Below, piece after piece: positions 1 through 64,000 of a stretch of 64,000 nt of DNA. How positions within the stretch are numbered: the first letter of the stretch is position 1; the number at the start of each line of letters is the position of its first letter. The translations under genes and the position numbers were made by a program. The notes under the pieces are model-generated. The model worked only from the letters and a program-made list of their open reading frames with translations, was not told the origin of the DNA and made no database searches. Source of the stretch: Advenella incenata (lineage in GTDB: Bacteria; Pseudomonadota; Gammaproteobacteria; Burkholderiales; Burkholderiaceae_B); contig NZ_SHKO01000003.1 of NCBI RefSeq assembly GCF_004217095.1, positions 434,001-498,000 on the forward strand. The letters are read 5' to 3'.

Positions 1-2
1 CA

Positions 3-566
3 ACTGAAACGGACGCCGTCCGCACAATCAAAAAATATCCCAATCGTCGGCTCTACGATACGCAGACCAGTACGTATATTACGTTGCAGGATGTGAGACA
101 GTTGGTGTTGGACAATGTCCGTTTTCAGGTGCTGGATGCCAAGTCGGGCGAAGAACTCACGCGCAGCATTCTGCTGCAGATTATCCTTGAGGCGGAATCT
201 GGCGGCGTTCCCATGTTCAGTTCGACCATGCTGGCGCATATCATCCGTTTTTACGGTCACGCCATGCAGGGCGTCATGGGCTCCTATCTTGAAAAAAACA
301 TGCAGGCATTTGTAGATATTCAGGACAAACTGGCCGAGCAGTCAAAAGGCGTCTACACGCCGCAATTTGGTGCCGAAGCCTGGTCGCAGTTCATGAATAT
401 ACAGGCGCCGCTGCTCAACAATATGATGAATAATTATGTTGAGCAATCCAAGAACATGTTCGTGCAGATGCAGGAGCAAATGCAGAACCAGACCAGCAAC
501 ATATTCGGTGGTTTCCCGTTCAACCCCGCTGACGTCGACAAAGACAAAGATAAAGAAGACAAATAA
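3..566 (+). CDS. phaR: Polyhydroxyalkanoate synthesis repressor PhaR (5' partial)
   Basis: DNA-binding regulator of polyhydroxybutyrate granule genes; in this family it represses phasin expression and binds the polymer. The frame is open from the first bases, so the N-terminus lies upstream of the window; 187 residues are visible. Near the start is KKYPNRRLYDT, the hallmark of the PHB/PHA accumulation regulator DNA-binding domain, followed by the PHB_acc-type helical region (about residues 60-110) and a glutamine/methionine-rich segment. The C-terminus is a charged DKDKDKEDK tail. Start is not visible, and phaC/phaA/phaB, which often lie upstream in this group, would be outside the window. 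Identification is secure. Confidence 0.93.
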   Translation, partial: TETDAVRTIKKYPNRRLYDTQTSTYITLQDVRQLVLDNVRFQVLDAKSGEELTRSILLQIILEAESGGVPMFSSTMLAHIIRFYGHAMQGVMGSYLEKNMQAFVDIQDKLAEQSKGVYTPQFGAEAWSQFMNIQAPLLNNMMNNYVEQSKNMFVQMQEQMQNQTSNIFGGFPFNPADVDKDKDKEDK

Positions 567-724
567 GCAAACCGGCAGTCAGAATGTCAATTGCCCCAGC
601 GGCCGGTTGCCATGACTCGCGCTTTGCTGCCCAGGGGTCACGGATCAGGATTGCTGCCCGGTATGCCTGGTGGTTACGGTCCGGCAGGGAAGGTCAAGTC
701 AAGCCTTCCCCCTGCATACGATAG

Positions 725-1885
725 CTACTCAGGCAGTGACGAGGCAGGTCGTATTTGAGCGCTGTCCGTTTTCCTGAATGGCGAATGCTCGTGCAGTTCG
801 TCCAGATAGGCCTGCACATGCACGGTTTCTTCATCCAGAAAACGATGTATGGCATCGGCAAACTCGGGTCGGGCGATCCAGTGTGCCGAATAGGTCGTTT
901 GTGGCAGTAACCCGCGCGACAATTTGTGTTCGCCCTGGGCTCCACCTTCAAACAGGGCAATGCCGTGGTCGATGCAGTAGCGTATGCCCTGCATATAACA
1001 GGTTTCAAAATGCAGCCCGGGTATATATTCGTGCGCACCCCAATAACGACCGTACATTTTATTGTTGCCGATCATGTTCATGGCACAGGCTACCGGGGCT
1101 GCCTGGCGCTGCGCAATCACAAGGAGCAGGCTATCGGGCGCATGCTGCAGCAACTGACTGAAGAACGCCTCTGACAGATAGGGCTGGCGGCCACGTTCGT
1201 AATAAGTATTGCAATAGCAGGAAAAGAAAAACGACAGATCTTCAGCGGTAATCTGGTTGCCGCGCTTATATTCAAACGTGATATCGGCCTGAGCTACCTT
1301 GCGCGCTTCCTGGCGAATTTTCTTGCGTTTGTCATAAGTGAGGCTGGCCAGGAAGGCATCGAAATCGGCATAACCGGCATTGTTCCAGTGAAACTGGACG
1401 CTTTCGCGGACCATGTAGCCGGATTCGCGCAGCACGCTCAGATCATCCTGTTCGGGAAACAGCACGTGAATGGATGAGACCTGCAAGCGCCGTGCGACCT
1501 CAATTGCAGCGCGGGCGAGCACTTGCCTGGCCTGGGCGTTGCGTGCGATCAGGCGAGGACCGGTGACCGGTGAAAACGGGGCGGCGCACAGCAGTTTGGG
1601 ATAGTATTCAAGGCCGTACTGGTCGAAGGCGCGGGCCCAGGCCATATCGAAGACAAATTCGCCCTGGGAATGGGTTTTCAGATACATCGGCATGAAACCG
1701 GCCGGTTGCCGGTGCTGATCGTATAGAATCAGGTGACATGGTTGCCAGCCAGTTCCCTCGCTGGTACAGCCGGTATTTTCCATGGCACGTAAAAATGCCG
1801 GAGAGATAAACGGATTATCGTCGGACCAGGCACGCCAGTCAAAGTCCGGCAGGTCTGCCAGCGAGTGCAGGAGTTCCACCTGCAT
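725..1885 (-). CDS. FemAB-like GNAT family N-acetyltransferase (DUF482/PF04339)
   Basis: Protein of 386 residues matching the FemAB_like family, whose GNAT-fold domains are related to peptidoglycan interpeptide-bridge transferases; the substrate is unknown. Visible family hallmarks are SYDKRKKIRQE-like basic motif (here LTYDKRKKIRQEARK), the NTYYERG motif, and a C-terminal FEGGAQGEHKLSRG block. I chose the ATG at 1885 (MQVELLHSLADLP) because family members begin close to this point; an upstream GTG at 1909 would add eight residues. It is divergent from the CobW-type GTPase with 67 bp between starts. Cytoplasmic; no signal peptide. Confidence 0.85.
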   Translation of the reverse strand: MQVELLHSLADLPDFDWRAWSDDNPFISPAFLRAMENTGCTSEGTGWQPCHLILYDQHRQPAGFMPMYLKTHSQGEFVFDMAWARAFDQYGLEYYPKLLCAAPFSPVTGPRLIARNAQARQVLARAAIEVARRLQVSSIHVLFPEQDDLSVLRESGYMVRESVQFHWNNAGYADFDAFLASLTYDKRKKIRQEARKVAQADITFEYKRGNQITAEDLSFFFSCYCNTYYERGRQPYLSEAFFSQLLQHAPDSLLLVIAQRQAAPVACAMNMIGNNKMYGRYWGAHEYIPGLHFETCYMQGIRYCIDHGIALFEGGAQGEHKLSRGLLPQTTYSAHWIARPEFADAIHRFLDEETVHVQAYLDELHEHSPFRKTDSAQIRPASSLPE

Positions 1886-1952
1886 GTTGTTTACGTCTTC
1901 AGATGACACTGCGTACCACCGTTTATTGCCACCACCACTTCAGACTCCTTGT

Positions 1953-3047
1953 ATGACTACCACTGCATTCGATTCCGACAACAGGGTTGCGATTACCGCT
2001 GTTACCGGTTTTCTGGGTAGCGGAAAAACCCGCTATATCAACCAGCTGTTACAGCAACCCGGTATGGCCAACACGGTCGTGATCGTAAACGAAATCGGCC
2101 AACTGGGGATTGACCAGGCGAACTGGTCATTCGTGCAGCCTTCCACTATTCTACTAGAAGGCGGTTGCCTGTGCTGCCAGATGCAGGGTTCCATGAGCGC
2201 GACATTGCAGCGCCTGTTCACTGATGCCCTGGCGCGAACCATTCCCCGCTTCAATCGTATTATTGTAGAAACCAGCGGTCTGGCAGACGCGTCGGCGTTG
2301 CGATTTACCTTGCATAGTGATTTTTTTCTCAAGGAGCGTTTCTATTACAACGGCTGCATCTGTATCGTCGATGTTGTCAATGCCGATAAACAGAGCGCTT
2401 ACATTGAATGGTCCCGGCAACTGGTGCAGGCTGATCTGGTCCTGCTGTCCGGCACCGATTGCGCTGCAGGTGACCAGGCACTGGGTGTAGCGCAACATGT
2501 ATCAACCCTTACCGATGCGCCTGCAATGAGCATACCGCAATTTTTTGCGAACGAAAATACGCTTGATGTGCTGTCAAAGCTGCAGATATCACCAAGGCCG
2601 GGCACAGGATTCTCCCATTTTATGACAGGGCCGCTTGCCGGCGCCATTGTTACCAACCGCCGGGGGCTGGCGCAAGAGCAAGATTTGGCGCCCAATCGGG
2701 CTCATCAGCCACCAAAACCACAGTCATCGCTGCGACCTGTGCAGACGCATTCGGCCATAAAAATCGTGACGCTAGCGTTTACTCAGCCACTGCGGCGCAG
2801 CGTATTCAATCAGGCACTGGAGGTGATGCTCGCCGGACTGGGAACAACATTGATCAGGGCCAAGGCCTTGTTGCGTTTTGTCGATGATCCAGGTCTGTAT
2901 CTTTTCAATATCGTGCATGCACAGCGATATCCCGCCCAGCGGTTGCGGGCTGCGCAAGAACAAGATCCGACAGCAATGGTGCTGTTCCTGGACGGCGCTA
3001 CGCAACTGGCCAGATTGCCACAGGCAGAGGATTTTTATCGGCTATAG
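1953..3047 (+). CDS. CobW/COG0523-family GTPase (putative metallochaperone)
   Basis: G3E-family GTPase of 364 residues. The P-loop GFLGSGKT is at about residues 19-26, the metal-binding CxCC motif (GGCLCC) follows at about 70, and a CobW_C-like domain occupies the last 90 residues. Members insert or deliver metal ions, commonly zinc, and some serve nitrile hydratase or cobalamin synthesis; nothing here decides between them. I placed the start at the ATG at 1953 (MTTTAFDSDN) because the frame upstream runs back over the divergent gene. No Zur box was recognised in the 67-bp shared promoter region. Confidence 0.87.
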   Translation: MTTTAFDSDNRVAITAVTGFLGSGKTRYINQLLQQPGMANTVVIVNEIGQLGIDQANWSFVQPSTILLEGGCLCCQMQGSMSATLQRLFTDALARTIPRFNRIIVETSGLADASALRFTLHSDFFLKERFYYNGCICIVDVVNADKQSAYIEWSRQLVQADLVLLSGTDCAAGDQALGVAQHVSTLTDAPAMSIPQFFANENTLDVLSKLQISPRPGTGFSHFMTGPLAGAIVTNRRGLAQEQDLAPNRAHQPPKPQSSLRPVQTHSAIKIVTLAFTQPLRRSVFNQALEVMLAGLGTTLIRAKALLRFVDDPGLYLFNIVHAQRYPAQRLRAAQEQDPTAMVLFLDGATQLARLPQAEDFYRL

Positions 3048-3565
3048 CAGCCGGACGTGATCGTTGTTGGCATAGTGTAACTGTGCTCACATCAATGGTC
3101 GCGTTGATTTGCCGGCAGGCACGTCGGTCCGGGCCATATTCGCTTTGATAGCTCACTTTGCTCGATCTTTTTGGGTATCGCATCGATTGATCGATGTGCA
3201 TTATTGTTGTGCGTTGTCACTTCGTTTTTTCGTTGCGCTTTAACGCTACGGTATGCGCCTGCAGCTTGTCGATCTTTTTCCAGCAGGGCAGGCCATGGGT
3301 TCGCGGGGCGGGCAGCGATAAAACGGATCATAAAATGAATAACCGCAAGCTTTGCACCATCAGTTACTTGGCAGCAAAGCATGCGGTATCGTACTTGAAC
3401 GTGTATGTTCACTTCTGCGGGCCGATAGGCTGCGTCAATTCCCAAGTTGCTCAACATCAGGCCATTCAAACATCGAGTCGTTTGACCCTTGGCAACTTAG
3501 CCGTCGCGCAAGGTATGCCGATGGGTTTTGAGCGCTGCGTCTATCAGCGAACAGGACAGGTCGGA
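3048..3565. other. Intergenic region, no convincing gene
   Basis: Several frames are open on both strands but none shows a recognisable domain, a ribosome binding site or protein-like composition. The only clear structure is a perfect inverted repeat at 3181-3196 (arms CATCGAT/ATCGATG, 2-bp spacer). Function unknown. Confidence 0.5.
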
Positions 3566-3775
3566 TCAAACGTCGTTGTTGTGGCGAGACCAGAAGTCAC
3601 TTACCTGCTTTTCTGCTTCCTCTTTGGTGCGACCATACTTTTCCTGCAGGATGCCTGCCAGTTTCTGGGCGCTACCATTGACCTGAGCGACATCGTCGTC
3701 AGTCAATTCTCCCCATGTCTGTTTTACAGAGCCTTTGACCTGTTCCCACTTACCGGCTGCAATATCTTTATTCAT
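3566..3775 (-). CDS. CsbD family stress protein
   Basis: Small hydrophilic protein of 69 residues typical of the CsbD family (general-stress proteins first seen in Bacillus, with E. coli YjbJ as relative). It starts MNKDIAAGKWEQVKG, then VKQTWGELTDDDV, the characteristic pattern of the family, and ends in a basic/acidic helix. The biochemical role of the family is not established. Monocistronic as far as can be seen, with an 8-bp inverted repeat about 70-90 bp upstream of the start. Confidence 0.9.
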   Translation of the reverse strand: MNKDIAAGKWEQVKGSVKQTWGELTDDDVAQVNGSAQKLAGILQEKYGRTKEEAEKQVSDFWSRHNNDV

Positions 3776-4197
3776 ACTGTGCTCCTGTTTCAGTTGATGT
3801 AAAAATCAGTGTGAGACACGCTGATCACTTGAGTCTTTAGCGTAGCACGCACGATGGCGTGCTAACTGTCATGGATGTAACGTGCGGTAAACGATCGCGA
3901 TAATGGCATGCGCATCAAGCAAACGTGGCCATGCCAATTGTGTTTATTGCGCAAATCTGAAGACCCCTGCTATACAACGGTGTGCTGCATCTTTCGGCGT
4001 TGCCTGCCGGGACATAAATGTGCCGGCATAAGCGACCAATAGAAATAGTTACAAGAATCTGCATTACAGGCATGCGCGCGTTCGGATCGCATTTGTGTAT
4101 TCGATTTGCATATTTATCTTGCAAGTCTCATCGGCAAAATCTCATCTGCACAGTTTCATTGCGTCTCCTGGGCGCTCGGAATAGGGCTGAGGATAAA
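3776..4197. promoter_or_regulatory. csbD upstream region with inverted repeat
   Basis: Gene-free 422 bp. At 3843-3864 lies a perfect inverted repeat, TAGCACGC-6 nt-GCGTGCTA, upstream of csbD; it could be an operator or a hairpin ending transcription from the haloacid dehalogenase-like gene upstream on the same strand. No T-run follows, so a terminator is less likely. Nothing else recognised. Confidence 0.4.
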
Positions 4198-4938
4198 TCA
4201 ATCCGGTGAGCAGCCAAGCTTTTGCGCCAGACCAAGCATATCCCGCGCTACGATGTCCCACTCCTGTTCTGGCACCAGGTCTTTGGTTTGCTGATGGCCA
4301 TGCTCGGTCGTGCGAGGAATGAAAGCAGTGCGCATGCCGCAAAGACGTGCTGCGGCAAGATCACTGTTGTGCGCCGCCACCATGCAAATCTGCTCGGGCG
4401 GCAGATCCAGAATCTCTGCTGTTCGTAAATAGGCTTCGGGTGCAGGCTTATAAGCCTGGGCCGTTTCGGCGCCAAGAATGGCGTCCCACGGCAAGCCGGC
4501 CCGTTTGGCCATATCAAGCATCAGCCGGATATTGCCGTTCGATAACGGCGCAATAATATAGCGCCCTTTGAGCCGGGTCAGCCCTGGCACAGAGTCGGGC
4601 CACGGATCCAGCCGGTGCCAGGCCAGATTAAGCTGGGTCAGTGCATCCGCAGGCACGCTGGCGGTGGTCACGCCAAAGGTTGCCAGCGTTTTTTCCAGAC
4701 TCTCCCGGTGCAGCACATCCAGCCGGGTAAACGGGCGTCTGCCACTGCGCACTTCTTCCATTGAGGGTGAGTAATGACCGCGCCAGACATCGGCAAAAGC
4801 AGCCGGATCAATGGCTGTTAGTACATGCTTGCGCGCAAATTCAGCCACCTGGCTGATTACACCACTGCGCCAGTCTACAACCGTTCCAAAAACATCGAAC
4901 ACCAGTGCGCGCAAATCAAGCTCTATTGCATCTGTCAT
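4198..4938 (-). CDS. Haloacid dehalogenase type II-like HAD hydrolase
   Basis: HAD-superfamily hydrolase of 246 residues in the L-2-haloacid dehalogenase subgroup. Visible motifs: nucleophile Asp in FDVFGTVVDWR near the N-terminus, motif II LSNGN, the Lys of YKPAPEAY, and the acidic-loop position replaced by AAHNSDLAAA, as in true haloacid dehalogenases. These enzymes hydrolyse 2-haloalkanoic acids through an aspartyl ester; many relatives act on phosphate esters, so substrate is not proven. No transporter or dehalogenase regulator is adjacent. Confidence 0.82.
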   Translation of the reverse strand: MTDAIELDLRALVFDVFGTVVDWRSGVISQVAEFARKHVLTAIDPAAFADVWRGHYSPSMEEVRSGRRPFTRLDVLHRESLEKTLATFGVTTASVPADALTQLNLAWHRLDPWPDSVPGLTRLKGRYIIAPLSNGNIRLMLDMAKRAGLPWDAILGAETAQAYKPAPEAYLRTAEILDLPPEQICMVAAHNSDLAAARLCGMRTAFIPRTTEHGHQQTKDLVPEQEWDIVARDMLGLAQKLGCSPD

Positions 4939-5340
4939 AGTTTATTTCCTCTGAAACCGGGTTAAGCGGGTGCCACATGGCGCACAAAATGTACTGCATG
5001 ACATGCTAGCCAATGTACTACATTGTCCGGCTGGATGGTGCCAGAGGCTCATTGTTCAAATGCAGACAGCGGTCCGGCAATCAGATTTGCCGGTATGCAT
5101 TGCCTCTGAAAACGCATGCGATAGCGTGGACAGACGAACGAAGGTACGCGCACGCTGTGCTCATTACATCCTGAATTTTCTATGTAAATGTACTCGTCTT
5201 TCGGCATTTACGGATTTTTTGAGCGGATCAGAATCACTAGAATTATTTTGCCGCCGCAGGACCCAAATCTGGATTCGGATGAACGGATCGGTCATATATG
5301 CGCTGGCGCAAATGTTGATTCACTCAGAGAGATAATTTGT
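4939..5340. other. Intergenic region upstream of the trimeric adhesin
   Basis: No gene recognised. The adhesin frame is open through the last 150 bp, but residues encoded there look nothing like a signal peptide or YadA domain, so I treat it as the 5' untranslated/promoter region of the adhesin and of the divergent HAD gene. Confidence 0.5.
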
Positions 5341-6438
5341 ATGTGTAGACACAAGAAAACCATACCACACGTGGTCGCCATGACGCTTGCATCCATGTTG
5401 CTGTTTAGCCAGCACGCTGGCGCGGAGCAGAGCGAGCCGACGTATACCACGCTCGGCTATGAAGCCGAGGCTTTTGGCGCAGGCGCGGTAGCTATCGGTT
5501 GGGGTGCAACGGCACGGGGAAAGGGCAGCATTGCCATTGGCTCAAAAGGCGAGGTAATCAGTTTAAACGACGCATTTGCCACGGGCGGTGGCATCGCCAT
5601 AGGCGGTGGTTCCCGATCCACAACCAACGGTGATGTCAATTTTGGTTCGCGCACACTGTCGGGGCTGCGTGATGGCGTCAGCGATGACGAGGCGGTCACC
5701 ATGCGTCAAATGAAAGCGGCGCAAGCCTATACCGATACTGTAAAAAATGATCTGCTCAGGATGCTCGATCCGGCCGGTTCGCCGATGCTGGCGCAAGCCA
5801 AGGCCTATTCCGATCTGTCCAAAACCCAGGCCATTGCTGCCGCCAATGCATATAGCGATGCTGTAAAGAAAGAAACCATTGCGACCGCCAATGCATATAG
5901 CGACGCTGTAAAGAAAGAAACCATTGTGCAGGGTAAAAAGCAAGCAGAGCAGATCATTGCGGCCGGGCGCGCGCAGTATGATACAAAGCTGTTGGCACAG
6001 GCAAGATCGTACTCGGATCGAGAGAACCAGATCACATTGGAAAATGCCAATGCGTACAGTGAGAAAGTAGGGCGCGCGGTCCTCTCTAGTGCGAACGCGT
6101 TCACAGAACTTCGCAGCAGGCAGGCCCAGGACAATGCGGTGCAGTTGTCCAGGCAATATACAGACCGGCGCGTGGACCAATTGCAGTCGCAAATTAAAAA
6201 ATTCCGCCGACGGGCCAATGCAGGTATTTCCGGTGCAATGGCAATGACCACCTTGACGCCACCGCCGACGGGTGCGAACACCTCTTTTGGGATGGCGATG
6301 GCAAGCTACAGAAATCAAGTGGCACTGGCCTCTGGTGTCACCTTCAGGACGGGAAAGAATAGCAATCTGCGCCTGAATACCTCATGGGATTCCGCTGGCG
6401 GTATAGGCGCGGCGGCCGGTTTTAATGTAGCCTGGTAG
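5341..6438 (+). CDS. Short YadA-like trimeric autotransporter adhesin
   Basis: Outer-membrane surface protein of 365 residues. In order: signal peptide (about 1-27, ending HAGA), a minimal head with YadA-type repeats (GAVAIGWGATARGKGSIAIG, about 45-65), a neck-like LRDGVSDDEAVTMRQ segment, an alanine-rich coiled-coil stalk with repeated ANAYSD units, and a C-terminal YadA anchor (about the last 75 residues, GISGAMAMTTL ... AAGFNVAW) expected to form the 12-strand trimeric barrel. The ATG at 5341 was chosen because the signal peptide follows it; the upstream in-frame ATG at 5188 would bury it. Far shorter than most family members. Stand-alone. Confidence 0.85.
   Translation: MCRHKKTIPHVVAMTLASMLLFSQHAGAEQSEPTYTTLGYEAEAFGAGAVAIGWGATARGKGSIAIGSKGEVISLNDAFATGGGIAIGGGSRSTTNGDVNFGSRTLSGLRDGVSDDEAVTMRQMKAAQAYTDTVKNDLLRMLDPAGSPMLAQAKAYSDLSKTQAIAAANAYSDAVKKETIATANAYSDAVKKETIVQGKKQAEQIIAAGRAQYDTKLLAQARSYSDRENQITLENANAYSEKVGRAVLSSANAFTELRSRQAQDNAVQLSRQYTDRRVDQLQSQIKKFRRRANAGISGAMAMTTLTPPPTGANTSFGMAMASYRNQVALASGVTFRTGKNSNLRLNTSWDSAGGIGAAAGFNVAW
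5841..5925 (+). repeat. Direct duplication (45-bp period) in adhesin stalk
   Basis: Two near-identical copies, 5841-5880 and 5886-5925, encode ANAYSDAVKKETI twice in the coiled-coil stalk. Only a C/T difference was noticed within the shared 40 bp. A length change of one unit keeps frame and the 15-residue coiled-coil register. Confidence 0.85.
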
Positions 6439-6514
6439 TCAGGACACAAGGTGTGCGTAACGACACCTGTCAGCTTTTTGGCTGGTGATTTCCCGTAAAA
6501 GGTGATTCTGGGAA

Positions 6515-6548
6515 CTTGTCGCCAGAGAAAAATTCGACTGGCGACAAG
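6515..6548. repeat. Perfect 11-bp inverted repeat downstream of the adhesin
   Basis: CTTGTCGCCAG and CTGGCGACAAG flank a 12-nt A/T-rich loop. It lies 77 bp past the adhesin stop, inside the 304-bp gap before the lipoprotein gene. No T-tract follows on either strand, so it may be a Rho-independent-like stop with poor tail or an RNA-stabilising hairpin. A weaker repeat (AGGTGT/ACACCT) lies at 6449-6468. Confidence 0.6.
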
Positions 6549-6742
6549 GCGCTTGCCGCAGGTGGTGTACAAGCAGATGAACCGCATCATGGCGTTTTTT
6601 TCATAATGAAAACGGTTCAATAGTGGCTTTTTCACCATAAAGCTGGCAATTGTATATAAGTGAAATCAAATTTACATTTATGATATCAATAGTCGCAGGT
6701 TCGTCGCTAAGATGACCATATTTAACCCATGGGGAATCCATA

Positions 6743-6934
6743 ATGAAAAAAATGATTGCGTTTCTTGGCCTTTCTGTCGTTTTCCTGGCTGGCTGTACGG
6801 CCCGGGGACCTTCTGTTTCAGTCGATCCAGGCGGTATTTATCCATATGGCTATGATGGCGGTGGCCATCATAGGGGCGGTGGCGGCGGCGGTCGTTTTTG
6901 CCCTCCAGGACAAGCCAAGAAAGGTAACTGCTAA
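6743..6934 (+). CDS. Small Gly/His-rich lipoprotein, hypothetical
   Basis: 63-residue protein with a lipoprotein signal peptide: positively charged MKKM start, hydrophobic core, and lipobox LAGC with the lipidated Cys at about residue 18. The mature part has a Gly/Tyr/His-rich stretch (YDGGGHHRGGGGGG) and a terminal CPPGQAKKGNC with two cysteines. A GGGGA ribosome binding site precedes the ATG and a clear terminator follows, so it is a real single-gene transcription unit. Function unknown; similar small glycine-rich lipoproteins occur in Burkholderiales. Confidence 0.75.
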   Translation: MKKMIAFLGLSVVFLAGCTARGPSVSVDPGGIYPYGYDGGGHHRGGGGGGRFCPPGQAKKGNC

Positions 6935-6958
6935 ATTTCGAGTGCTTGCCATGGCATA

Positions 6959-6988
6959 AAGCCCGTTTATAGGACGGGCTTTTTTTTA
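6959..6988 (+). terminator. Rho-independent terminator of the lipoprotein gene
   Basis: Stem AAGCCCG (6959-6965) pairs with CGGGCTT (6975-6981) around a 9-nt loop and runs into a T-tract. Confidence 0.88.
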
Positions 6989-7354
6989 ACTTTTTCCAGT
7001 GCGTTGTGTCCGGGCACGCACGATCTGACACGATACTAAATCATGGCATTTGGCAAAAAAGGAGGCAGCATTGACCCAGGTCTTCTGCCTGCAAAGGTGT
7101 GCGCATATATGGCTCATGCAATTTTAGTGCGCAGGCCGTAACTGGTCCCTTTGTTAATCTATTAATTGAGCAGACACCGTTATTGAACAGGCGCCTTCCC
7201 AAGATGCGTCTCGCGCAAGGGGAGATGGCGACCCCCTGTATTTGAACAATCTATTCACCTGATTGACCCAGAACATTGTCCGGCATCAAGTCCGGGAAAA
7301 ATGGGTTGGGCTACAATAACAAATTCAGATAATAGTCAATATAAGGAAATTGGC
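6989..7354. other. Intergenic region, no convincing gene
   Basis: No confirmed gene. A 32-codon frame at 7043-7141 begins MAFGKKGG but lacks a ribosome binding site. An AAGGAGG motif at about 7060-7066 sits before a TTG-started 18-codon frame; too short to support. Confidence 0.4.
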
Positions 7355-7489
7355 ATGATAGACGACATCTCTTCCAAACCTTACGGCGTGCCCAAATTAT
7401 GGGACGGTTATGGGTTTCCGTTTGTTTTTATTCCAGCTCTGGTCGGTGCCTGTGTGGTGCTGTTACTTATCGAGCAGCTTTTTTCCTGA
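7355..7489 (+). CDS. Small single-pass membrane protein, hypothetical
   Basis: 44 residues from the ATG at 7355, preceded by AAGGAAA at ribosome-binding distance. The protein has a polar N-terminus and one transmembrane segment (FVFIPALVGACVVLLLIEQ). An in-frame upstream ATG at 7301 would give 62 residues, but the ribosome binding site favours 7355. No family recognised. Convergent with the TetR gene; it could equally be a chance frame. Confidence 0.4.
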   Translation: MIDDISSKPYGVPKLWDGYGFPFVFIPALVGACVVLLLIEQLFS

Positions 7490-7582
7490 ATAAATGTGCG
7501 CGTTGCGCCACGGGCGTTCTATCGCAAAAAAAGCCAACGCTTTTTCGTTCCTCATAAGAAACGATTAAATAGGACGTAGGGG

Positions 7583-8152
7583 TCAATCGGGTGGTTCAAG
7601 CAGGCGTTCGATATCTCCAAATACCGCCTGCCATTCCTGTGGCGATAGATCAAAGAAGTTAAAACTGCGCAGCAGGAAAGCGCCTTCGTTGGCGATAAAG
7701 GCCAGCCGGGCATTGCGTCCTTGTTCAGTGGAAAAATCCAGCCCCTGCAATTGCCTGGCGTACCAGGCGCGAGTGTCGGCCAGCTGGTCGGAGTTCGGAA
7801 TCAGGCCGGCAAGCATGGCGGCAAAACGAGACTCATCCTGTACATCAGCCTCTCGGGTGACCTTTATGTGGGCGCGTACGTGCGCCAGCGCATCAGTATT
7901 GCCGCCTGCAGCCTGCGCAACCTCGGCGTCAAAATGATCACTCCAGCGCATGATCATCGCCTTGATCAGGCCCTCCTTATTACCGAAACAATACTGTACG
8001 CCGCCCTTGGTAATATTAGCGGCCCGGGCCAGCGCGTCCATCGTCAGGCCGGCGACACCGTGCTGTGCAACAATTGTCTCTGCTATGTCCAGCAACTTTT
8101 CTCGGTCAATTGAACGCGGCCTGCCCGCAGTTTGTGGTTTGTTGTCTTTCAT
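7583..8152 (-). CDS. TetR family transcriptional regulator
   Basis: Repressor of 189 residues. The N-terminal helix-turn-helix domain is seen in REKLLDIAETIVAQHGVAGLT ... ARAANITKGGVQYCFGNKEGL, the standard TetR pattern; the C-terminal part resembles the TetR_C domain seen in regulators of drug pumps (LTRSFNFFDL-like end). The ATG at 8152 is preferred over an upstream in-frame start at 8197, which would run through the palindromic operator. Divergent from a DHA2-type exporter with a perfect 14-bp palindrome between them, so it very likely represses itself and the pump. Confidence 0.9.
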   Translation of the reverse strand: MKDNKPQTAGRPRSIDREKLLDIAETIVAQHGVAGLTMDALARAANITKGGVQYCFGNKEGLIKAMIMRWSDHFDAEVAQAAGGNTDALAHVRAHIKVTREADVQDESRFAAMLAGLIPNSDQLADTRAWYARQLQGLDFSTEQGRNARLAFIANEGAFLLRSFNFFDLSPQEWQAVFGDIERLLEPPD

Positions 8153-8166
8153 ATCAATAATTACTT

Positions 8167-8180
8167 TCCATACGTATGGA
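8167..8180. promoter_or_regulatory. Probable TetR operator (14-bp palindrome)
   Basis: TCCATACGTATGGA is a perfect palindrome 15 bp upstream of the TetR start. A second half-site TCCATAC occurs at 8227-8233, and ATTCC-5 nt-GGAAT lies at 8204-8218. The placement in the shared TetR/exporter promoter region suggests the regulator's binding site. Confidence 0.65.
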
Positions 8181-8343
8181 TTTATATTATAGTACATCTC
8201 TTGATTCCCACAAGGAATAATTTGATTCCATACAAAGCAGACATATCGGACAGGATCGAACGCACACGTTGGTGCTATCCAGTATGTGACTGCAATGCGC
8301 TGGGCCTTTACTCATGGCCCTTGGCGCGAACGGATTTTTTATC

Positions 8344-9864
8344 ATGACTGCAAACCTCAAACATTCACATAACCGGTGGCTCATACTGGCTATCGTTTCC
8401 AGCGCGCTGTTTCTTATTGTCATTGACATGACGGTGCTTTACACCGCCTTGCCGCGTCTGACGCATGATCTGCAGACCAGTACTTCACAGAAGCTATGGA
8501 TCATCAATGCCTATCCATTGGTGGTTGCCGGTCTGCTGCCGGGCCTGGGTACGCTGGGTGACCGTCTGGGACACAAACAACTTTTTCTTAACGGTTTACT
8601 GGTGTTTGGGGTGGCATCGGTGGTTGCCGCTTTCGCGCCTGGCTCCGAAGTGCTGATAGCAAGCCGTGTATTGCTTGCCGTGGGCGCTGCCATGATGATG
8701 CCGGCAACATTGTCGATTATTCGACTGACCTTTGATGATGATAAGGAACGCGCCTTTGCCATTGGTATCTGGGCCGCTGTCGCGTCGGGCGGCGCCGCGT
8801 TCGGGCCGGTGGTCGGAGGTATTTTACTGGAGTTTTTCTGGTGGGGTTCGGTCTTTCTGATCAACGTGCCGGTGGTCGTGATCGCCTTTGTGCTGGGCGC
8901 ACGCGTTCTGGAACAGCGGCCGGGTGATAAGACGCGAGAATGGGATCTGATCAGTTCCGGGCAAATCATGGTTGCTTTAATTTGCCTGACCTACGCGATC
9001 AAGGAGCTGGGAAAACCGCAGGCTGACTGGATGGCATTTGTTATTACGCTTGCGCTCGGAGCTGGTGCTTTGGCCCTTTTTTTACGTCGGCAAAAGCGCA
9101 GCGCGGCACCCTTGATTGACCTTGGCTTGTTTCGCAATAAACAGTTTCTGCTTGGTGTTATCGCCGCATCTGTTATGTCGGCGACCCTCATTGGATTCGA
9201 ACTTGTCTTTAGCCAGCGGTTACAACTGGTAAGCGGCTACTCACCCTTGCAGGCCGGTCTGTTAATTCTGCCAATTCCACTTGCTGCCTTTTTTGCCGGA
9301 CCACTAATGGGGTCGCTGCAGCCAAAGCTGGGCACGGCTCGCCTGCTGTGGCTTTCACTGTTGGTCTCGGGTGTCGGTTCGCTTTGGTATCTGTTTGTTT
9401 TCGATGGCGCCGTACTATGGTGGTCAGTGGCTCTGGCGGTCTTTGGTTTTGGCGCGGGCGCGGCGATCACCGGCGCGTCCACTGCCATTATCAACAATGC
9501 TCCGGCCAGCAGGGCTGGAATGGCCGCGTCAATCGAAGAGGTGGCCTATGAGCTGGGTGGTGCGATGGGAGTCACTATTTTCGGCAGTATCATGTCTGTG
9601 ATTTATACGATGAAATTGGTGCTGCCCGCCGATTCTTTACTGCCGGATGTTGTACGTGATAGCCTGGATCAGGCGCATCTGGTGGCAGAGCAACTACCGG
9701 CCGAACAGGGCGAATGGCTGCTGTCGATTGCCTTCGCTTCATTTGACTCCGCCTTTATCTGGGTGGTAATGGGGGTGACTGCTATGCTGTTTGTGACCGC
9801 TGGTGTCATCTATCTTGTGAATTTGCGGTCAGCAGCAGCAGCGGGTTCTGCTACACGTCATTAA
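8344..9864 (+). CDS. MFS transporter, DHA2 family (QacA/SmvA-like multidrug exporter)
   Basis: Inner-membrane proton-coupled exporter of 506 residues with the 14 hydrophobic segments expected of the DHA2 group. Visible signatures: motif D-like DMTVLYTALPRL in helix 1, motif A GDRLGHKQLF between helices 2 and 3, and the antiporter motif C region GGAAFGPVVGGILLE in helix 5. Closest remembered relatives are SmvA/QacA exporters of quaternary ammonium dyes and biocides; the true substrate is unknown. Start at 8344 gives MTANLKHSHN; an in-frame ATG at 8314 is possible. Under likely control of the divergent TetR repressor. Confidence 0.9.
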   Translation: MTANLKHSHNRWLILAIVSSALFLIVIDMTVLYTALPRLTHDLQTSTSQKLWIINAYPLVVAGLLPGLGTLGDRLGHKQLFLNGLLVFGVASVVAAFAPGSEVLIASRVLLAVGAAMMMPATLSIIRLTFDDDKERAFAIGIWAAVASGGAAFGPVVGGILLEFFWWGSVFLINVPVVVIAFVLGARVLEQRPGDKTREWDLISSGQIMVALICLTYAIKELGKPQADWMAFVITLALGAGALALFLRRQKRSAAPLIDLGLFRNKQFLLGVIAASVMSATLIGFELVFSQRLQLVSGYSPLQAGLLILPIPLAAFFAGPLMGSLQPKLGTARLLWLSLLVSGVGSLWYLFVFDGAVLWWSVALAVFGFGAGAAITGASTAIINNAPASRAGMAASIEEVAYELGGAMGVTIFGSIMSVIYTMKLVLPADSLLPDVVRDSLDQAHLVAEQLPAEQGEWLLSIAFASFDSAFIWVVMGVTAMLFVTAGVIYLVNLRSAAAAGSATRH

Positions 9865-10023
9865 CAACCAGTGCAAGCGCAACACTGTACGGCAGGCGCG
9901 TATACACAAGAGATGAACCAAAAAGTGAATTGCTTGGCGTAGCACGTGGTGAGCCTAAGAGGAATCTATTTGGCACTATTCTACTGACCAAATATCGCGC
10001 AAACACCATAGCGAAGGAGTCAT

Positions 10024-10656
10024 TTAACGAGCTTTATGATTATGGGCAACAGATGCCAGTTGTGTAATTTGCCCAAGCTCTGAATAAAGATTTCCTCCGA
10101 GTCTGGCCATTAAACCCGCATCTATCGACCTGAAATGCCCGGCGGCATCGAGCAAGTGCGAGGCGACATAAAGTCCGGTAACTCTGCCGATGACGGCTGT
10201 GCAACCCAGATCGTCGGGCAGTTCGGGACGAATCCTGACCAGTGTGAGTAAACGGCATTCGAGTGCGGCCGGTGTTCCGTCGACACGCGGAGCTTGTACG
10301 GTTTCACTGCGTATTGCAGGCAGATTGACCATGTCAAATTCATTGACTCCATATGGGGCAGGCTCCGAGGTTACATGCATGCTTTCAAGAAACGCTCTGG
10401 AGACCATGTTTATTACGTATTCTTTAGAACTGCGTATATTTCGAAGGGTGTCCTTTTCTCGTCGGTCGACGGGGTTCACACAAGAAAAGATCACGGTTGG
10501 AGGGCTACTGGAAAGTAGGGTGAAATACGAAAATGGAGCGAGGTTGATAGTCCCGTCTATGCTTGACGAGCTTACCCAGGCAATAGGTCGTGGTGCCACA
10601 ATTGCGTTGAAAATCGATGGTTTTACCAAACGAGAATTTCTAAGGTCGAAAAACAT
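10024..10656 (-). CDS. Flavin reductase-like domain protein (DIM6/NTAB family)
   Basis: 210-residue FMN-binding split-barrel protein. The N-terminal NAIVAPRPIAWVSS and NLAPFSYFTLLSSSPP blocks are the conserved flavin-binding part of the DIM6/NTAB group, members of which reduce flavin for two-component monooxygenases or bind FMN with unknown role. It follows a Bug protein gene by 6 bp, so the two are co-transcribed. A paralogue sits at 16247-16882; by eye about half the residues in the first 60 positions match. No partner monooxygenase lies in the window. Confidence 0.85.
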   Translation of the reverse strand: MFFDLRNSRLVKPSIFNAIVAPRPIAWVSSSSIDGTINLAPFSYFTLLSSSPPTVIFSCVNPVDRREKDTLRNIRSSKEYVINMVSRAFLESMHVTSEPAPYGVNEFDMVNLPAIRSETVQAPRVDGTPAALECRLLTLVRIRPELPDDLGCTAVIGRVTGLYVASHLLDAAGHFRSIDAGLMARLGGNLYSELGQITQLASVAHNHKAR

Positions 10657-10662
10657 TTTTTC

Positions 10663-11634
10663 TCACTGAGGCTTAATGCCGGCATTTTTAACAATTTCGG
10701 CCCATTTGCTGTTTTCAGAAATTTGAAATTGCATCAGTTCGGTGGGGGACATTGGCATCGGAGTAGCACCGGTATTGCGAAACAATTGTGCAAGACGATC
10801 CGATGAGACTGCCTTGGTGAGTGCAATATTGAGACGCTCCACAATTGGCGTGGGCGTTCCGGCAGGAGCCCACATTCCGACCCACCAGGTCAGACTATAA
10901 TTTTCCACTCCTGCCTCCTGCATCGTAGGTACATCGGGCAGCACGAGGGCGCGTGTGCCGCCGGAAACAGCCAGGGCGCGCAATTTACCCGCCTTGACCA
11001 TTGGCGCCGAGGTATTCAAGTCAGCAAACATTGTGTCAAATTCCCCGCCAATAAGATCGGTCGTCGCCTGGGGGTTGGTTTTGTATGGGATCTCCAGCAG
11101 TCGGGTGTGGGTCAATTGACTATATAGCGCCATTGCGATACGTGGCGTGGTTCCGGCCCACCCATAGGTCAGCTTTCCAGGTTCCCGTCTGGCTTTTGCT
11201 GTGAGTTCAGCAACAGAATGGATCGTTGAAGTTGCTGGTACGAGTAACACCATAGCACCAGCGCCAATCCCTCCGATGGGGGCAAAATCCTTGACATAAT
11301 CGTAGGGCAGATCCCGATATAAGCTTTGATTCGCAGCATGGGTTGCATTGGTTCCTACCAAAATGGTGTATCCGTCGTTTTTAGCCTTCGCGACATGATT
11401 GGCGGCAATCCCACCCCCTGCTCCAGGTCTGGGTTCAACGACAACAGCCTGCCCGAGTATGTCGGACATGTCATCGGCTATTGCTCGCGCCACCGCGTCG
11501 ATTGCGCCGACACAGCACATCACCATGTGAATCTGCTTTTCTGGATATATTGCCTGTGCCTGAACTGGTAGACAAAGGGCTAAGCAGACCAGTACCGAGC
11601 TGGAAAAATGAGCAAGATTTTTACTTAGGCGCAT
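10663..11634 (-). CDS. Bug family tripartite tricarboxylate-type substrate-binding protein (atypical loop)
   Basis: Periplasmic binding protein of 323 residues with an N-terminal signal peptide (cleavage after VQAQA). Family marks: PRPGAGGGIAANHVAKAKNDGYT, DFAPIGGIG, IPYKTNPQATTDLIGGEFD, and VLPDVPTMQEAGV. Bug proteins bind small acids for TctAB-type permeases or act as sensors; no tctA/tctB is adjacent. The first ligand loop, normally PFxxGGxxD, reads MVMCCVGAIDAVAR: it lacks the Pro and Gly-Gly and carries two cysteines. Upstream is a 14-bp palindrome; downstream the flavin reductase gene. Confidence 0.88.
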   Translation of the reverse strand: MRLSKNLAHFSSSVLVCLALCLPVQAQAIYPEKQIHMVMCCVGAIDAVARAIADDMSDILGQAVVVEPRPGAGGGIAANHVAKAKNDGYTILVGTNATHAANQSLYRDLPYDYVKDFAPIGGIGAGAMVLLVPATSTIHSVAELTAKARREPGKLTYGWAGTTPRIAMALYSQLTHTRLLEIPYKTNPQATTDLIGGEFDTMFADLNTSAPMVKAGKLRALAVSGGTRALVLPDVPTMQEAGVENYSLTWWVGMWAPAGTPTPIVERLNIALTKAVSSDRLAQLFRNTGATPMPMSPTELMQFQISENSKWAEIVKNAGIKPQ

Positions 11635-11656
11635 GAGGGCTCTTTTCTAGTGAATG

Positions 11657-11670
11657 ATTAATGCATTAAT
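11657..11670. promoter_or_regulatory. 14-bp palindrome upstream of Bug/flavin reductase pair
   Basis: ATTAATGCATTAAT is a perfect palindrome 23 bp before the Bug gene start. Position suits an operator, possibly for the IclR-type regulator encoded next upstream. AT-rich, so chance is a possible explanation. Confidence 0.45.
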
Positions 11671-12017
11671 AGGGATCAAGTGATTGAAAAAATAAATGTA
11701 TTGCTGCTTTCACTTATCTCATTCGACGAACTTCAGTGTGCTCCATTCGTAAAAGAATACATGTGAGTTTTGATTCTCGGCCAGGACAGTTTGCCAGGTC
11801 GCGTTACCGCGCCAGTTCGATGTGAAAACGAATTGATGACTGAAAAATTCAGATTGTGTTTTTTACTTGTTGCATTAGCGCAATCTTGCCTCTGGAAAGC
11901 GTTTTTGTCCAATCGCCAATCTGGTCTTTTCGCTGGCTGGAATGTGCATTGCAGCGATTGCTGTAGCGCTTTGAACAATGAAATCGTGCATCCAGCAGCG
12001 TGGGCTTTGCAAATGAC
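11671..12017. other. Intergenic region, nothing recognised
   Basis: Between the Bug gene and the IclR gene, both minus strand. Open frames on either strand have no recognisable domain. Probably promoter and leader of the Bug/flavin reductase pair. Confidence 0.4.
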
Positions 12018-12863
12018 TTATTTGTCTTTGTGTTTCAAGCTGTTCTTCGCGTTCGAGAGTGCTTGGTCATGCGAAGGATTATCCAATTGCTGCAGGCGGG
12101 TACTCACGTTTCGTGCCAGTTCCTGCAGATCCGCAAGATAGGTGGCAATCGCTTTTTTATCAGTCAGGACTGACGAAAAAAAAGTCAGGCCAACTGTGGC
12201 AACGACTCGGTTTTGAACGAGAATCGGAACGGCGATCGTTTGCGACACCGGCCGGACTGTCCTGCTTCTTGTGGCATAGCCATTGCTGCGTATATCCTGG
12301 AGTAAAGCCTGGAAGGCTACCCGATCACGAGTAGGTGCATCTTCCACATTATTCGAGAGGGTGAGGGCGTCAAGTATAATTTCCTGCTCCTCATTGTCAC
12401 AAAACGCCAGATATGCGCGTCCTAATGCCCGGCTAGCCAGACTCAGACGCATGTTGATCGATGAATGTAATAACGCCAGCGGAGACAGCGGAATGGTGCT
12501 GTAGCGAACCACCACCGCATTGTCTTCAAAAACGGCGATCGCCATTGGCCACTTGACCTTCAATGTCATTGCATCCATGAGCGACATGGCAGCCTCGACA
12601 ATTTGAGGCTCACTATGATAGCCAGAGGACAAAGATCGGACTTCCGAAGTCAAGTAATAGGCTCCGTGTTGCGGCGCGTGTCGCACCAGCAGCAGATCCT
12701 CGAGCGTTCTCAGCAGACGTACGATGGTAGGCTTGGGTAGGCTGGTCTGAAGGTGCAGCATATCTATTGTCGAGACGGGTTGACGATTCATGGCCTGTAA
12801 GATGCCGATGGCGCGCGCAACGGAGCGAACGGATTGAGATGAGCTCAAAACAGATTCCTGCAA
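12018..12863 (-). CDS. IclR family transcriptional regulator (MhpR-like)
   Basis: 281 residues: an N-terminal winged helix-turn-helix (SVRSVARAIGILQAMNRQ ... LPKPTIVRLLRTLED) and a C-terminal IclR effector domain (about 90-260). The block LSLASRALGRAYLAFC and the overall pattern resemble MhpR, which senses phenylpropionate-type acids, suggesting an aromatic or organic-acid effector. The start is uncertain: a TTG at 12863 has no ribosome binding site, while the next in-frame TTG at 12848 has AGGA in front. Lies in the middle of the minus-strand cluster and is the only regulator in it, so it is the natural candidate to control it. Confidence 0.86.
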   Translation of the reverse strand: MQESVLSSSQSVRSVARAIGILQAMNRQPVSTIDMLHLQTSLPKPTIVRLLRTLEDLLLVRHAPQHGAYYLTSEVRSLSSGYHSEPQIVEAAMSLMDAMTLKVKWPMAIAVFEDNAVVVRYSTIPLSPLALLHSSINMRLSLASRALGRAYLAFCDNEEQEIILDALTLSNNVEDAPTRDRVAFQALLQDIRSNGYATRSRTVRPVSQTIAVPILVQNRVVATVGLTFFSSVLTDKKAIATYLADLQELARNVSTRLQQLDNPSHDQALSNAKNSLKHKDK

Positions 12864-12939
12864 AAAATTGACGGCGTATTTCGATTTATCCAGGCTCGGC
12901 CTTTAATCGTGTCTCTTGAAAACCCGGTCAGGTTTTATA

Positions 12940-13683
12940 TTACACGACCAGGCAGGATGCGGCCGCTTTTGCGGCTTGACGCAATAAGGATTGATCGGAT
13001 CCCACGACAATCCAGTTCGCTCCTAGTGCTGCATAGGTATCTCGCTCTGTAACATTGCCCACTGCGATGCCGGCAATCTTTCCAGCCGCTCGGGCACTTT
13101 TCATGGCGTGCTCAGTCGCGCGCGTGACGAGCGCATGTTTCGGATCGTCAAGTCCAAAGGACAGGGCAAGGTCTGCGCGGCCTATAAAAATGCCGTCGAT
13201 GCCGTCAACAGACAATATATCCTCAATTGAATCGACTGCAGCTTTACTTTCGATCTGGGCAATGATCAAGGTGCCTTCTGCGTCGCTTAAGCACTGTTGC
13301 ATGCTAAGCGTCCCGTAACGGGCTGAACGCGGCGAGCTTGAAAAGCCTCGCTCGCCATCACGGTAGCGCGATTTACCTACAATAGCACGCGCCTGCTGGG
13401 CATTATCGACATGTGGTACAAGCAAGCCCGCTGCACCTATATCAAGTACCGAAAGAATAGTTGAGGCGGCCGTATCAGGGATACGGACCATCAATGGCCA
13501 GTTTGCCGCTCTCCCGGCAAGCATAAGCAGATCAAGCGCAGATCTGTCCAGGGGGGCATGCTCGGCATCCAGGACACCGAAATCGAGCGAACTGAGACCT
13601 AGAATTTCAACGACATGTGCGGAACTTGATTTGATGAATGTCCCGATCTGTGCTCGATTAGTAGATGGTTTTGATAGTTTCAT
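12940..13683 (-). CDS. HpcH/HpaI family aldolase
   Basis: Class II (metal-dependent) aldolase-type protein of 247 residues related to HpcH/HpaI and 2-dehydro-3-deoxyglucarate aldolase GarL, which cleave 2-keto-4-hydroxy acids to pyruvate and an aldehyde. Visible: GTFIKSSSAHVVEI at the N-terminus, the catalytic/metal block LDFGVLDAEHAPLD, GLLVPHVDNAQQA, metal-binding Glu in AQIESKAAVDSIEDI, and GIFIGRADLALSFG. In the cluster it would release pyruvate at the end of a pathway. Preceded closely by a Bug gene (54-bp gap) on the same strand. Confidence 0.87.
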   Translation of the reverse strand: MKLSKPSTNRAQIGTFIKSSSAHVVEILGLSSLDFGVLDAEHAPLDRSALDLLMLAGRAANWPLMVRIPDTAASTILSVLDIGAAGLLVPHVDNAQQARAIVGKSRYRDGERGFSSSPRSARYGTLSMQQCLSDAEGTLIIAQIESKAAVDSIEDILSVDGIDGIFIGRADLALSFGLDDPKHALVTRATEHAMKSARAAGKIAGIAVGNVTERDTYAALGANWIVVGSDQSLLRQAAKAAASCLVV

Positions 13684-13736
13684 ATATAGTTTGTTCGGTG
13701 TAAGCGGTGATGTTTTTGAGAAACACTCAAGCGAGC

Positions 13737-14693
13737 CTATTTTATTTTCATTCCCATATCCTGCATGAGCTTGGTAAAGAATTGGTCTTCCTCTTCTACT
13801 GCATGACCGTAGTCTGCAGGGTTTAAAAACTCAATTTCGTTGTAGCTCTTTTGCATCAGGTCAATGTAGCGAGGGTCTTTGATCGCATATTCAACGGCGC
13901 CGGAAAATTTGTTAACAATATCCGGGGGGGTACCATGCGGCATGAAGAAACCGTAGCGTGCTACCACAGCAATGTCTACGCCTTGTTCACGCATCGTTGG
14001 GACATCTGGTGAAGGAGCAAAGCGCTGCGCACTGGTAACAGCCAAAGCGATTATTTTTCCGTCCTGCGTTTGTGGCATGATAAGGCTTGGTGTGGCAATG
14101 GCTGTTTCGACGATGCCAGAGAGCAATGCGGTTGTGGCGGGCCCGCCACCCTGGTACGGTATTTCCTCAATTGTTATTCCGGCGACAGCGGCCATGGCAT
14201 CGGCTGCCATTTGTGTTGATGTGCCATGTCCGGGAGAGGCGTATCGGATTTTGCCAGGCGCAGCGCGTGCCCGAGCCAGAAAATCCTTGAAGTTTTTGAT
14301 GCCCGATCGCTCATGAGTGACCAGGGTGAATGGAATTGCGATGACATTAGCCACTGGCGCAAAACTTTTCCAGGTATAGGTGGCTCCTGTTATTTTGGGA
14401 GCGGTAACAATTGCTCCGCTACCGGCAAACAGCACTGTATAACCGTCCGGTTTGCCGGAAGCCACCCGGGAGGAGCCGACAACACCACCTGCACCACCCA
14501 CATTTTCGACTACAACAGCTTGGCCAAGTTTTTCCTGTAAGCGCTCTTGTAGTGGTCGGATGTAATGATCGGATCCACCCGCAGCGTAAGGTACGATGAT
14601 CCGAATGGGTCTCGTCGGATATTCACTGGCAGCACAAGCGGCCAGGGGGATTAAGGACGCTGCGGTTAAAGTCCAATAACGTATCAGATTCAA
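13737..14693 (-). CDS. Bug family tripartite tricarboxylate-type substrate-binding protein
   Basis: Periplasmic binding protein, 318 residues. I chose the TTG at 14693 because AAAAGGAG lies five bases before it and the protein then starts MNLIRYWTLTAASLIPLAACAAS, a clean signal peptide; the ATG at 14711 would put the ribosome binding site inside the gene. Family blocks: IIVPYAAGGSD, ENVGGAGGVVGSSRVASGKPDGYT, IPYQGGGPATTALLSG, and PDVPTMREQG. Likely co-transcribed with the aldolase downstream and divergent from the NTF2-fold gene. Confidence 0.88.
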   Translation of the reverse strand: MNLIRYWTLTAASLIPLAACAASEYPTRPIRIIVPYAAGGSDHYIRPLQERLQEKLGQAVVVENVGGAGGVVGSSRVASGKPDGYTVLFAGSGAIVTAPKITGATYTWKSFAPVANVIAIPFTLVTHERSGIKNFKDFLARARAAPGKIRYASPGHGTSTQMAADAMAAVAGITIEEIPYQGGGPATTALLSGIVETAIATPSLIMPQTQDGKIIALAVTSAQRFAPSPDVPTMREQGVDIAVVARYGFFMPHGTPPDIVNKFSGAVEYAIKDPRYIDLMQKSYNEIEFLNPADYGHAVEEEDQFFTKLMQDMGMKIK

Positions 14694-14895
14694 GGCGTCT
14701 CCTTTTGGCATTTATAGTGTTGTCAATTTGCACTGATCTTTTATAAAAATGAGTATACGGACGCGCAGGTGGCGCACCAAGCACTCTGTTTGAGCTTTCC
14801 GTCAGACGAAATATATTCTCGGCGCCGTAGCGGTAATGAGTCTAGTTCAGTAGCATTGGAATGGATCATGTTGAATCTTTCCATTTGAGGACAAA

Positions 14896-15330
14896 ATGCA
14901 GAAAATGCTTTCAATAAGACAGGAGCTTGAGGCGCTGGCCGTTGACTATTGGTATGAAGTAGATGCCAATGGCGGGGTGCGGGCACATGAGTTTTATACC
15001 GCAGACGCGATCTTCTCCACGAGTATGAAGACGCGACAGGGGCAGGCGCAGATACAGGATTTTTACCGTATACGCAGGCAACGGGGCCCGCGTCTGTCTT
15101 TACATATCGTGCAAAATTTTCGACTTGAACAGGTACAGGACCAGCAGGCACGCTGCGGCTATATTATGAGTTTATATGCGGCCGACGGCGAGCCCGTGCT
15201 GCCTTCGCGACCGCCTATCATGATTGCGGCGGTCAAAGAGACATTGCTGCGCCAGCCCGACCTTTCATGGCGCTACAGTGTACGCACATTGACCGCATTG
15301 TTTCGTGACGACACGCCGACCACTGGATAA
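14896..15330 (+). CDS. NTF2/SnoaL-like fold protein
   Basis: 144-residue protein with the cone-shaped alpha+beta pattern of SnoaL/NTF2-like proteins: N-terminal helix (IRQELEALAVDYWYEVD), HEFYTADAIFSTS, RQGQAQIQDFYRIRR, and C-terminal strands ending RWRYSVRTLTALF-like. Relatives are ketosteroid-isomerase-type enzymes, lyases, or small subunits of ring-hydroxylating dioxygenases; no large subunit is adjacent. GAGGAC precedes the ATG. The only plus-strand gene inside the minus-strand catabolic cluster; divergent from a Bug gene and convergent with the cupin gene (17 bp). Confidence 0.68.
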   Translation: MQKMLSIRQELEALAVDYWYEVDANGGVRAHEFYTADAIFSTSMKTRQGQAQIQDFYRIRRQRGPRLSLHIVQNFRLEQVQDQQARCGYIMSLYAADGEPVLPSRPPIMIAAVKETLLRQPDLSWRYSVRTLTALFRDDTPTTG

Positions 15331-15347
15331 GAGCAAAGGCGGACGGG

Positions 15348-16217
15348 TTATGCTTCAGCGGTGTAGTCACCGGCGTTATAGACCCATCCTTTGGCAATAA
15401 AATCACCGCGTGGGGGCGAAAATATGTCCACAAGCACGTGCTGGTCCTGACCGACTCCCTCAGACGTATGTATAAGGTAAACCGGGATGACGAGCAGTGA
15501 TGGGGATGACGCGTCACAGTGTTCATCGTCCTGCCAGAGATTGGCGTCTTTGCCCCACTTCACTCGTAAATGGTGTTTATAGTGGCCCTTGATAGCCAGT
15601 GATCCCTGCTCGTGATTGGCGTGGCTGTGCGGACTCAATTGGGTGCGCGAACGAGGGCCATCGTAATCCACCCAGTTGATGCTGAGCGTTTCTGTCTGGA
15701 ACATTTTCAGACGGGGATTGTCCGCGGGCGCAGCAATATCGTTCAGCTGCAGCACCTGGACTGCGTCGAGACGGGTCAGGCGTCGATAAGGTTTTCCCAC
15801 TGGGTTTACTCGTGGGTCCGGATCCAAATAGGCCGCCGCGTTCAGCATTTTTTTCAGATCAATATCGTCGCGTGATGAGGCAATGACGCAGTAGCGACCA
15901 CCGCGTTGTAGCGTGATCGAATAGGGGCCGGCTGGTACGATGCAAATCGAGCCTGCCGCTGCGGTTACCGCAGGCTTTTGCTCCTGATGGATCGTGCCGC
16001 CTGCTTCGGGCATGAGAACCAATGTCTCGTGTATGCTTTGCACAGAGGTCGTTTCACCGTCGGCGTCGGCTTCGAGCCATTCCACGATGAAATTTTGCCC
16101 CCGCATCAGCCACCGTCGCAGGCCCCCGACCTGTTCTGATGAGGCCTCATCGAAGATTTGGAAACTGCGTTTGCGTACACTGAACGGGCTCATGGTCTGG
16201 TCTGGGGATGATTGCAT
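15348..16217 (-). CDS. Cupin domain protein, putative dioxygenase or isomerase
   Basis: 289-residue protein with two cupin-like halves. The C-terminal half holds probable metal ligands in HSHANHEQGSLAIKGHY and a later LIHTSEG histidine; the N-terminal half has cupin strand patterns (HETLVLMPEAGGTI, SICIVPAGPYSI) without an obvious metal site. This layout fits a bicupin oxygenase or isomerase, but I do not recognise a characterised member. The ATG at 16217 has AAGG upstream and is preferred over a TTG at 16250 that overlaps the flavin reductase gene. Directly downstream of that gene, so same operon. Confidence 0.72.
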   Translation of the reverse strand: MQSSPDQTMSPFSVRKRSFQIFDEASSEQVGGLRRWLMRGQNFIVEWLEADADGETTSVQSIHETLVLMPEAGGTIHQEQKPAVTAAAGSICIVPAGPYSITLQRGGRYCVIASSRDDIDLKKMLNAAAYLDPDPRVNPVGKPYRRLTRLDAVQVLQLNDIAAPADNPRLKMFQTETLSINWVDYDGPRSRTQLSPHSHANHEQGSLAIKGHYKHHLRVKWGKDANLWQDDEHCDASSPSLLVIPVYLIHTSEGVGQDQHVLVDIFSPPRGDFIAKGWVYNAGDYTAEA

Positions 16218-16246
16218 GTTGTTAACCTTGATAAATAAACTGCGGA

Positions 16247-16882
16247 TCAATTAGATTGGCCTGCACGGCGAAAGGGCGCGGGCATTTGCAATACAGTACC
16301 AACAGTGGCGTAGTCGATCCCGCCCAGGCGCGTTATTGGCCTGGCCTTGCCCGAATCGAAGCGACCATCTTCTGTCATGTATTGTTCGTCCATATGTATG
16401 CCCACCACGCGTCCTAATACCATGCTGCTGCGCGTTTCTCCTGGATGTGCTGGCAATATCTCGACGATCTGCAAAAGCTGGCATTCCAGATTGGCGGGGG
16501 CCGCCGCGACACGTGGCGGGCGTACGAAAACTGAGGGCGCCTTTTCCAGCCCCGCCAGTTCAAACTCATCGATATGCTGAGGGCAGGGCGTGGATGTCAG
16601 ATTCATCGCTTCGCGCAAGTCCCAGGAAACGAGGTTGGTCACAAATTCCTTTGTATCCCTTACATTGGCCAATGTGTCTTTTTCAAGTCGATCGTCCGGC
16701 GTGTTACACGAGAACATCACGACGGCCGGAGCGGTCGAAACCAGATTGAATTGAGAAAAGGGGGCCAGATTGACCTTGCCTGAACTGCTGATCGTACTGA
16801 TCCACCCGATAGGGCGGGGTGCGACGATTGCATTGAACAACGAGCGTTTAAAGCCGGGTGCGGTAAGAGGATCCAGAAACAT
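16247..16882 (-). CDS. Flavin reductase-like domain protein (second copy)
   Basis: 211-residue DIM6/NTAB-type FMN-binding protein, paralogous to the one at 10024-10656; shared blocks include NAIVAPRPIGWIS and NLAPFSQFNLVS. AAGGA stands before the ATG, which directly abuts the stop codon of the upstream amidohydrolase, indicating translational coupling. Probably supplies reduced flavin or acts as an FMN-dependent enzyme in the cluster's pathway; which of the two is not shown by sequence. Confidence 0.85.
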   Translation of the reverse strand: MFLDPLTAPGFKRSLFNAIVAPRPIGWISTISSSGKVNLAPFSQFNLVSTAPAVVMFSCNTPDDRLEKDTLANVRDTKEFVTNLVSWDLREAMNLTSTPCPQHIDEFELAGLEKAPSVFVRPPRVAAAPANLECQLLQIVEILPAHPGETRSSMVLGRVVGIHMDEQYMTEDGRFDSGKARPITRLGGIDYATVGTVLQMPAPFRRAGQSN

Positions 16883-17743
16883 CTATATTTCCTTGATGCC
16901 AAAAATTCGGGCCGGGTTATCCCAGAGCACCTTGCGCTGGTCCGCCATGTCCGGGAACCAGTGGGAAAGCATATTGAGCTCCGGTCCGTAATCGATGCGC
17001 GTTTTAGCGCGCAGAAAGGGCCAGTCTGATCCCCAGATACAACGGTCCTCTGAATAAGCCTCGATGAGCTTTGCAACATAGGGCTCCACATCGTGATAAG
17101 GCCAGCCTTGTACGGAGAAACGAAATAGCCCCGACAGCTTGATGATAGCGTTGTGTGATCGTCCCAGTTCCAGCAGTGCCTGAAATCCGGGTTGATTAAC
17201 ACCCTTTTCCAATATAGGGCGACCACAATGGTCAATCACGATAGGCGATCGGCATACCCGCAATATATCGAATGCAGCCAGCAAGTGGGCTTCTTCGTGG
17301 TAATGAATCTGTACGATAAGGTCGCGCTCTTCGGCCAGCGAAAGCAGTCTTGCGCCGCCAGCGCCGGTTAGCGCCGGACTGGCCGGAAAACTCAAATTGA
17401 AGCGTATTCCAACGACACCTGCATATATCATGGCGTCCAGTTGCGCCTCGGTGATGTCGTGGGGAACGACGGCGATACCCTTGAAGCGTCCGTTGGAGGC
17501 GCCAATGATATCCAGCATATTTCGGTTATCGACACCGTATCCACCAAGAGGATTGATGAGCACGGCATGGCTTATTCCATGCGCATCCAGGACCGCAGCA
17601 TAGTGTTGGGCCGATCCCGTTTCGTTGGCCAGTATTGAAAATCCGCTGCTCTCGGCAAGCGGGTACCTGCTCAGGTCATAAACGTGGGCGTGTGTATCGA
17701 CAGAAAATGACGGTGTATCGTCTCGTACTTCAGTGAAAATCAT
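16883..17743 (-). CDS. Amidohydrolase family protein (PDC hydrolase-like), copy 1
   Basis: TIM-barrel metal-dependent hydrolase of 286 residues of the Amidohydro_2/COG3618 group, related to 2-pyrone-4,6-dicarboxylate hydrolase LigI. Motifs in order: VDTHAHVYD (first-strand HxH), QIHYHEEAH, VIDHCGRP, IIKLSGLFR, and IWGSDWPF with the general-base Asp. Family members hydrolyse lactones. It lies between the second amidohydrolase and the flavin reductase, ending one base before the reductase start. Substrate unknown; a lactone intermediate is the reasonable inference. Confidence 0.87.
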   Translation of the reverse strand: MIFTEVRDDTPSFSVDTHAHVYDLSRYPLAESSGFSILANETGSAQHYAAVLDAHGISHAVLINPLGGYGVDNRNMLDIIGASNGRFKGIAVVPHDITEAQLDAMIYAGVVGIRFNLSFPASPALTGAGGARLLSLAEERDLIVQIHYHEEAHLLAAFDILRVCRSPIVIDHCGRPILEKGVNQPGFQALLELGRSHNAIIKLSGLFRFSVQGWPYHDVEPYVAKLIEAYSEDRCIWGSDWPFLRAKTRIDYGPELNMLSHWFPDMADQRKVLWDNPARIFGIKEI

Positions 17744-17911
17744 AATGAACTGGCCTAGTGTGAGCTGATGCTCAAATGGATCGATTCAGTTTAGAAGCAG
17801 GCATCGGCAGGGTCAATATCAAGTTGTGCGCTTTTCACTTGGCGAAAAGACATGCCGGCCGGCTGAACATTACAGCTATGAATTAACAGGGGATAGGGGC
17901 TGTTGCAGGTT

Positions 17912-18748
17912 CTACGAAAAATAGAGTTGCAATGCCGTTTCACCCGCAATCTTGCGTCGTGCTTGTTCATCGGGCACCCAGCTTTTAAACGCAGCAATGG
18001 TATCGGCATAACTGATTCTTTCTTCAAAGGCGGCAAAAGGCCAATCGCTGCCCCATAATAGCCGTTCGGGCCCGGCCGATTTGAGAAGCTGGGCAGCGCA
18101 TTGCCGCGCGAGTTCCTGAGAAGCAAGCCTGAATCCGGCGGACAATTTGACCCATGTGTTGCCCTTGTCAATTGACTGCAGTATTGCCTGGAACCCGGCC
18201 GAGGTGAGCCCATGTTCCTGATCAGGCCGCCCGAAATGATCGATCACGACTTTGACGTTGGCTTGTTCGAGCAAACGGATTGTCTGCGGCAGGCGATGGC
18301 AGTCATCGTGCACATGCACATGCCAGTCCAGATCCGCCACTCGTTTGAGCAATCTGCGATATTCTGTAGAGTTCAGATCTGGACGGTCTTTGACGTTGCG
18401 CCACTGCAGACGTATTCCTACCACGCCATCATTTTTCATCCGTTCAAGTGTATACATGTCAAGCTGGGGATGGGCAATGATTGTGGTGCGCAGCCGGGGG
18501 TGTCGACGACAGGCTCTGATGTGGTAATCGTTGTAGTCGCCATAGATGCTGGCCGCAGCGAGCACGGCGAACTGTACCCCATGTTCGTCCAGGACCGATA
18601 GGTATCGTTCAACGCTTGCATCCTGCGTCGGCGCATGCCAGGCATTCGCGTTCAGAGGCATATCCAGGGTATACAGGTGTGCGTGAGTATCTACAAGCGG
18701 GGCTTCGGGCCGTAAGGGGGACAAGGGCGACAAAGACATGGTGATCAC
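17912..18748 (-). CDS. Amidohydrolase family protein (PDC hydrolase-like), copy 2
   Basis: 278 residues with the same motif series as its neighbour: VDTHAHLYTLD, HVHVHDDCH, VIDHFGRPD, WVKLSAGFR, LLWGSDWPF. The two copies are clearly paralogous but well diverged, so they may act on successive or alternative lactones. The GTG at 18748 overlaps the stop of the upstream Bug gene by four bases (GTGA); an ATG three codons in (18739) is the alternative. A 168-bp gap separates it from copy 1. Confidence 0.87.
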   Translation of the reverse strand: MITMSLSPLSPLRPEAPLVDTHAHLYTLDMPLNANAWHAPTQDASVERYLSVLDEHGVQFAVLAAASIYGDYNDYHIRACRRHPRLRTTIIAHPQLDMYTLERMKNDGVVGIRLQWRNVKDRPDLNSTEYRRLLKRVADLDWHVHVHDDCHRLPQTIRLLEQANVKVVIDHFGRPDQEHGLTSAGFQAILQSIDKGNTWVKLSAGFRLASQELARQCAAQLLKSAGPERLLWGSDWPFAAFEERISYADTIAAFKSWVPDEQARRKIAGETALQLYFS

Positions 18749-19767
18749 TTATTGATGGTGGATGAAAGATTTCTTGCAACTGTTTGCCATTTTGCCAGTT
18801 CGGCCAAGATGAACTGACCAAATTGGGCGGCGTCGCCACCCAAAGGGCGTAATCCTATCTTGTCCAGTCTGGAGCGAGCGTCCTGGCTATTTAAAAATTT
18901 ATTGCCTTGCCCATTCAGTGTGTCAATGATACCCGCCGGTAAGCCTGCAGGACCTGCCAGCCCGATCCATCCGGTTGCCGAGGTCGGAATGCCAGCTTCA
19001 CGCAGTGTTGGAGTGTCAGGTAGTGAAGGGTCGCGCGTCTCACCCAAAGAGGCAATCGCACGCGCTTTTCCGGACTGGATTTGGGTCAAATAAGTGGGTA
19101 CGAGATCTATACTGAAATCGACAACGCCTGCGATAAGGTCGTTCATGGCTGGTGTTGAGCCTTTATAGGGAACGTGTAATATTTTTGTGCCAGTCTGAAC
19201 CTGAATCATCTCGCCTGCCATGTGGCCCATGGAACCCTTACCAGCGGTAGCATAGGTATATTTCCCAGGTGCATGCATGACGGTTGCAATAAATTGATCC
19301 ATCGTCGCTATCGGTACAGAGGGGTGAGCAACCAGTACGAGAGGTGCCTGCGCGACCAATAGTATTGGCGCGAAATCGCGGACTGGATCAAATGGTGTGT
19401 TTGTGTACACCAGCTTGTTCAGCGATAGCGGGCCTGTGGTTGACAGGAGCAGCGTATAGCCGTCGGCAGCTGCTTTGGCAACAAATGCGGCACCGATATT
19501 GCCATTAGCTCCTGCACGATTCTCTACGATAAAGGGCTGGCCCAGCGTGTTCGAAAAATAGTCTGCCATCATCCGGGCAAGCACGTCTGTAGATCCACCG
19601 ACAGGGTAAGGAACGATCAGACGCACCGGTTTGTCTGGCCAAGTCGACTGTGCCCAAGCACAGGAAAAAGCAAGGGCCGATAAAAGAAAAAATAGCGTTA
19701 GCAACGGTTTTCTTGCAAAGCGATTGCAAGCAGATATTCGCCTGGGTGAAAGGGTTGAAATACTCAA
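18745..19767 (-). CDS. Bug family tripartite tricarboxylate-type substrate-binding protein
   Basis: Periplasmic binding protein, 340 residues, with a long signal peptide (KPLLTLFFLLSALAFSCAWAQ). The start is a TTG at 19767; GGAGAC at the right distance supports it and no in-frame ATG precedes the signal sequence. Typical blocks: RLIVPYPVGGSTDVLAR, ENRAGANGNIGAAFVAKAAADGYT, HVPYKGSTPAMNDLIAGVVD, LPDTPTLREAGIP. Stop overlaps the start of amidohydrolase copy 2, so uptake of a substrate and its hydrolysis are directly coupled genetically. Confidence 0.9.
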   Translation of the reverse strand: MSISTLSPRRISACNRFARKPLLTLFFLLSALAFSCAWAQSTWPDKPVRLIVPYPVGGSTDVLARMMADYFSNTLGQPFIVENRAGANGNIGAAFVAKAAADGYTLLLSTTGPLSLNKLVYTNTPFDPVRDFAPILLVAQAPLVLVAHPSVPIATMDQFIATVMHAPGKYTYATAGKGSMGHMAGEMIQVQTGTKILHVPYKGSTPAMNDLIAGVVDFSIDLVPTYLTQIQSGKARAIASLGETRDPSLPDTPTLREAGIPTSATGWIGLAGPAGLPAGIIDTLNGQGNKFLNSQDARSRLDKIGLRPLGGDAAQFGQFILAELAKWQTVARNLSSTINK

Positions 19768-19899
19768 TTTTTGTCTCCGTCTGATTTCGAACTAGATCGG
19801 GCATTCTATCGTTATCGGATTTTTTAGACGATGTGATAGATTGCATGTTTTGTCAGGCGGAATGATCAATATCGTGCCTGACCGTCGACGCTGAGGGCT

Positions 19900-20886
19900 T
19901 TATTGAGCGCCAAGATTGATGGCGCTGGCAACCTCCCCATAGATCTTGAGTTCTTTTTTTAATCGTTGGGAAAACTGGTCGGGGGTCAAGGGTTCGGCAG
20001 CGACACTTCCTTGGGTAAGCAAGGCGTTTTTGAACGCTTCTTTTTGAATAATTTCGTTTACATCAGCATTGATCTTAAATACTATTTCAGGCGGCGTATC
20101 TGCCGGAGCCAGCAATCCATGCCACGTGCTGACTATAAAGTCTGGTACACCGCTTTCGGCAAAAGTGGGAACATTCGGAAGTTGCTTGAAGCGCTGATTT
20201 GAGGCAACAGCCAGGGCACGCAGTTTTCCCTGTTCGATAAAATTCATTACGCTGCCGGTGGAAGGAATCGACATATCTACTACACCGCCGATCAAATCCG
20301 TCATTCCTTGCGCGGCTCCTTTATAAGGCACATGCATGATGCGGGTGCCCGTTTTCAATTTGAACATTTCACCGGCCAGATGCGGAATACCTCCGATTCC
20401 CTGCGATGCATAGCTAAATTGCTCCGGTGCTGCTTTTACGGCGGTTATAAACTGGTCCAGGGTTTGATAGGGCGCATCGGCTTTGACTACCAGTATATTA
20501 CTAACGTCGACGGTCATCGCGACAGGTGAAAACGATTTTTCAACGTCATATCGCAAATCTTTGTTAACGAATTTATTCAGATTATGGCTTGTTGCTGTTA
20601 CCAGAATGGTGTAGCCGTCCGGTTTGGCATTGGCGACGGCGGTGGCTGCAATTGTGCCGTTGGCGCCCGGGCGGTTATCTACAACAATGGGTTGCCCCCA
20701 GCGCTTTGATAATTCCTGCGCTAACAGGCGAGCCGACTGGTCAATGGCGCCGCCGGGACTGTATCCCACAATGAAGGTGACTGTGTGGTTGGGAAAATTT
20801 TGCGCGAGGGATGCGCCGCAAAAGATGGCTGCGCACAGGGTTAAAACAGGTGCGAAAAAACGAACTGATCGTATCCGGTTATTCAT
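19900..20886 (-). CDS. Bug family tripartite tricarboxylate-type substrate-binding protein
   Basis: Periplasmic binding protein, 328 residues, signal peptide ending SLAQN. Family blocks: TFIVGYSPGGAIDQSAR, DNRPGANGTIAATAVANAKPDGYT, HVPYKGAAQGMTDLIGGVVD, LPNVPTFAESGVP. First gene of the minus-strand run; 132 bp separate it from the next Bug gene. By eye it is more like that neighbour than like the Bug proteins at 10.7 and 13.7 kb, suggesting tandem duplication. No membrane components nearby. Confidence 0.9.
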   Translation of the reverse strand: MNNRIRSVRFFAPVLTLCAAIFCGASLAQNFPNHTVTFIVGYSPGGAIDQSARLLAQELSKRWGQPIVVDNRPGANGTIAATAVANAKPDGYTILVTATSHNLNKFVNKDLRYDVEKSFSPVAMTVDVSNILVVKADAPYQTLDQFITAVKAAPEQFSYASQGIGGIPHLAGEMFKLKTGTRIMHVPYKGAAQGMTDLIGGVVDMSIPSTGSVMNFIEQGKLRALAVASNQRFKQLPNVPTFAESGVPDFIVSTWHGLLAPADTPPEIVFKINADVNEIIQKEAFKNALLTQGSVAAEPLTPDQFSQRLKKELKIYGEVASAINLGAQ

Positions 20887-21432
20887 GTGGCATGTTCTCT
20901 TTGTATGGATTTTAGTTTGTTGACAAGCTCGTGGTCACTATGTTTGCGCTCTTGACTCTTGCGTTGAAGCGGCTTGAACGTTGGTACGAAACAGGCATGG
21001 GCCGGCCGCGACCGTCGTTGGCCAATTGGCAAGCCCACCGGCTGTGGGAGCACAAGAATCGACCGTGTTCCCACGTGGTCGCAGTTCTTGGAATCCGGGC
21101 ACGGCGTCGTCGAAGAATGAGTAAACTTGAAGTGGCCGGCCGTCGTAGGCACCATTGATGACACGGCTTAGTGTAGGAGCGGTGTGTAAAGTGCGTCAAC
21201 GCCGGACTTCGAACTTTCCGTAGCGTGGAACACATCCCCACGATGATTGCGCGTTTGCAATACCTTACCCAATAGCATATCGGCTCAAATGACCGACCGT
21301 GAGGGAGTTTCCGCGAGGTGAGGTTAGAGGGCGTCTAAACTGACGCCCTTCACAGGAATTCTGCGGGCATTATCGGGCAAAACATTCAGAGTGTTATAGC
21401 CTTGCGTCTAATGATTAGGGCAGGCCGGCATC
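20887..21432. other. Unexplained 546-bp intergenic region
   Basis: Three overlapping frames of 75-110 codons are open on the two strands but none has recognisable domains. The middle part (20990-21160) seems richer in GC than the cluster next to it. A perfect hairpin, AGGGCGTC-6 nt-GACGCCCT, lies at 21328-21349 about 80 bp beyond the queD stop and may end queED transcription, though it lacks a T-run. Could hold a gene remnant. Confidence 0.4.
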
Positions 21433-21885
21433 TTAAACCTGGGGAGCATAACAATCTGCCCAGCAGTTCGGGGTTTCGTATAGTCTGGCGTGTGTCAATT
21501 TGAGCCGGTCACCGTACTGCGCCAGATAAGCGGCGGCAAGCGTATCGAATGCAATCTGGACCAGATTTTCAGCAGTCGGAATGCGATCCAGTACAACGGT
21601 TTTATGATCGGCTATCGATTCCAGAAAAGTACGCACGACCGTATCACCGCTATAGACCAGGAAAGCATGGTCCCAAACGTCGACGATCAGCGCCTTGGCG
21701 ATGGCTTTGACATCGGAAAAATCGATCACCATGCCGCGGTCGGGCGCGCCGTCAACCATTGAAACAGGGCCCGAGAGCGTTATTTCAAGCGTGTAGCGGT
21801 GGCCATGCATGTTGCGGCACTGGCTTTTGTGATCAGGAATGCGGTGGCCGGCATCAAAGTGCAGCGCACGGGTCACGGTAATCAT
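21433..21885 (-). CDS. queD: 6-carboxy-5,6,7,8-tetrahydropterin synthase QueD
   Basis: Second step of queuosine (7-deazaguanine) biosynthesis: converts dihydroneopterin triphosphate to carboxy-tetrahydropterin. 150 residues of the PTPS fold. Zinc ligands are visible as His in HFDAGHRIP and the HGH of MHGHRYTLEI; the catalytic Cys lies in SQCRNMHG. The ATG overlaps the queE stop by four bases (ATGA), so the two are translationally coupled. queC is not in the window. Confidence 0.93.
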   Translation of the reverse strand: MITVTRALHFDAGHRIPDHKSQCRNMHGHRYTLEITLSGPVSMVDGAPDRGMVIDFSDVKAIAKALIVDVWDHAFLVYSGDTVVRTFLESIADHKTVVLDRIPTAENLVQIAFDTLAAAYLAQYGDRLKLTHARLYETPNCWADCYAPQV

Positions 21886-22514
21886 GGAATGCCTATATAT
21901 TTATGAGTTTGCACGCTCAGCCGCCATTTGGGATGATCCATGCAGTATTGCACCGCATGTTCAGTGGCGGCCAGGCGATCCGGCCCATCCATGGGCTGCA
22001 GGAAAAAATGCGAAAAATCCAGGGTCTCAAATCGCTCGGGCGGGGCATCGGACTGCAGAAAGACAAGTTTTAGTTCATTGCCGCGCGTTTGAACTAACTG
22101 GTTGTTTCCCTTCGGGCTCACACAAATCCAATCGATGCCAGCCGGTGCGGCAAGGGTGCCGTTGGTTTCTATGGCAATTTCAAAGCCTTCGGCATGAACC
22201 GCGTCGATCAGGGCGGTATCCAGTTGCAGCAGGGGCTCACCGCCGGTAAACACGACATAGCGTGAAGTCCGGTCTGGCCCCCAGGTTTTGGCCAGCGTTC
22301 CGGCCAGATCAACCGCGGTGCCAAATTTACCACCACCAATGCCATTGGTTCCAACAAAATCAGTGTCGCAAAACGTACAGGCGGCCGAAGCGCGGTCAAT
22401 TTCGCGGCCAGACCATAAGTTGCACCCGGCGAACCGGCAGAAGACGGCCGCGCGGCCCGCTTGCGCCCCTTCGCCTTGCAGCGTTTTGAAAAGTTCTTTT
22501 ACGGCGTATGTCAT
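21882..22514 (-). CDS. queE: 7-carboxy-7-deazaguanine synthase QueE
   Basis: Radical SAM enzyme that contracts the pterin ring to 7-carboxy-7-deazaguanine after QueD. 210 residues from the ATG at 22514; an upstream TTG at 22526 is also in frame. The cluster-binding cysteines are in the expanded form CX14CX2C (CNLWSGRE ... CTFCD), as in the Burkholderia-type QueE, rather than classic CX3CX2C. VFTGGEPLLQ follows. Upstream of queD in the same operon. Confidence 0.92.
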   Translation of the reverse strand: MTYAVKELFKTLQGEGAQAGRAAVFCRFAGCNLWSGREIDRASAACTFCDTDFVGTNGIGGGKFGTAVDLAGTLAKTWGPDRTSRYVVFTGGEPLLQLDTALIDAVHAEGFEIAIETNGTLAAPAGIDWICVSPKGNNQLVQTRGNELKLVFLQSDAPPERFETLDFSHFFLQPMDGPDRLAATEHAVQYCMDHPKWRLSVQTHKYIGIP

Positions 22515-22609
22515 GTTTTGGGCCAAAATGGAGCTAATGTCACATTCTAGCCAATTGGGGTCAATCCGATAGGGTTATAGGTCTGCGTGTCGGAAATTTG
22601 TGAGCTCAC

Positions 22610-25321
22610 TTAACACTCCCAGGGCGCCAAATCGGTCACGCAGATCTCATAGCGTGCCAGCGCTTCAGCGCATAGTGTTCTGCTTATTTTGCCCTGTAGC
22701 GCAAGCGCATTGAGCGCAGCAATCACAATTGAAAATTTGTCGACCTCAAAGAATTCGCGAAGTCTGGTTCGCGTGTCGCTACGGCCAAAGCCATCTGTAC
22801 CAAGTACTGTATAAGGACAGTTGATATACGACGCAATGAGTTGTGGCAGCGCCCGTACATAGTCCGTGGCAGCAACCACCGGAATATCGCCGTTGATGCA
22901 GTCAGCCACATAGCTCGTGCGCGCTGGCTGGTCTGGATGCAGGCGGGTCCATCGCTCTGCCTGTCTTGCTTGCCGTGCCAACTCGGTAAAGCTGGTAACA
23001 CTCCATATTTCACTCTCGATATTCCAATCCTGAGCCAGTAACTGTGCTGCTGCCAGCACTTCAGGAAAAATGGCGCCGGAACCCAGCAGTTTCACTGTTG
23101 CACGAGGTTTATCGACGTTCTGTTCAGAAAACGGATACATGCCTTTGATAATGCCGCTTTCCACGCCGTCCGGCAGGGTGGGTTGCGCATAGTTTTCATT
23201 CATCAGGGACAGGTAATAGAAGACATCTTTTTGCTCAACGAGCATCTCGCGCATGCCATGGTCAAGAATGACGGCAACTTCAAAAGCGAAGGCAGGATCA
23301 TACGCCCGGCAATTGGGTATCGTTGATGCGATAAGCTGGCTGCTGCCGTCCTGGTGTTGCAGGCCTTCGCCGCCAAGCGTGGTTCGTCCGGCAGTGGCCC
23401 CGAGCAGAAAGCCCCTTGCCCGCTGGTCTGCAGCAGCCCAGATCAAATCTCCTATGCGCTGGAATCCGAACATGGAGTAAAAAATATAAAACGGCAGCAT
23501 GGCTATCCCATGCACCGAGTAACTGGTTGCGGCCGCTACCCATGAGCTGATTGCTCCGGCTTCGCTGATGCCTTCTTCCAGAATCTGTCCATCTTTTGCT
23601 TCGCGGTAGCTCAGAATCGAATCGATATCTTCGGGTTCATACTGCTGGCCCGCGCTCGCGTAAATTCCTACCTGTTTAAACAAATTGGCCATGCCGAAGG
23701 TGCGTGCCTCATCTGCCACGATGGGAACCACATGCTTGCCTAATTGGGTGTCCTTCAGTAAGCCACCGAGCATGCGCACAAATGCCATGGTGGTTGACAT
23801 CACCTTGTCGTTGGCTTTGATGGCAAATTGTCCATAGTGCTCAATAGCTGGTACAGGTAACGGCGGGGCGGCCTGGTTACGGTTCATCATGCTGCCACCC
23901 AACGCTTTTCTACGTTCCTGTAGATAGCGCATCTCCGCGCAAGCGCTGTCGGGTTTGTAAAATTCAAGATTTTCGGTCTGCGTGTCTGTCAATGGCAGGT
24001 GGAAACGGTCTCGGAAGGCCAGAAGCGCTTCCTTCGTTAATTTTTTTTGCTGGTGCGTGGTCATTTTCCCCTGGCCGGTATCGCCCATTCCAAACCCTTT
24101 TTTCGTTTGGGCCAGAATGACGGTCGGCTGTCCTGGGTGATTGGCGGCCGCTTTATAAGCAGCGTGGATTTTCACCAGATCATGGCCGCCGCGTTTGAGC
24201 ATGTCAATCTGTTCGTCACTGAGCGCGTCGGCCAGTTTTTTCAACTGCGGATTTTGCCCAAAAAAATGCTCACGGTTGTAACGCCCGTCCTTGGCGGCAA
24301 AAGTCTGAAATTGCCCGTCTACCGTTTCAGCAAAGATTTTTTGCAACGCCTTTTCGTCGTCACGGGCCAGCAGTGCGTCCCAGTCTGAACCCCACACCAG
24401 TTTGATCACGTGCCAGCCGGCGCCTTTGAACAGCATTTCCAGCTCGTCGATAATCCTTCCGTTGCCTCTGACCGGGCCGTCCAGCCTTTGCAGGTTGCAA
24501 TTGACAACCCAGACAAGATTGTCCAGCCGCTCTCTGGCGGCCAGGGTGAGGGCGCTCATGCTTTCTGGTTCATCCATCTCGCCATCACCGAATACGCCCC
24601 ACACGGTGCGGCCCTCAGTGTTCTGAAGGCCCCTGTGCTGCAGATAGCGCATAAACCGGGCATGGTAAATCGAGCTGATCGGGCCAATGCCCATGGATCC
24701 TGTGGGAAATTGCCAGAAATCGGGCATCAGCCATGGGTGAGGGTAGCTGGACAGGCCCATGACGCCTGCGCGTTTTGCTTTTATTTCCTGCCGATAGTGC
24801 AATAGATTTTGCTCATCCAGCCGGCCTTCCAGGAAAGCGCGTGCATAAACACCCGGTGAGGAATGGGGCTGAAAAAAGACAAGATCACTTGCCACACCGT
24901 CTTGGGGAGCGCGAAAGAAGTGATTAAAGCCGACTTCAAACAAATCAGCGGCACTGGCGTAACTGGCAATATGGCCGCCCAGATCGGCAAACTGACCATT
25001 TGCGCGCACCACCATGGCCAGCGCGTTCCAACGCATGATGGACGCCAGTTTCTCTTCGATTTCAAGATTGCCCGGGAATGGGTCCTGCTCATCTGCATCA
25101 ATCGTATTTATATAGGGCGTTCCGATAGCAGGCCGCCAGGGAATGTTCAGATCGCGACTTGTATCGAGCAGGACATTGAGCAGATGCTTGGCTCTGGCAG
25201 GCCCCGACGCGGTGGTTACAGAGGCAAGGGCATCACACCATTCCTGGGTTTCAAGCGGGTCATCGTCGTCTGTTCCTGAGCTCAAGTGCCGGGGGTTATA
25301 GGCAAGGCTGAAATCGTTCAT
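22610..25321 (-). CDS. aceE: Pyruvate dehydrogenase E1-type component, homodimeric (AceE-like)
   Basis: 903 residues, the usual length of homodimeric AceE. The thiamine diphosphate motif runs from GVFGDGEMDEPES to VVNCNLQRLDG; other marks are GLSSYPHPWLMPDFWQFP and GATAGRTTLGGEGLQHQDG. The reaction is decarboxylation of a 2-oxo acid and acyl transfer to a lipoyl E2. Unusually, no aceF or lpd follows; the downstream gene is queE. It is divergent from an Lrp/AsnC regulator, an arrangement recalling mdeR-mdeB of Pseudomonas putida, where the E1-like MdeB is thought to act on 2-oxobutyrate. So the substrate may not be pyruvate. Confidence 0.9.
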   Translation of the reverse strand: MNDFSLAYNPRHLSSGTDDDDPLETQEWCDALASVTTASGPARAKHLLNVLLDTSRDLNIPWRPAIGTPYINTIDADEQDPFPGNLEIEEKLASIMRWNALAMVVRANGQFADLGGHIASYASAADLFEVGFNHFFRAPQDGVASDLVFFQPHSSPGVYARAFLEGRLDEQNLLHYRQEIKAKRAGVMGLSSYPHPWLMPDFWQFPTGSMGIGPISSIYHARFMRYLQHRGLQNTEGRTVWGVFGDGEMDEPESMSALTLAARERLDNLVWVVNCNLQRLDGPVRGNGRIIDELEMLFKGAGWHVIKLVWGSDWDALLARDDEKALQKIFAETVDGQFQTFAAKDGRYNREHFFGQNPQLKKLADALSDEQIDMLKRGGHDLVKIHAAYKAAANHPGQPTVILAQTKKGFGMGDTGQGKMTTHQQKKLTKEALLAFRDRFHLPLTDTQTENLEFYKPDSACAEMRYLQERRKALGGSMMNRNQAAPPLPVPAIEHYGQFAIKANDKVMSTTMAFVRMLGGLLKDTQLGKHVVPIVADEARTFGMANLFKQVGIYASAGQQYEPEDIDSILSYREAKDGQILEEGISEAGAISSWVAAATSYSVHGIAMLPFYIFYSMFGFQRIGDLIWAAADQRARGFLLGATAGRTTLGGEGLQHQDGSSQLIASTIPNCRAYDPAFAFEVAVILDHGMREMLVEQKDVFYYLSLMNENYAQPTLPDGVESGIIKGMYPFSEQNVDKPRATVKLLGSGAIFPEVLAAAQLLAQDWNIESEIWSVTSFTELARQARQAERWTRLHPDQPARTSYVADCINGDIPVVAATDYVRALPQLIASYINCPYTVLGTDGFGRSDTRTRLREFFEVDKFSIVIAALNALALQGKISRTLCAEALARYEICVTDLAPWEC

Positions 25322-25380
25322 CGTATTGTCTCCGTGATGGCTATATTATAATTTATAGAAGACAATATATTTAACTGATT

Positions 25381-25409
25381 ATGCTGTAATATTGTCCAAT
25401 ATTCAGCAT
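25381..25409. promoter_or_regulatory. Dyad between aceE and the Lrp/AsnC gene
   Basis: Near-perfect inverted repeat: ATGCTGTAATATTG, 2-bp spacer, CAATATTCAGCAT; arms match except for one extra T in the left arm. It lies in the AT-rich 120-bp divergent promoter region, 32 bp before the regulator start, where an Lrp-type regulator is expected to bind. Confidence 0.65.
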
Positions 25410-25441
25410 TTAATTTTTTTAAATCAATAGATGGCAGCATA

Positions 25442-25921
25442 ATGAGCTTTGATGATATTGACCTGAAAATACTGAAAGAGCTGCAGAGCGATAGCAATCT
25501 TTCAAACGTGGAACTGGCTAAGCGGGTGCATCTGTCGCCATCCCCATGTCTGGCGCGGGTCAAGGCCCTGCAGTCGGCGGGCATCATCCGGCAATATGTC
25601 GCATTGCTGGATGCGCAGAAGCTCGGCCTGCATTTAAATGTTTTTATCTCGGTCAGTTTGAAGCGCCAGGACCGCACGTCGTTGCAGGCATTCGAATCGC
25701 GGATTTGTTCCCGAGACGAGGTCATGGAATGCTATCTGATGTCCGGTGACGCCGACTATCTTATTAGGGTGGCCGTGCCGGATATTGAGTCGCTGGAGCA
25801 TTTCATCATAGAGCAGTTGTCGCCGATGCCGGAAATAGAAAAAATAAGATCCAGTTTTGCTCTCAAGCAGGTACGCTACAAAACAGCACTTCCATTACCG
25901 GCGACAGGACGTATTGATTGA
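25442..25921 (+). CDS. Lrp/AsnC family transcriptional regulator
   Basis: 159 residues: N-terminal helix-turn-helix (DDIDLKILKELQSDSNLSNVELAKRVHLS, seen as DLKILKELQSDSNLSN then ELAKRVHLSPSPCLARVKAL) and the C-terminal RAM ligand domain (GDADYLIRVAVPDIESLEHF). Such regulators respond to amino acids or 2-oxo acids and often control the neighbouring divergent gene, here the AceE-like E1. The strong dyad between the two genes supports this. Confidence 0.92.
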   Translation: MSFDDIDLKILKELQSDSNLSNVELAKRVHLSPSPCLARVKALQSAGIIRQYVALLDAQKLGLHLNVFISVSLKRQDRTSLQAFESRICSRDEVMECYLMSGDADYLIRVAVPDIESLEHFIIEQLSPMPEIEKIRSSFALKQVRYKTALPLPATGRID

Positions 25922-26213
25922 TGTCGTTGCAAATTTGTTTGCACAGGTATCCTGTTTGCCGGGGTGAAAATGCGGGAGGCTTGGTATGGTACTGTCAAAG
26001 AGTGCATGTGTCCGGCGGCAACAGGTCCCAGGGAACACTTATTTGCAGCATATGGCGCTACTGCTTCTCTAAAGCATGGCACCGGACTGCAATTTGCCGG
26101 CCCTTGCAGCAGAAGGGCGAAACTATAGTCGCCGACTATTGCAGGGCGGTGATTTTCCTGTGCTTGGAGATACCGTGTGATGTCATATTGCTCGCGTCGC
26201 GTTGTGGGTCGAA

Positions 26214-27071
26214 CTACTTGATCGCGCTACGGATGAACGTTTCAATCTTGATCAGCAAGTCCCGAATGTCCTGTTGCACAATAGGAAAGTTTGCATTTTT
26301 GACTCTTGTCGTTTCATCCATGTAGAGTGGGCGGCGGATCTCAATCTGCATGCTGTTGCGCTTTTTCGAGGGATTCCCTATGTTCGCGATGAGCTGGACG
26401 CCTTTGTAAGGATCATTGCGGGCAACGGTGTAGCCGCGTGCGCGCAGATGCTCTTCAATGAGCGCCATGAAAGCAGGGTCGCAAGTTGTTCCATCTCGAT
26501 CGCCTAACACAAAGTCTGCAAGAGGACGTGAACTCTGGATCTGTAGCCGCTCGTACGCGTTGTTCGGCATGGAGTGCAGGTTCAGGTGCCACACAGCCCC
26601 GAACGCAGCATGCGCACGTTCGACGGAGTTTCTCAGTGCCTCATGGTATGGCTTGTAGCACCGGTCAATACGTTGCTGCACTTCTTTCACAGAAAGTAAC
26701 CGACAGTAGATGGGCTCAGTTTGTTTGACTGTTCGCCAGATTAATCCCGATCCAATGCGCGTTTTCTCGCCAGGGTTAAGATCGGTTGGCCAGTCTGCAT
26801 CCAACAGTGCGGGATCGATATCCTCCAGCGTGCGATTCAAATCAATATAGCTACGTGGAAAATGGGCTTCAAGCAGTGTGCCACCGATTGCGGGAACGGC
26901 GTTCCAAAGCGCTTCTACGTGCGTGTCCTCTGCTGAGCGCAATATATGATGCGGTACGGCATAGCCGAAGTCAGCGGGGTAATCTGTTCCGCTATGCGGG
27001 GAATCGCAGATTAGCGCAATGGCATCTTTGACTGGGCTGTGCAGTGAGTATGGATTTAGACTCATGTTCAC
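26214..27071 (-). CDS. N-formylglutamate amidohydrolase family protein
   Basis: 285 residues of the N-formylglutamate deformylase family (HutG type), zinc hydrolases that release formate and glutamate at the end of one histidine degradation route. Visible: ICDSPHSGTDYP, FPRSYIDLNR, LNLHSMPNN, and LGDRDGTTCDP. No other hut genes are present, and it forms an overlapping pair (GTGA) with a Bug binding protein, so the substrate may be another N-acyl or amide compound taken up by that system. An ATG at 27065 is an alternative to the GTG at 27071. Confidence 0.88.
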   Translation of the reverse strand: MNMSLNPYSLHSPVKDAIALICDSPHSGTDYPADFGYAVPHHILRSAEDTHVEALWNAVPAIGGTLLEAHFPRSYIDLNRTLEDIDPALLDADWPTDLNPGEKTRIGSGLIWRTVKQTEPIYCRLLSVKEVQQRIDRCYKPYHEALRNSVERAHAAFGAVWHLNLHSMPNNAYERLQIQSSRPLADFVLGDRDGTTCDPAFMALIEEHLRARGYTVARNDPYKGVQLIANIGNPSKKRNSMQIEIRRPLYMDETTRVKNANFPIVQQDIRDLLIKIETFIRSAIK

Positions 27072-28057
27072 TTCCCGCCCAGTTCTGCAACTTTTCCGAC
27101 CGCTCGATAGCGCTCCACTGCTTGTTGAATCTGAAGCTGAAATTCTTCGGGTGTATTCGGAATGAGTGTGGCGCCTGCATCTTTCATTTTACTGATGAAG
27201 TCCGGATTTTTCATTGCCACATGAACGGCTGAATTAAGTGTCTGGACCACGTCTGGTGGGGTTCCCGCTGGCGCCACGATACCGAACCAGCCGCCGGTGC
27301 CCATTTGAGGCAAACCTATCTCGCTGTATACAGGGACATCAGGCAGCACTGGCGATCTTTTGTCGGACAATAATGCGAGGGCGCGGAGTCGGCCAGTCTT
27401 GATGTGAGTAAGCGCGGAGGGAAGATTATCGGTGATGGCGTCAACCTGTCCGCCCAACGCGTCGTTCATTGCCTGCCCAGATCCTTTATAGGGAACATGG
27501 AGCAGTTTGATACCGGCGAGAGAAGCAAAATGCTCGATGTTGGCATTTCCCAGTGACCCTACACCGGGCGATGCGTAAGTGATTGTGCCTGGCTTGGCTT
27601 TGGCCAACGCGATAAATTCCTGAATGGTTTTCACTTTCAGGTTCCGGTTTACTGCCAGCACACTAGGTACGGTTGCAACATTGGTAATCGGGGAAAAATC
27701 CTTGATGGGATCGTATTTGAGGCGATCTCCGTATGCGACCGTGTTCGAACCGTGGGTACTCATTGTGGCCATGCCCAGGGTATAGCCGTCGGCTTTTGCT
27801 CTTGCTACCGTTTCCATGCCCAGTGAACCACCTGCGCCTGCCCGGTTCTCCACAACGATGGTTTGACCGAGTTCGTGGCTTGCATACTCGGCGATGAGTC
27901 TGGCGGAAAGATCTGTTGAGCCGCTAGGTGAGAAAGGGACGATCAGCCTGATCGGGTGGTCTGGAAACCTGGCCTGTGCAGCCGTACTCACGGCAGTCGC
28001 CGAAACAGATAGGATCACTGCGGCGTATGCGACGATTTTTTGTTTCTTGATTGTCAT
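27068..28057 (-). CDS. Bug family tripartite tricarboxylate-type substrate-binding protein
   Basis: Periplasmic binding protein, 329 residues from the ATG at 28057, which gives a standard signal peptide (MTIKKQK then a hydrophobic core, cleavage after TAAQA). Blocks: RLIVPFSPSGSTDLSAR, ENRAGAGGSLGMETVARAKADGYT, HVPYKGSGQAMNDALGGQVD, LPDVPVYSEIGLP. Two further in-frame starts (28069, 28078) are possible. First gene of a two-gene operon with the N-formylglutamate amidohydrolase; divergent from a LysR regulator. Confidence 0.9.
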   Translation of the reverse strand: MTIKKQKIVAYAAVILSVSATAVSTAAQARFPDHPIRLIVPFSPSGSTDLSARLIAEYASHELGQTIVVENRAGAGGSLGMETVARAKADGYTLGMATMSTHGSNTVAYGDRLKYDPIKDFSPITNVATVPSVLAVNRNLKVKTIQEFIALAKAKPGTITYASPGVGSLGNANIEHFASLAGIKLLHVPYKGSGQAMNDALGGQVDAITDNLPSALTHIKTGRLRALALLSDKRSPVLPDVPVYSEIGLPQMGTGGWFGIVAPAGTPPDVVQTLNSAVHVAMKNPDFISKMKDAGATLIPNTPEEFQLQIQQAVERYRAVGKVAELGGK

Positions 28058-28147
28058 GTCTTTATCCATGGATATCAAAGTTGATTGAATGCCAGCTTAG
28101 TGTCCGGTTTCTCCCTCAGTGGTGTCAAACGACAATCTGGTATCGTA

Positions 28148-28166
28148 GTATGACTGTTTGTCATAC
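28148..28166. promoter_or_regulatory. LysR-type operator in divergent promoter
   Basis: GTATGAC-5 nt-GTCATAC is a perfect inverted repeat containing the T-N11-A pattern of LysR binding sites. It lies 35 bp before the LysR gene and 91 bp before the divergent Bug gene. A shorter TGTC-4 nt-GACA repeat is at 28123-28134 and could be the activation site. Confidence 0.65.
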
Positions 28167-28200
28167 AATCGAAACAGCGGACCATTCTGAGGGCTTTAAA

Positions 28201-29145
28201 ATGCGCATGCACTCACCATCCATGTCTGAGCTACACGCATTCGCGGCAGTGGTGCGTCTGGGAAGTTTTTCGCGGGCCGCGCAGGAGCTTTGCGTAACCC
28301 AGGGGGCGATCAGTCGAGCCGTGTCCCGCCTTGAAACGCATTTTGGCCGGCCATTATTGCAACGTGACGCGCACCGCTTGTGGCTAACGGCCGCCGGCAA
28401 TCAGCTTCTCGAAGCGGTGAAAGAACCACTGCAAATAATAGAAGCGGTGAGTGCCACCTTGCGTGAAAGTGCACTGAATGAACCGATAAGTCTGGCGGTT
28501 GTTCCCACTTTTGCCGCTGTGTGGCTTGTGCCAAAACTCAAAATGTTTCAAGATATTTACCCCCAGGTGCAGCTTCGGTTCATACCATACCGAAAAGATG
28601 AGGATTTCCGTGGCGACACCCCCCATGCTGCGATCCTTACCGGCCTAGGGCCTCAGCAGTGGCCAGGACTGGATTGCAGTTATGTTATCGGGCGAGAAGT
28701 TGTTCCCGTTTGCCATCCTGGCAGGCTGAGTCAGCGTCGCAAAGCAGGGCAGTGGTGTCGGCCCGAAGATTTAGCCAGCGAGCCTTTGCTTTTTCATACT
28801 ACCGCCCCGGGGAATTGGGCCCAATGGTTACAGCAGGTGGGAGGCAAGCAAATCACGCCGAATCTCGCTCAGGGTTTCGACCAAGTGTCTATTCTTGTTC
28901 GTGCAGTAATTGCCGATATGGGTGTAGCATTAGTGCAGAAATGCCTGGTCCGACAAGAAATTGCTTCGGGCCAATTGGCTGTGCCATTTGCGCCACCAGT
29001 TATGCTGGAGCGGGGCTACTTCTTATGTGTTCCGAATAATCGCCGTATGCCACCAGGTTTTCATGCGTTCAAAACTTGGCTACTGGAAACGGCGGCAGCC
29101 GATATCAAGAGTTTGACGGACGCATTTGCCGAAAGACCCTCCTGA
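28201..29145 (+). CDS. LysR family transcriptional regulator
   Basis: 314 residues from the ATG at 28201. N-terminal winged helix: MSELHAFAAVVRLGSFSRAA then LCVTQGAISRAVSRLE; C-terminal LysR substrate-binding domain. The pattern, with SPSMSELHAFAAV and the linker LLQRDAHRLWLTAAG, resembles GcvA-type members. It probably activates the divergent Bug/N-formylglutamate amidohydrolase operon in response to the transported compound. The open frame extends upstream to 28051 but passes through the operator, so the later start is preferred. Confidence 0.9.
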   Translation: MRMHSPSMSELHAFAAVVRLGSFSRAAQELCVTQGAISRAVSRLETHFGRPLLQRDAHRLWLTAAGNQLLEAVKEPLQIIEAVSATLRESALNEPISLAVVPTFAAVWLVPKLKMFQDIYPQVQLRFIPYRKDEDFRGDTPHAAILTGLGPQQWPGLDCSYVIGREVVPVCHPGRLSQRRKAGQWCRPEDLASEPLLFHTTAPGNWAQWLQQVGGKQITPNLAQGFDQVSILVRAVIADMGVALVQKCLVRQEIASGQLAVPFAPPVMLERGYFLCVPNNRRMPPGFHAFKTWLLETAAADIKSLTDAFAERPS

Positions 29146-29602
29146 AGCGGGGTGGGAGCGCCGAATTTTGCTCAAAGAGTGCATTTTGGCAGCATTGCCT
29201 GCCAATCAACGTGTACCTACATAAGAATCGACTGGCACGTCTTCAGTCAGCAGAATATCGAATTGTTCGAGTTCGAGATGAAAGTACTCAAACGACATCA
29301 TATCGTTCAGTTGCACTATTGAATTGTTGTTTAATCAGTGCCAATGCGGGAACGAGATAGCCATCGAAGAATAAATGATGCCCGGACGATACATCGAGGT
29401 CACGGTGCGCAATGTTGTCTGTGATACACCCTTTCTTGGAAAGACTCGGAAGTGCGCATTGGGAGTTTTTTGTTTAGACAAATGTTGATGTGCGACTAAA
29501 TGAGAATTTTGCAATCAATACGCAGACTGTAAAATCAATACTGGCGGGCATCTTGGGGCAAAGGGCGTCACAAAGAAGAGGAAGGTGAGGCGTTCGGAAA
29601 TG
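29146..29602. other. Intergenic region, nothing recognised
   Basis: 457 bp between the LysR gene and the terminator near tRNA-fMet. No protein-like frame, tRNA or clear repeat was seen. Confidence 0.45.
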
Positions 29603-29646
29603 AAAATGGCCCAAGTGCTTTTTAATATGCACTTGGGCCATTTTTT
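29603..29646. terminator. Strong bidirectional terminator by tRNA-fMet
   Basis: A perfect 16-bp stem (29603-29618 with 29629-29644) around a 10-nt loop, core TGGCCCAAGTGC. The A-run at one end and T-run at the other let it work on both strands; it lies just past the 3' end of the minus-strand tRNA gene. Confidence 0.85.
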
Positions 29647-29651
29647 AAATC

Positions 29652-29728
<77 letters not shown>

Positions 29729-29798
29729 TCTGTGTAAGAAAAGAATATTAGCCCATTTTGAGTTATGATGCAAGTCTGATAATACAAAGCGACAAATC

Positions 29799-30968
29799 AT
29801 GGACCAGAATTTATCTAGAAAAATCCTAGAAACCGCCTTGCTGTGCGCCGACGAGCCTATGAGAATAGGGGATTTGCGCAAGTTATTTACTGAATCGGAC
29901 GAAATTGACAATGATGTAATTAAGCAACAGTTGCAGGTATTGCAAGACGAATGGGCAGATAAAGGTTTAGAATTATCGGAATTGGCAAGTGGTTGGCGTT
30001 TTCAAAGCCGGCCCGAGATGCAAAAGTATTTAGAACGCCTGAATCCAGAAAAGCCGCCCAAATATTCACGGGCAGTCATGGAAACTTTGGCAATTATTGC
30101 CTGGCGTCAGCCTGTCACTCGCGGAGACATAGAAGATATTCGCGGGGTCACGGTTTCATCACAAATCATCAAAACGTTAGAAGAGCGCGGCTGGATAGAC
30201 GTGTTAGGACACCGTGATGCCCCTGGGCGTCCGGCGTTATTGGGCACGACAAAGCAGTTTCTCGATGATCTTGGGCTTAAGGCGCTTGATGACCTGCCTG
30301 TACTGGAAAGTGGCGAAGCTGGCATGCCGGATTTATCCGGGCTGGATATGAGTATCACGGCCTCGGAGCAGTCTGCACAAGAGCAGGTAGAATCGGAGAT
30401 GGCTTCCGATGCGTCTGCGCCTGGCGAGGTAGCACCCGATGCGGCCGGCTCGGCACAGATTGATTCAACCGCGTCTAAGGCGGTGTTGGCGGATTCTGAT
30501 AGCGAGGATTCTGATGACAGCGACGCTGATGGCGAGGACTCTGATGCCGAGGACTCTGATGCCGAGGGTGCTGGTGACCAGGCTTTGTCTGGCTCGGCGG
30601 ATCGGTTGGCCGACGCGGTAGAGTCGACTGATGATGTAGCGGAATTGGTCAATGAAAGACCGGATGAAATCAGCGAAGTATCAGATGAAATCAAGATTGG
30701 TGCAGACGGGTTGGTTCCTGCTGCCGGCGCGCAAGCGCAGAATACCGGAAAGTCTCAAGAGCGCGTTGCCCACGGCGATGTGACCGAAGAGAGGGTTGTT
30801 GCAGACGAGACAGCAACAACCGCCCAAGAGATGCCGGCTGGGTTCAGCCCAGATTCGACATCACAAAATGAACAGCCAGACGATCATAGCGTTGATCCTG
30901 CTGATGATATTTCATCAGATCGGGAGGCGAGTGATAATCAAAACGACGATTTAAAGAATAAAACATAG
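29799..30968 (+). CDS. scpB: Segregation and condensation protein ScpB (with long acidic tail)
   Basis: Kleisin-partner subunit of the SMC-ScpAB condensin complex. The first 190 residues form the ScpB tandem winged-helix core: [17 protein letters not shown], then [29 protein letters not shown] and [25 protein letters not shown]. The remaining ~200 residues are a low-complexity acidic extension rich in Asp, Ser and Glu, doubling the usual length. Followed 21 bp later by the rluB-like gene, the common order in this group. scpA is not in the window. Confidence 0.92.
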
Positions 30969-30989
30969 TTTTTTGGAGTTACCAACATA

Positions 30990-32660
30990 ATGAATAGTTC
31001 GGATCACGTTGATGCGGAAAATAATTCAAATGAAACGCGTTCAAACCGTTCAAACGAATACGACAATGATTCTGTCACCAGAGTAATTACCATTCAGGGC
31101 GCCGACCAGACCGGTGCTGCGCCTGAAGCAGACGCACGCCAAAAGGGCAAGGGGCGCAAGTTGCGCACGCCGTTTCGCCGTCGTCGCGCCGATGCTGTGG
31201 TGGAAAAAACGGAACAGCCGGAAGTGTCGGCTGAGGTGAGCGCTGCGCCAGCGAAGAAAGCGCAGCCGCGTCCTCGTCGTGCACCAGGAGCGAGAACGCC
31301 CGGCGGCAAGGGGCGCACGCCCCAGGCACGTCCGGAGCGCCAGGAGCAGGCGGCTAGCCCGTTTACTGCAGCCCAGGATGAGCAGGATGCCGATCAGGCG
31401 CTGGCCTATCTTGATGGCACGGCGCGTCTTGAGCAGAAACTGAACAAAATTCTCAATAGCGACGCTGTCAATCCCAAGCTGCACAAAGTGCTGGCAGATG
31501 CGGGCGTCGGTTCGCGTCGGGATATGGAAGAGCTGATTATCGCTGGCCGTGTGTCGGTCAATGGCGAGCCTGCTCATATTGGTCAGCGAGTCGGGTCACA
31601 GGACCAGGTCCGCGTTAATGGTCAGTTGGTGATGCGGCCCAATGCCAAGCGTCCGCCGCGTGTTATCCTGTACCACAAGCCTGCCGGGGAGATTGTCAGT
31701 CATGATGATCCTGAGGGCCGCGCGTCTGTATTTTCGCGTTTGCCCAAAATGCGCACCGGCAAATGGATTTCTGTGGGCAGGCTGGATCTGAATACCGAAG
31801 GGTTGCTGATTTTTACCACCTCGGGTGATTTGGCGCATCGGTTTATGCATCCCCGGTTTGGTAACGAACGTGAGTACGCGGTGCGTGTGCTCGGAGAGAT
31901 GACGGACGCTCAGCGTGAAAGCCTGGTTACCGGGATTGTGCTGGAAGATGGTGCTGCATCCTTTACCAGCATGGAATTTATTGGCGGCGAAGGAAGTAAC
32001 CGCTGGTTTCGGGTTACTTTGCAGGAAGGGCGTAACCGCGAAGTGCGGCGCATGTTCGAAGCGGTAGGTGTGACGGTCAGTCGTTTGATCCGCACCCGTT
32101 TCGGCGACATCGTGCTGCCTCGCAATCTGAAGCGCGGCCGCTGGGAAGAGTTGGACCCGGCGCTGGTTACTGCGTTGATGATTCAAACTGGATTGGTCAA
32201 AGAAGAAGATAGTTCAGACGGCCGTCGACCCCGCCAGCCTATTTCCCACGATAACGCCATGCCTCCGGGCTTTGAGACGCCGGTCAAAACGCGATCTCAT
32301 GCGCCGGGCGCTCGTCCGGCCCATGGGCGCAACAATGGTCATGGGCGCGCCGGCGGTGCAGCGGCGCCTGGTGCTGGGGCACCCCGTCAGGGTCGTGCTG
32401 CTGCTGGTACCGGGCTGTACAATAATCGCCGTCCAGGCGGGCCTGCCGAAGGGCGTGGCGAAGGCCGCAATGGTGCAAGAGCAGCCGACAAGAGCGAGCA
32501 GCCCCGCAATGGAAAGGGCGGTGGGCGCGGTGGCAATGCCAGTGGGCGCTCTAATACCCGCCAGGCGTCATCGCGTAGTCGTGATGAATGGCAGCCCTCC
32601 GGTGCATCGGCCCATGAATCTCAATTGGGATTTATTGGTCGCAATCGTAACGGACGATAG
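30990..32660 (+). CDS. rluB: 23S rRNA pseudouridine synthase, RluB family
   Basis: 556 residues. The core (about 155-400) has an S4 RNA-binding domain ([20 protein letters not shown]) and the RsuA/RluB catalytic domain with the nucleophile Asp in [17 protein letters not shown] and [15 protein letters not shown]. RluB makes pseudouridine at position 2605 of 23S rRNA in E. coli. Both ends are extended: a basic, Arg/Lys/Pro-rich N-terminus of ~150 residues and a Gly/Arg/Asn-rich C-terminus of ~150, likely disordered RNA-binding tails. GGAG precedes the ATG. Confidence 0.91.
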
Positions 32661-33107
32661 GCGGATGCTGCGTGGTCTGCGGTGTGGCGGTTTGTTGTGA
32701 ACGCTGTCGCAGACCAAATTGATGTTATGCTGAATAAATAGTAAAGTATTGATTATTCTGTTATAATTTCGGATTAACTAATTGCCTGGTTAGTGTTTTG
32801 TGCCTGTTTTTGCCTTAAGTGCTTGATAGGGTAGGGTGCTTGATAAGGTGGCTTGATGGGGTAGCTCATCAGGTTTGTCTTGAGAGCATCACAAAAAGGT
32901 GTTTTGCGCAGTGTTCACAGTGGTAGCCGCAAGGTAGATTTGCTCGGTCTTTGACCAGATGCAACACCAGAGGGGTGGCAAGGTGCTCTGTAGCGTGCCC
33001 GGTACCAAAACAATAACCAGAAACAGCTATGTATACCTTATTTTTACAGGCAAGCAGCTTTTATGGGTCTGGCCAGGTGGAAATGTCGGGTAGGCTGCCA
33101 AAAAATG
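32661..33107. other. Intergenic region upstream of the rimP leader
   Basis: No gene recognised. At 32821-32864 are three tandem imperfect copies of GCTTGATRRGGTRG (starting 32821, 32838, 32851). The rest is featureless; likely carries the promoter of the rimP-nusA-infB operon. Confidence 0.45.
32821..32864 (+). repeat. Three short tandem repeats
   Basis: GCTTGATAGGGTAG, GCTTGATAAGGTG and GCTTGATGGGGTAG occur in tandem with 17- and 13-bp periods, about 330-370 bp before rimP. Could be regulator half-sites or simple slippage products. Confidence 0.6.
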
Positions 33108-33190
33108 GCTGCATCTGCAAATTGCTGCATCTGCGGTTTTTTTTGCGCGCATGGCTGTAATCAACAATGGGCTGGAAAAGGCCCATTTTT
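33108..33190 (+). promoter_or_regulatory. rimP-nusA operon leader: repeat, T-run and terminator-like hairpin
   Basis: GCTGCATCTGC is repeated at 33108-33118 and 33124-33134 and is followed by eight T. Then a hairpin AATGGGC-8 nt-GCCCATT (33166-33187) with a T-tract ends only 10 bp before the rimP ATG. The likely ribosome binding site AAAAGG (33177-33182) lies in its loop and right arm, so folding would both terminate and hide translation: an attenuator-like layout. Confidence 0.55.
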
Positions 33191-33196
33191 TATTGT

Positions 33197-33685
33197 ATGA
33201 CTGATTTATACACACTTACCGAACAGGCAATCGCCGGCCTTGGTGTTGATCTCGTTGATGTCGAACGGGCTGCACTGGGGCTGTTGCGGGTCACGATCGA
33301 CCGCGAGGGCGGAATTACGATCGAAGACTGCGAACAGGTGTCGCGGCAGCTTTCGCGCGTATTCGAGGTGGAAAACATCGAATATAAACGGCTTGAAGTG
33401 GGGTCCCCGGGCGTGGACCGGCCGCTGCGTACACGTCGCGATTTTGATCGGTTCGCCGCGCAGCAGGCTCGTGTGGAAGTAAAATTACGGGAACCGCAGG
33501 ACAATCGCAAGGTATTTACCGGCATTCTGCGGCATAAAGATAGTTCAGATGGTGCGCCGACAGAGACATTCTGTCTGGAATTTGACATTAAAAAGAACGA
33601 GACACAGACAATTGAGTTTGCTTTCGATGATATCGAAAAGGCAAAGCTGGATCCGGTTCTTGATTTCAAGGGTAAAAAGCGATGA
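33197..33685 (+). CDS. rimP: Ribosome maturation factor RimP
   Basis: 162-residue factor needed for late assembly of the 30S subunit. N-terminal domain: [35 protein letters not shown]; centre: [16 protein letters not shown], the most conserved RimP block; C-terminal SH3-like domain. The ATG at 33197 gives [16 protein letters not shown], the normal N-terminus. First gene of the rimP-nusA-infB operon; its stop overlaps the nusA start by four bases. Confidence 0.93.
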
Positions 33686-35166
33686 GTCGCGAAATTCTTC
33701 TGCTTGTAGATGCTTTGGCACGTGAAAAAAACGTATCGCGTGAGGTCGTATTTGGTGCGCTTGAAAATGCGCTTGCCTCTGCGATGAAAAAACGTTTCAA
33801 GGACGACGCCGATATTCGTGTCGTTATTGATCGTTCAAATGGCTCGCATGAGGGTTACAGACGCTGGCTTGTGGTGCCCGATGATGCGGGCCTGCAGGAG
33901 CCGGACCGCCAGGAATTGCTGTCTGAAGCACAGGAAATCCAGCCTGGTATCCAGGAGGGCGAATATCTTGAAGAGGCGCTTGAGCCAATCGAGCTCGGTC
34001 GTATCGGGGCTCAGGCTGCCAAGCAGGCCATTATTCAGAAAATTCGCGATGCCGAAAGAGAGCAGGTGCTCAATGATTTCCTGGATCGTGGCGAGACCAT
34101 TATTTCCGGTACCATCAAGCGGCTCGACAAGGGTGATGCCATTATTGAAACGGGCAAGATTGAAGCGCGCCTGCCTCGTTCCGAAATGATTCCCAAAGAG
34201 AATCTGCGCGTCGGCGACCGGGTTCGCGCCTGGGTAGCCAAGGTTGACCGCACGGCAAGAGGACAACAGGTTCTGCTGTCCCGCACCGCACCCGAATTTA
34301 TCCGCGAGCTGTTTGAAAACGAAGTTCCCGAGATTGAACAGGGTTTGCTGGAAATCAAGGCAGCGGCCCGTGACCCCGGACTTCGCGCTAAAATTGCAGT
34401 TGTGGCCTATGACAAGCGTATTGATCCCATCGGTACATGCGTTGGCATGCGCGGCTCGCGCGTTACCGCCGTTCGTAACGAACTGGGCGGAGAGCAGGTC
34501 GATATCGTATTGTGGGCTGACGAACCGGCCGAGTTCGTGATTGGCGCATTGGCGCCGGCCGCTGTCGAATCCATTGTTGTGGACGAAGACAAGCATGCCA
34601 TGGACGTTGTTGTCGACGCTGAAAATCTGCCAAAAGCGATTGGTTCGCGTGGTCAGAACGTGCGTCTGGCTTCTGATCTGACCGGTTGGCAGATCAATAT
34701 CATGACTCCGGAAGAAAATCAGAACCGCCAGCAGGAAGAACGCACAGGCCAGCGCGCCATGTTTATGGAGCGCCTGGATGTCGATGAGCAGGTGGCTGAT
34801 ATTCTGATTGACGAAGGCTTTACCGGACTGGAAGAGGTGGCTTATGTCCCTATTCAGGAATTGCTGGAAATAGATGGTTTCGATGAAGAAACCGTCAACG
34901 AATTGCGCAACCGCGCACGTACTGCCCTGCTGACCGAGGCCATTGCCCAGGAAGAGCGGGTTGAAACAGCGCAGGATTTGCTGGATCTTGAAGGCATGAC
35001 CCCGGAACTGGTTACCACTTTGGGTGACGCCGGCGTGGCAACGCTTGATGATCTGGCCGAACTTGCGACCGACGAACTGGCTGAAATCACGGGTATGACA
35101 GATGAACAGGCCAGCGAAATTATCATGCGCGCCCGGGCGCACTGGTTTGATGACGAAGAAAAGTGA
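33682..35166 (+). CDS. nusA: Transcription termination/antitermination factor NusA
   Basis: 494 residues, normal for proteobacterial NusA. Domains in order: N-terminal RNA polymerase-binding domain ([23 protein letters not shown]), S1 domain (about 135-200, [18 protein letters not shown]), two KH domains ([19 protein letters not shown] and [19 protein letters not shown]), and two C-terminal acidic helix-hairpin-helix repeats. The second, [18 protein letters not shown], is typical of gamma/beta NusA. AAGGG precedes the overlapping ATG. Confidence 0.96.
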
Positions 35167-35333
35167 TTGCGGGGTAGCCCTGTTGAGTGTGTGTCGTGCC
35201 ATGGTTGGCCACCGTGCAGGCGATGCACACTACACCAGCAGCCTTGTCGATCCAGCCCTGAATAACGAAGTTCACACTTTGCTCAGTGGCCATCAGCCAG
35301 TTATTGAAACGTTGTAAGGGAAGAGAGAACTTA

Positions 35334-38267
35334 ATGCCCAGTAATACCGTAAACCAGTTTGCCGTCGAACTCAAAATGCCAGCGAATGTGTTGCTTGAAC
35401 AGCTTCGCTCGGCTGGCGTGAATCTGAAATCGGTGGAAGATGTCGTGACCGAAAGCGACAAAGCGAAACTTCTGGACTCGCTGCGTCGTGCGCATGGTGC
35501 AAAAGATGGAAAAAAAATCACCGTTACACGTCGCGAAACATCAGAAATCCGTCAGGCGGATGGCTCCGGCCGTTCGCGGACTATTCAGGTCGAAGTGCGC
35601 AAAAAACGCGTCTTCGTAAAACGGGATGTCACTGAGGCCAAGCCAGATACAGCCGAGGCGCCTGAAACCAACGAAGCTGTCGGTACTGAGCAGGTTGCTG
35701 CACCGGCTGTTGCCGATGCCCACGTAGCGACTGCTGCGCCGGTCGAAGCGAAAGCGTCGCCAGCGGCTGAGTCCGTAGCGGCCAGCGAACAGGCGGCAAC
35801 ACAGCCCGAGCCAGCCCAGCCATCCGCAGGCGAAAAAGCCCAGCCATCGCAAGAAGCGCAACCGGCGCCAGTTGAGCCGACCGCACCGGCGGCTGCCGAG
35901 CAAACTGCTGCGGCGCCGGCACAGGCTGCTGAACCAGAATCGGTCCCAAGCACAGCTACGTCAGCAGATACTGCAGCGACACCCGTGCCGGCTGCCAGTG
36001 CACCGGCAACTGCCGAGGCGCGCAACACAGACACCAAGGATCAGGCCAAGCCTGAAACGGCTCGTAGCGAGCAGGCCAAACCGCGTCAGCCAGACGCATC
36101 ACGTGTGCCAACGAGCGCCCGTAAACCTGTGCCAGTGCGTAGCGAAGCTGCCGATGCCCGTCGCGACGAAGCGCGTCGCCAGGCTGAAGCCGAGGCTGCC
36201 GCCCTGCGCGACATGTTGAACAAGCCGCGGAAAGTGCTGCGCGCCACGCCTGTCGCCGAAGGGGCAGAAGCCACTAAAAAGGCCGGGAAAAAGGATGTCA
36301 AAACCCTTGCTGCTCCTGGCGCGCACAAACCTGCCGAAACAGATAAAAAATGGTCTGACGAACAGTCCCGAGGGAAAAAAGCCGTTGCTGAAAAACGAAC
36401 TGGCCCCGCAGGCAAGGAAGACGGCTGGCGCTCTTCTGGTGGCCGTGGTGGATCACGCGGGCGCAATAAGCATCAGCACGCTCAGGTCAATCAGCCGTCC
36501 ACACCCGAATTTATTGCCCGTGAAGTTCATGTGCCCGAGACAATTACAGTGGCCGATCTGGCTCACAAGATGTCTGTCAAGGCCGCCGAAGTGATCAAGG
36601 AACTCATGAAACTGGGCCAGATGGTTACCATCAATCAGGTCCTGGATCAGGAAACCGCCATGATCGTGGTTGAAGAGCTGGGGCATAATGCGATTGCCGC
36701 CAAGCTTGACGATCCTGAAGCGTTCCTGGATATCGGTGATACCGGTGCAGATGCAGAGTTGCTGCCACGAGCACCGGTAGTGACGGTTATGGGTCACGTT
36801 GACCATGGTAAAACCTCACTGCTCGATTACATTCGCCGTGCCAAAGTGGCCTCGGGCGAAGCCGGTGGCATTACGCAACATATTGGCGCCTATCACGTTC
36901 AGACCGAAGGCGGCATGGTGACGTTCCTGGATACCCCGGGTCACGAGGCGTTTACCGCCATGCGTGCTCGTGGCGCCAAGGCCACCGACATTGTCATTCT
37001 CGTGGTGGCCGCCGATGACGGCGTGATGCCACAAACCAAAGAGGCCATCCATCACGCGAAAGCGGCTGGTGTGCCCATGGTTGTTGCTGTCAACAAGATC
37101 GACAAACCTGACGCCAATCCGGAACGCGTCAAGCAGGAACTGGTTACTGAAGAAGTGGTTCCCGAGGAATATGGCGGTGACGTTCCCTTTGTGTCGGTTT
37201 CGGCAAAGACAGGGAAGGGCATCGACGAATTGCTGGAAAACGTGCTGCTTCAGGCTGAAATTCTTGAACTGAAAGCGCCGGTAGATGCGCCAGCCAAAGG
37301 TATCGTGATCGAAGCGCGCCTTGACAAGGGTCGTGGCCCGGTTGCCACCATTCTGGTTCAAAGCGGTACGCTCAATCGTGGCGATGCATTGCTGGCCGGC
37401 GCAAGCTTTGGTCGCGTGCGTGCCATGCTTGACGAGAACGGCAAACCTATTACCAAAGCCGGTCCTGCCATTCCTGTTGAAATCCAGGGTCTGACCGAAG
37501 TGCCTCAGGCAGGTGACGAGGTGCTGGTGCTGGTCGACGAGCGCAAGGCGCGCGAGATCGCGCTGTTCCGTCAAGGCAAGTTCCGCGACGTCAAACTGGC
37601 CAGACAGCAGGCAGCAAAACTGGAGTCCATGTTCGACAACCTTGGCGAAGGTATGCAGACATTGTCGCTGATCGTCAAAACCGACGTTCAAGGCTCCCAG
37701 GAAGCGCTGGTGCAGTCTCTGACCAAACTGTCAACCGACGAAGTGCGTGTCCAGGTTGTGCATGCCGCCGTTGGTGGCATTTCCGAGAGCGACATCAACC
37801 TGGCTATTGCGTCCAATGCTGTGGTGATCGGGTTCAATGTCCGGGCAGACCAGAGCACCAAAAAGCTGGCCGAGGCCAACGATATTGATGTTCGCTACTA
37901 CAACATCATTTACGATGCGGTCGACGACGTTCGCAATGCCATGTCCGGCATGCTGGCGCCGGAAGAGCGCGAAGAAGTGATCGGTATGGTTGAAATTCGT
38001 GAAGTCTACAGTATTTCCCGTATCGGTAAAGTGGCCGGTTGTATGGTCACCGAGGGCCTGGTCCGTCGCGATTCACAGGTACGCCTGTTGCGCAACAACG
38101 TTGTTCACTGGACAGGTTCGCTCGAATCACTTAAACGCTTCAAGGATGACGTCAAGGAAGTCAAGTCCGGCTTCGATTGCGGTATCACTCTGCGCAACAA
38201 TTCGGATATCGAAGTTGGCGACCAGCTTGAAATTTTTGAAATCAAAGAAATTGCCCGCTCACTGTAA
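35334..38267 (+). CDS. infB: Translation initiation factor IF-2
   Basis: GTPase of 977 residues that brings initiator tRNA to the ribosome. N-terminal IF2_N subdomain ([21 protein letters not shown]), a long Ala/Pro/Glu-rich linker to about residue 300, a second IF2_N ([19 protein letters not shown]), then the G domain with [20 protein letters not shown] and SAKTGKG, followed by domains II-IV. The ATG at 35334 follows AAGGGAAG and gives the canonical start. 167 bp of no evident function separate it from nusA. An unusually long proline/alanine linker is normal in this group. Confidence 0.96.
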
Positions 38268-38273
38268 ATTATT

Positions 38274-38684
38274 ATGAACCGTCATAAATCCTCCGGCGCA
38301 AACCGGAACGTCCGTCTGGCCGAGCAGATTCAGAAAGATCTGGCAGTGCTGATTCAGCGCGAGCTCGATATGTCACGCTCGGGTCTGATTACGCTGACCG
38401 GTGTGGATTTGTCGGCCGATTACGCGCATGCCAAAGTATGGTTTACCGTACTTGGCGCAGAACCGGAAGCGGCTACTGCTCTGCTTAACGAGAAAGCGGG
38501 CTGGCTGCATTCCCTGTTGTTCAAGATGTTGCATATCCATACTGTGCCTACGCTGCGGTTTTTTCATGATGATCAGCTGGCGCGCGGTATTGAAATGACA
38601 CAACTGATCGACCGCGCCAACCGGCCGGAAGACTATCCGGAAAGCGTCGATCCGCTACCGGACACCAAAGACGATCGCAAGTAA
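38274..38684 (+). CDS. rbfA: Ribosome-binding factor A
   Basis: 136-residue KH-fold protein that binds the 30S subunit during 16S rRNA 5'-end maturation and cold adaptation. Seen: [21 protein letters not shown] at the N-terminus, [21 protein letters not shown], and [16 protein letters not shown]. Follows infB by six bases and precedes truB by 14, the usual order. Confidence 0.94.
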
Positions 38685-38698
38685 CATCAGGGCAGGCG

Positions 38699-39453
38699 AT
38701 GGGAAGAAAACGCGGGCAGGACATCGACGGCGTCCTTTTGCTGGACAAGCAGTTCGGATATTCCAGCAACCAGTCGCTGCAACGCGTGCGTCGCATGCTG
38801 GATGCGAAAAAAGGGGGCCATACCGGTACGCTGGACCCATTTGCGACCGGTTTGCTGGTTTGCTGTTTTGGCAAGGCAACAAAAATTTGCGGGACCATGC
38901 TGGATGCTGACAAGTCCTACATTGCAACATTGCAGTTTGGCGCGGAAACCGATTCAGGTGATTTGACCGGCACTGTTGTACAACAGGCACAACTGACAGC
39001 CGAATCGGTGACTCGTGAAAAAATCGACATGGTATTGCCACAGTTTCGCGGTTCAATACTACAGATTCCGCCCATGCATTCGGCGCTCAAGCGTGACGGG
39101 CGCCCGCTTTATGAATATGCCCGTCAGGGAATAGTACTGGAAAGAGAGCCGCGCGCGGTGGTGATCCACGACCTGCAGGTGCAGGCCCTGGACGAAACGT
39201 CGATGGTGCTGGCTGTCGATTGCAGCAAGGGTACGTATATCAGGACACTGGCTCAGGATATCGGTCGGGCACTGGGCTGTTTTGCTCACTTGACCGCTTT
39301 GCGCAGGACGCGTGTCGGCCCTTTCGATCTGACCGACGCCACGACGATAGACCAGCTCGAACAGATGGAAAACAGGCTGACACCCCTGATACCGCTAAAT
39401 GAAATACCGGACGGCCTGCTGCCGTCCAATATACGACAAAAGGAAGATACATT

Positions 39454-39457
<4 letters not shown>
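38699..39457 (+). CDS. truB: tRNA pseudouridine(55) synthase TruB
   Basis: 252 residues; makes pseudouridine 55 in the T-loop of tRNAs. The catalytic Asp is in [37 protein letters not shown] and [13 protein letters not shown] are the other family blocks. A little short at the C-terminus, as in many betaproteobacteria. Its stop overlaps the typA start (ATGA). Confidence 0.94.
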
Positions 39458-41274
<1,817 letters not shown>

Positions 41275-41335
41275 TAGCGTTACCGAAAGGTCATAACGCT
41301 TTTATAAGCGTCTGACCCTGCTGATAAGTAGAAAG

Positions 41336-41369
41336 CCGTGCCCGGTCTAACCGGTGCACGGTTTTTTTT
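41336..41369 (+). terminator. Rho-independent terminator of the rimP-typA operon
   Basis: Stem CCGTGC+CCGGT pairs with ACCGG+GCACGG (one bulged T), 3-nt loop, then eight T. A smaller hairpin ACGCTT-4 nt-AAGCGT lies at 41296-41311. Confidence 0.9.
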
Positions 41370-41703
41370 CGATATGGGCATAGTAGCGGTCGTTACATTG
41401 ATCGAGCTGGCGCCTGCTCAGTTTCCGGGCCAAGCACATGCGAGCTGGCTCATGAAAAGACCATCGGAACCGGTCAGACAGGGGCCAGGAGAACCTGGGT
41501 TGGCGTCCATGGACTGACTATGGATCTTTGCACATCATAAGCCATTAGTCGATAAGCGAGCCCTCTGATCCTGTCATCGTGCTTGAGCCGTCGCTTGCGG
41601 TAGTAAAAATAGATTCTGTCGTTATGCACAGACCGTTATCGTAGCCTGGGTTTGAAGCGATGGCCGCAGTATCGTAGAGCCAATATCAGTAGGGCAGGAT
41701 TGA
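41370..41703. other. Intergenic region, nothing recognised
   Basis: 334 bp between the typA terminator and a small minus-strand membrane protein gene. No feature seen. Confidence 0.45.
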
Positions 41704-41907
41704 TTACTGCCATTGATAAATAATGAATCCCGCCAATAATACACCTGCGATAACGATCCAGCGCATCATGAGCGAGCCGTTTTGCCTGATCCACACAAAG
41801 CCGGCTCCAATGCTGCGGGACCAAACCCGGTTCAGGGCCGGACTGAAAAATCGTCCAATCCACCAGAGGATGATAACGATCAAAAGCAGCTTGATTACGG
41901 TCGCCAT
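41704..41907 (-). CDS. Small two-pass membrane protein, hypothetical
   Basis: 67 residues with two hydrophobic segments (VIKLLLIVIILWWIG and MRWIVIAGVLLAGFIIY) joined by a basic, Trp/Arg-containing loop. Composition and codon pattern look protein-like, but there is no obvious ribosome binding site and no family I recognise. Resembles the small inner-membrane proteins common next to housekeeping genes. Confidence 0.5.
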   Translation of the reverse strand: MATVIKLLLIVIILWWIGRFFSPALNRVWSRSIGAGFVWIRQNGSLMMRWIVIAGVLLAGFIIYQWQ

Positions 41908-41942
41908 AGTTATTCAATACTTAATCACACGTTGACCACATG

Positions 41943-42109
41943 TTACCCACAACTTTATCCTTGTGTGGACAGAAGTCCCGCTTATCAACAGAATATGTTG
42001 AGAATGATGTGGATAGGATTTTAATAATTCTGTAAAACATTCACAAGTGTATGATATTGAAAGTCTTTTCGATTTCTGATCACTATTTGATCAATAGCAC
42101 TTATACACA
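41943..42109. promoter_or_regulatory. Cluster of DnaA-box-like sites upstream of ppk2
   Basis: In an AT-rich gap: TTATACACA (42101-42109) fits the DnaA consensus TTATNCACA exactly; CTATCCACA (minus strand, 42008-42016), TTATCAACA (41982-41990) and TTACCCACA (41943-41951) each differ by one base from TTATCCACA. CTGTCCACA on the minus strand at 41964-41972 differs by two. Could be a DnaA-regulated promoter or titration site; not near dnaA or other origin markers. Confidence 0.45.
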
Positions 42110-42241
42110 TGGCAAGTACAGTGCCGGCGCCAGCGATTCTTGCTCAACGGCATGAACGCAGCAGGACTTCAGCGATGTTACAGTAGAATCAGATTTCACC
42201 TAATTAGCTTGTATACCTGCCTAATCTTCAAGGAGCATTTG

Positions 42242-43138
42242 ATGGCTGAACTGCCCGAAGCCGGTTTCTCTGATCAATTTCGCATTACCAATGGAAAAAA
42301 ATTCAGTCTCAAAAAATGCAGTACAGATCCGGACGTGGAGCCAGACAAAAAAACGGCCCAAAAGAGATTGCAGGAATATGTGGCAGGCATAGCCGATTTA
42401 CAGAATGTTCTTTACGCCGATAATCGCTGGTCATTGCTATTGATTTTTCAGGCCATGGACGCGGCAGGAAAGGATTCGACAATCAAGAACCTGCTGTCCG
42501 GTGTTAACCCGCAGGGTTGTGAAGTATATTCGTTCAAGCGCCCCTCGGACGAGGAGCTGGGGCATGATTTTCTGTGGCGCACCAGCAAATGCCTGCCCCA
42601 GCGTGGCAATATCGGCGTGTTCAATCGTTCCTATTATGAGGAAACGCTGGTGGTGCGCGTTCATCCCACCATTCTTGATGGCCAGCATTTGCCCAAAGCC
42701 TGCCTGACAGAAAATATCTGGGACGAACGATTTGAAGATATTCGTGATTTTGAAAAGCACATGGACCGCAATGGCACCAAGGTTCTGAAATTTTTCCTGC
42801 ATATTTCCCTGGAAGAGCAGAAGAAGCGTTTTCTGGAGCGGCTGGATAACCCGGCAAAAAACTGGAAATTTGAAAGCGCAGATCTGGAGGAACGCAAGTT
42901 CTGGAACGAATATATGCATGCTTACGAGGAAACCATCAAAAATACGGCAAGCGAAGCCGGGCCATGGTATGTGATTCCTGGCAACGACAAACCTTATGCA
43001 CGTCTTGCCGTTGCCGACGCCGTGCTGCAGACATTGCAATCGCTGGATTTGAGTTATCCCACACTGGAAAAGGAAGAGCAGAAAAACCTGGCGGGCTATA
43101 AAACACAACTGGAGCTCGAATCCAAAAAAACAGCGTAA
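42242..43138 (+). CDS. Polyphosphate kinase 2 family protein (PPK2)
   Basis: 298-residue soluble kinase that transfers phosphate between polyphosphate and nucleotides. Walker A-like FQAMDAAGKDSTIKN (about residues 69-83) and Walker B-like GVFNRSYYEETLVVRVHP, then the lid region (KRFLERLDNPAKNWKFE). The length and these blocks fit the polyphosphate:AMP/ADP phosphotransferase group (class III-like), but class cannot be fixed by eye. AAGGAG precedes the ATG at 42242. Single gene with its own terminator; upstream are DnaA-box-like sites. Confidence 0.9.
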   Translation: MAELPEAGFSDQFRITNGKKFSLKKCSTDPDVEPDKKTAQKRLQEYVAGIADLQNVLYADNRWSLLLIFQAMDAAGKDSTIKNLLSGVNPQGCEVYSFKRPSDEELGHDFLWRTSKCLPQRGNIGVFNRSYYEETLVVRVHPTILDGQHLPKACLTENIWDERFEDIRDFEKHMDRNGTKVLKFFLHISLEEQKKRFLERLDNPAKNWKFESADLEERKFWNEYMHAYEETIKNTASEAGPWYVIPGNDKPYARLAVADAVLQTLQSLDLSYPTLEKEEQKNLAGYKTQLELESKKTA

Positions 43139-43170
43139 ATGAGCGCTTGTTTGGTGAACGGGTGAGGTTA

Positions 43171-43197
43171 GGACGGAGCAGTCCCGTCCGCTTTTTA
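43171..43197 (+). terminator. Rho-independent terminator of ppk2
   Basis: GGACGG (43171-43176), 7-nt loop, CCGTCC (43184-43189), then a run of five T shortly after. Confidence 0.8.
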
Positions 43198-43221
43198 TTC
43201 AGGCCAGAGTAAGTATTTTGT

Positions 43222-43237
43222 TATCACAAATGTGATA
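43222..43237. promoter_or_regulatory. Palindromic operator candidate upstream of lactate permease
   Basis: TATCACA-AA-TGTGATA, perfect 7-bp arms with a 2-bp spacer, 140 bp before the permease start. Position and symmetry suit a dimeric repressor or activator; the regulator is not in the immediate neighbourhood. Confidence 0.5.
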
Positions 43238-43376
43238 TAAATTCCCGCGTGGCATGAACCGATTCACTGAGCGCCAGCAGGCATAGGGGTTCAAGGGCTG
43301 GTAGGGAATACCCGGTTGCTGCACGGCAGCGAAAAGCTGAAGATATGACCCGGTTGTATCTCAGGAGTTTCATACC

Positions 43377-45014
43377 ATGTGGTTACAGAATTACACAGCT
43401 GTGGGCGGTAGCCTTGCCTATACCGCCTTGCTGGCCGTTTTACCTATTGTTTTCTTTTTTCTCGCGCTTACCGTTCTAAAACTCAAAGGGCATGTCGCCG
43501 GATTGCTGACCCTGCTGATCGCCATTCTTGTGGCGATTTTTGCTTATCGGATGCCGGCAGAACTGGCCATCACATCGGCTGTCTATGGCTTTGCCTATGG
43601 GGTATGGCCGATTTCATGGATTATTATCACGGCTGTGTTTCTGTACAAGATTACGGTCAAAACAGGTCAATTTGAAATTATCCGGGCGTCTGTCACGTCG
43701 CTGACCGCTGACCAGCGACTGCAAATGTTGCTCGTGGGTTTCTGCTTTGGCGCCTTTCTTGAAGGGGCTGCAGGATTTGGTGCGCCTGTGGCGATTACCG
43801 CAGCCCTGTTGGTCGGGCTGGGCTTTAATCCACTTTATGCCGCGGGCCTGTGCCTTATTGCCAATACCGCACCGGTAGCTTTCGGCGCCATGGGAATTCC
43901 GGTCATCGTAGCCGGAACTGTCTCGGGACTTGACCCCTTCCATGTCGGGCAGATTGCCGGGCGTCAATTGCCGTTTCTTTCGGTGATCGTGCCACTCTGG
44001 CTGGTTGCCATGATGGATGGTATGCGTGGTGTACGCCAGACGTGGCCGGCCGTGCTGGTTGGCGGAGTTTCATTTGCCATTACCCAGTTCCTGACCTCCA
44101 ATTTCATCGGCCCTGAACTGCCCGATATTACATCTGCATTGGTGAGCCTGGTATGCCTGTCACTATTCTTGAAGGTATGGCATCCCAAGGAGATATTCAC
44201 TTTCGATGGCATGCGCTCCTACGAAGCTGACAAAGCGGCATCGGGCTATTCGGCGGTGCAGATTATCCGTGCCTGGATGCCATTTGTATTTTTGACAATC
44301 TTTGTATCATTGTGGACGGTCAAAGGCATCAAAAACGTACTGAGCGTGGGCACGTTTTCGTTCCCGATTCCGATACTGCATAATGCAGTTGGCAAAGTGG
44401 CGCCGGTTGTGGTCCAGAACACACCCTACGAGGCCATGTTCAAGCTTGATCTGCTGGGGGCAACAGGCAGCGCAATTTTGCTTGCTGCAATACTGTCCGT
44501 GTTTTACCTGAAAATGAAACCGAGCGAGGCAATCAGGTTATTTGGCCAGACGCTGTATGAGTTGCGCTACCCGGTTCTGTCCATCGGTGCCGTATTGGGA
44601 TTTGCATTTGTGGCCAACTACTCGGGCCTGTCAACGACGCTCGCATTGGTGCTGGCCAGCTCTGGAGCTGCATTTCCATTTTTCGCGCCATTCCTGGGTT
44701 GGTTAGGTGTTTTTCTTACCGGTTCAGATACGTCTTCCAATGCGTTGTTCGCTTCACTGCAAGCGAACACGGCGCATCAGATTGGCGTGGACCCGCATCT
44801 GCTGGTGGCCGTCAATACCACCGGTGGTGTTACCGGGAAAATGATCTCGCCACAATCGATCGCTGTCGCTAGCGCGGCAGTGGGTCTGACCGGACGTGAG
44901 TCCGAGTTGTTCCGCTTTACTGTTAAGCACAGTATCGTGTTTTGTACGTTTGTTGGGGTGCTTACGTTGTTGATGGCCTACGTATTTCCCTGGTCGCTGC
45001 ATCTTTTCAAGTAA
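43377..45014 (+). CDS. lldP: L-lactate permease (LldP/LctP family)
   Basis: Inner-membrane lactate:proton symporter of 545 residues with about 13-14 transmembrane helices. Family marks: [20 protein letters not shown], the [20 protein letters not shown] block, [14 protein letters not shown], and [25 protein letters not shown] stands nine bases before the ATG. No lactate dehydrogenase gene (lldD, lldEFG, dld) is adjacent, so it appears to be a stand-alone transporter gene, possibly also for glycolate. Confidence 0.94.
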
Positions 45015-45377
45015 TGGCTGCTGGCGGGGCGCAATTGTCCTGCCAGTCCTTACGCATGCGGGTCGCCGACAACTTTGTCGCGGTCCGTATTTTTTTATCT
45101 GGCGGGACAGGGCTGCCCTTCGCACAGCATGCTGATCGATAAAGTAATCCTAATAAAGATATAAGAATAATGACTAATTTTTATGAAATTCATACTTGAT
45201 GCGCTAGCGTTGACAATGCTATATTGACCTGACTTAAACAGGGAACCGGACGTGGTCGCCCGAAGCGCAATAACGTTGATCGTGCACTGCCGCATTGTCA
45301 CAGGTCGCCCGCCAGCATGCCGCCGCGTTGCCCCTGCGTTGCTCAGTAACTGTATAACGTTGAACAGGAGAAAGACT
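45015..45377. other. Intergenic region with possible promoter
   Basis: No gene. A TTGACA at 45210-45215 could be a -35 element for the small gene downstream; the matching -10 is unclear. Confidence 0.35.
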
Positions 45378-45548
45378 GTGTCGGATTCAAATAAATCTCA
45401 ACGTATCAGAACCCGAATTGTAAATCGCTCTTTTGACTTTGAACGCGCTTCTCTGGCATTGTTCAAGCAGCTGAAATTGTCGGCGACCCAGTCGGCCAGA
45501 CTGGGGCTGGCCAGCGAATGGAAAGACCCGCCGCGCGTACGCTGGTAG
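45378..45548 (+). CDS. Small hypothetical protein (56 residues, GTG start)
   Basis: Starts at GTG 45378 with AGGAG seven bases upstream; the frame runs further back but without another ribosome binding site. Basic, soluble: SDSNKSQRIRTRIVNRSFDFERASLALFKQL in two pieces (RIRTRIVNRSFDFER, ALFKQLKLSATQSARLGLA), ending PPRVRW. No domain recognised; the predicted helices suggest a small nucleic-acid or protein binding factor. A 9-bp hairpin follows. Confidence 0.5.
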   Translation: MSDSNKSQRIRTRIVNRSFDFERASLALFKQLKLSATQSARLGLASEWKDPPRVRW

Positions 45549-45557
45549 GCACCCATG

Positions 45558-45584
45558 CAACGGTGACGGTCCTGCTCACCGTTG
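45558..45584. terminator. Hairpin between small gene and ABC operon end
   Basis: CAACGGTGA-9 nt-TCACCGTTG, a perfect 9-bp stem 10 bp past the small gene and 42 bp past the convergent ABC transporter gene. No long T-run; placed to end transcription from either side. Confidence 0.5.
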
Positions 45585-45625
45585 TGGTTAAAACCGTATC
45601 CTATTGAATCACCTCTGGCAGTTTC

Positions 45626-46699
45626 TTAATTTAATCGTTGCCCTGTGTCGGCATCGAACAGATGAGCCTGTTCGACAATCGGCAAAATCCGGATCGGGCT
45701 GCCGATGTCCTGACAAAATCGCTCCCGTTGTGAAATAAGAATATCGCTGTTGCCCAGCCTGGCAGCGACATGGGTTTCGCTACCGGTCGGTTCAATGACG
45801 AGGACCCGGGCCTCAAGACCCGCTTGCTCTACTATGCGCAAATGTTCGGGCCTGACACCGTAAATGACTGATTGCGCCTGCCGGGCACCGGATGAGACAT
45901 TTTGTATGGGCAGTTCAAATCCCTCTTCAGTCAGCACACAGGATGCATCTTCACTTATGCGCAAATTTCCACGGATCAGATTCATCGCTGGGGACCCGAT
46001 AAAACCGGCAACAAATGCATTGATTGGGCGATCATATAACTGCAGTGGTGTACCGATCTGCTCGATCCGTCCGTCGCGCAATACAACGATGCGATCGGCC
46101 ATGGTCATCGCTTCGACCTGATCATGGGTGACATAAATGGTGGTGGTACGCAGCTTCTGATGCAGCGCCTTGATCTCCGTACGCATTTGTATGCGCAGTT
46201 TTGCATCCAGATTGGACAATGGCTCATCAAACAGAAAGGCGGCAGGACGACGAACAATTGCCCGTCCCATGGCCACGCGCTGGCGTTGTCCGCCAGACAA
46301 GTGGCGTGGATAGCGATCCAGTTGCTGCTCCAGTCCCAGCGTTGCCGCAACCTGTGTCACCTGGGCAGATCGAGTCTGCCGGTCAACGCCTTTTATCTTA
46401 AGGGCGAATCCCAAATTGTCTCGCACGGTCAAATGAGGATAGAGTGCATAGTTCTGAAATACCATGGCTATATCACGGTCTTTGGGCGCCACGTCGTTCA
46501 GTACACGCTGACCCAGCGTGATCGTACCGGCTGACAATGATTCCAGACCGGCGATTGTACGCAACAGCGTGGATTTTCCGCAACCGGAGGGGCCCACTAA
46601 CGCGACAAACTCGCCATCTTCTACGTCAAGATCGATGCCGTGCAGGATCTTGCGGTTCTCGTAGTGTTTTTCCAGATTCTGTAATTTAATAGCAGACAT
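45626..46699 (-). CDS. ABC transporter ATP-binding protein (MalK/UgpC type)
   Basis: 357-residue ATPase of the CUT1 sugar/polyol importer group. Walker [11 protein letters not shown]-loop [11 protein letters not shown], signature [17 protein letters not shown], Walker [12 protein letters not shown], and the H-loop His of [11 protein letters not shown] are all intact. A C-terminal TOBE/OB domain ([11 protein letters not shown]-like) follows, as in UgpC and MalK. Last gene of a five-gene minus-strand operon. Confidence 0.92.
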
Positions 46700-46714
46700 A
46701 ATGTGTTTCCAAAG

Positions 46715-47629
46715 TCAGTCCTTGATTCCGCCTGCGGTCAGGCCATGCACCAAATAGCGCCGGATAATCACCATAAATAGCAACACCGGCAGCATCACCA
46801 GTGTGCCTGCGGCTGAGATCTTTCCCCATTCCCAGCCTTCGTACTGAAGGAAGTTGACAATGGCAACGGTAGCCGTGACGGCCTGTGTCCGGGTGAGCAC
46901 CAGGGCGTAGAAAAAATCACTCCACGCGAAGATAAAGCAGAGGATCGCTGTAGAGGCCAGGCCTGGTGCTGCAAGGGGCAGGGTAATGCGCCAGAATCCT
47001 GACCATACGCCACAGCCGTCCAGCCACGCTGCCTCCTCCAGGCTGGTGGGAACAGACGCGAAAAAGGACTGCATCAGCCAGATAACGATGGCCAGATTGA
47101 AGGTCATATAGATCAGCGTGAGCCCGGCCAGCGTATCTTGCAGTCCCAACCAGCGAAAGGCCAGAAAAAATGGAATGGTAAATGCGATGGGAGGCGCCAT
47201 TCTGGTAACCAGAATCCACAGGGCGATCTGTTTGCGCGCCTTGAACTTCCAGCGAGTCAGCACATATGCCGCAGGTACTCCCAGCAACATGGAAAACGCG
47301 GTGGACAGCACGCTCACCACCACACTGTTACCCAGTGCCGTTAGAAAGCTGCCATCGGCAAGCAGGCTTTGAAAATTCTCCAGCGTCGGTACGAACCCGA
47401 GCGTTGTGTCAAAAATCTCCAGTGCCGGTTTGAATGCCAGGTGAATCGTCCATATGACAGGCAGCATAATCACAAGCATTACAAGTAGCGCAGTGATGGC
47501 GCGGGCATGGCGGCGCAGCACCTGAACGAAGCCGGTCAGGCCTCTTGCCCAATAGCGCAGTGCAGAGCAAGCAAAACTATGCGCTGCCAGCACCGGCCGG
47601 TATTGCTCAAGTGTTTTTGATTGGGTCAT
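46715..47629 (-). CDS. ABC transporter permease (MalG type)
   Basis: 304 residues from the ATG at 47629, six transmembrane helices, with the EAA motif DGCGVWSGFWRITLPLAAPG that contacts the ATPase. It overlaps the upstream permease gene by 23 bp. An in-frame TTG at 47656 would add nine residues but lengthen the overlap. Subunit of the CUT1-type importer. Confidence 0.9.
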   Translation of the reverse strand: MTQSKTLEQYRPVLAAHSFACSALRYWARGLTGFVQVLRRHARAITALLVMLVIMLPVIWTIHLAFKPALEIFDTTLGFVPTLENFQSLLADGSFLTALGNSVVVSVLSTAFSMLLGVPAAYVLTRWKFKARKQIALWILVTRMAPPIAFTIPFFLAFRWLGLQDTLAGLTLIYMTFNLAIVIWLMQSFFASVPTSLEEAAWLDGCGVWSGFWRITLPLAAPGLASTAILCFIFAWSDFFYALVLTRTQAVTATVAIVNFLQYEGWEWGKISAAGTLVMLPVLLFMVIIRRYLVHGLTAGGIKD

Positions 47630-48542
47630 GTGAGTTCCGGGGAAATTGGGTGACAATCAGACTCAAGATGAATACGCCGGCAAGAATAAGCACGGCGATC
47701 GCACTGCCGTATCCCCAATATGAAAAATTGAAGGCTTGGGTGAATCCGTAATAGTTGCTCACTTCGGTGACATTGCCGGGGCCGCCGTCAGTCAGGATAT
47801 AGATCAGCGGGAAAGCCTTGAAACTGTCTATCAGGCGGAACAGTCCGCAAACGACAAGCACGGGCCGGATATGCGGCAACACAATGTACCTCAGAACCTG
47901 TAGCCGGCTTGCTCCGTCCATTCTTGCCGCCTCCACGGGATCGGCCGGCAGCATATGCAGCGACGCCAGTATCATCAGAAGCGTAAATGGAAACCACTGC
48001 CAGGTGTCTGCAACCGCAATCGCCCATAACGCGGTATGTGGGTTGGTCGTGAGCGCCTCCAGCGTCAATCCCGAAAACTCAAGCAGCCGGTGCATGGGGC
48101 TGATGTCAGGCGAGTAGATGATCTTCCATATCAACGCCACCACCACAGGTGGAATCAGCATGGGAATCAAAAAGACGCTGCGTGCATACTGCAGAACGGA
48201 CGACTTTCCGTTAAGTAGCAAGGCCAGGCCTGTGCCTGCCGTCAGTTGCATGGCAACCGTAAGGAGCGAGAGCTTGCACTGGGTGATGGCGGAGCCAAGA
48301 AACCGTTCGTCCTGCATAAGCTGGCGGAAATTGACCAGCGGATCGGAAAAATTGAATGAGGTTGCCGGATTCACCAGACTAAGAGGCGTCAGGCTGGTCG
48401 CGAAAAGCGCTACAGCAGGCGCCAGTGTAATCACCAGAAGCACAGCCAGGGCGGGCAGCAGGCCCAACATGAAGGACCTGTTGCGAGACTGCTCCCACGA
48501 AACCGGCTGGCAGGAGGCGTTGGCACGCATGGTCGATCTCAT
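47607..48542 (-). CDS. ABC transporter permease (MalF/UgpA type)
   Basis: 311 residues, six or more transmembrane helices and an EAA motif (EAARMDGASRLQVLRYIVLPHIRPV). The start overlaps the stop of the binding-protein gene by four bases. Pairs with the MalG-type permease to form the channel. Substrate not decided by sequence. Confidence 0.9.
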   Translation of the reverse strand: MRSTMRANASCQPVSWEQSRNRSFMLGLLPALAVLLVITLAPAVALFATSLTPLSLVNPATSFNFSDPLVNFRQLMQDERFLGSAITQCKLSLLTVAMQLTAGTGLALLLNGKSSVLQYARSVFLIPMLIPPVVVALIWKIIYSPDISPMHRLLEFSGLTLEALTTNPHTALWAIAVADTWQWFPFTLLMILASLHMLPADPVEAARMDGASRLQVLRYIVLPHIRPVLVVCGLFRLIDSFKAFPLIYILTDGGPGNVTEVSNYYGFTQAFNFSYWGYGSAIAVLILAGVFILSLIVTQFPRNSHDPIKNT

Positions 48543-49894
48543 GACAGTTTGATACCCGAGCGGCGCAACTGGGCCACCGCTTGAGTCTGGGCCTGTTCCA
48601 GCGCCTGCTTTGCAGACAACTGACCAGTGACAACCAAAGGAATCACTTTGTTGATCTGTTGATCGATCTGGGGATAGACCGAAACGGTGCGATATTTCAT
48701 ATGGCCGCTGGCGGACGCCATGTCAATGCTCTCGAGCGCCAGTTGTGCCAAATCCGAACCATTAATCAGCTGGCGTTTGCGAAACGCCTCCGACTTGATA
48801 TCCGACAAGCGCGCAGGTGAGCCATAGCCGGCGGCAACGGCTTTGGCTGTTGTCTCTTTTGACAGGGCCCATTGGATGAATGTCCAGGCAGCCTCTTTGT
48901 TTTTGGAACCTGCCGGAATCCCCAGGCCATGTACGCTGGTGCCGGGAAAGCGTCCAGCCGGCCCTTTGGGCGTCAATCCGAACTTGACTGTGTGCAAGGT
49001 ACGGCTTGATTTCGGATCACCCAGTTGTGCCAGGTAAAGTTGCCCATGATCTGAAAAATTGACCCGTCCCTGCTTGAGCGCCTGCGTCACCTGGTCAGGC
49101 GTATAGCTCAGGGCGCCATTTGGGCCGAACTCGCGGATCAGGCCCGCATAGTATTCGACCGCGGCGACCGCCTCCGGGGTGTTCAGCGTTGGCATCAGAT
49201 CGTCGGGTACCTGGCGGAAAATGTCAGCGCCGAAAGCGTGCAGATAAGGAACAAAAGACCAACCGTAATGATTGTCCGCTACAAAGCCGGCCACTTTGTC
49301 TTTTTTGTTTACCGCGCGCAGCACCTTGACCAGGTCATCGGTGGTGTCTGGAAAATCAAGGCCCGCCTCCTGTACCAGGTCGAATCTTGAAGACACGTGC
49401 AGCAGCGCTTCCGATGTCCAGGGTACGCCGTATAGCTTGCCGTCCCTGCCGGTTTCTGCTTCGCGCGCGCCTTTCACAAAATCATTGATATCCCATCCGG
49501 CGGGCGTGCGATTGGGATCGGCGATGTACTCGTCAAGCGGGGTCAGCCAGCCCGAATTAATCCATCTGCTGGAGTAGATGAATGTCACGTTAACAACATC
49601 ATAGGCCGCGCCTTTCGTTGAAAGTTCCAGATCGGTGCGCTGGTTATAGACCGGAAAGGACGGCGTGTCAAAATTGACCCGGGCGCCGGTCAGCGACTCG
49701 AACTCGCCAATCCACTGGCGTAAGAGAACGGGGTATGCTGCACTGAACGTGGATACATTCAGGGTGATGCCGTCCAGCGGTTTTTTGCCGGATGCGATGG
49801 CCCAGGGTGGCAAGGCCACAGAGAGTCCGGCCGCGGCCATCGTACGCAACGCGTGGCGTCTGGTTTGGCGGTATTTATTGGATCCGTCGTTCAT
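48539..49894 (-). CDS. ABC transporter extracellular solute-binding protein (family 1)
   Basis: 451-residue periplasmic binding protein with a twin-arginine-like signal (RRHALRTMAAAGLSVALPP), so export in folded form by Tat is likely. The mature part has the family 1 pattern: WIGEFESLTGARVNFD, YDVVNVTFIYSSRWINSGWLTPLDEY in two parts, and GLGIPAGSKNKEAAWTFIQW. Family 1 proteins bind sugars, polyols or glycerol phosphates, but the first gene of the operon is a TauD-type dioxygenase, which points to an unusual ligand. Confidence 0.9.
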   Translation of the reverse strand: MNDGSNKYRQTRRHALRTMAAAGLSVALPPWAIASGKKPLDGITLNVSTFSAAYPVLLRQWIGEFESLTGARVNFDTPSFPVYNQRTDLELSTKGAAYDVVNVTFIYSSRWINSGWLTPLDEYIADPNRTPAGWDINDFVKGAREAETGRDGKLYGVPWTSEALLHVSSRFDLVQEAGLDFPDTTDDLVKVLRAVNKKDKVAGFVADNHYGWSFVPYLHAFGADIFRQVPDDLMPTLNTPEAVAAVEYYAGLIREFGPNGALSYTPDQVTQALKQGRVNFSDHGQLYLAQLGDPKSSRTLHTVKFGLTPKGPAGRFPGTSVHGLGIPAGSKNKEAAWTFIQWALSKETTAKAVAAGYGSPARLSDIKSEAFRKRQLINGSDLAQLALESIDMASASGHMKYRTVSVYPQIDQQINKVIPLVVTGQLSAKQALEQAQTQAVAQLRRSGIKLS

Positions 49895-49909
49895 GGTCGC
49901 TCACTTGGT

Positions 49910-50893
49910 TCAGAACGTCAGGGCCGGCTCAGTAGCCGATCCGGTCGCGACAGCGTCGCTGGTGAGCGCTGCATGCGCACTGTCCTGTGGCGCGGTTTTT
50001 GTGCGGCTGCGTTGCCCCTGGGTCGATATCGCAGGACCGCCCTGGACCGTCACGCGTCGTACAACCCTGGGCTGATCTCCGTAGTCGTTGACTGCATAAT
50101 GCTGCGTGGCGCGGTTATCCCACATGGCAACGTCGTCTTGCCGCCATTGCCAGCGCACGGTATTGTCCAGCCGCGTGACGCGGCTTTGCAGCAAGTCAAA
50201 TACGCGGGCCGATTCACTGGTTGAAAAGTTTTTCAGCGATTTGATGAAATGGCCCAGAAGCAGGGCGCGCTCTCCGGTGACCGGGTGAACATGGACGACC
50301 GGATGTTCGGCTTCGTACAGATCAGAAATAAACACCTTCTTGTGGTGTTCAAGTCTTGCCTTATCCAACTCCTGACGGTCTTTGGCATAGTCGTAATCGT
50401 TACTGTGAACGGCCCATAGCTGTTCGGCGAGCGCCTGCAGTTCGGGCGGCAATCTGTCATAAGCGCGTGCAGTATTGGCCCAAACCGTGTCGCCGCCGTA
50501 TGCGGGAACCGTAACGGCGCGCAAAATGCCGATTTTAGGGTAGTGTGCCTTGAACGTGACGTCCGTATGCCAGGAGTCGGCGCGGCCGCCGCCCTTGGAG
50601 GCATCTAGCTCGAACAGGCGGGTTCCTTGCCGGGAGGGGACGGTCGGATGCGCTTCGGTTATGCCAAAGCGCGCGCCAAACGCCTGGTGGATACCATCGT
50701 CCAAATGCGTCTGCCCTCGGAAAAAAATCACCTTGTGCGTGAGTAAAGCCCGCTCGATATCGTCAATGACGCTTTGCTGCAGATCGCCCGAGATGCGCAG
50801 CCCTTCTATTTCGGCACCGATATGGCCGGCAACCCGCAGCAAGTTGAACGATGAGTAGGGTGCTTCAACGTTTTGTGTCTGACTGTAGCTCAT
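49910..50893 (-). CDS. TauD/TfdA family 2-oxoglutarate-dependent dioxygenase
   Basis: 327-residue non-heme iron oxygenase. Iron ligands: H109 and D111 in SWHTDVTF and H265 in QHYAVNDY; the 2-oxoglutarate Arg is probably in PRVVRRV (about 276-280). Relatives release sulfite or sulfate from taurine, alkyl sulfates, or open phenoxy herbicides. A ~45-residue Ser/Thr/Ala-rich C-terminal tail (after 283) is extra. First gene of the operon, 15 bp before the binding-protein gene, with GGGAG before its ATG. It probably attacks the compound imported by that ABC system. Confidence 0.89.
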   Translation of the reverse strand: MSYSQTQNVEAPYSSFNLLRVAGHIGAEIEGLRISGDLQQSVIDDIERALLTHKVIFFRGQTHLDDGIHQAFGARFGITEAHPTVPSRQGTRLFELDASKGGGRADSWHTDVTFKAHYPKIGILRAVTVPAYGGDTVWANTARAYDRLPPELQALAEQLWAVHSNDYDYAKDRQELDKARLEHHKKVFISDLYEAEHPVVHVHPVTGERALLLGHFIKSLKNFSTSESARVFDLLQSRVTRLDNTVRWQWRQDDVAMWDNRATQHYAVNDYGDQPRVVRRVTVQGGPAISTQGQRSRTKTAPQDSAHAALTSDAVATGSATEPALTF

Positions 50894-51139
50894 GTTTATT
50901 CTCCCAAGAATCTGACGATGTTAAGCAAGGTATCGTCCCGAGGGAAATAAAAGATAAGCATGATTTAATTGCTCCGGGGGAAATATACTTATCCGTTTAG
51001 CGATCCGGTTGCGGCGCCGGCTGTGGATAATCGGGTATCAACCTATTGCGTTTGTGATTGATAACCGATGCTGCGTGCAACGGCGCTTATGATATTCTTT
51101 TGTGTCCGGAACAAACCCATAACCGTGAGCACAAGGCAC

Positions 51140-51565
51140 ATGCAGATTCAATTTAGACAGTTTCATCCCGATGATACCGAACAGACGGTGGCGCTATGGC
51201 AGGCCTGTGGCCTGACCCGGCCCTGGAACGATCCGCATAAGGATATCGAGCGCAAGCTGCAGCAGGAGCCCGAGCTGTTTATTGTGGCCGAGCGGGACGG
51301 GCTGCTTTTGGGTTCCGTGATGGCCGGCTATGACGGGCACCGCGGCTGGATTTATTATCTTTCCGTGTTGCCGCAGTATCAGTCGCAAGGTCTGGGCAAA
51401 AAATTGGTGCAGCAGGCAGAGCAAAGGCTGCGCAGCAAAGGTTGTCCGAAAATCCAGCTCATGATCAGACTCGACAACAGCAGCGTGCAGGATTTCTATC
51501 GCGCGTTGGGTTACGAGCAGGCAGAGGTTGTGGTGTTGGGCAAGCGGCTGATAGAAGATGCGTAA
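51140..51565 (+). CDS. GNAT family acetyltransferase (YpeA-like)
   Basis: 141 residues from the ATG at 51140 (AAGG upstream); the longer frame from 51068 has no ribosome binding site. GNAT motif A is seen in WIYYLSVLPQYQSQGLGKKLVQQAEQRL (acetyl-CoA loop Q-x2-G-x-G/A as QSQGLGKK). N-terminal QFRQFHPDDTEQTVALWQACGL and C-terminal YRALGYEQAEVVVLGKRL match E. coli YpeA. Substrate unknown. Confidence 0.88.
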   Translation: MQIQFRQFHPDDTEQTVALWQACGLTRPWNDPHKDIERKLQQEPELFIVAERDGLLLGSVMAGYDGHRGWIYYLSVLPQYQSQGLGKKLVQQAEQRLRSKGCPKIQLMIRLDNSSVQDFYRALGYEQAEVVVLGKRLIEDA

Positions 51566-51822
51566 AGAAGAAGAGAGATAAGAGAGAGATGTAAAGAAGA
51601 TGTGTGCAACGAGAATGAGTAATTACAGTCGTGATTGCGGCACAGGGCACACTCTGAAGATGAATGCTGCCAGGTGCGAAGCGCAACTTCGTATGAGCAC
51701 CGCTGGGAGGTTTGCAGTCACTGCTTGGGTAAAAATGCAGTGAACTTATAGTAGTAGGTAACGCTGTAAATGCCCAGGCTGAACAAAACGCGCTCAGCCT
51801 GGGCCGGATACGTGGTAACGAC

Positions 51823-52794
51823 CTATGACCGACCCTTATCTTCCGATGCTTCGGAGGTCGCATCACCGTTCTTGAAGCGCTGGTACAGGGTTGCGACCAG
51901 TGGTCCGGTAATGTTGTGCCAGACGCTGAAAATCGCGCTTGGCACAGCGGCTGCCGGTGAGAAGTGGGCCGTCGCCAGTGCGGCGCCCAGGCCGGAGTTT
52001 TGCATACCCACTTCAATAGACAGCGTCTTGCGCTGTGCGACGCTCAGGCCAGACAATTTTGCCAACCAGTATCCCAGTAGCAGACCCAGACCGTTATGCA
52101 GGATAACGACGGCAAAAATCTCCAGGCCGCTGCTGGCAATTTTTTCCTGGTTGCCGGCGACCACAGCCGCAACAATGGCGACAATGGCCACAACCGAGAC
52201 CAGGGGCAGCGCAGCCACGCCGGCCTGCACTTTTTCCTTGAGCACCATTTGGGCAATCAGCCCCAGCCCGATAGGCAGAATCACCACTTGCACGATTGAC
52301 CAGAACATGGCAGCAGCACTCACGTCCAGCCACTGGCTGGCCATGAGATAGATCAGCCCCGGTGTGACGATCGGCGCCAACAAGGTGGTGACAGAAGTAA
52401 TCGCCACGGATAGGGCGACATCGCCGCGTGCCAAAAACGTCATGACGTTCGAAGCGGTGCCGCCCGGGCAGCAACCGACCAGGATCACACCAACGGCCAC
52501 TTCAGGACTCAGGTTCAGGCCGGTGGCCAGCAGCCAGGCCAGTCCCGGCATGATAATGAATTGTCCAAGTACGCCAATGGCCACTGTACCAGGGCGCTTG
52601 AACACCTCGGCAAAGTCGTTTTTGGAAATCGTCAGGCCCATGCCGAACATGATGATGCCGAGCAGGGGAACAATATATTTACCTAGCCAGGCGTAGCTGG
52701 CAGGGTTGAAAAAAGCCAGTATTGCAAACAGCAATACCCATATGACAAATGTCTTGCCAACGAATTGGCTCAGGCGGGCGATGGCCTGCATCAT
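51823..52794 (-). CDS. Bile acid:sodium symporter family transporter
   Basis: 323-residue inner-membrane protein with about ten helices; sequence family of BASS transporters, which in bacteria move organic anions such as pantoate-type acids or pyruvate with sodium. Marks: FGMGLTISKNDFAEVFKRP, GCCPGGTASNVMTFLARGDVALS, and VGMQNSGLGAALA. The ATG at 52794 has AAGGA upstream; a longer frame from 52911 is unlikely to be used. Single gene; substrate unknown. Confidence 0.9.
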   Translation of the reverse strand: MMQAIARLSQFVGKTFVIWVLLFAILAFFNPASYAWLGKYIVPLLGIIMFGMGLTISKNDFAEVFKRPGTVAIGVLGQFIIMPGLAWLLATGLNLSPEVAVGVILVGCCPGGTASNVMTFLARGDVALSVAITSVTTLLAPIVTPGLIYLMASQWLDVSAAAMFWSIVQVVILPIGLGLIAQMVLKEKVQAGVAALPLVSVVAIVAIVAAVVAGNQEKIASSGLEIFAVVILHNGLGLLLGYWLAKLSGLSVAQRKTLSIEVGMQNSGLGAALATAHFSPAAAVPSAIFSVWHNITGPLVATLYQRFKNGDATSEASEDKGRS

Positions 52795-52970
52795 GAATAG
52801 TCCTTGAGATAATGATCGTGCGGCATCGGTCGCGGCATCACATTCGCTGAAGGTGCGCGTCACCAGCCAGTCACGGCAAAGCAGTGTAAGAATAATATAG
52901 GGGTGTGCCACCGACGGCAGGCTCGATAGGTTGGTAAACCCAGGACCAGTTTTGTAGCGCAGATCATGCG

Positions 52971-53003
52971 CAAAACAAAGACACCGGCCTTAGGGGCCGG
53001 TGT
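52971..53003 (-). terminator. Terminator of the sigma-54 regulator gene
   Basis: ACACCGGCC-5 nt-GGCCGGTGT, perfect 9-bp stem, followed on the minus strand by CTTTGTTTTG. It lies 30 bp past the regulator stop. Confidence 0.82.
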
Positions 53004-53033
53004 CGCGGTGCGGTAAATTGATTGTACCGCTTT

Positions 53034-55067
53034 TCAGATGGTGGTGGGGTTACCCTGGGTTGACAGGGTAATGTTATGCCGGTGCAGTTTGCGATACAGC
53101 GTATTGCGGCTGACACCCAGCGTTCGCGCCACATCGCTGATATTCCAGCGATGGGTCTCCAGCAGCTGGATCAGGGTAATTCTTTCACTTTCCTGCAAAG
53201 GGTTAACGGGTTCGTGTTCGTCGCTTACAGCCATGCAGTCTGTCAGCCCAATTGGCGCGGCGCTATTGCCGGCCGGTTGTGCATGCAGATCGGCCAGCGG
53301 CCCTGGCAAATGCTCCAGGCCAATGGTCGTGCCTTCGGCCAGGACTGCCATGGTGCGCAACACATGACGCATCTGCCGCAAATTGCCAGGCCAGGCGTAC
53401 TGCATAAGCGTCTTTAGCACCTGCTCATTGAGCACGATTGGTTTGCCTGCTTCTTCCTGAAGCATGGCCTCGATAAGCTGGCGTTTATCCTGGCGCTCAC
53501 GCAGTGGTGGCAAGCGTATTTCTACCCCGTTGAGTCGGTAGTACAAGTCTTCCCTGAATTGGCCCTTGGCTACCAGATCTGTCAGATTCCGGTGGCTGGC
53601 GCTGATCAGTTGAATATCCACATCGACCGATGCGTCTGCACCGAGCGGCGTGACCTTGCGTTCATCGAGTACGCGCAGCAAGCGCGCCTGCAGCGCCAAA
53701 GGCATATCGCCAATTTCGTCAAGCAAAAGCGTGCCGCCGTGGGCTTGCAGTATTTTACCGCTGCGGCCCTGGCGCTGAGCGCCGGTAAAAGCGCCTGCGC
53801 GGTAACCGAACAACTCGCTTTCAATCAGGCTTTCGGGAAGGGATGCGCAGTTTACTGCAACGAAGGGGCCATCGCGACGGGGACTGCGCTCGTGAACGGC
53901 GCGGGCGAGCACTTCCTTGCCGGATCCAGTCTCGCCATATAGCAGAACCGGAACCCCCTTGCTGACGACGCGTTGAGCCAGTTCGAATTGTTCGCGCAAG
54001 ACGGGGTCGCCAAGTTCGACGCAGGCGATGCCGCCAGGTTTGCTGATTCTGGCAGGTAGGCCGGTCGCTTCTGACACTTTGTCCTGTGCTGGCATGGCTG
54101 ATGCTTTAGACAACGCGCCGTGAAACGACAAATGCGTGGAGCCGGCAGCAGGCAACTGGGCGACGGCAAAAAAACGGCTGGAGGCGCCGGCCCGATAGAT
54201 CGGCACCGGGTGAAACGAGCTTTGCATACTGCGTTGCAAAAGTGATTCAAGCGTTAGCTGGAAAATTTCATCGAAGCGGTAACGTCGCAGCGCCTGCATG
54301 TCGGGAAAGCCCAACTGGAACAGCGCACTCTGGTTGGCTGCAACAATGGTGCCGTCCTCCTCGACCATCAGCTTGCCGTCGTGCACGGTATTGATGCTTT
54401 CGGGCCGGCTGTGAAAATGAACCGGATGCGCATGCTTGCAATTGACGGTAAGCAGGCGGTTTTCGATCATGCGTGCGGTCATGCCGATCAGCACCAATGA
54501 ATGCTGCTGGAGTAGCGACGAGCGGCTGGTCACGTCCAGTACTGCAATCATTTTTCCAGTTTGATCCATGACCGGGACTGCGGAACAGGTAAGCAGAATA
54601 TGCTTGTATAAAAAGTGGTCGGTCTGACGGATGGCAATGGGTTCGCCAACGACCAGGCAGGTGCCCATCCCGTTTGTGCCTACTTCCTCTTCACTCCAGA
54701 TTGCCCCCAGGCGCAGGCCCAGTCCGGAAAGGTCACTTTCCAGATGATCGGCTGCCACCATGTGCAGAATACAACCGTCGGTGTCCACGAGAACAACGGC
54801 CAGTTCCGGATCAGCCAGTTGCTGATACAGAATATTCATTTCGTGTTTGGCTTCAGTAATCAGGACCCGCTTCTGTTCCGAGCGTGCGGTCCGCTCGGGG
54901 TGGGTCAGAACGGGAGGCAGGCGCCGGCTTTCCGGGTCCAGGCCATAATCGTTGACACAGCGTCCCCAGGAACTGGCGACTGCCGGATCAATGTCGGGAA
55001 CCATCACGCCGCGATGCACGATCTGGTTAATCCGCTCAATGTGGTTGCTGACCTCCAACGAGTACAT
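53034..55067 (-). CDS. Sigma-54-dependent transcriptional activator (AcoR-like)
   Basis: 677 residues. N-terminal GAF-type sensor region (about 60-220, SEEEVGTNGMGTCLV), a PAS-like segment (about 225-330), the AAA+ domain with Walker A GETGSGKE, the sigma-54 contact loop GAFTGA, Walker B LLLDEIGD, and a C-terminal Fis-type helix-turn-helix (ISDVARTLGVSRNTLYRKL). I chose the ATG at 55067 because AGGAGG stands just upstream. AcoR-type activators control acetoin or alcohol catabolism; its place next to pqqE suggests control of PQQ or PQQ-dependent alcohol oxidation. No -24/-12 promoter was identified upstream of pqqA. Confidence 0.92.
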   Translation of the reverse strand: MYSLEVSNHIERINQIVHRGVMVPDIDPAVASSWGRCVNDYGLDPESRRLPPVLTHPERTARSEQKRVLITEAKHEMNILYQQLADPELAVVLVDTDGCILHMVAADHLESDLSGLGLRLGAIWSEEEVGTNGMGTCLVVGEPIAIRQTDHFLYKHILLTCSAVPVMDQTGKMIAVLDVTSRSSLLQQHSLVLIGMTARMIENRLLTVNCKHAHPVHFHSRPESINTVHDGKLMVEEDGTIVAANQSALFQLGFPDMQALRRYRFDEIFQLTLESLLQRSMQSSFHPVPIYRAGASSRFFAVAQLPAAGSTHLSFHGALSKASAMPAQDKVSEATGLPARISKPGGIACVELGDPVLREQFELAQRVVSKGVPVLLYGETGSGKEVLARAVHERSPRRDGPFVAVNCASLPESLIESELFGYRAGAFTGAQRQGRSGKILQAHGGTLLLDEIGDMPLALQARLLRVLDERKVTPLGADASVDVDIQLISASHRNLTDLVAKGQFREDLYYRLNGVEIRLPPLRERQDKRQLIEAMLQEEAGKPIVLNEQVLKTLMQYAWPGNLRQMRHVLRTMAVLAEGTTIGLEHLPGPLADLHAQPAGNSAAPIGLTDCMAVSDEHEPVNPLQESERITLIQLLETHRWNISDVARTLGVSRNTLYRKLHRHNITLSTQGNPTTI

Positions 55068-55289
55068 GTCTCCTCCTGCTATGTACATCAGCGCTTGTCC
55101 TTTCGGTGGCTGATGCCGATTTTGTAATCTGTCTCGGTGCTTGTATGCGGGCTGTATGCCCGCTGCATATTGATGTCGTCTGCGCAACATTAAACTGCAA
55201 AAATAACGATAACCCGCTAGTGGCTGGGGAACCTGTTTATGCTCACCCAATTGTATATCACATGATATGTCATGCGTGTCTCGTTTTCC

Positions 55290-56480
55290 CTATAAAGACG
55301 ACATTTTGTCTTCGCTTGCCAGGGCGCTGGTAGCCGAGTCGGCAGCCAGCCGGCGCGAGTTGGCGTCGTTGCGGAACACCAGTGGCTTTTCCTGCACAAC
55401 GGCTGTCGGCTGGCGTCCGATCATATCTGTAATAACATGGTGATAGGGGGATTTGTCGCAAACCGGATCGGCGTTGGCGGCATTGCCGGTTAGTGCCAGC
55501 GCCTGGCAGCGGCAGCCACCGAAATCACGCTCTTTTTCCGGGCAGGTGCGACAAGGCTCCTGCATCCAGTCATCACCACGGAACTTGTTGAATGCATCAC
55601 TGTGGTACCAGATATCATGGATAGTGCTTTCGGTCACTTGCGGAAACTGCAGACCCGGAATGGTTTTTGCCGCGTGACAGGGCAGGGCGCTGCCATCGGC
55701 GGAAACGGCCAGGAAAACAGATCCCCAGCCGTTCATACAGGCTTTGGGACGTTTTTCAAAATAATCCGGCACGACAAACAGAATGCGCATCCGGTTGCCG
55801 ATTTTTTCGCGATAGCGCGCTACAGCGGCTTCGGCGCGCTGCAACTGCGCACGGTCAGGCAACAATTGTTCGCGATTGATCAGGCCCCAGCCGTAATACT
55901 GTGTGTTGGCCAGTTCCAGGTATTCCACGCCCATCTTGTCGGCCATCTCGATAATGCGCTCGATATGGTCCAGGTTATAGCGATGCAGGACCACGTTCAG
56001 CACCATGGGATATTCGAATTCCCGAATCATGGCGGCAACGCGCGATTTCAAATCAAAGGTTTTGGTGTGCGTCAGGAAATCGTTCATTTCCCGAGTCGAG
56101 TCCTGGAAGGACAATTGGATATGATCGAGCCCGGCCTCTCGCAGGGCGGCAAGCCGTTCGCGCTTTAAGCCAACGCCGGAGGTAATAAGATTGGTATAGA
56201 AACCCAGCTGGCGACCCTCTGCCACAAGTACTTCCAGGTCATCGCGCAGCAAAGGCTCTCCGCCGGAAAACCCCAACTGTGCCGCGCCCATTTCCCGTGC
56301 CTGGCGCATGACGCTGATCCACTGGTCGGTACTGAGCTCGTTCAGGTTGCTGGCATAATCCACCGGGTTATAGCAGAACACGCAGTGCAACGGGCAGCGA
56401 TAGGTCAGTTCGGCCAGCAACCATAGCGGTGGCGCAATGGTCGGTTTCTGCGTTTGCTCAACGGCTTGGGGCATATCCAT
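55290..56480 (-). CDS. pqqE: PQQ biosynthesis radical SAM protein PqqE
   Basis: 396 residues. Radical SAM enzyme that links Glu and Tyr side chains of PqqA. The cluster motif CPLHCVFCYNP (CX3CX2C) is near residue 30, GGEPLLRDD follows, and auxiliary-cluster cysteines are in the C-terminal SPASM domain (ACMNGWGS, CHAAKTIPG, EPCRTCPEKERDFGGCRC). Last gene of the pqqABCDE operon. Confidence 0.96.
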   Translation of the reverse strand: MDMPQAVEQTQKPTIAPPLWLLAELTYRCPLHCVFCYNPVDYASNLNELSTDQWISVMRQAREMGAAQLGFSGGEPLLRDDLEVLVAEGRQLGFYTNLITSGVGLKRERLAALREAGLDHIQLSFQDSTREMNDFLTHTKTFDLKSRVAAMIREFEYPMVLNVVLHRYNLDHIERIIEMADKMGVEYLELANTQYYGWGLINREQLLPDRAQLQRAEAAVARYREKIGNRMRILFVVPDYFEKRPKACMNGWGSVFLAVSADGSALPCHAAKTIPGLQFPQVTESTIHDIWYHSDAFNKFRGDDWMQEPCRTCPEKERDFGGCRCQALALTGNAANADPVCDKSPYHHVITDMIGRQPTAVVQEKPLVFRNDANSRRLAADSATSALASEDKMSSL

Positions 56481-56488
56481 GGTGACCT

Positions 56489-56752
56489 CTATTTGATCCA
56501 GCCACGCTCCTGTGCAGCCTGCAGAAATGATTCAACATCCTTCTGCAATCCTGTCGTGGCAAAGCTTTGTTCCAGATCGGCAACAATCTGGGCAATATTG
56601 CGATCGCCATCACAGCGACGCAGAATTTCGGCGGCGCTGTCATTCAGCTTGACCATGCCTTCCGGATACAGCAGGACATAGGCATTTTGCGCTTTTTCGT
56701 ACTGCAGCCGGAACAGGCGCGATAACAGGGGCTTTTCGGGCAAGTCAGGCAT
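56489..56752 (-). CDS. pqqD: PqqA-binding chaperone PqqD
   Basis: 87 residues. PqqD presents the PqqA peptide to PqqE. It has the PqqD pattern: [36 protein letters not shown] in pieces ([19 protein letters not shown]) and [11 protein letters not shown] at the end. The ATG at 56752 overlaps pqqC by eight bases, fitting translational coupling. pqqE follows eight bases after its stop. Confidence 0.94.
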
Positions 56753-57503
56753 GAGTGGTCTCGCTGTGGTGCTGGCAGGCTTTTTCAATAGCATCAAGCA
56801 TGGACCATAGAATGTCCAGTTTGAATTGCAGTATTTCCAGTGCTCGCGCCTGCTGCTGGCGGGTGGTGAAATAATCGAGCGTAACCTGCAGCCCGTGTTC
56901 GACATCCCTTTCTGCCAAAGAGATCCGGCTGCGGAAATATTCCAGTCCGCCGGCTTCGATCCACTGATAATGGCCGGGCCAGTTTGCCAGCCGGTCTTTA
57001 TGGATTTTCGGTGCAAACATTTCGGTCAGCGATGAACACACCGCTTCCTGCCAGGGCGCCTGGCGCGCAAAATTGACATAGGCATCCACGGCAAAACGCA
57101 CGCCGGGCGCAACCAGCTTCAGAGACCACAAATCCTCGCGGCTGATGCCCACTGCCTGGCCCAGACGCGTCCAGGCCTCAATGCCGCCCTCGTTGTCGCC
57201 AAAGCCATCATGGTCCAGCATGCGCAGGATCCAGCGACGGCGGGTTTCCCGATCGGGGCAGTTTGACATGACCGCAGCATCTTTGAGTGGGATGTTAATC
57301 TGGTAATAGAAGCGGTTGGCAACCCAGCAACGGATATCATCCTGGCTCAACTGTCCGCTGTTCATCCTGACATTGAAGGGATGGTGAATGTGGTAGCTGG
57401 CGCCCTTGGCGCGCAGCTGGCGTTCAAATTCAGCCCGGTCCCAGGCTTGGGGGTCGGTTTGCTTCTGGTTATACCCAGCGAGATTCGAAAGAACGATACT
57501 CAC
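56745..57503 (-). CDS. pqqC: Pyrroloquinoline-quinone synthase PqqC
   Basis: 252-residue cofactorless oxidase that closes the ring and performs the last eight-electron oxidation to PQQ. All-helical; blocks [38 protein letters not shown] and [17 protein letters not shown] carry the expected active-site His, Tyr and Arg. The GTG at 57503 has GGAGAT upstream and overlaps the pqqB stop. Confidence 0.96.
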
Positions 57504-58429
57504 AATGTGATCTCCATGCCGTCAACGGCAATTTCAATATTATGCCGTTGCAGTACTGCGGCCTCTTCGGAATCCTGATTCAGAATCGGATTGCTGTTAT
57601 TGATATGGATAAGAATTTTGCGTTTATTGTCACCCAGCGAGTCCAGAACGCTGATCATGCCGTTGGGGCCCGATTGCGGCAGATGACCCATCTGGGCTGC
57701 GGTTTTGCGCGACAGACCAAGGCGGATCATTTCGTCTTCGGTCCATACCGTGCCGTCTACCATGACGCAATCGGCGCGGGACATGGCCTCGAGCACCAGC
57801 GGTTCGATCTGGCCCAGACCCGGCGCATAAAAAAGGCTTTTGCCAGAGCGCTCGCTGGTAATGAGCAGACCGATATTGTCGCCGACTTGCGGATTGTTAC
57901 GGTTGGGCGAATAGGGCGGCGCTTTGCTGGTGAGCGGAAACGGGGTTATGGTAATGCCGGGAAGCTCGACCAGTTGCAAGGGCGGGCTGAAGCGGTTTTC
58001 TTCAACGGTAATGTGCCGATGCGTCAGGCCGCAATAATGCGACAGGACCTGGGTAAGTGGCAGACCGGTGCTCAGGTCGTTCCAGACCGGCTCGGTGCAA
58101 TACAAAGGGATGGGACTGCTGCTTTCGCGCAGCATCAGCAGGCCGGTCACATGATCGATCTGCGCATCCATTAATATTACAGATGTGATACCGGTATCAC
58201 GCACGTTGCGCGCCGGCTGCAGCGCCGGATTGGCCTGAATCTGTTTGAGAATATCGGGAGAGGCATTGACCAGCAGCCATTGAATACCGTCTGCCGAGAT
58301 CGCGATGGATGACTGGGTACGGGGGATGGCACGGATGCTCTGTCGGCGTACACCGTCACAATTGGGACAGTTGCAGTTCCACTGCGGGAATCCGCCACCG
58401 GCGGCAGAGCCAAGCACAAGAATTTTCAT
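57500..58429 (-). CDS. pqqB: PQQ biosynthesis protein PqqB
   Basis: 309 residues of the metallo-beta-lactamase fold; recent work assigns PqqB a hydroxylase role on the PqqE-derived Glu-Tyr product. Starts [19 protein letters not shown], then CNCPNCDG (zinc-site cysteines) and [17 protein letters not shown]. The ATG at 58429 gives the canonical N-terminus; a frame to 58471 would not. Overlaps pqqC by four bases. Confidence 0.95.
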
Positions 58430-58492
58430 AGGTAGCAAGTAAAACGGCACTGGCTCTCGCCAGCGCCGCATGGTATGAGCGTAAGATGCAGA

Positions 58493-58567
58493 TTAACGGT
58501 TGGCTATGTACATCGTGATTTCAAAGCCAAAACGCAGATCGCAAAACTCAGGTGTTGTCCATTTCAT
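58493..58567 (-). CDS. pqqA: PQQ precursor peptide PqqA
   Basis: 24-residue peptide, MKWTTPEFCDLRFGFEIT then MYIANR. It carries the E-x3-Y pair (E16, Y20) that PqqE cross-links and that becomes the PQQ skeleton. AGGAG stands nine bases upstream of the ATG. First gene of the pqqABCDE operon, 63 bp before pqqB. Too small for routine gene calls but certain from the motif and context. Confidence 0.97.
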   Translation of the reverse strand: MKWTTPEFCDLRFGFEITMYIANR

Positions 58568-58825
58568 AAATATCTCCTGTTCAGATGGAAAATGTCGAAG
58601 TGGCAGGCAGAAGGTGTATGAGCCAGCTACCAGCATGATACTGATAATTCAATATGGCTACTGCCCCGCATGACTGTAAAACGATGCGCAGTCAAATTAA
58701 TGGTAGCATGACTCGCATATTTGTCAAGGCGCTTTAACCTGCAAAAAATTTCCGGTTTATGCCTTGGTTATTATATCAGTTGTAATAAGCGATCGTGTTT
58801 CCATCTTCTGCCCGGAACTTGTTTT

Positions 58826-59863
58826 ATGAGTATGCCATTGTCCCAAGATTATCTGCAGACCACCGACGGTCACCAGCTATACTACGCCGAATTCGGCAAT
58901 ATCCGGGCGCCCGCCGTGGTCGTTCTGCATGGCGGTCCGGGCAGTAGCAGCAACCTTGCCATGTTGGAATGGTTCGACCTCGGGCGCTGGCGGGTGGTCC
59001 TGTTTGACCAGCGCGGTAGCGGCAAAAGCCTGCCCACCGGAAGTCTGGAACATAATACAACGGCGCACCTGATTCAGGATATTGAGCAACTGAGAGAGCA
59101 TCTGGCCATTGCAAGGTGGACCGTCGTGGGCGGATCGTGGGGGGCGTATCTGGCCCTGGCTTACGCAGCAAGGCATGCAGATCGCATTGACCATCTCGTG
59201 CTGCGCGGCACGTTTCTGCCTTCCCGGCTGCAACTGGACTGGTTCTTCCAGCACTTGCAGGCATTAGTGCCGCAGGCCTGGGATAGCCTGACCGAGACCA
59301 TGAGCGAAGATGAAAAACAATCGGTTCTGCAGACGTTGGCGGCCAGGCTGCTCGGCAGCGATCGCAAGCAAATGTCGGATGCAGCCGAACGCTGGAGCAG
59401 CTACGAGAACAGTATCATGGCCGGCATGATGCAGGGCAAGCCCACACAGCAAGCGTCCAACGGGCAACCCGCCGAGAAAAAACAGGCCGGGGCCCAAGAC
59501 GCAGCCACCCGCCAGGCTGCCGGTGCGCAGCCTGGCGATGAAGCGGGCGAACGTGAGCAAGCCCAGACCAGGGCTGCTGCGCGCACTATCCACAAATATC
59601 GCATTCAGGCGCACTATTTGCGCCACATGGGGTTTATTGATCTTCCTGCGCTGCTCGCGCAGTTGCGCCAGGTGCCGGTGAAAACCACTTTGCTGCACGG
59701 CACGCATGACTGGATATGTCCTGCCACCAACGTGCATTTGCTGCAGCGCTTCCTGCCCGAGGCCGAACTGCGTTGGGTCCCTGGCGGCACGCATACGCCG
59801 TCCGATCCGCTCATTCTTGCGGCGCTCACTGAGACCATGGCCCGGCTATCGGCAGCAACCTGA
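58826..59863 (+). CDS. pip: Prolyl aminopeptidase-like alpha/beta hydrolase (peptidase S33)
   Basis: 345 residues. HGGPGSSS oxyanion loop, FDQRGSGKS, nucleophile Ser in VGGSWG, Asp in HGTHDW and His in PGGTHT. Proline iminopeptidases remove N-terminal proline. An insertion of about 50 residues, Gln/Ala/Gly-rich and likely disordered (around 205-260), interrupts the cap domain. The ATG at 58826 gives the usual N-terminus. It is divergent from pqqA; since no PqqF/PqqG peptidase is present here, a role in trimming PqqA is conceivable but unproven. Confidence 0.85.
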   Translation: MSMPLSQDYLQTTDGHQLYYAEFGNIRAPAVVVLHGGPGSSSNLAMLEWFDLGRWRVVLFDQRGSGKSLPTGSLEHNTTAHLIQDIEQLREHLAIARWTVVGGSWGAYLALAYAARHADRIDHLVLRGTFLPSRLQLDWFFQHLQALVPQAWDSLTETMSEDEKQSVLQTLAARLLGSDRKQMSDAAERWSSYENSIMAGMMQGKPTQQASNGQPAEKKQAGAQDAATRQAAGAQPGDEAGEREQAQTRAAARTIHKYRIQAHYLRHMGFIDLPALLAQLRQVPVKTTLLHGTHDWICPATNVHLLQRFLPEAELRWVPGGTHTPSDPLILAALTETMARLSAAT

Positions 59864-60278
59864 CTTAACAGGCGCAGGTGTATCTGAACAGATTTTCCCG
59901 GGCATTTGTCCCTCTCATCTACCCTTGATTTGCAATCGTCTAACGTGCACTGTCTTGACAGACACGGTGTTGCATCGCCTGCGCGGCGCAGTATCTGTAT
60001 CGACCCGCGTTCATCTGCGGCAAGCCATGGCACAGCCTGTATCGTATTCTGAACAACTTCTGGTTCGTGCTTTGATGCGACCGGTGTAGCGCCGTTGTGA
60101 AAGCGGAATGGTTCTGCTTCTGTTCACTGTGGTTGCACGCTTGCCGGCAAGTGCTTGTGATGATTGGCATGGAAGTTGCTTCAGTAGTGGTTATTGCTGC
60201 CCGTTCGCCATGCACCGAGTATGGCGGGGAAGGCACCCGATCAAGTCAGAACCATTCATAACCAATCCGGAGACACAT
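59864..60278. other. Intergenic region upstream of gfa, no gene recognised
   Basis: 415 bp. Frames on both strands lack domains. CTGTC-TT-GACAG at 59950-59961 is a short inverted repeat. Likely promoter region for the formaldehyde genes. Confidence 0.4.
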
Positions 60279-60848
60279 ATGAGTTACAATATCCATCCAG
60301 CCGTTAACAATGGCGTTCAGGCGAGTACAGACAACAACTTTACCGGTGGCAAACTGGTTTGCAACTGTGAGACAGACAGAGTCGAAGTCACGGTCAATTC
60401 ACAGTCTGCCCATAACCACCTTTGTGGTTGTTCCAAATGCTGGCGGCCTGCCGGTTCCCTGTTTTCGCAGGTCGCCGTCGTGCCAAAAGAGTCCGTGCAG
60501 GTCACAGCCCATGGCGACAAGCTCAAGGTGGTTGACGAGTCGGCAGCCATTCAACGGCATGCATGCAGCGGTTGTGGCGTTCATATGTACGGCCGTATTG
60601 AAAATACGCAGCATCCATTTTATGGGCTCGATTTCATTCATACAGAGCGCTCTCCCCAGACCGGCTGGTCTGCCCCAACGTTTGCCGCCTTTGTCTCGTC
60701 CATCATTGAAACAGGCACCGATCCTGCAGAGATGACTGGTATTCGGGCACGGTTGAACGAACTGGGATTGCCACCCTATGACGCCCTGTCGCCAGCGCTA
60801 ATGGACGTTATCGCAACACATGTTGCAAAATCAAAACATGCATCTTAA
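60279..60848 (+). CDS. gfa: S-(hydroxymethyl)glutathione synthase (Gfa)
   Basis: 189 residues. Adds formaldehyde to glutathione as the first detoxification step. Zinc-binding Cys pairs of the GFA fold are visible: [22 protein letters not shown], and [13 protein letters not shown]. The ATG at 60279 ([14 protein letters not shown]) has GGAG upstream. Paired with the class III alcohol dehydrogenase 15 bp downstream; an S-formylglutathione hydrolase gene is missing from the neighbourhood. Confidence 0.93.
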
Positions 60849-60863
60849 GCAGGAGTTGAAGTA

Positions 60864-61976
60864 ATGGAAACAAAAGCCGCTGTTGCCACCAAAGCCGGGG
60901 CGCCGCTGACGATCGAGACGGTCCAGCTGGACGGTCCGCGTGCATTCGAAGTGCTGGTGGAAATCAAGGCATCGGGCGTATGTCATACAGACATGTTCAC
61001 GCTGTCCGGTGATGATCCGGAAGGTATTTTTCCGGCTATTCTTGGTCACGAAGGCGCCGGTGTGGTCGTGGAAGTGGGCTCGGGCGTAACCACGCTCAAG
61101 CCCGGCGATCACGTGATTCCGCTTTATACGCCCGAGTGCCGCAATTGCGTATTCTGCCTGTCGCGCAAGACCAATTTGTGCGGCGCCATTCGCGAAACCC
61201 AGGGCAAGGGCCTGATGCCTGATGGCACCAGCCGCTTCAAGCTCAATGGCAAGGATGTGTTTCACTACATGGGCACGTCCACGTTTTCAAATTACACGGT
61301 GGTGCCGGAAATTGCACTTGCCAAGATCCGGGAAGATGCACCCTTCGAAAAGGTTTGCTACATCGGCTGCGGTGTCACCACAGGTGTGGGCGCCGTTATC
61401 TATACCGCCAAAGTGCAGCCCGGCGACAAGGTGATTGTATTTGGCCTGGGCGGCATCGGCTTAAATGTCGTGCAAGGTGCGCGCATGGCCGGCGCCGATA
61501 TGATTATTGGCGTAGACATTAATCCGGCGCGTGAAGAGCTGGCTCGCAAATTCGGCATGACGCATTTTGTCAATCCGAAAGAAGTCGAAGGCGATATCGT
61601 CCCATACCTGGTGAGTCTGACCAAGGGCGGCGCCGATCATACCTTTGAATGTATCGGCAACGTGAATTTGATGCGCCAGGCGCTGGAGTCCTGCCATAAA
61701 GGCTGGGGCAAGAGCACGGTTATTGGCGTGGCCGGCGCGGGCCAGGAAATTTCGACAAGGCCGTTTCAACTGGTCACCGGTCGCGTCTGGCAGGGTTCGG
61801 CCTTTGGCGGCGCCCGCGGTCGTACCGACGTGCCAAAAATTGTTGACTGGTACATGGAAGGCAAGATCAATATCGATGATCTGATCACACATGTCATGCC
61901 CATCGAGAAGATCAACGAGGCCTTCGATCTGATGCATGAGGGTACCTCGATTCGTTCTGTGGTTACTTTCGATTAA
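60864..61976 (+). CDS. adhC: S-(hydroxymethyl)glutathione dehydrogenase / class III alcohol dehydrogenase
   Basis: 370 residues, NAD-dependent; oxidises S-hydroxymethylglutathione to S-formylglutathione. Catalytic zinc ligands Cys in [12 protein letters not shown], His in ILGHEGAG and Cys in YIGCGVTTG; structural zinc cysteines in [15 protein letters not shown]; Rossmann [15 protein letters not shown] precedes the ATG. Operon with gfa; known also as frmA/flhA. Confidence 0.96.
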
Positions 61977-61984
61977 TGCGGCGC

Positions 61985-62013
61985 CAGGGACGCTGCACAT
62001 TGCGACGTCCCTG
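61985..62013 (+). terminator. Hairpin after adhC
   Basis: CAGGGACG-13 nt-CGTCCCTG, perfect 8-bp stem starting eight bases after the adhC stop codon. No T-run, so possibly a processing or weak termination hairpin. Confidence 0.5.
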
Positions 62014-62066
62014 ATGCTCATAAAAGCGGTTCACCTGCTGTGTCGGTACGGCACAACAGCCAAAAA

Positions 62067-62094
62067 GAAGGGGCTCTGTATATTGAGCCCCTTC
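62067..62094 (-). terminator. Terminator in adhC/fba convergent gap
   Basis: GAAGGGGCTC-8 nt-GAGCCCCTTC, perfect 10-bp stem; on the minus strand it runs into five T, so it ends transcription from fba. The rest of the 368-bp gap shows nothing else. Confidence 0.8.
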
Positions 62095-62344
62095 GTCATT
62101 GCAGCGAACGGTAAAGCGCGGCAGGCAAGTCTTGTCTCTGTTTAGAAGAAAAACCATGACAATGCGGCATGCATCTACATCGCTTATAAATACACCTATA
62201 AAAACAAATACAGATAAAGATACTGATTGACGGGGAAACGGGGTCGTCCGAGATCCTGCGTCGCCAGGGGTGCGAGTTGACACCGGAAAAACAATCCTGC
62301 CCTGGTTCAGGACTTGATCCGGTGCCAATGCCAACGGGCAGGCT

Positions 62345-63400
62345 TCAGGCCGCAGCGGCCTGCTGCGCATAGATGCCGGCCATCTTTTCCAACGCTACCG
62401 GTTTGATGGCAGAAGCCCGACCTGCGCAGCCAAACGCTTCGAAGCGCTCCTGGCAAATCTGTCGTGCCGCCGCGGTTGCTTCCTTGAAGAATTTGCGCGG
62501 ATCAAATTCTGCCGTGTCCTGCATCATGCTGCGGCGCATTGCACCTGTCATTGCCAGCCGGATATCGGTATCGATATTGATCTTGCGCACGCCATTTTTG
62601 ATGCCTTCACATATTTCCTCTACCGGCACGCCGTAAGTTTCACGGATGTCGCCGCCATGGTTGCGAATAATGTCTAGCCATTCCTGGGGAACGGAAGATG
62701 AGCCGTGCATGACCAGGTGCGTAGTGGGAATGCGCTCGTGGATGGCGCGGATGCGGTCAATGGCCAGAATGTCGCCGGTGGGTTTGCGGGTAAATTTATA
62801 GGCGCCGTGGCTGGTGCCTATGGCAATGGCCAGCGCATCCACGCCGGTTCGCGCGACAAAATCGGCGGCCTGTTGCGGATCGGTCAGCAGTTGTTCATGC
62901 GACAACACTCCTTGGGCGCCGGAGCCATCTTCTTCGCCCGCCTGGCCCGATTCGAGCGAGCCCAGGCAACCGAGTTCACCTTCGACCGAGACACCGACGC
63001 AGTGGGCCATATCGGCAACCTGTCGCGTAACAGCCACATTATATTCATAGCTTGATGGCGTTTTCATATCGGCCATCAGAGAGCCATCCATCATCACACT
63101 TGAAAAGCCGGAGCGGATCGAGGCCTGGCACACGGCCGGGCTGGCGCCATGGTCCTGATGCATGCACACCGGAATATCGGGATAGGACTCTATGGCGGCT
63201 TCGACTAATCGGCGCAGAAAAGCTTCGCCGGCATACTTTCGTGCGCCGGCAGAGGCCTGCAGAATGACCGGGCTGTCGGTGCTGGATGCGGCCTGCATGA
63301 TTGCCTGGATCTGCTCCAGATTGTTGACATTGAAGGCTGGAATGCCGTAACCATGCTCGGCAGCGTGATCCAGCAGTTGACGTAATGAAACGAGGGCCAT
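62345..63400 (-). CDS. fba: Fructose-bisphosphate aldolase, class II
   Basis: 351-residue zinc-dependent aldolase, Calvin-type subunit (CbbA/Fba). Catalytic Asp and zinc His in [27 protein letters not shown], and VMHGSSSVP, plus the NIDTDIR substrate block. AAGGAGATCAAC precedes the ATG. Downstream of transketolase on the same strand, with a 62-bp gap. It serves glycolysis/gluconeogenesis; no Rubisco gene is visible. Confidence 0.96.
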
Positions 63401-63419
63401 GTTGATCTCCTTGGGTGGA

Positions 63420-63450
63420 GCAGGGGGTGTTAAGTAACAGGACCCCCTGC
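63420..63450. repeat. Hairpin between tkt and fba
   Basis: GCAGGGGGT-13 nt-ACCCCCTGC, a perfect 9-bp stem in the 62-bp gap, without a T-run. May protect or separate the tkt and fba messages rather than stop transcription. Confidence 0.55.
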
Positions 63451-63462
63451 GAACGAATCGTG

Positions 63463-64000
63463 TTATGAAGCTTGATCAAGCAATGCATAAACTGCCTTGC
63501 AGACTGCTTGCGGGTTGAGGCCAAAATAGTCATATAGCTGGCCTGCCGGTGCTGATTCCCCAAAGGTGTCGATGCCAATGGCGATGCCGTTATTGACCAC
63601 ACTGCGCCAAAACCAGCTGGAGCCGGCTTCAATACTGACGCGTGGGATATCCGGGGGAAGGACCTGATCGCGCCATGCTTGCGGCTGGGCAAAGAACAGT
63701 TCCACGCATGGCATGGAGACCACGCGCACCGCAATGCCCTCGTCACGCAAGGCCGCCGCAGCTTTGACGGCGATACCCACCTCTGATCCGGTGGCAATGA
63801 GAACCGCCTGCGCGTGGGGCGCGTCCTGCAGGATATAGCCGCCGCACGCGATCTGCTCGCGTTGCGTTTTTTCGCGGGTAAACGGCGTCAGGTTCTGGCG
63901 CGACAGCATCAGGCAAGCCGGTCCATCTTCTCGCTTCAGTGCCTGCTGCCAGGCAATTGCTGTTTCCTCTCCGTCGCAGGGGCGCCAGACACGGTTGTTG
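63463..64000 (-). CDS. tkt: Transketolase, C-terminal part (5' end outside window)
   Basis: The frame is open to the window edge, so the gene continues beyond it; about 179 residues are visible. Beginning [23 protein letters not shown]-like (visible as [15 protein letters not shown]), then [31 protein letters not shown] and [15 protein letters not shown] with the phosphate-binding and C-terminal transketolase domain, ending in [20 protein letters not shown]. Pentose phosphate pathway; ThDP-dependent. Precedes fba. Confidence 0.95.

Follow-up and report, generated by a model that had tools for sequence, protein, structure and literature searches.

A conserved yet modular gene neighbourhood of Advenella incenata with a bicupin, possibly for the breakdown of a carboxylated lactone or pyrone-like compound

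The gene cluster at positions 10024-20886 of the window (the whole stretch of 64,000 nucleotides of Advenella incenata DNA that was analysed) is a conserved yet modular neighbourhood, the twelve genes of which do not form one fixed unit. These genes may serve to take up a carboxylated lactone or a compound resembling a pyrone and to degrade it by a lower catabolic route, a tentative reading for which the chance is put a little short of even. The gene families, the synteny, the conservation of metal-site and catalytic residues and the linkage of the cupin to an aldolase are observed. The cupin is probably a candidate for a new enzyme function within an otherwise known type of pathway.

The ORFs and the families named in the first-pass annotation are found at their places, with eleven ORFs on the minus strand and one (14896-15330) on the plus strand (Table 1). 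This annotation had also noted overlapping or abutting starts. flavR2 and amdA abut, amdB and Bug3 overlap by 4 bp, and the gap between flavR1 and Bug1 is 6 bp, but an overlap of the cupin gene and flavR2 is present only if the cupin starts at TTG 16250. ATG 16217 is the more probable start of the cupin, because the homologues in L001-L003, in the translations chosen, begin at the residue encoded by this ATG. A Pfam scan of ten proteins, including two of the four Bugs, detects two Flavin_Reduct, one HpcH_HpaI, two Amidohydro_2, one IclR and one weak SnoaL_4 match. As described previously, no large oxygenase subunit is detected among the twelve genes by the ORF list and the family scan. A GC break is not found (48-56% inside the cluster versus 49-55% in the flanks examined), and a foreign origin by base composition was rejected for lack of a GC signal. 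The promoter and terminator scans are not used, because their results are near chance (16 found versus 11.2 expected, and 14 versus 12.9).

Table 1. Positions and assignments of the twelve genes of the cluster
Gene	Position	Strand	Remark
flavR1, Flavin_Reduct-domain, NtaB/NbaA type	10024..10656	-	45% identity to flavR2
Bug1, TctC/Bug periplasmic receptor	10663..11634	-	adjoins flavR1 here and in L035
IclR-family regulator, TTG start	12018..12863	-	PRK09834.1-4 above cut-off
HpcH/HpaI-type aldolase	12940..13683	-	close to YfaU/GarL/HpaI
Bug2 receptor	13737..14711	-	TctC match
NTF2/SnoaL-like protein	14896..15330	+	SnoaL_4 under cut-off; weak NTF2-like fold
bicupin, putative metal-dependent hydratase	15348..16217	-	ORF listed from TTG 16250, likely start ATG 16217
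flavR2, Flavin_Reduct-domain	16247..16882	-	relative within 10 kb of cupin in 17/17 clade-A loci
amdA, Amidohydro_2, LigI-like, putative lactone hydrolase	16883..17743	-	Pfam/NCBIfam and LigI alignment
amdB, second Amidohydro_2, LigI-like	17912..18748	-	32% identity to amdA; absent from some relatives
Bug3 receptor	18745..19767	-	adjoins amdB here and in L002
Bug4 receptor	19900..20886	-	TctC match

An amidohydrolase that resembles PDC hydrolase, a flavin-reductase-domain protein and the bicupin, usually with the IclR regulator, recur together in Advenella and other genera of its family. The first three are also found together in a Xanthobacteraceae bin, where the IclR gene is absent. L003 has no IclR gene. 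flavR2, the cupin and a hydrolase form the steadier part of the neighbourhood. The flavR1-Bug1 and amdB-Bug3 pairs vary between relatives, and among the stretches read in L001, L002, L035, L036 and L037 a whole copy of flavR1 is present only in L035. A search for the same gene set in related genomes had been suggested as a check; a core does recur with synteny, but not the twelve genes as a unit. The proposal of a degradation route for a ring or lactone compound is limited in the same way, agreeing with the conserved cluster, the lactone-hydrolase-like enzymes and the pyruvate-type aldolase, but not with one twelve-gene unit. A match of the whole cluster to a textbook pathway, which the first-pass annotation had not seen either, is rejected because only IclR is above its NCBIfam cut-off among the ten proteins scanned (Bug1 and Bug4 were left out). 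A published description of such a cluster or pathway was not found in the literature searched.

Among the 200 genomes sampled from the family, 22 contain the cupin, as do 13 of the 398 sampled from the phylum, the window's genome being included in both and two of the 13 being short fragments. From these samples, 20 regions were taken from the 35 matches listed for the family, and ten from 14 matches for the phylum, one of them with two cupins; the two weakest fragments were left out and a second G165 copy was added. Copy numbers in the phylum sample are to be read as 'at least', the best six candidates per genome being scored. Of the plasmid records, 12 of the 27 with a cupin match were examined. 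Genes in the loci of relatives were called with a home-made gene caller, and the cupin tree contains 46 of 47 rows, without the broken L061 cupin. The counts of loci are not independent, because several loci come from one genus or from near-identical genomes. Partners were counted by tblastn with chosen representatives and one cupin per locus, so that a partner counted as absent is one that these representatives did not match.

An HpcH/HpaI aldolase is encoded within 10 kb of the cupin for 17 of the 22 copies listed in 17 genomes, as compared with an expected 0.031 per copy, and in 32 of the 47 loci. An Amidohydro_2 or DUF6282 protein is encoded within this distance in 30 of the 47 loci, DUF6282 having only a moderate resemblance to Amidohydro_2 (65%, 146 columns). 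In clade A, which is the window's own cupin clade, an aldolase lies within 10 kb in only seven of the 17 loci; in G050 and G096 the aldolase nearest to the clade-A cupins is 22-25 kb off on the same contig. In Rhodococcus opacus (L055), the neighbours are an MhpA-like hydroxylase, a flavin reductase, an NTF2 protein, an alpha/beta hydrolase, a BphC that is above its NCBIfam cut-off, the cupin and the aldolase; a hydratase annotation is absent from the gene tables of this plasmid, which are incomplete. The gene set of L089 is similar and includes a p-hydroxyphenylacetate hydroxylase above cut-off, and in L088 the cupin is found together with FAA_hydrolase.

The bicupin of 289 aa contains one intact HxH-E-H metal site, and its predicted model shows two cupin barrels at low confidence (mean pLDDT 60). 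H208, H210, E214 and Q215 are conserved in all 35 cupins aligned and H261 in 34 of them, the exception being the split cupin copy of L036. The protein has no Pfam match at 1e-3, and none of the ten family members scanned reaches the Pfam gathering score of a cupin model. A fold search of the predicted model picks out no single function; dioxygenases, decarboxylases, isomerases and seed proteins are tied, with quercetinases at the top and with salicylate 1,2-dioxygenase and KduI also in the list. The fold therefore does not favour a hydratase. The intact 3-His-1-Glu site and the matches to quercetinases and salicylate 1,2-dioxygenase are consistent with the cupin supplying the absent oxygenase function, as a ring-cleaving Fe(II) enzyme of the gentisate/salicylate dioxygenase kind, so that lactonisation and the actions of the amidohydrolase and the aldolase would follow. 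The representatives of ring-cleaving dioxygenases that were sought have no match in any of the 17 clade-A loci, a CHMI-like isomerase adjoins the cupin in five clade-A loci of one genus (four of which have neither hydrolase nor aldolase, while in the fifth a hydrolase match lies 7 kb away), and an HpaB monooxygenase lies near the cupin in L046, all of which also suit a dioxygenase. However, five clade-B loci already have a dioxygenase for ring cleavage, of the BphC, LigB or VOC type, next to the cupin, and many non-oxygenases have a similar Z in the fold list. A dioxygenase function is doubtful, though with some weight.

H31, H33, R124, H180, R217 and D248 of LigI are kept in both amdA and amdB, when the alignment is inspected by eye. 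H18/H20, H172 and D240 of amdA align to H31/H33, H180 and D248 of LigI, and the same holds for amdB. These LigI residues are presumed here to be the catalytic positions, and R124, R130 and R217 the substrate arginines. The position of R130 is occupied by Pro in amdA and by Arg beside a two-residue gap in amdB, and other members of the alignment differ there. Because amdA keeps R124 and R217 but has Pro at R130, it is termed LigI-like, without assignment as a PDC hydrolase. Judged from the Amidohydro_2 fold and the HxH, His and Asp positions, both enzymes fit the LigI/COG3618 amidohydrolase group, which bears out their earlier description as PDC-hydrolase-like. They score 145 and 104 bits against the 4-sulfomuconolactone hydrolase model NF042924, under its threshold of 500 bits, and match the fuconolactonase model weakly (~30 bits).

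The aldolase named in the first-pass annotation is a member of PF03328 (HpcH_HpaI), with 115 bits versus a gathering score of 25, and scores 143-154 bits against the HpaI/GarL/YfaU equivalogs of NCBIfam, under their cut-offs of 369-441. Among proteins of solved structure, it is closest to YfaU and GarL-type enzymes. These relatives, the weak fuconolactonase matches of the hydrolases and KduI among the cupin fold matches point to a sugar-acid route, in which lactonases would act on an aldonolactone, the cupin would be a KduI-like isomerase and the aldolase would cleave a 2-keto-3-deoxy sugar acid. This route is quite improbable, with a sugar dehydrogenase or dehydratase absent among the twelve genes, the hydrolases scoring higher against 4-sulfomuconolactone hydrolase and aligning to LigI, and some clade-B relatives lying beside aromatic ring-cleavage genes. 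The IclR regulator scores 290 bits against NCBIfam PRK09834.1-4, which is taken to be MhpR, versus a cut-off of 251, as expected for the MhpR-like regulator reported inside the cluster.

Two flavin reductases had been annotated. Both are Flavin_Reduct-domain proteins, but neither matches an NCBIfam model at 1e-3; the 165-aa reductase of L055 matches eight NCBIfam reductase models at 1e-9 or better, none above its own cut-off. flavR1 and flavR2 belong to the size class of NtaB/NbaA, and their relatives 3bpk (NTA monooxygenase component B) and 4z85 (2-nitrobenzoate nitroreductase) are distant, at 68-87 bits. Given this size class and the lack of NCBIfam matches, it does not follow that an oxygenase partner is missing. 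The Flavin_Reduct domain and the relationship to 3bpk would fit reductases of a two-component monooxygenase encoded elsewhere, the cluster being a peripheral piece of that route. This is unlikely, however, as all 17 clade-A loci have a flavR relative 10 kb or less from the cupin and no match to the oxygenase representatives sought (a set without HpaB, luciferase-type and P450), the HpaB of L046 has its own small reductase, no oxygenase is recognised by eye in the flanks of the six-gene cluster of L037, and the name of 4z85 suggests that the flavR family also includes enzymes acting on their own substrate. The constant presence of a flavR relative, mostly without another recognised oxygenase, allows a further reading, in which flavR2 and the cupin of clade A would be a new two-component oxygenase, with electrons from flavR2 keeping the cupin metal reduced and oxygen-activating and the cupin as the 'missing' large component; this is highly improbable. 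The NTF2 protein of the earlier description scores 20.8 bits against SnoaL_4, under the cut-off of 24, and its model (pLDDT 65) has nine weak NTF2-like fold matches under E 0.001 (TM 0.44-0.61), including a putative ring-hydroxylase, bile-acid 7-alpha dehydratases and CaMKII hubs, which concern the fold only.

All four Bug ORFs are TctC matches above cut-off, as annotated. Four in 10.9 kb are more than the 0.33 expected if the 150 scored matches were spread evenly (Poisson P 4e-4), but Bug genes are not randomly placed. The four Bugs were rejected as a sign of the substrate; the genome contains at least 150 Bug/TctC matches (150 of 175 candidates scored), so that four receptors mean little. 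TctC expansion is known in Advenella, with 116 and 129 in a table column taken as TctC in the available part of PMC5812351, and Bug expansion is also described in that of PMC5994714.

In the preferred pathway, the Bug receptors would bind the acid outside the cell. amdA would open the lactone, as LigI does with 2-pyrone-4,6-dicarboxylate, and amdB would open the ring of a second substrate or isomer. The bicupin, with its metal held by H208, H210, E214 and H261, would add water to the oxo-dienoate arising from ring opening, or arrange its double bonds so that water can be added. From the 4-hydroxy-2-oxo acid, the HpcH/HpaI aldolase would release pyruvate along with another oxo compound, and IclR would sense the substrate. 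flavR1, flavR2 and the NTF2-like protein are outside the assigned steps, and may be guessed to act in a reduction that precedes or follows the opening of the ring. We infer the reactions, their order and the substrate class of this pathway. The cupin-aldolase linkage, the Amidohydro_2/DUF6282 neighbours, the gene sets of L055 and L089, the LigI and metal-site residues and the precedent of LumW/LumY/LumX were counted for it, and the aldolase near only 7/17 clade-A cupins, the CHMI-like loci, the size of LumY, the tied folds and the FAA_hydrolase of L088 against it. If the cupin is a hydratase, it would account for hydration in several lactone and meta-cleavage routes that have no visible usual hydratase gene, and cupin hydratases would extend well beyond lumichrome. 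The cupin family has no Pfam model, yet is widespread and often linked to an aldolase.

Among known systems, those of 4z85 and 3bpk resemble flavR1 and flavR2 in family and size, but no nitro-aromatic or NTA genes are recognised near the cluster. The hpa meta pathway for homoprotocatechuate shares with the cluster an HpaI-like aldolase, and with relatives the CHMI (HpaF family) adjoining five clade-A cupins of one genus, the p-hydroxyphenylacetate hydroxylase of L089 and the HpaB of L046. In contrast, the HpaD, HpaE, HpaG and HpaH families, as we presume them to be assigned, are absent among the twelve genes in the family scan. The LigI/LigJ/LigK branch (2-pyrone-4,6-dicarboxylate, protocatechuate 4,5-cleavage) is similar in its lactone hydrolysis, hydration and aldol cleavage, and in that amdA and amdB are LigI-like with the catalytic positions of LigI. 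However, amdA has no Arg at R130, the hydratase of the cluster would be a cupin and not LigJ, and the aldolase is of the HpcH/HpaI type; LigJ and LigK presumably belong to families other than those of the cluster cupin and aldolase. In lumichrome catabolism of Nocardioides simplex, the pyrone hydrolase LumW, the cupin hydratase LumY and the retro-aldolase LumX yield pyruvate in vitro, according to the available part of PMC12746152. An extradiol dioxygenase, LumE, acts upstream in that route, LumW is a Co(II)-dependent enzyme of 40 kDa, and that part of the paper names no flavin-reductase protein for the LumW/LumY/LumX steps, unlike the window cluster (PMC12746152). LumY is 16 kDa, as compared with the 289-aa bicupin, their likeness being known from descriptions and not from sequences, whereas LumX is 26 kDa, about the expected weight of the 247-aa aldolase of the window (PMC12746152). 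That a lactonase, then a cupin hydratase and then a retro-aldolase act in sequence is demonstrated for lumichrome in the portion of that study available (PMC12746152), and thus the logic of the cluster has a precedent.

The cluster in the window is one unit, yet modular. Its twelve genes, eleven of them on the minus strand, are borne out by the ORF listing of the window (C3:434001-498000 of a 4.9 Mb genome), and the family names given in the first-pass annotation hold in Pfam and NCBIfam scans. The 4-bp overlap between the genes for the cupin and flavR2, a flavin-reductase-domain protein, disappears, because the cupin start is best placed at ATG 16217, which gives a protein of 289 aa and matches where its homologues are taken to begin. 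When the window proteins are compared with related loci by tblastn and gene maps, a conserved neighbourhood is found in that the gene set recurs, but its composition varies by locus. Locus L001 (A. kashmirensis) contains the receptor Bug4, a remnant of the hydrolase amdB (43 aa matched), amdA, flavR2, the cupin, NTF2, Bug2, the aldolase and the IclR regulator; L002 contains the same set with amdB whole and Bug3 added. L036, of the same genus, lacks amdB-Bug3 and flavR1-Bug1 and has the flanks of the window (aceE/queE/queD and MFS/TetR). Because cupin, MFS, queE and aceE all appear split there, sequencing frameshifts rather than decay are suggested for this genome. L035, from another genus of the same family, contains amdB, amdA, cupin, aldolase, IclR, Bug1 and flavR1. 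The flavin proteins are 45% identical; flavR1 is whole in L035, where the flavR2 match spans just 60 residues, and is not seen by tblastn in L001, L002 and L036, where flavR2 is whole. This result suggests that flavR1 and flavR2 can replace each other. L037 consists of six genes (IclR, Bug2, NTF2, cupin, flavR2, amdA) between ThiC/ThiG/ApaH-like genes and, on the other side, regulator-like genes (names by eye). L003, from a Xanthobacteraceae bin, contains amdA, NTF2, flavR2, cupin, one Bug and one DHDPS-family protein, and no IclR match is found in it. Of the ten genomes sampled from the genus, four (G000, G115, G165, G178) have a close cupin copy, three have a distant cupin alone and three have none.

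Coordinates of features in the window and in the compared cupin loci
Location	Positions	Feature	Remark
Window	5188-6438	ORF resembling trimeric autotransporter	Coiled-coil-like repeats, outer-membrane-anchor-like end (by eye)
Window	7583-9864	MFS-like exporter, divergent TetR-like regulator (by eye)	Pair kept beside cluster in L036
Window	10024-20886	Cluster
Window	27068-28078	Fifth TctC/Bug receptor of the window	Beyond cluster limits
L036	9528-10426; 2178-4815	Split-looking cupin, MFS, queE, aceE	Genome G178
L041	8741-12534	Compact flavR2-cupin-Bug-CHMI-IclR cluster	One genus of same family; similar sets in L043-L046
L056	9889-10806	DUF6282 near cupin	Also at other loci
L061	8890-9788	Mameliella alba cupin	Gene annotation gives two short ORFs
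L080	8061-9032	DUF6282 near cupin
L085	14929-15840	DUF6282 near cupin

Within 10 kb of the cupin at 47 loci (window, L001-L003, L035-L066, L080-L090), IclR is encoded at 38, aldolase at 32, Bug at 31, a flavin-reductase domain at 24, Amidohydro_2 at 19, and DUF6282 and NTF2 at 15 each. HpcH_HpaI has 124 matches across 17 genomes, so that 0.031 is expected near a random point; an aldolase lies within 10 kb of 17 of the 22 listed cupin copies of these genomes (binomial 5e-22, uncorrected for kinship). In a tree of 46 cupins, 17 rows, the window among them, form clade A (support 100/100), and the other 29 form clade B. Clade A neighbours are flavR (17/17), IclR (16), hydrolase (12), NTF2 (8), aldolase (7) and CHMI (5); flavR is 6.5 kb from the cupin in L038 and L039, and in L035 the short flavR2 piece adjoins the cupin, with whole flavR1 ~3.4 kb off. 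Clade B neighbours are aldolase (24/29), IclR (21), hydrolase or DUF6282 (17), flavR (7) and a ring-cleaving dioxygenase (5). No aldolase is found nearby in 10 of 17 clade A loci; the gene for the final step may therefore lie elsewhere, or that step may be a different one.

The solved structures nearest flavR1 and flavR2 are NTA monooxygenase component B, 2-nitrobenzoate nitroreductase and an FMN-binding protein. None of the 17 clade A cupins has a nearby match to the oxygenase representatives sought (HsaA, MhpA, Rieske, VOC and LigB types, HpaB, luciferase-type and P450 oxygenases not being among them). By reading and Pfam scan, one clade A locus, L046, encodes HpaB and its own small reductase, an HpaB/HpaC-like pair that neighbours the compact cluster 3-4 kb from the cupin and adjoins an oppositely oriented MarR gene.

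Both amdA and amdB match 2ffi (putative PDC hydrolase), 4i6k (amidohydrolase) and LigI (4d8l) in the PDB, and their best NCBIfam match is 4-sulfomuconolactone hydrolase, far under cut-off. By eye, LigI H31/H33, R124, H180, R217 and D248, which, like R130, we take to be functional residues, are conserved in both; the position of R130 is occupied by Pro in amdA, and in amdB an Arg aligns to it next to a two-residue gap. Judged from these matches and residues, both are predicted to be LigI-type lactone hydrolases, amdA probably with a substrate other than that of LigI and amdB possibly closer to a pyrone dicarboxylate substrate. The 15 DUF6282 loci mostly lack Amidohydro_2; DUF6282 proteins have an HxH motif near the start and moderate profile likeness to Amidohydro_2 (65%, 146 columns), and are possibly an unrecognised hydrolase for the same step.

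The cluster is real, conserved, modular and catabolic, and probably encodes a route in which lactone hydrolysis would be followed by hydration by an unclassified cupin, the putative hydratase, and retro-aldol cleavage. L055 of R. opacus groups an MhpA-like hydroxylase, flavin reductase, NTF2, alpha/beta hydrolase, BphC (415 bits, NCBIfam cut-off 366), cupin and aldolase; read as a meta pathway, it would have the hydratase as its sole unfilled step, and no hydratase gene is annotated in this stretch in the PLSDB gene tables, which are incomplete. L089 is similar, with a p-hydroxyphenylacetate 3-hydroxylase (701 bits, cut-off 650) and a VOC protein that resembles catechol-2,3-dioxygenase and scores under cut-off, and none of the six FAA_hydrolase matches of its genome is on the cupin contig. 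An HsaA-like oxygenase and LigB occur at both L048 and L049, and LigA in addition at L048; no FAA_hydrolase is near the L048 cupin among the matches listed (8 of 10 in G150). L088, the fifth locus with a ring-cleaving dioxygenase, has FAA_hydrolase, which weighs against hydration by the cupin. In the lumichrome study (PMC12746152), the lactonase and hydratase were, according to its authors, not reliably identifiable by sequence analysis and were found by assay. The hydration step that follows a pyrone hydrolase and precedes a retro-aldolase is shown there to be carried out by LumY, a cupin. The hydrolase-cupin-aldolase set of the window fits the reaction order of this route.
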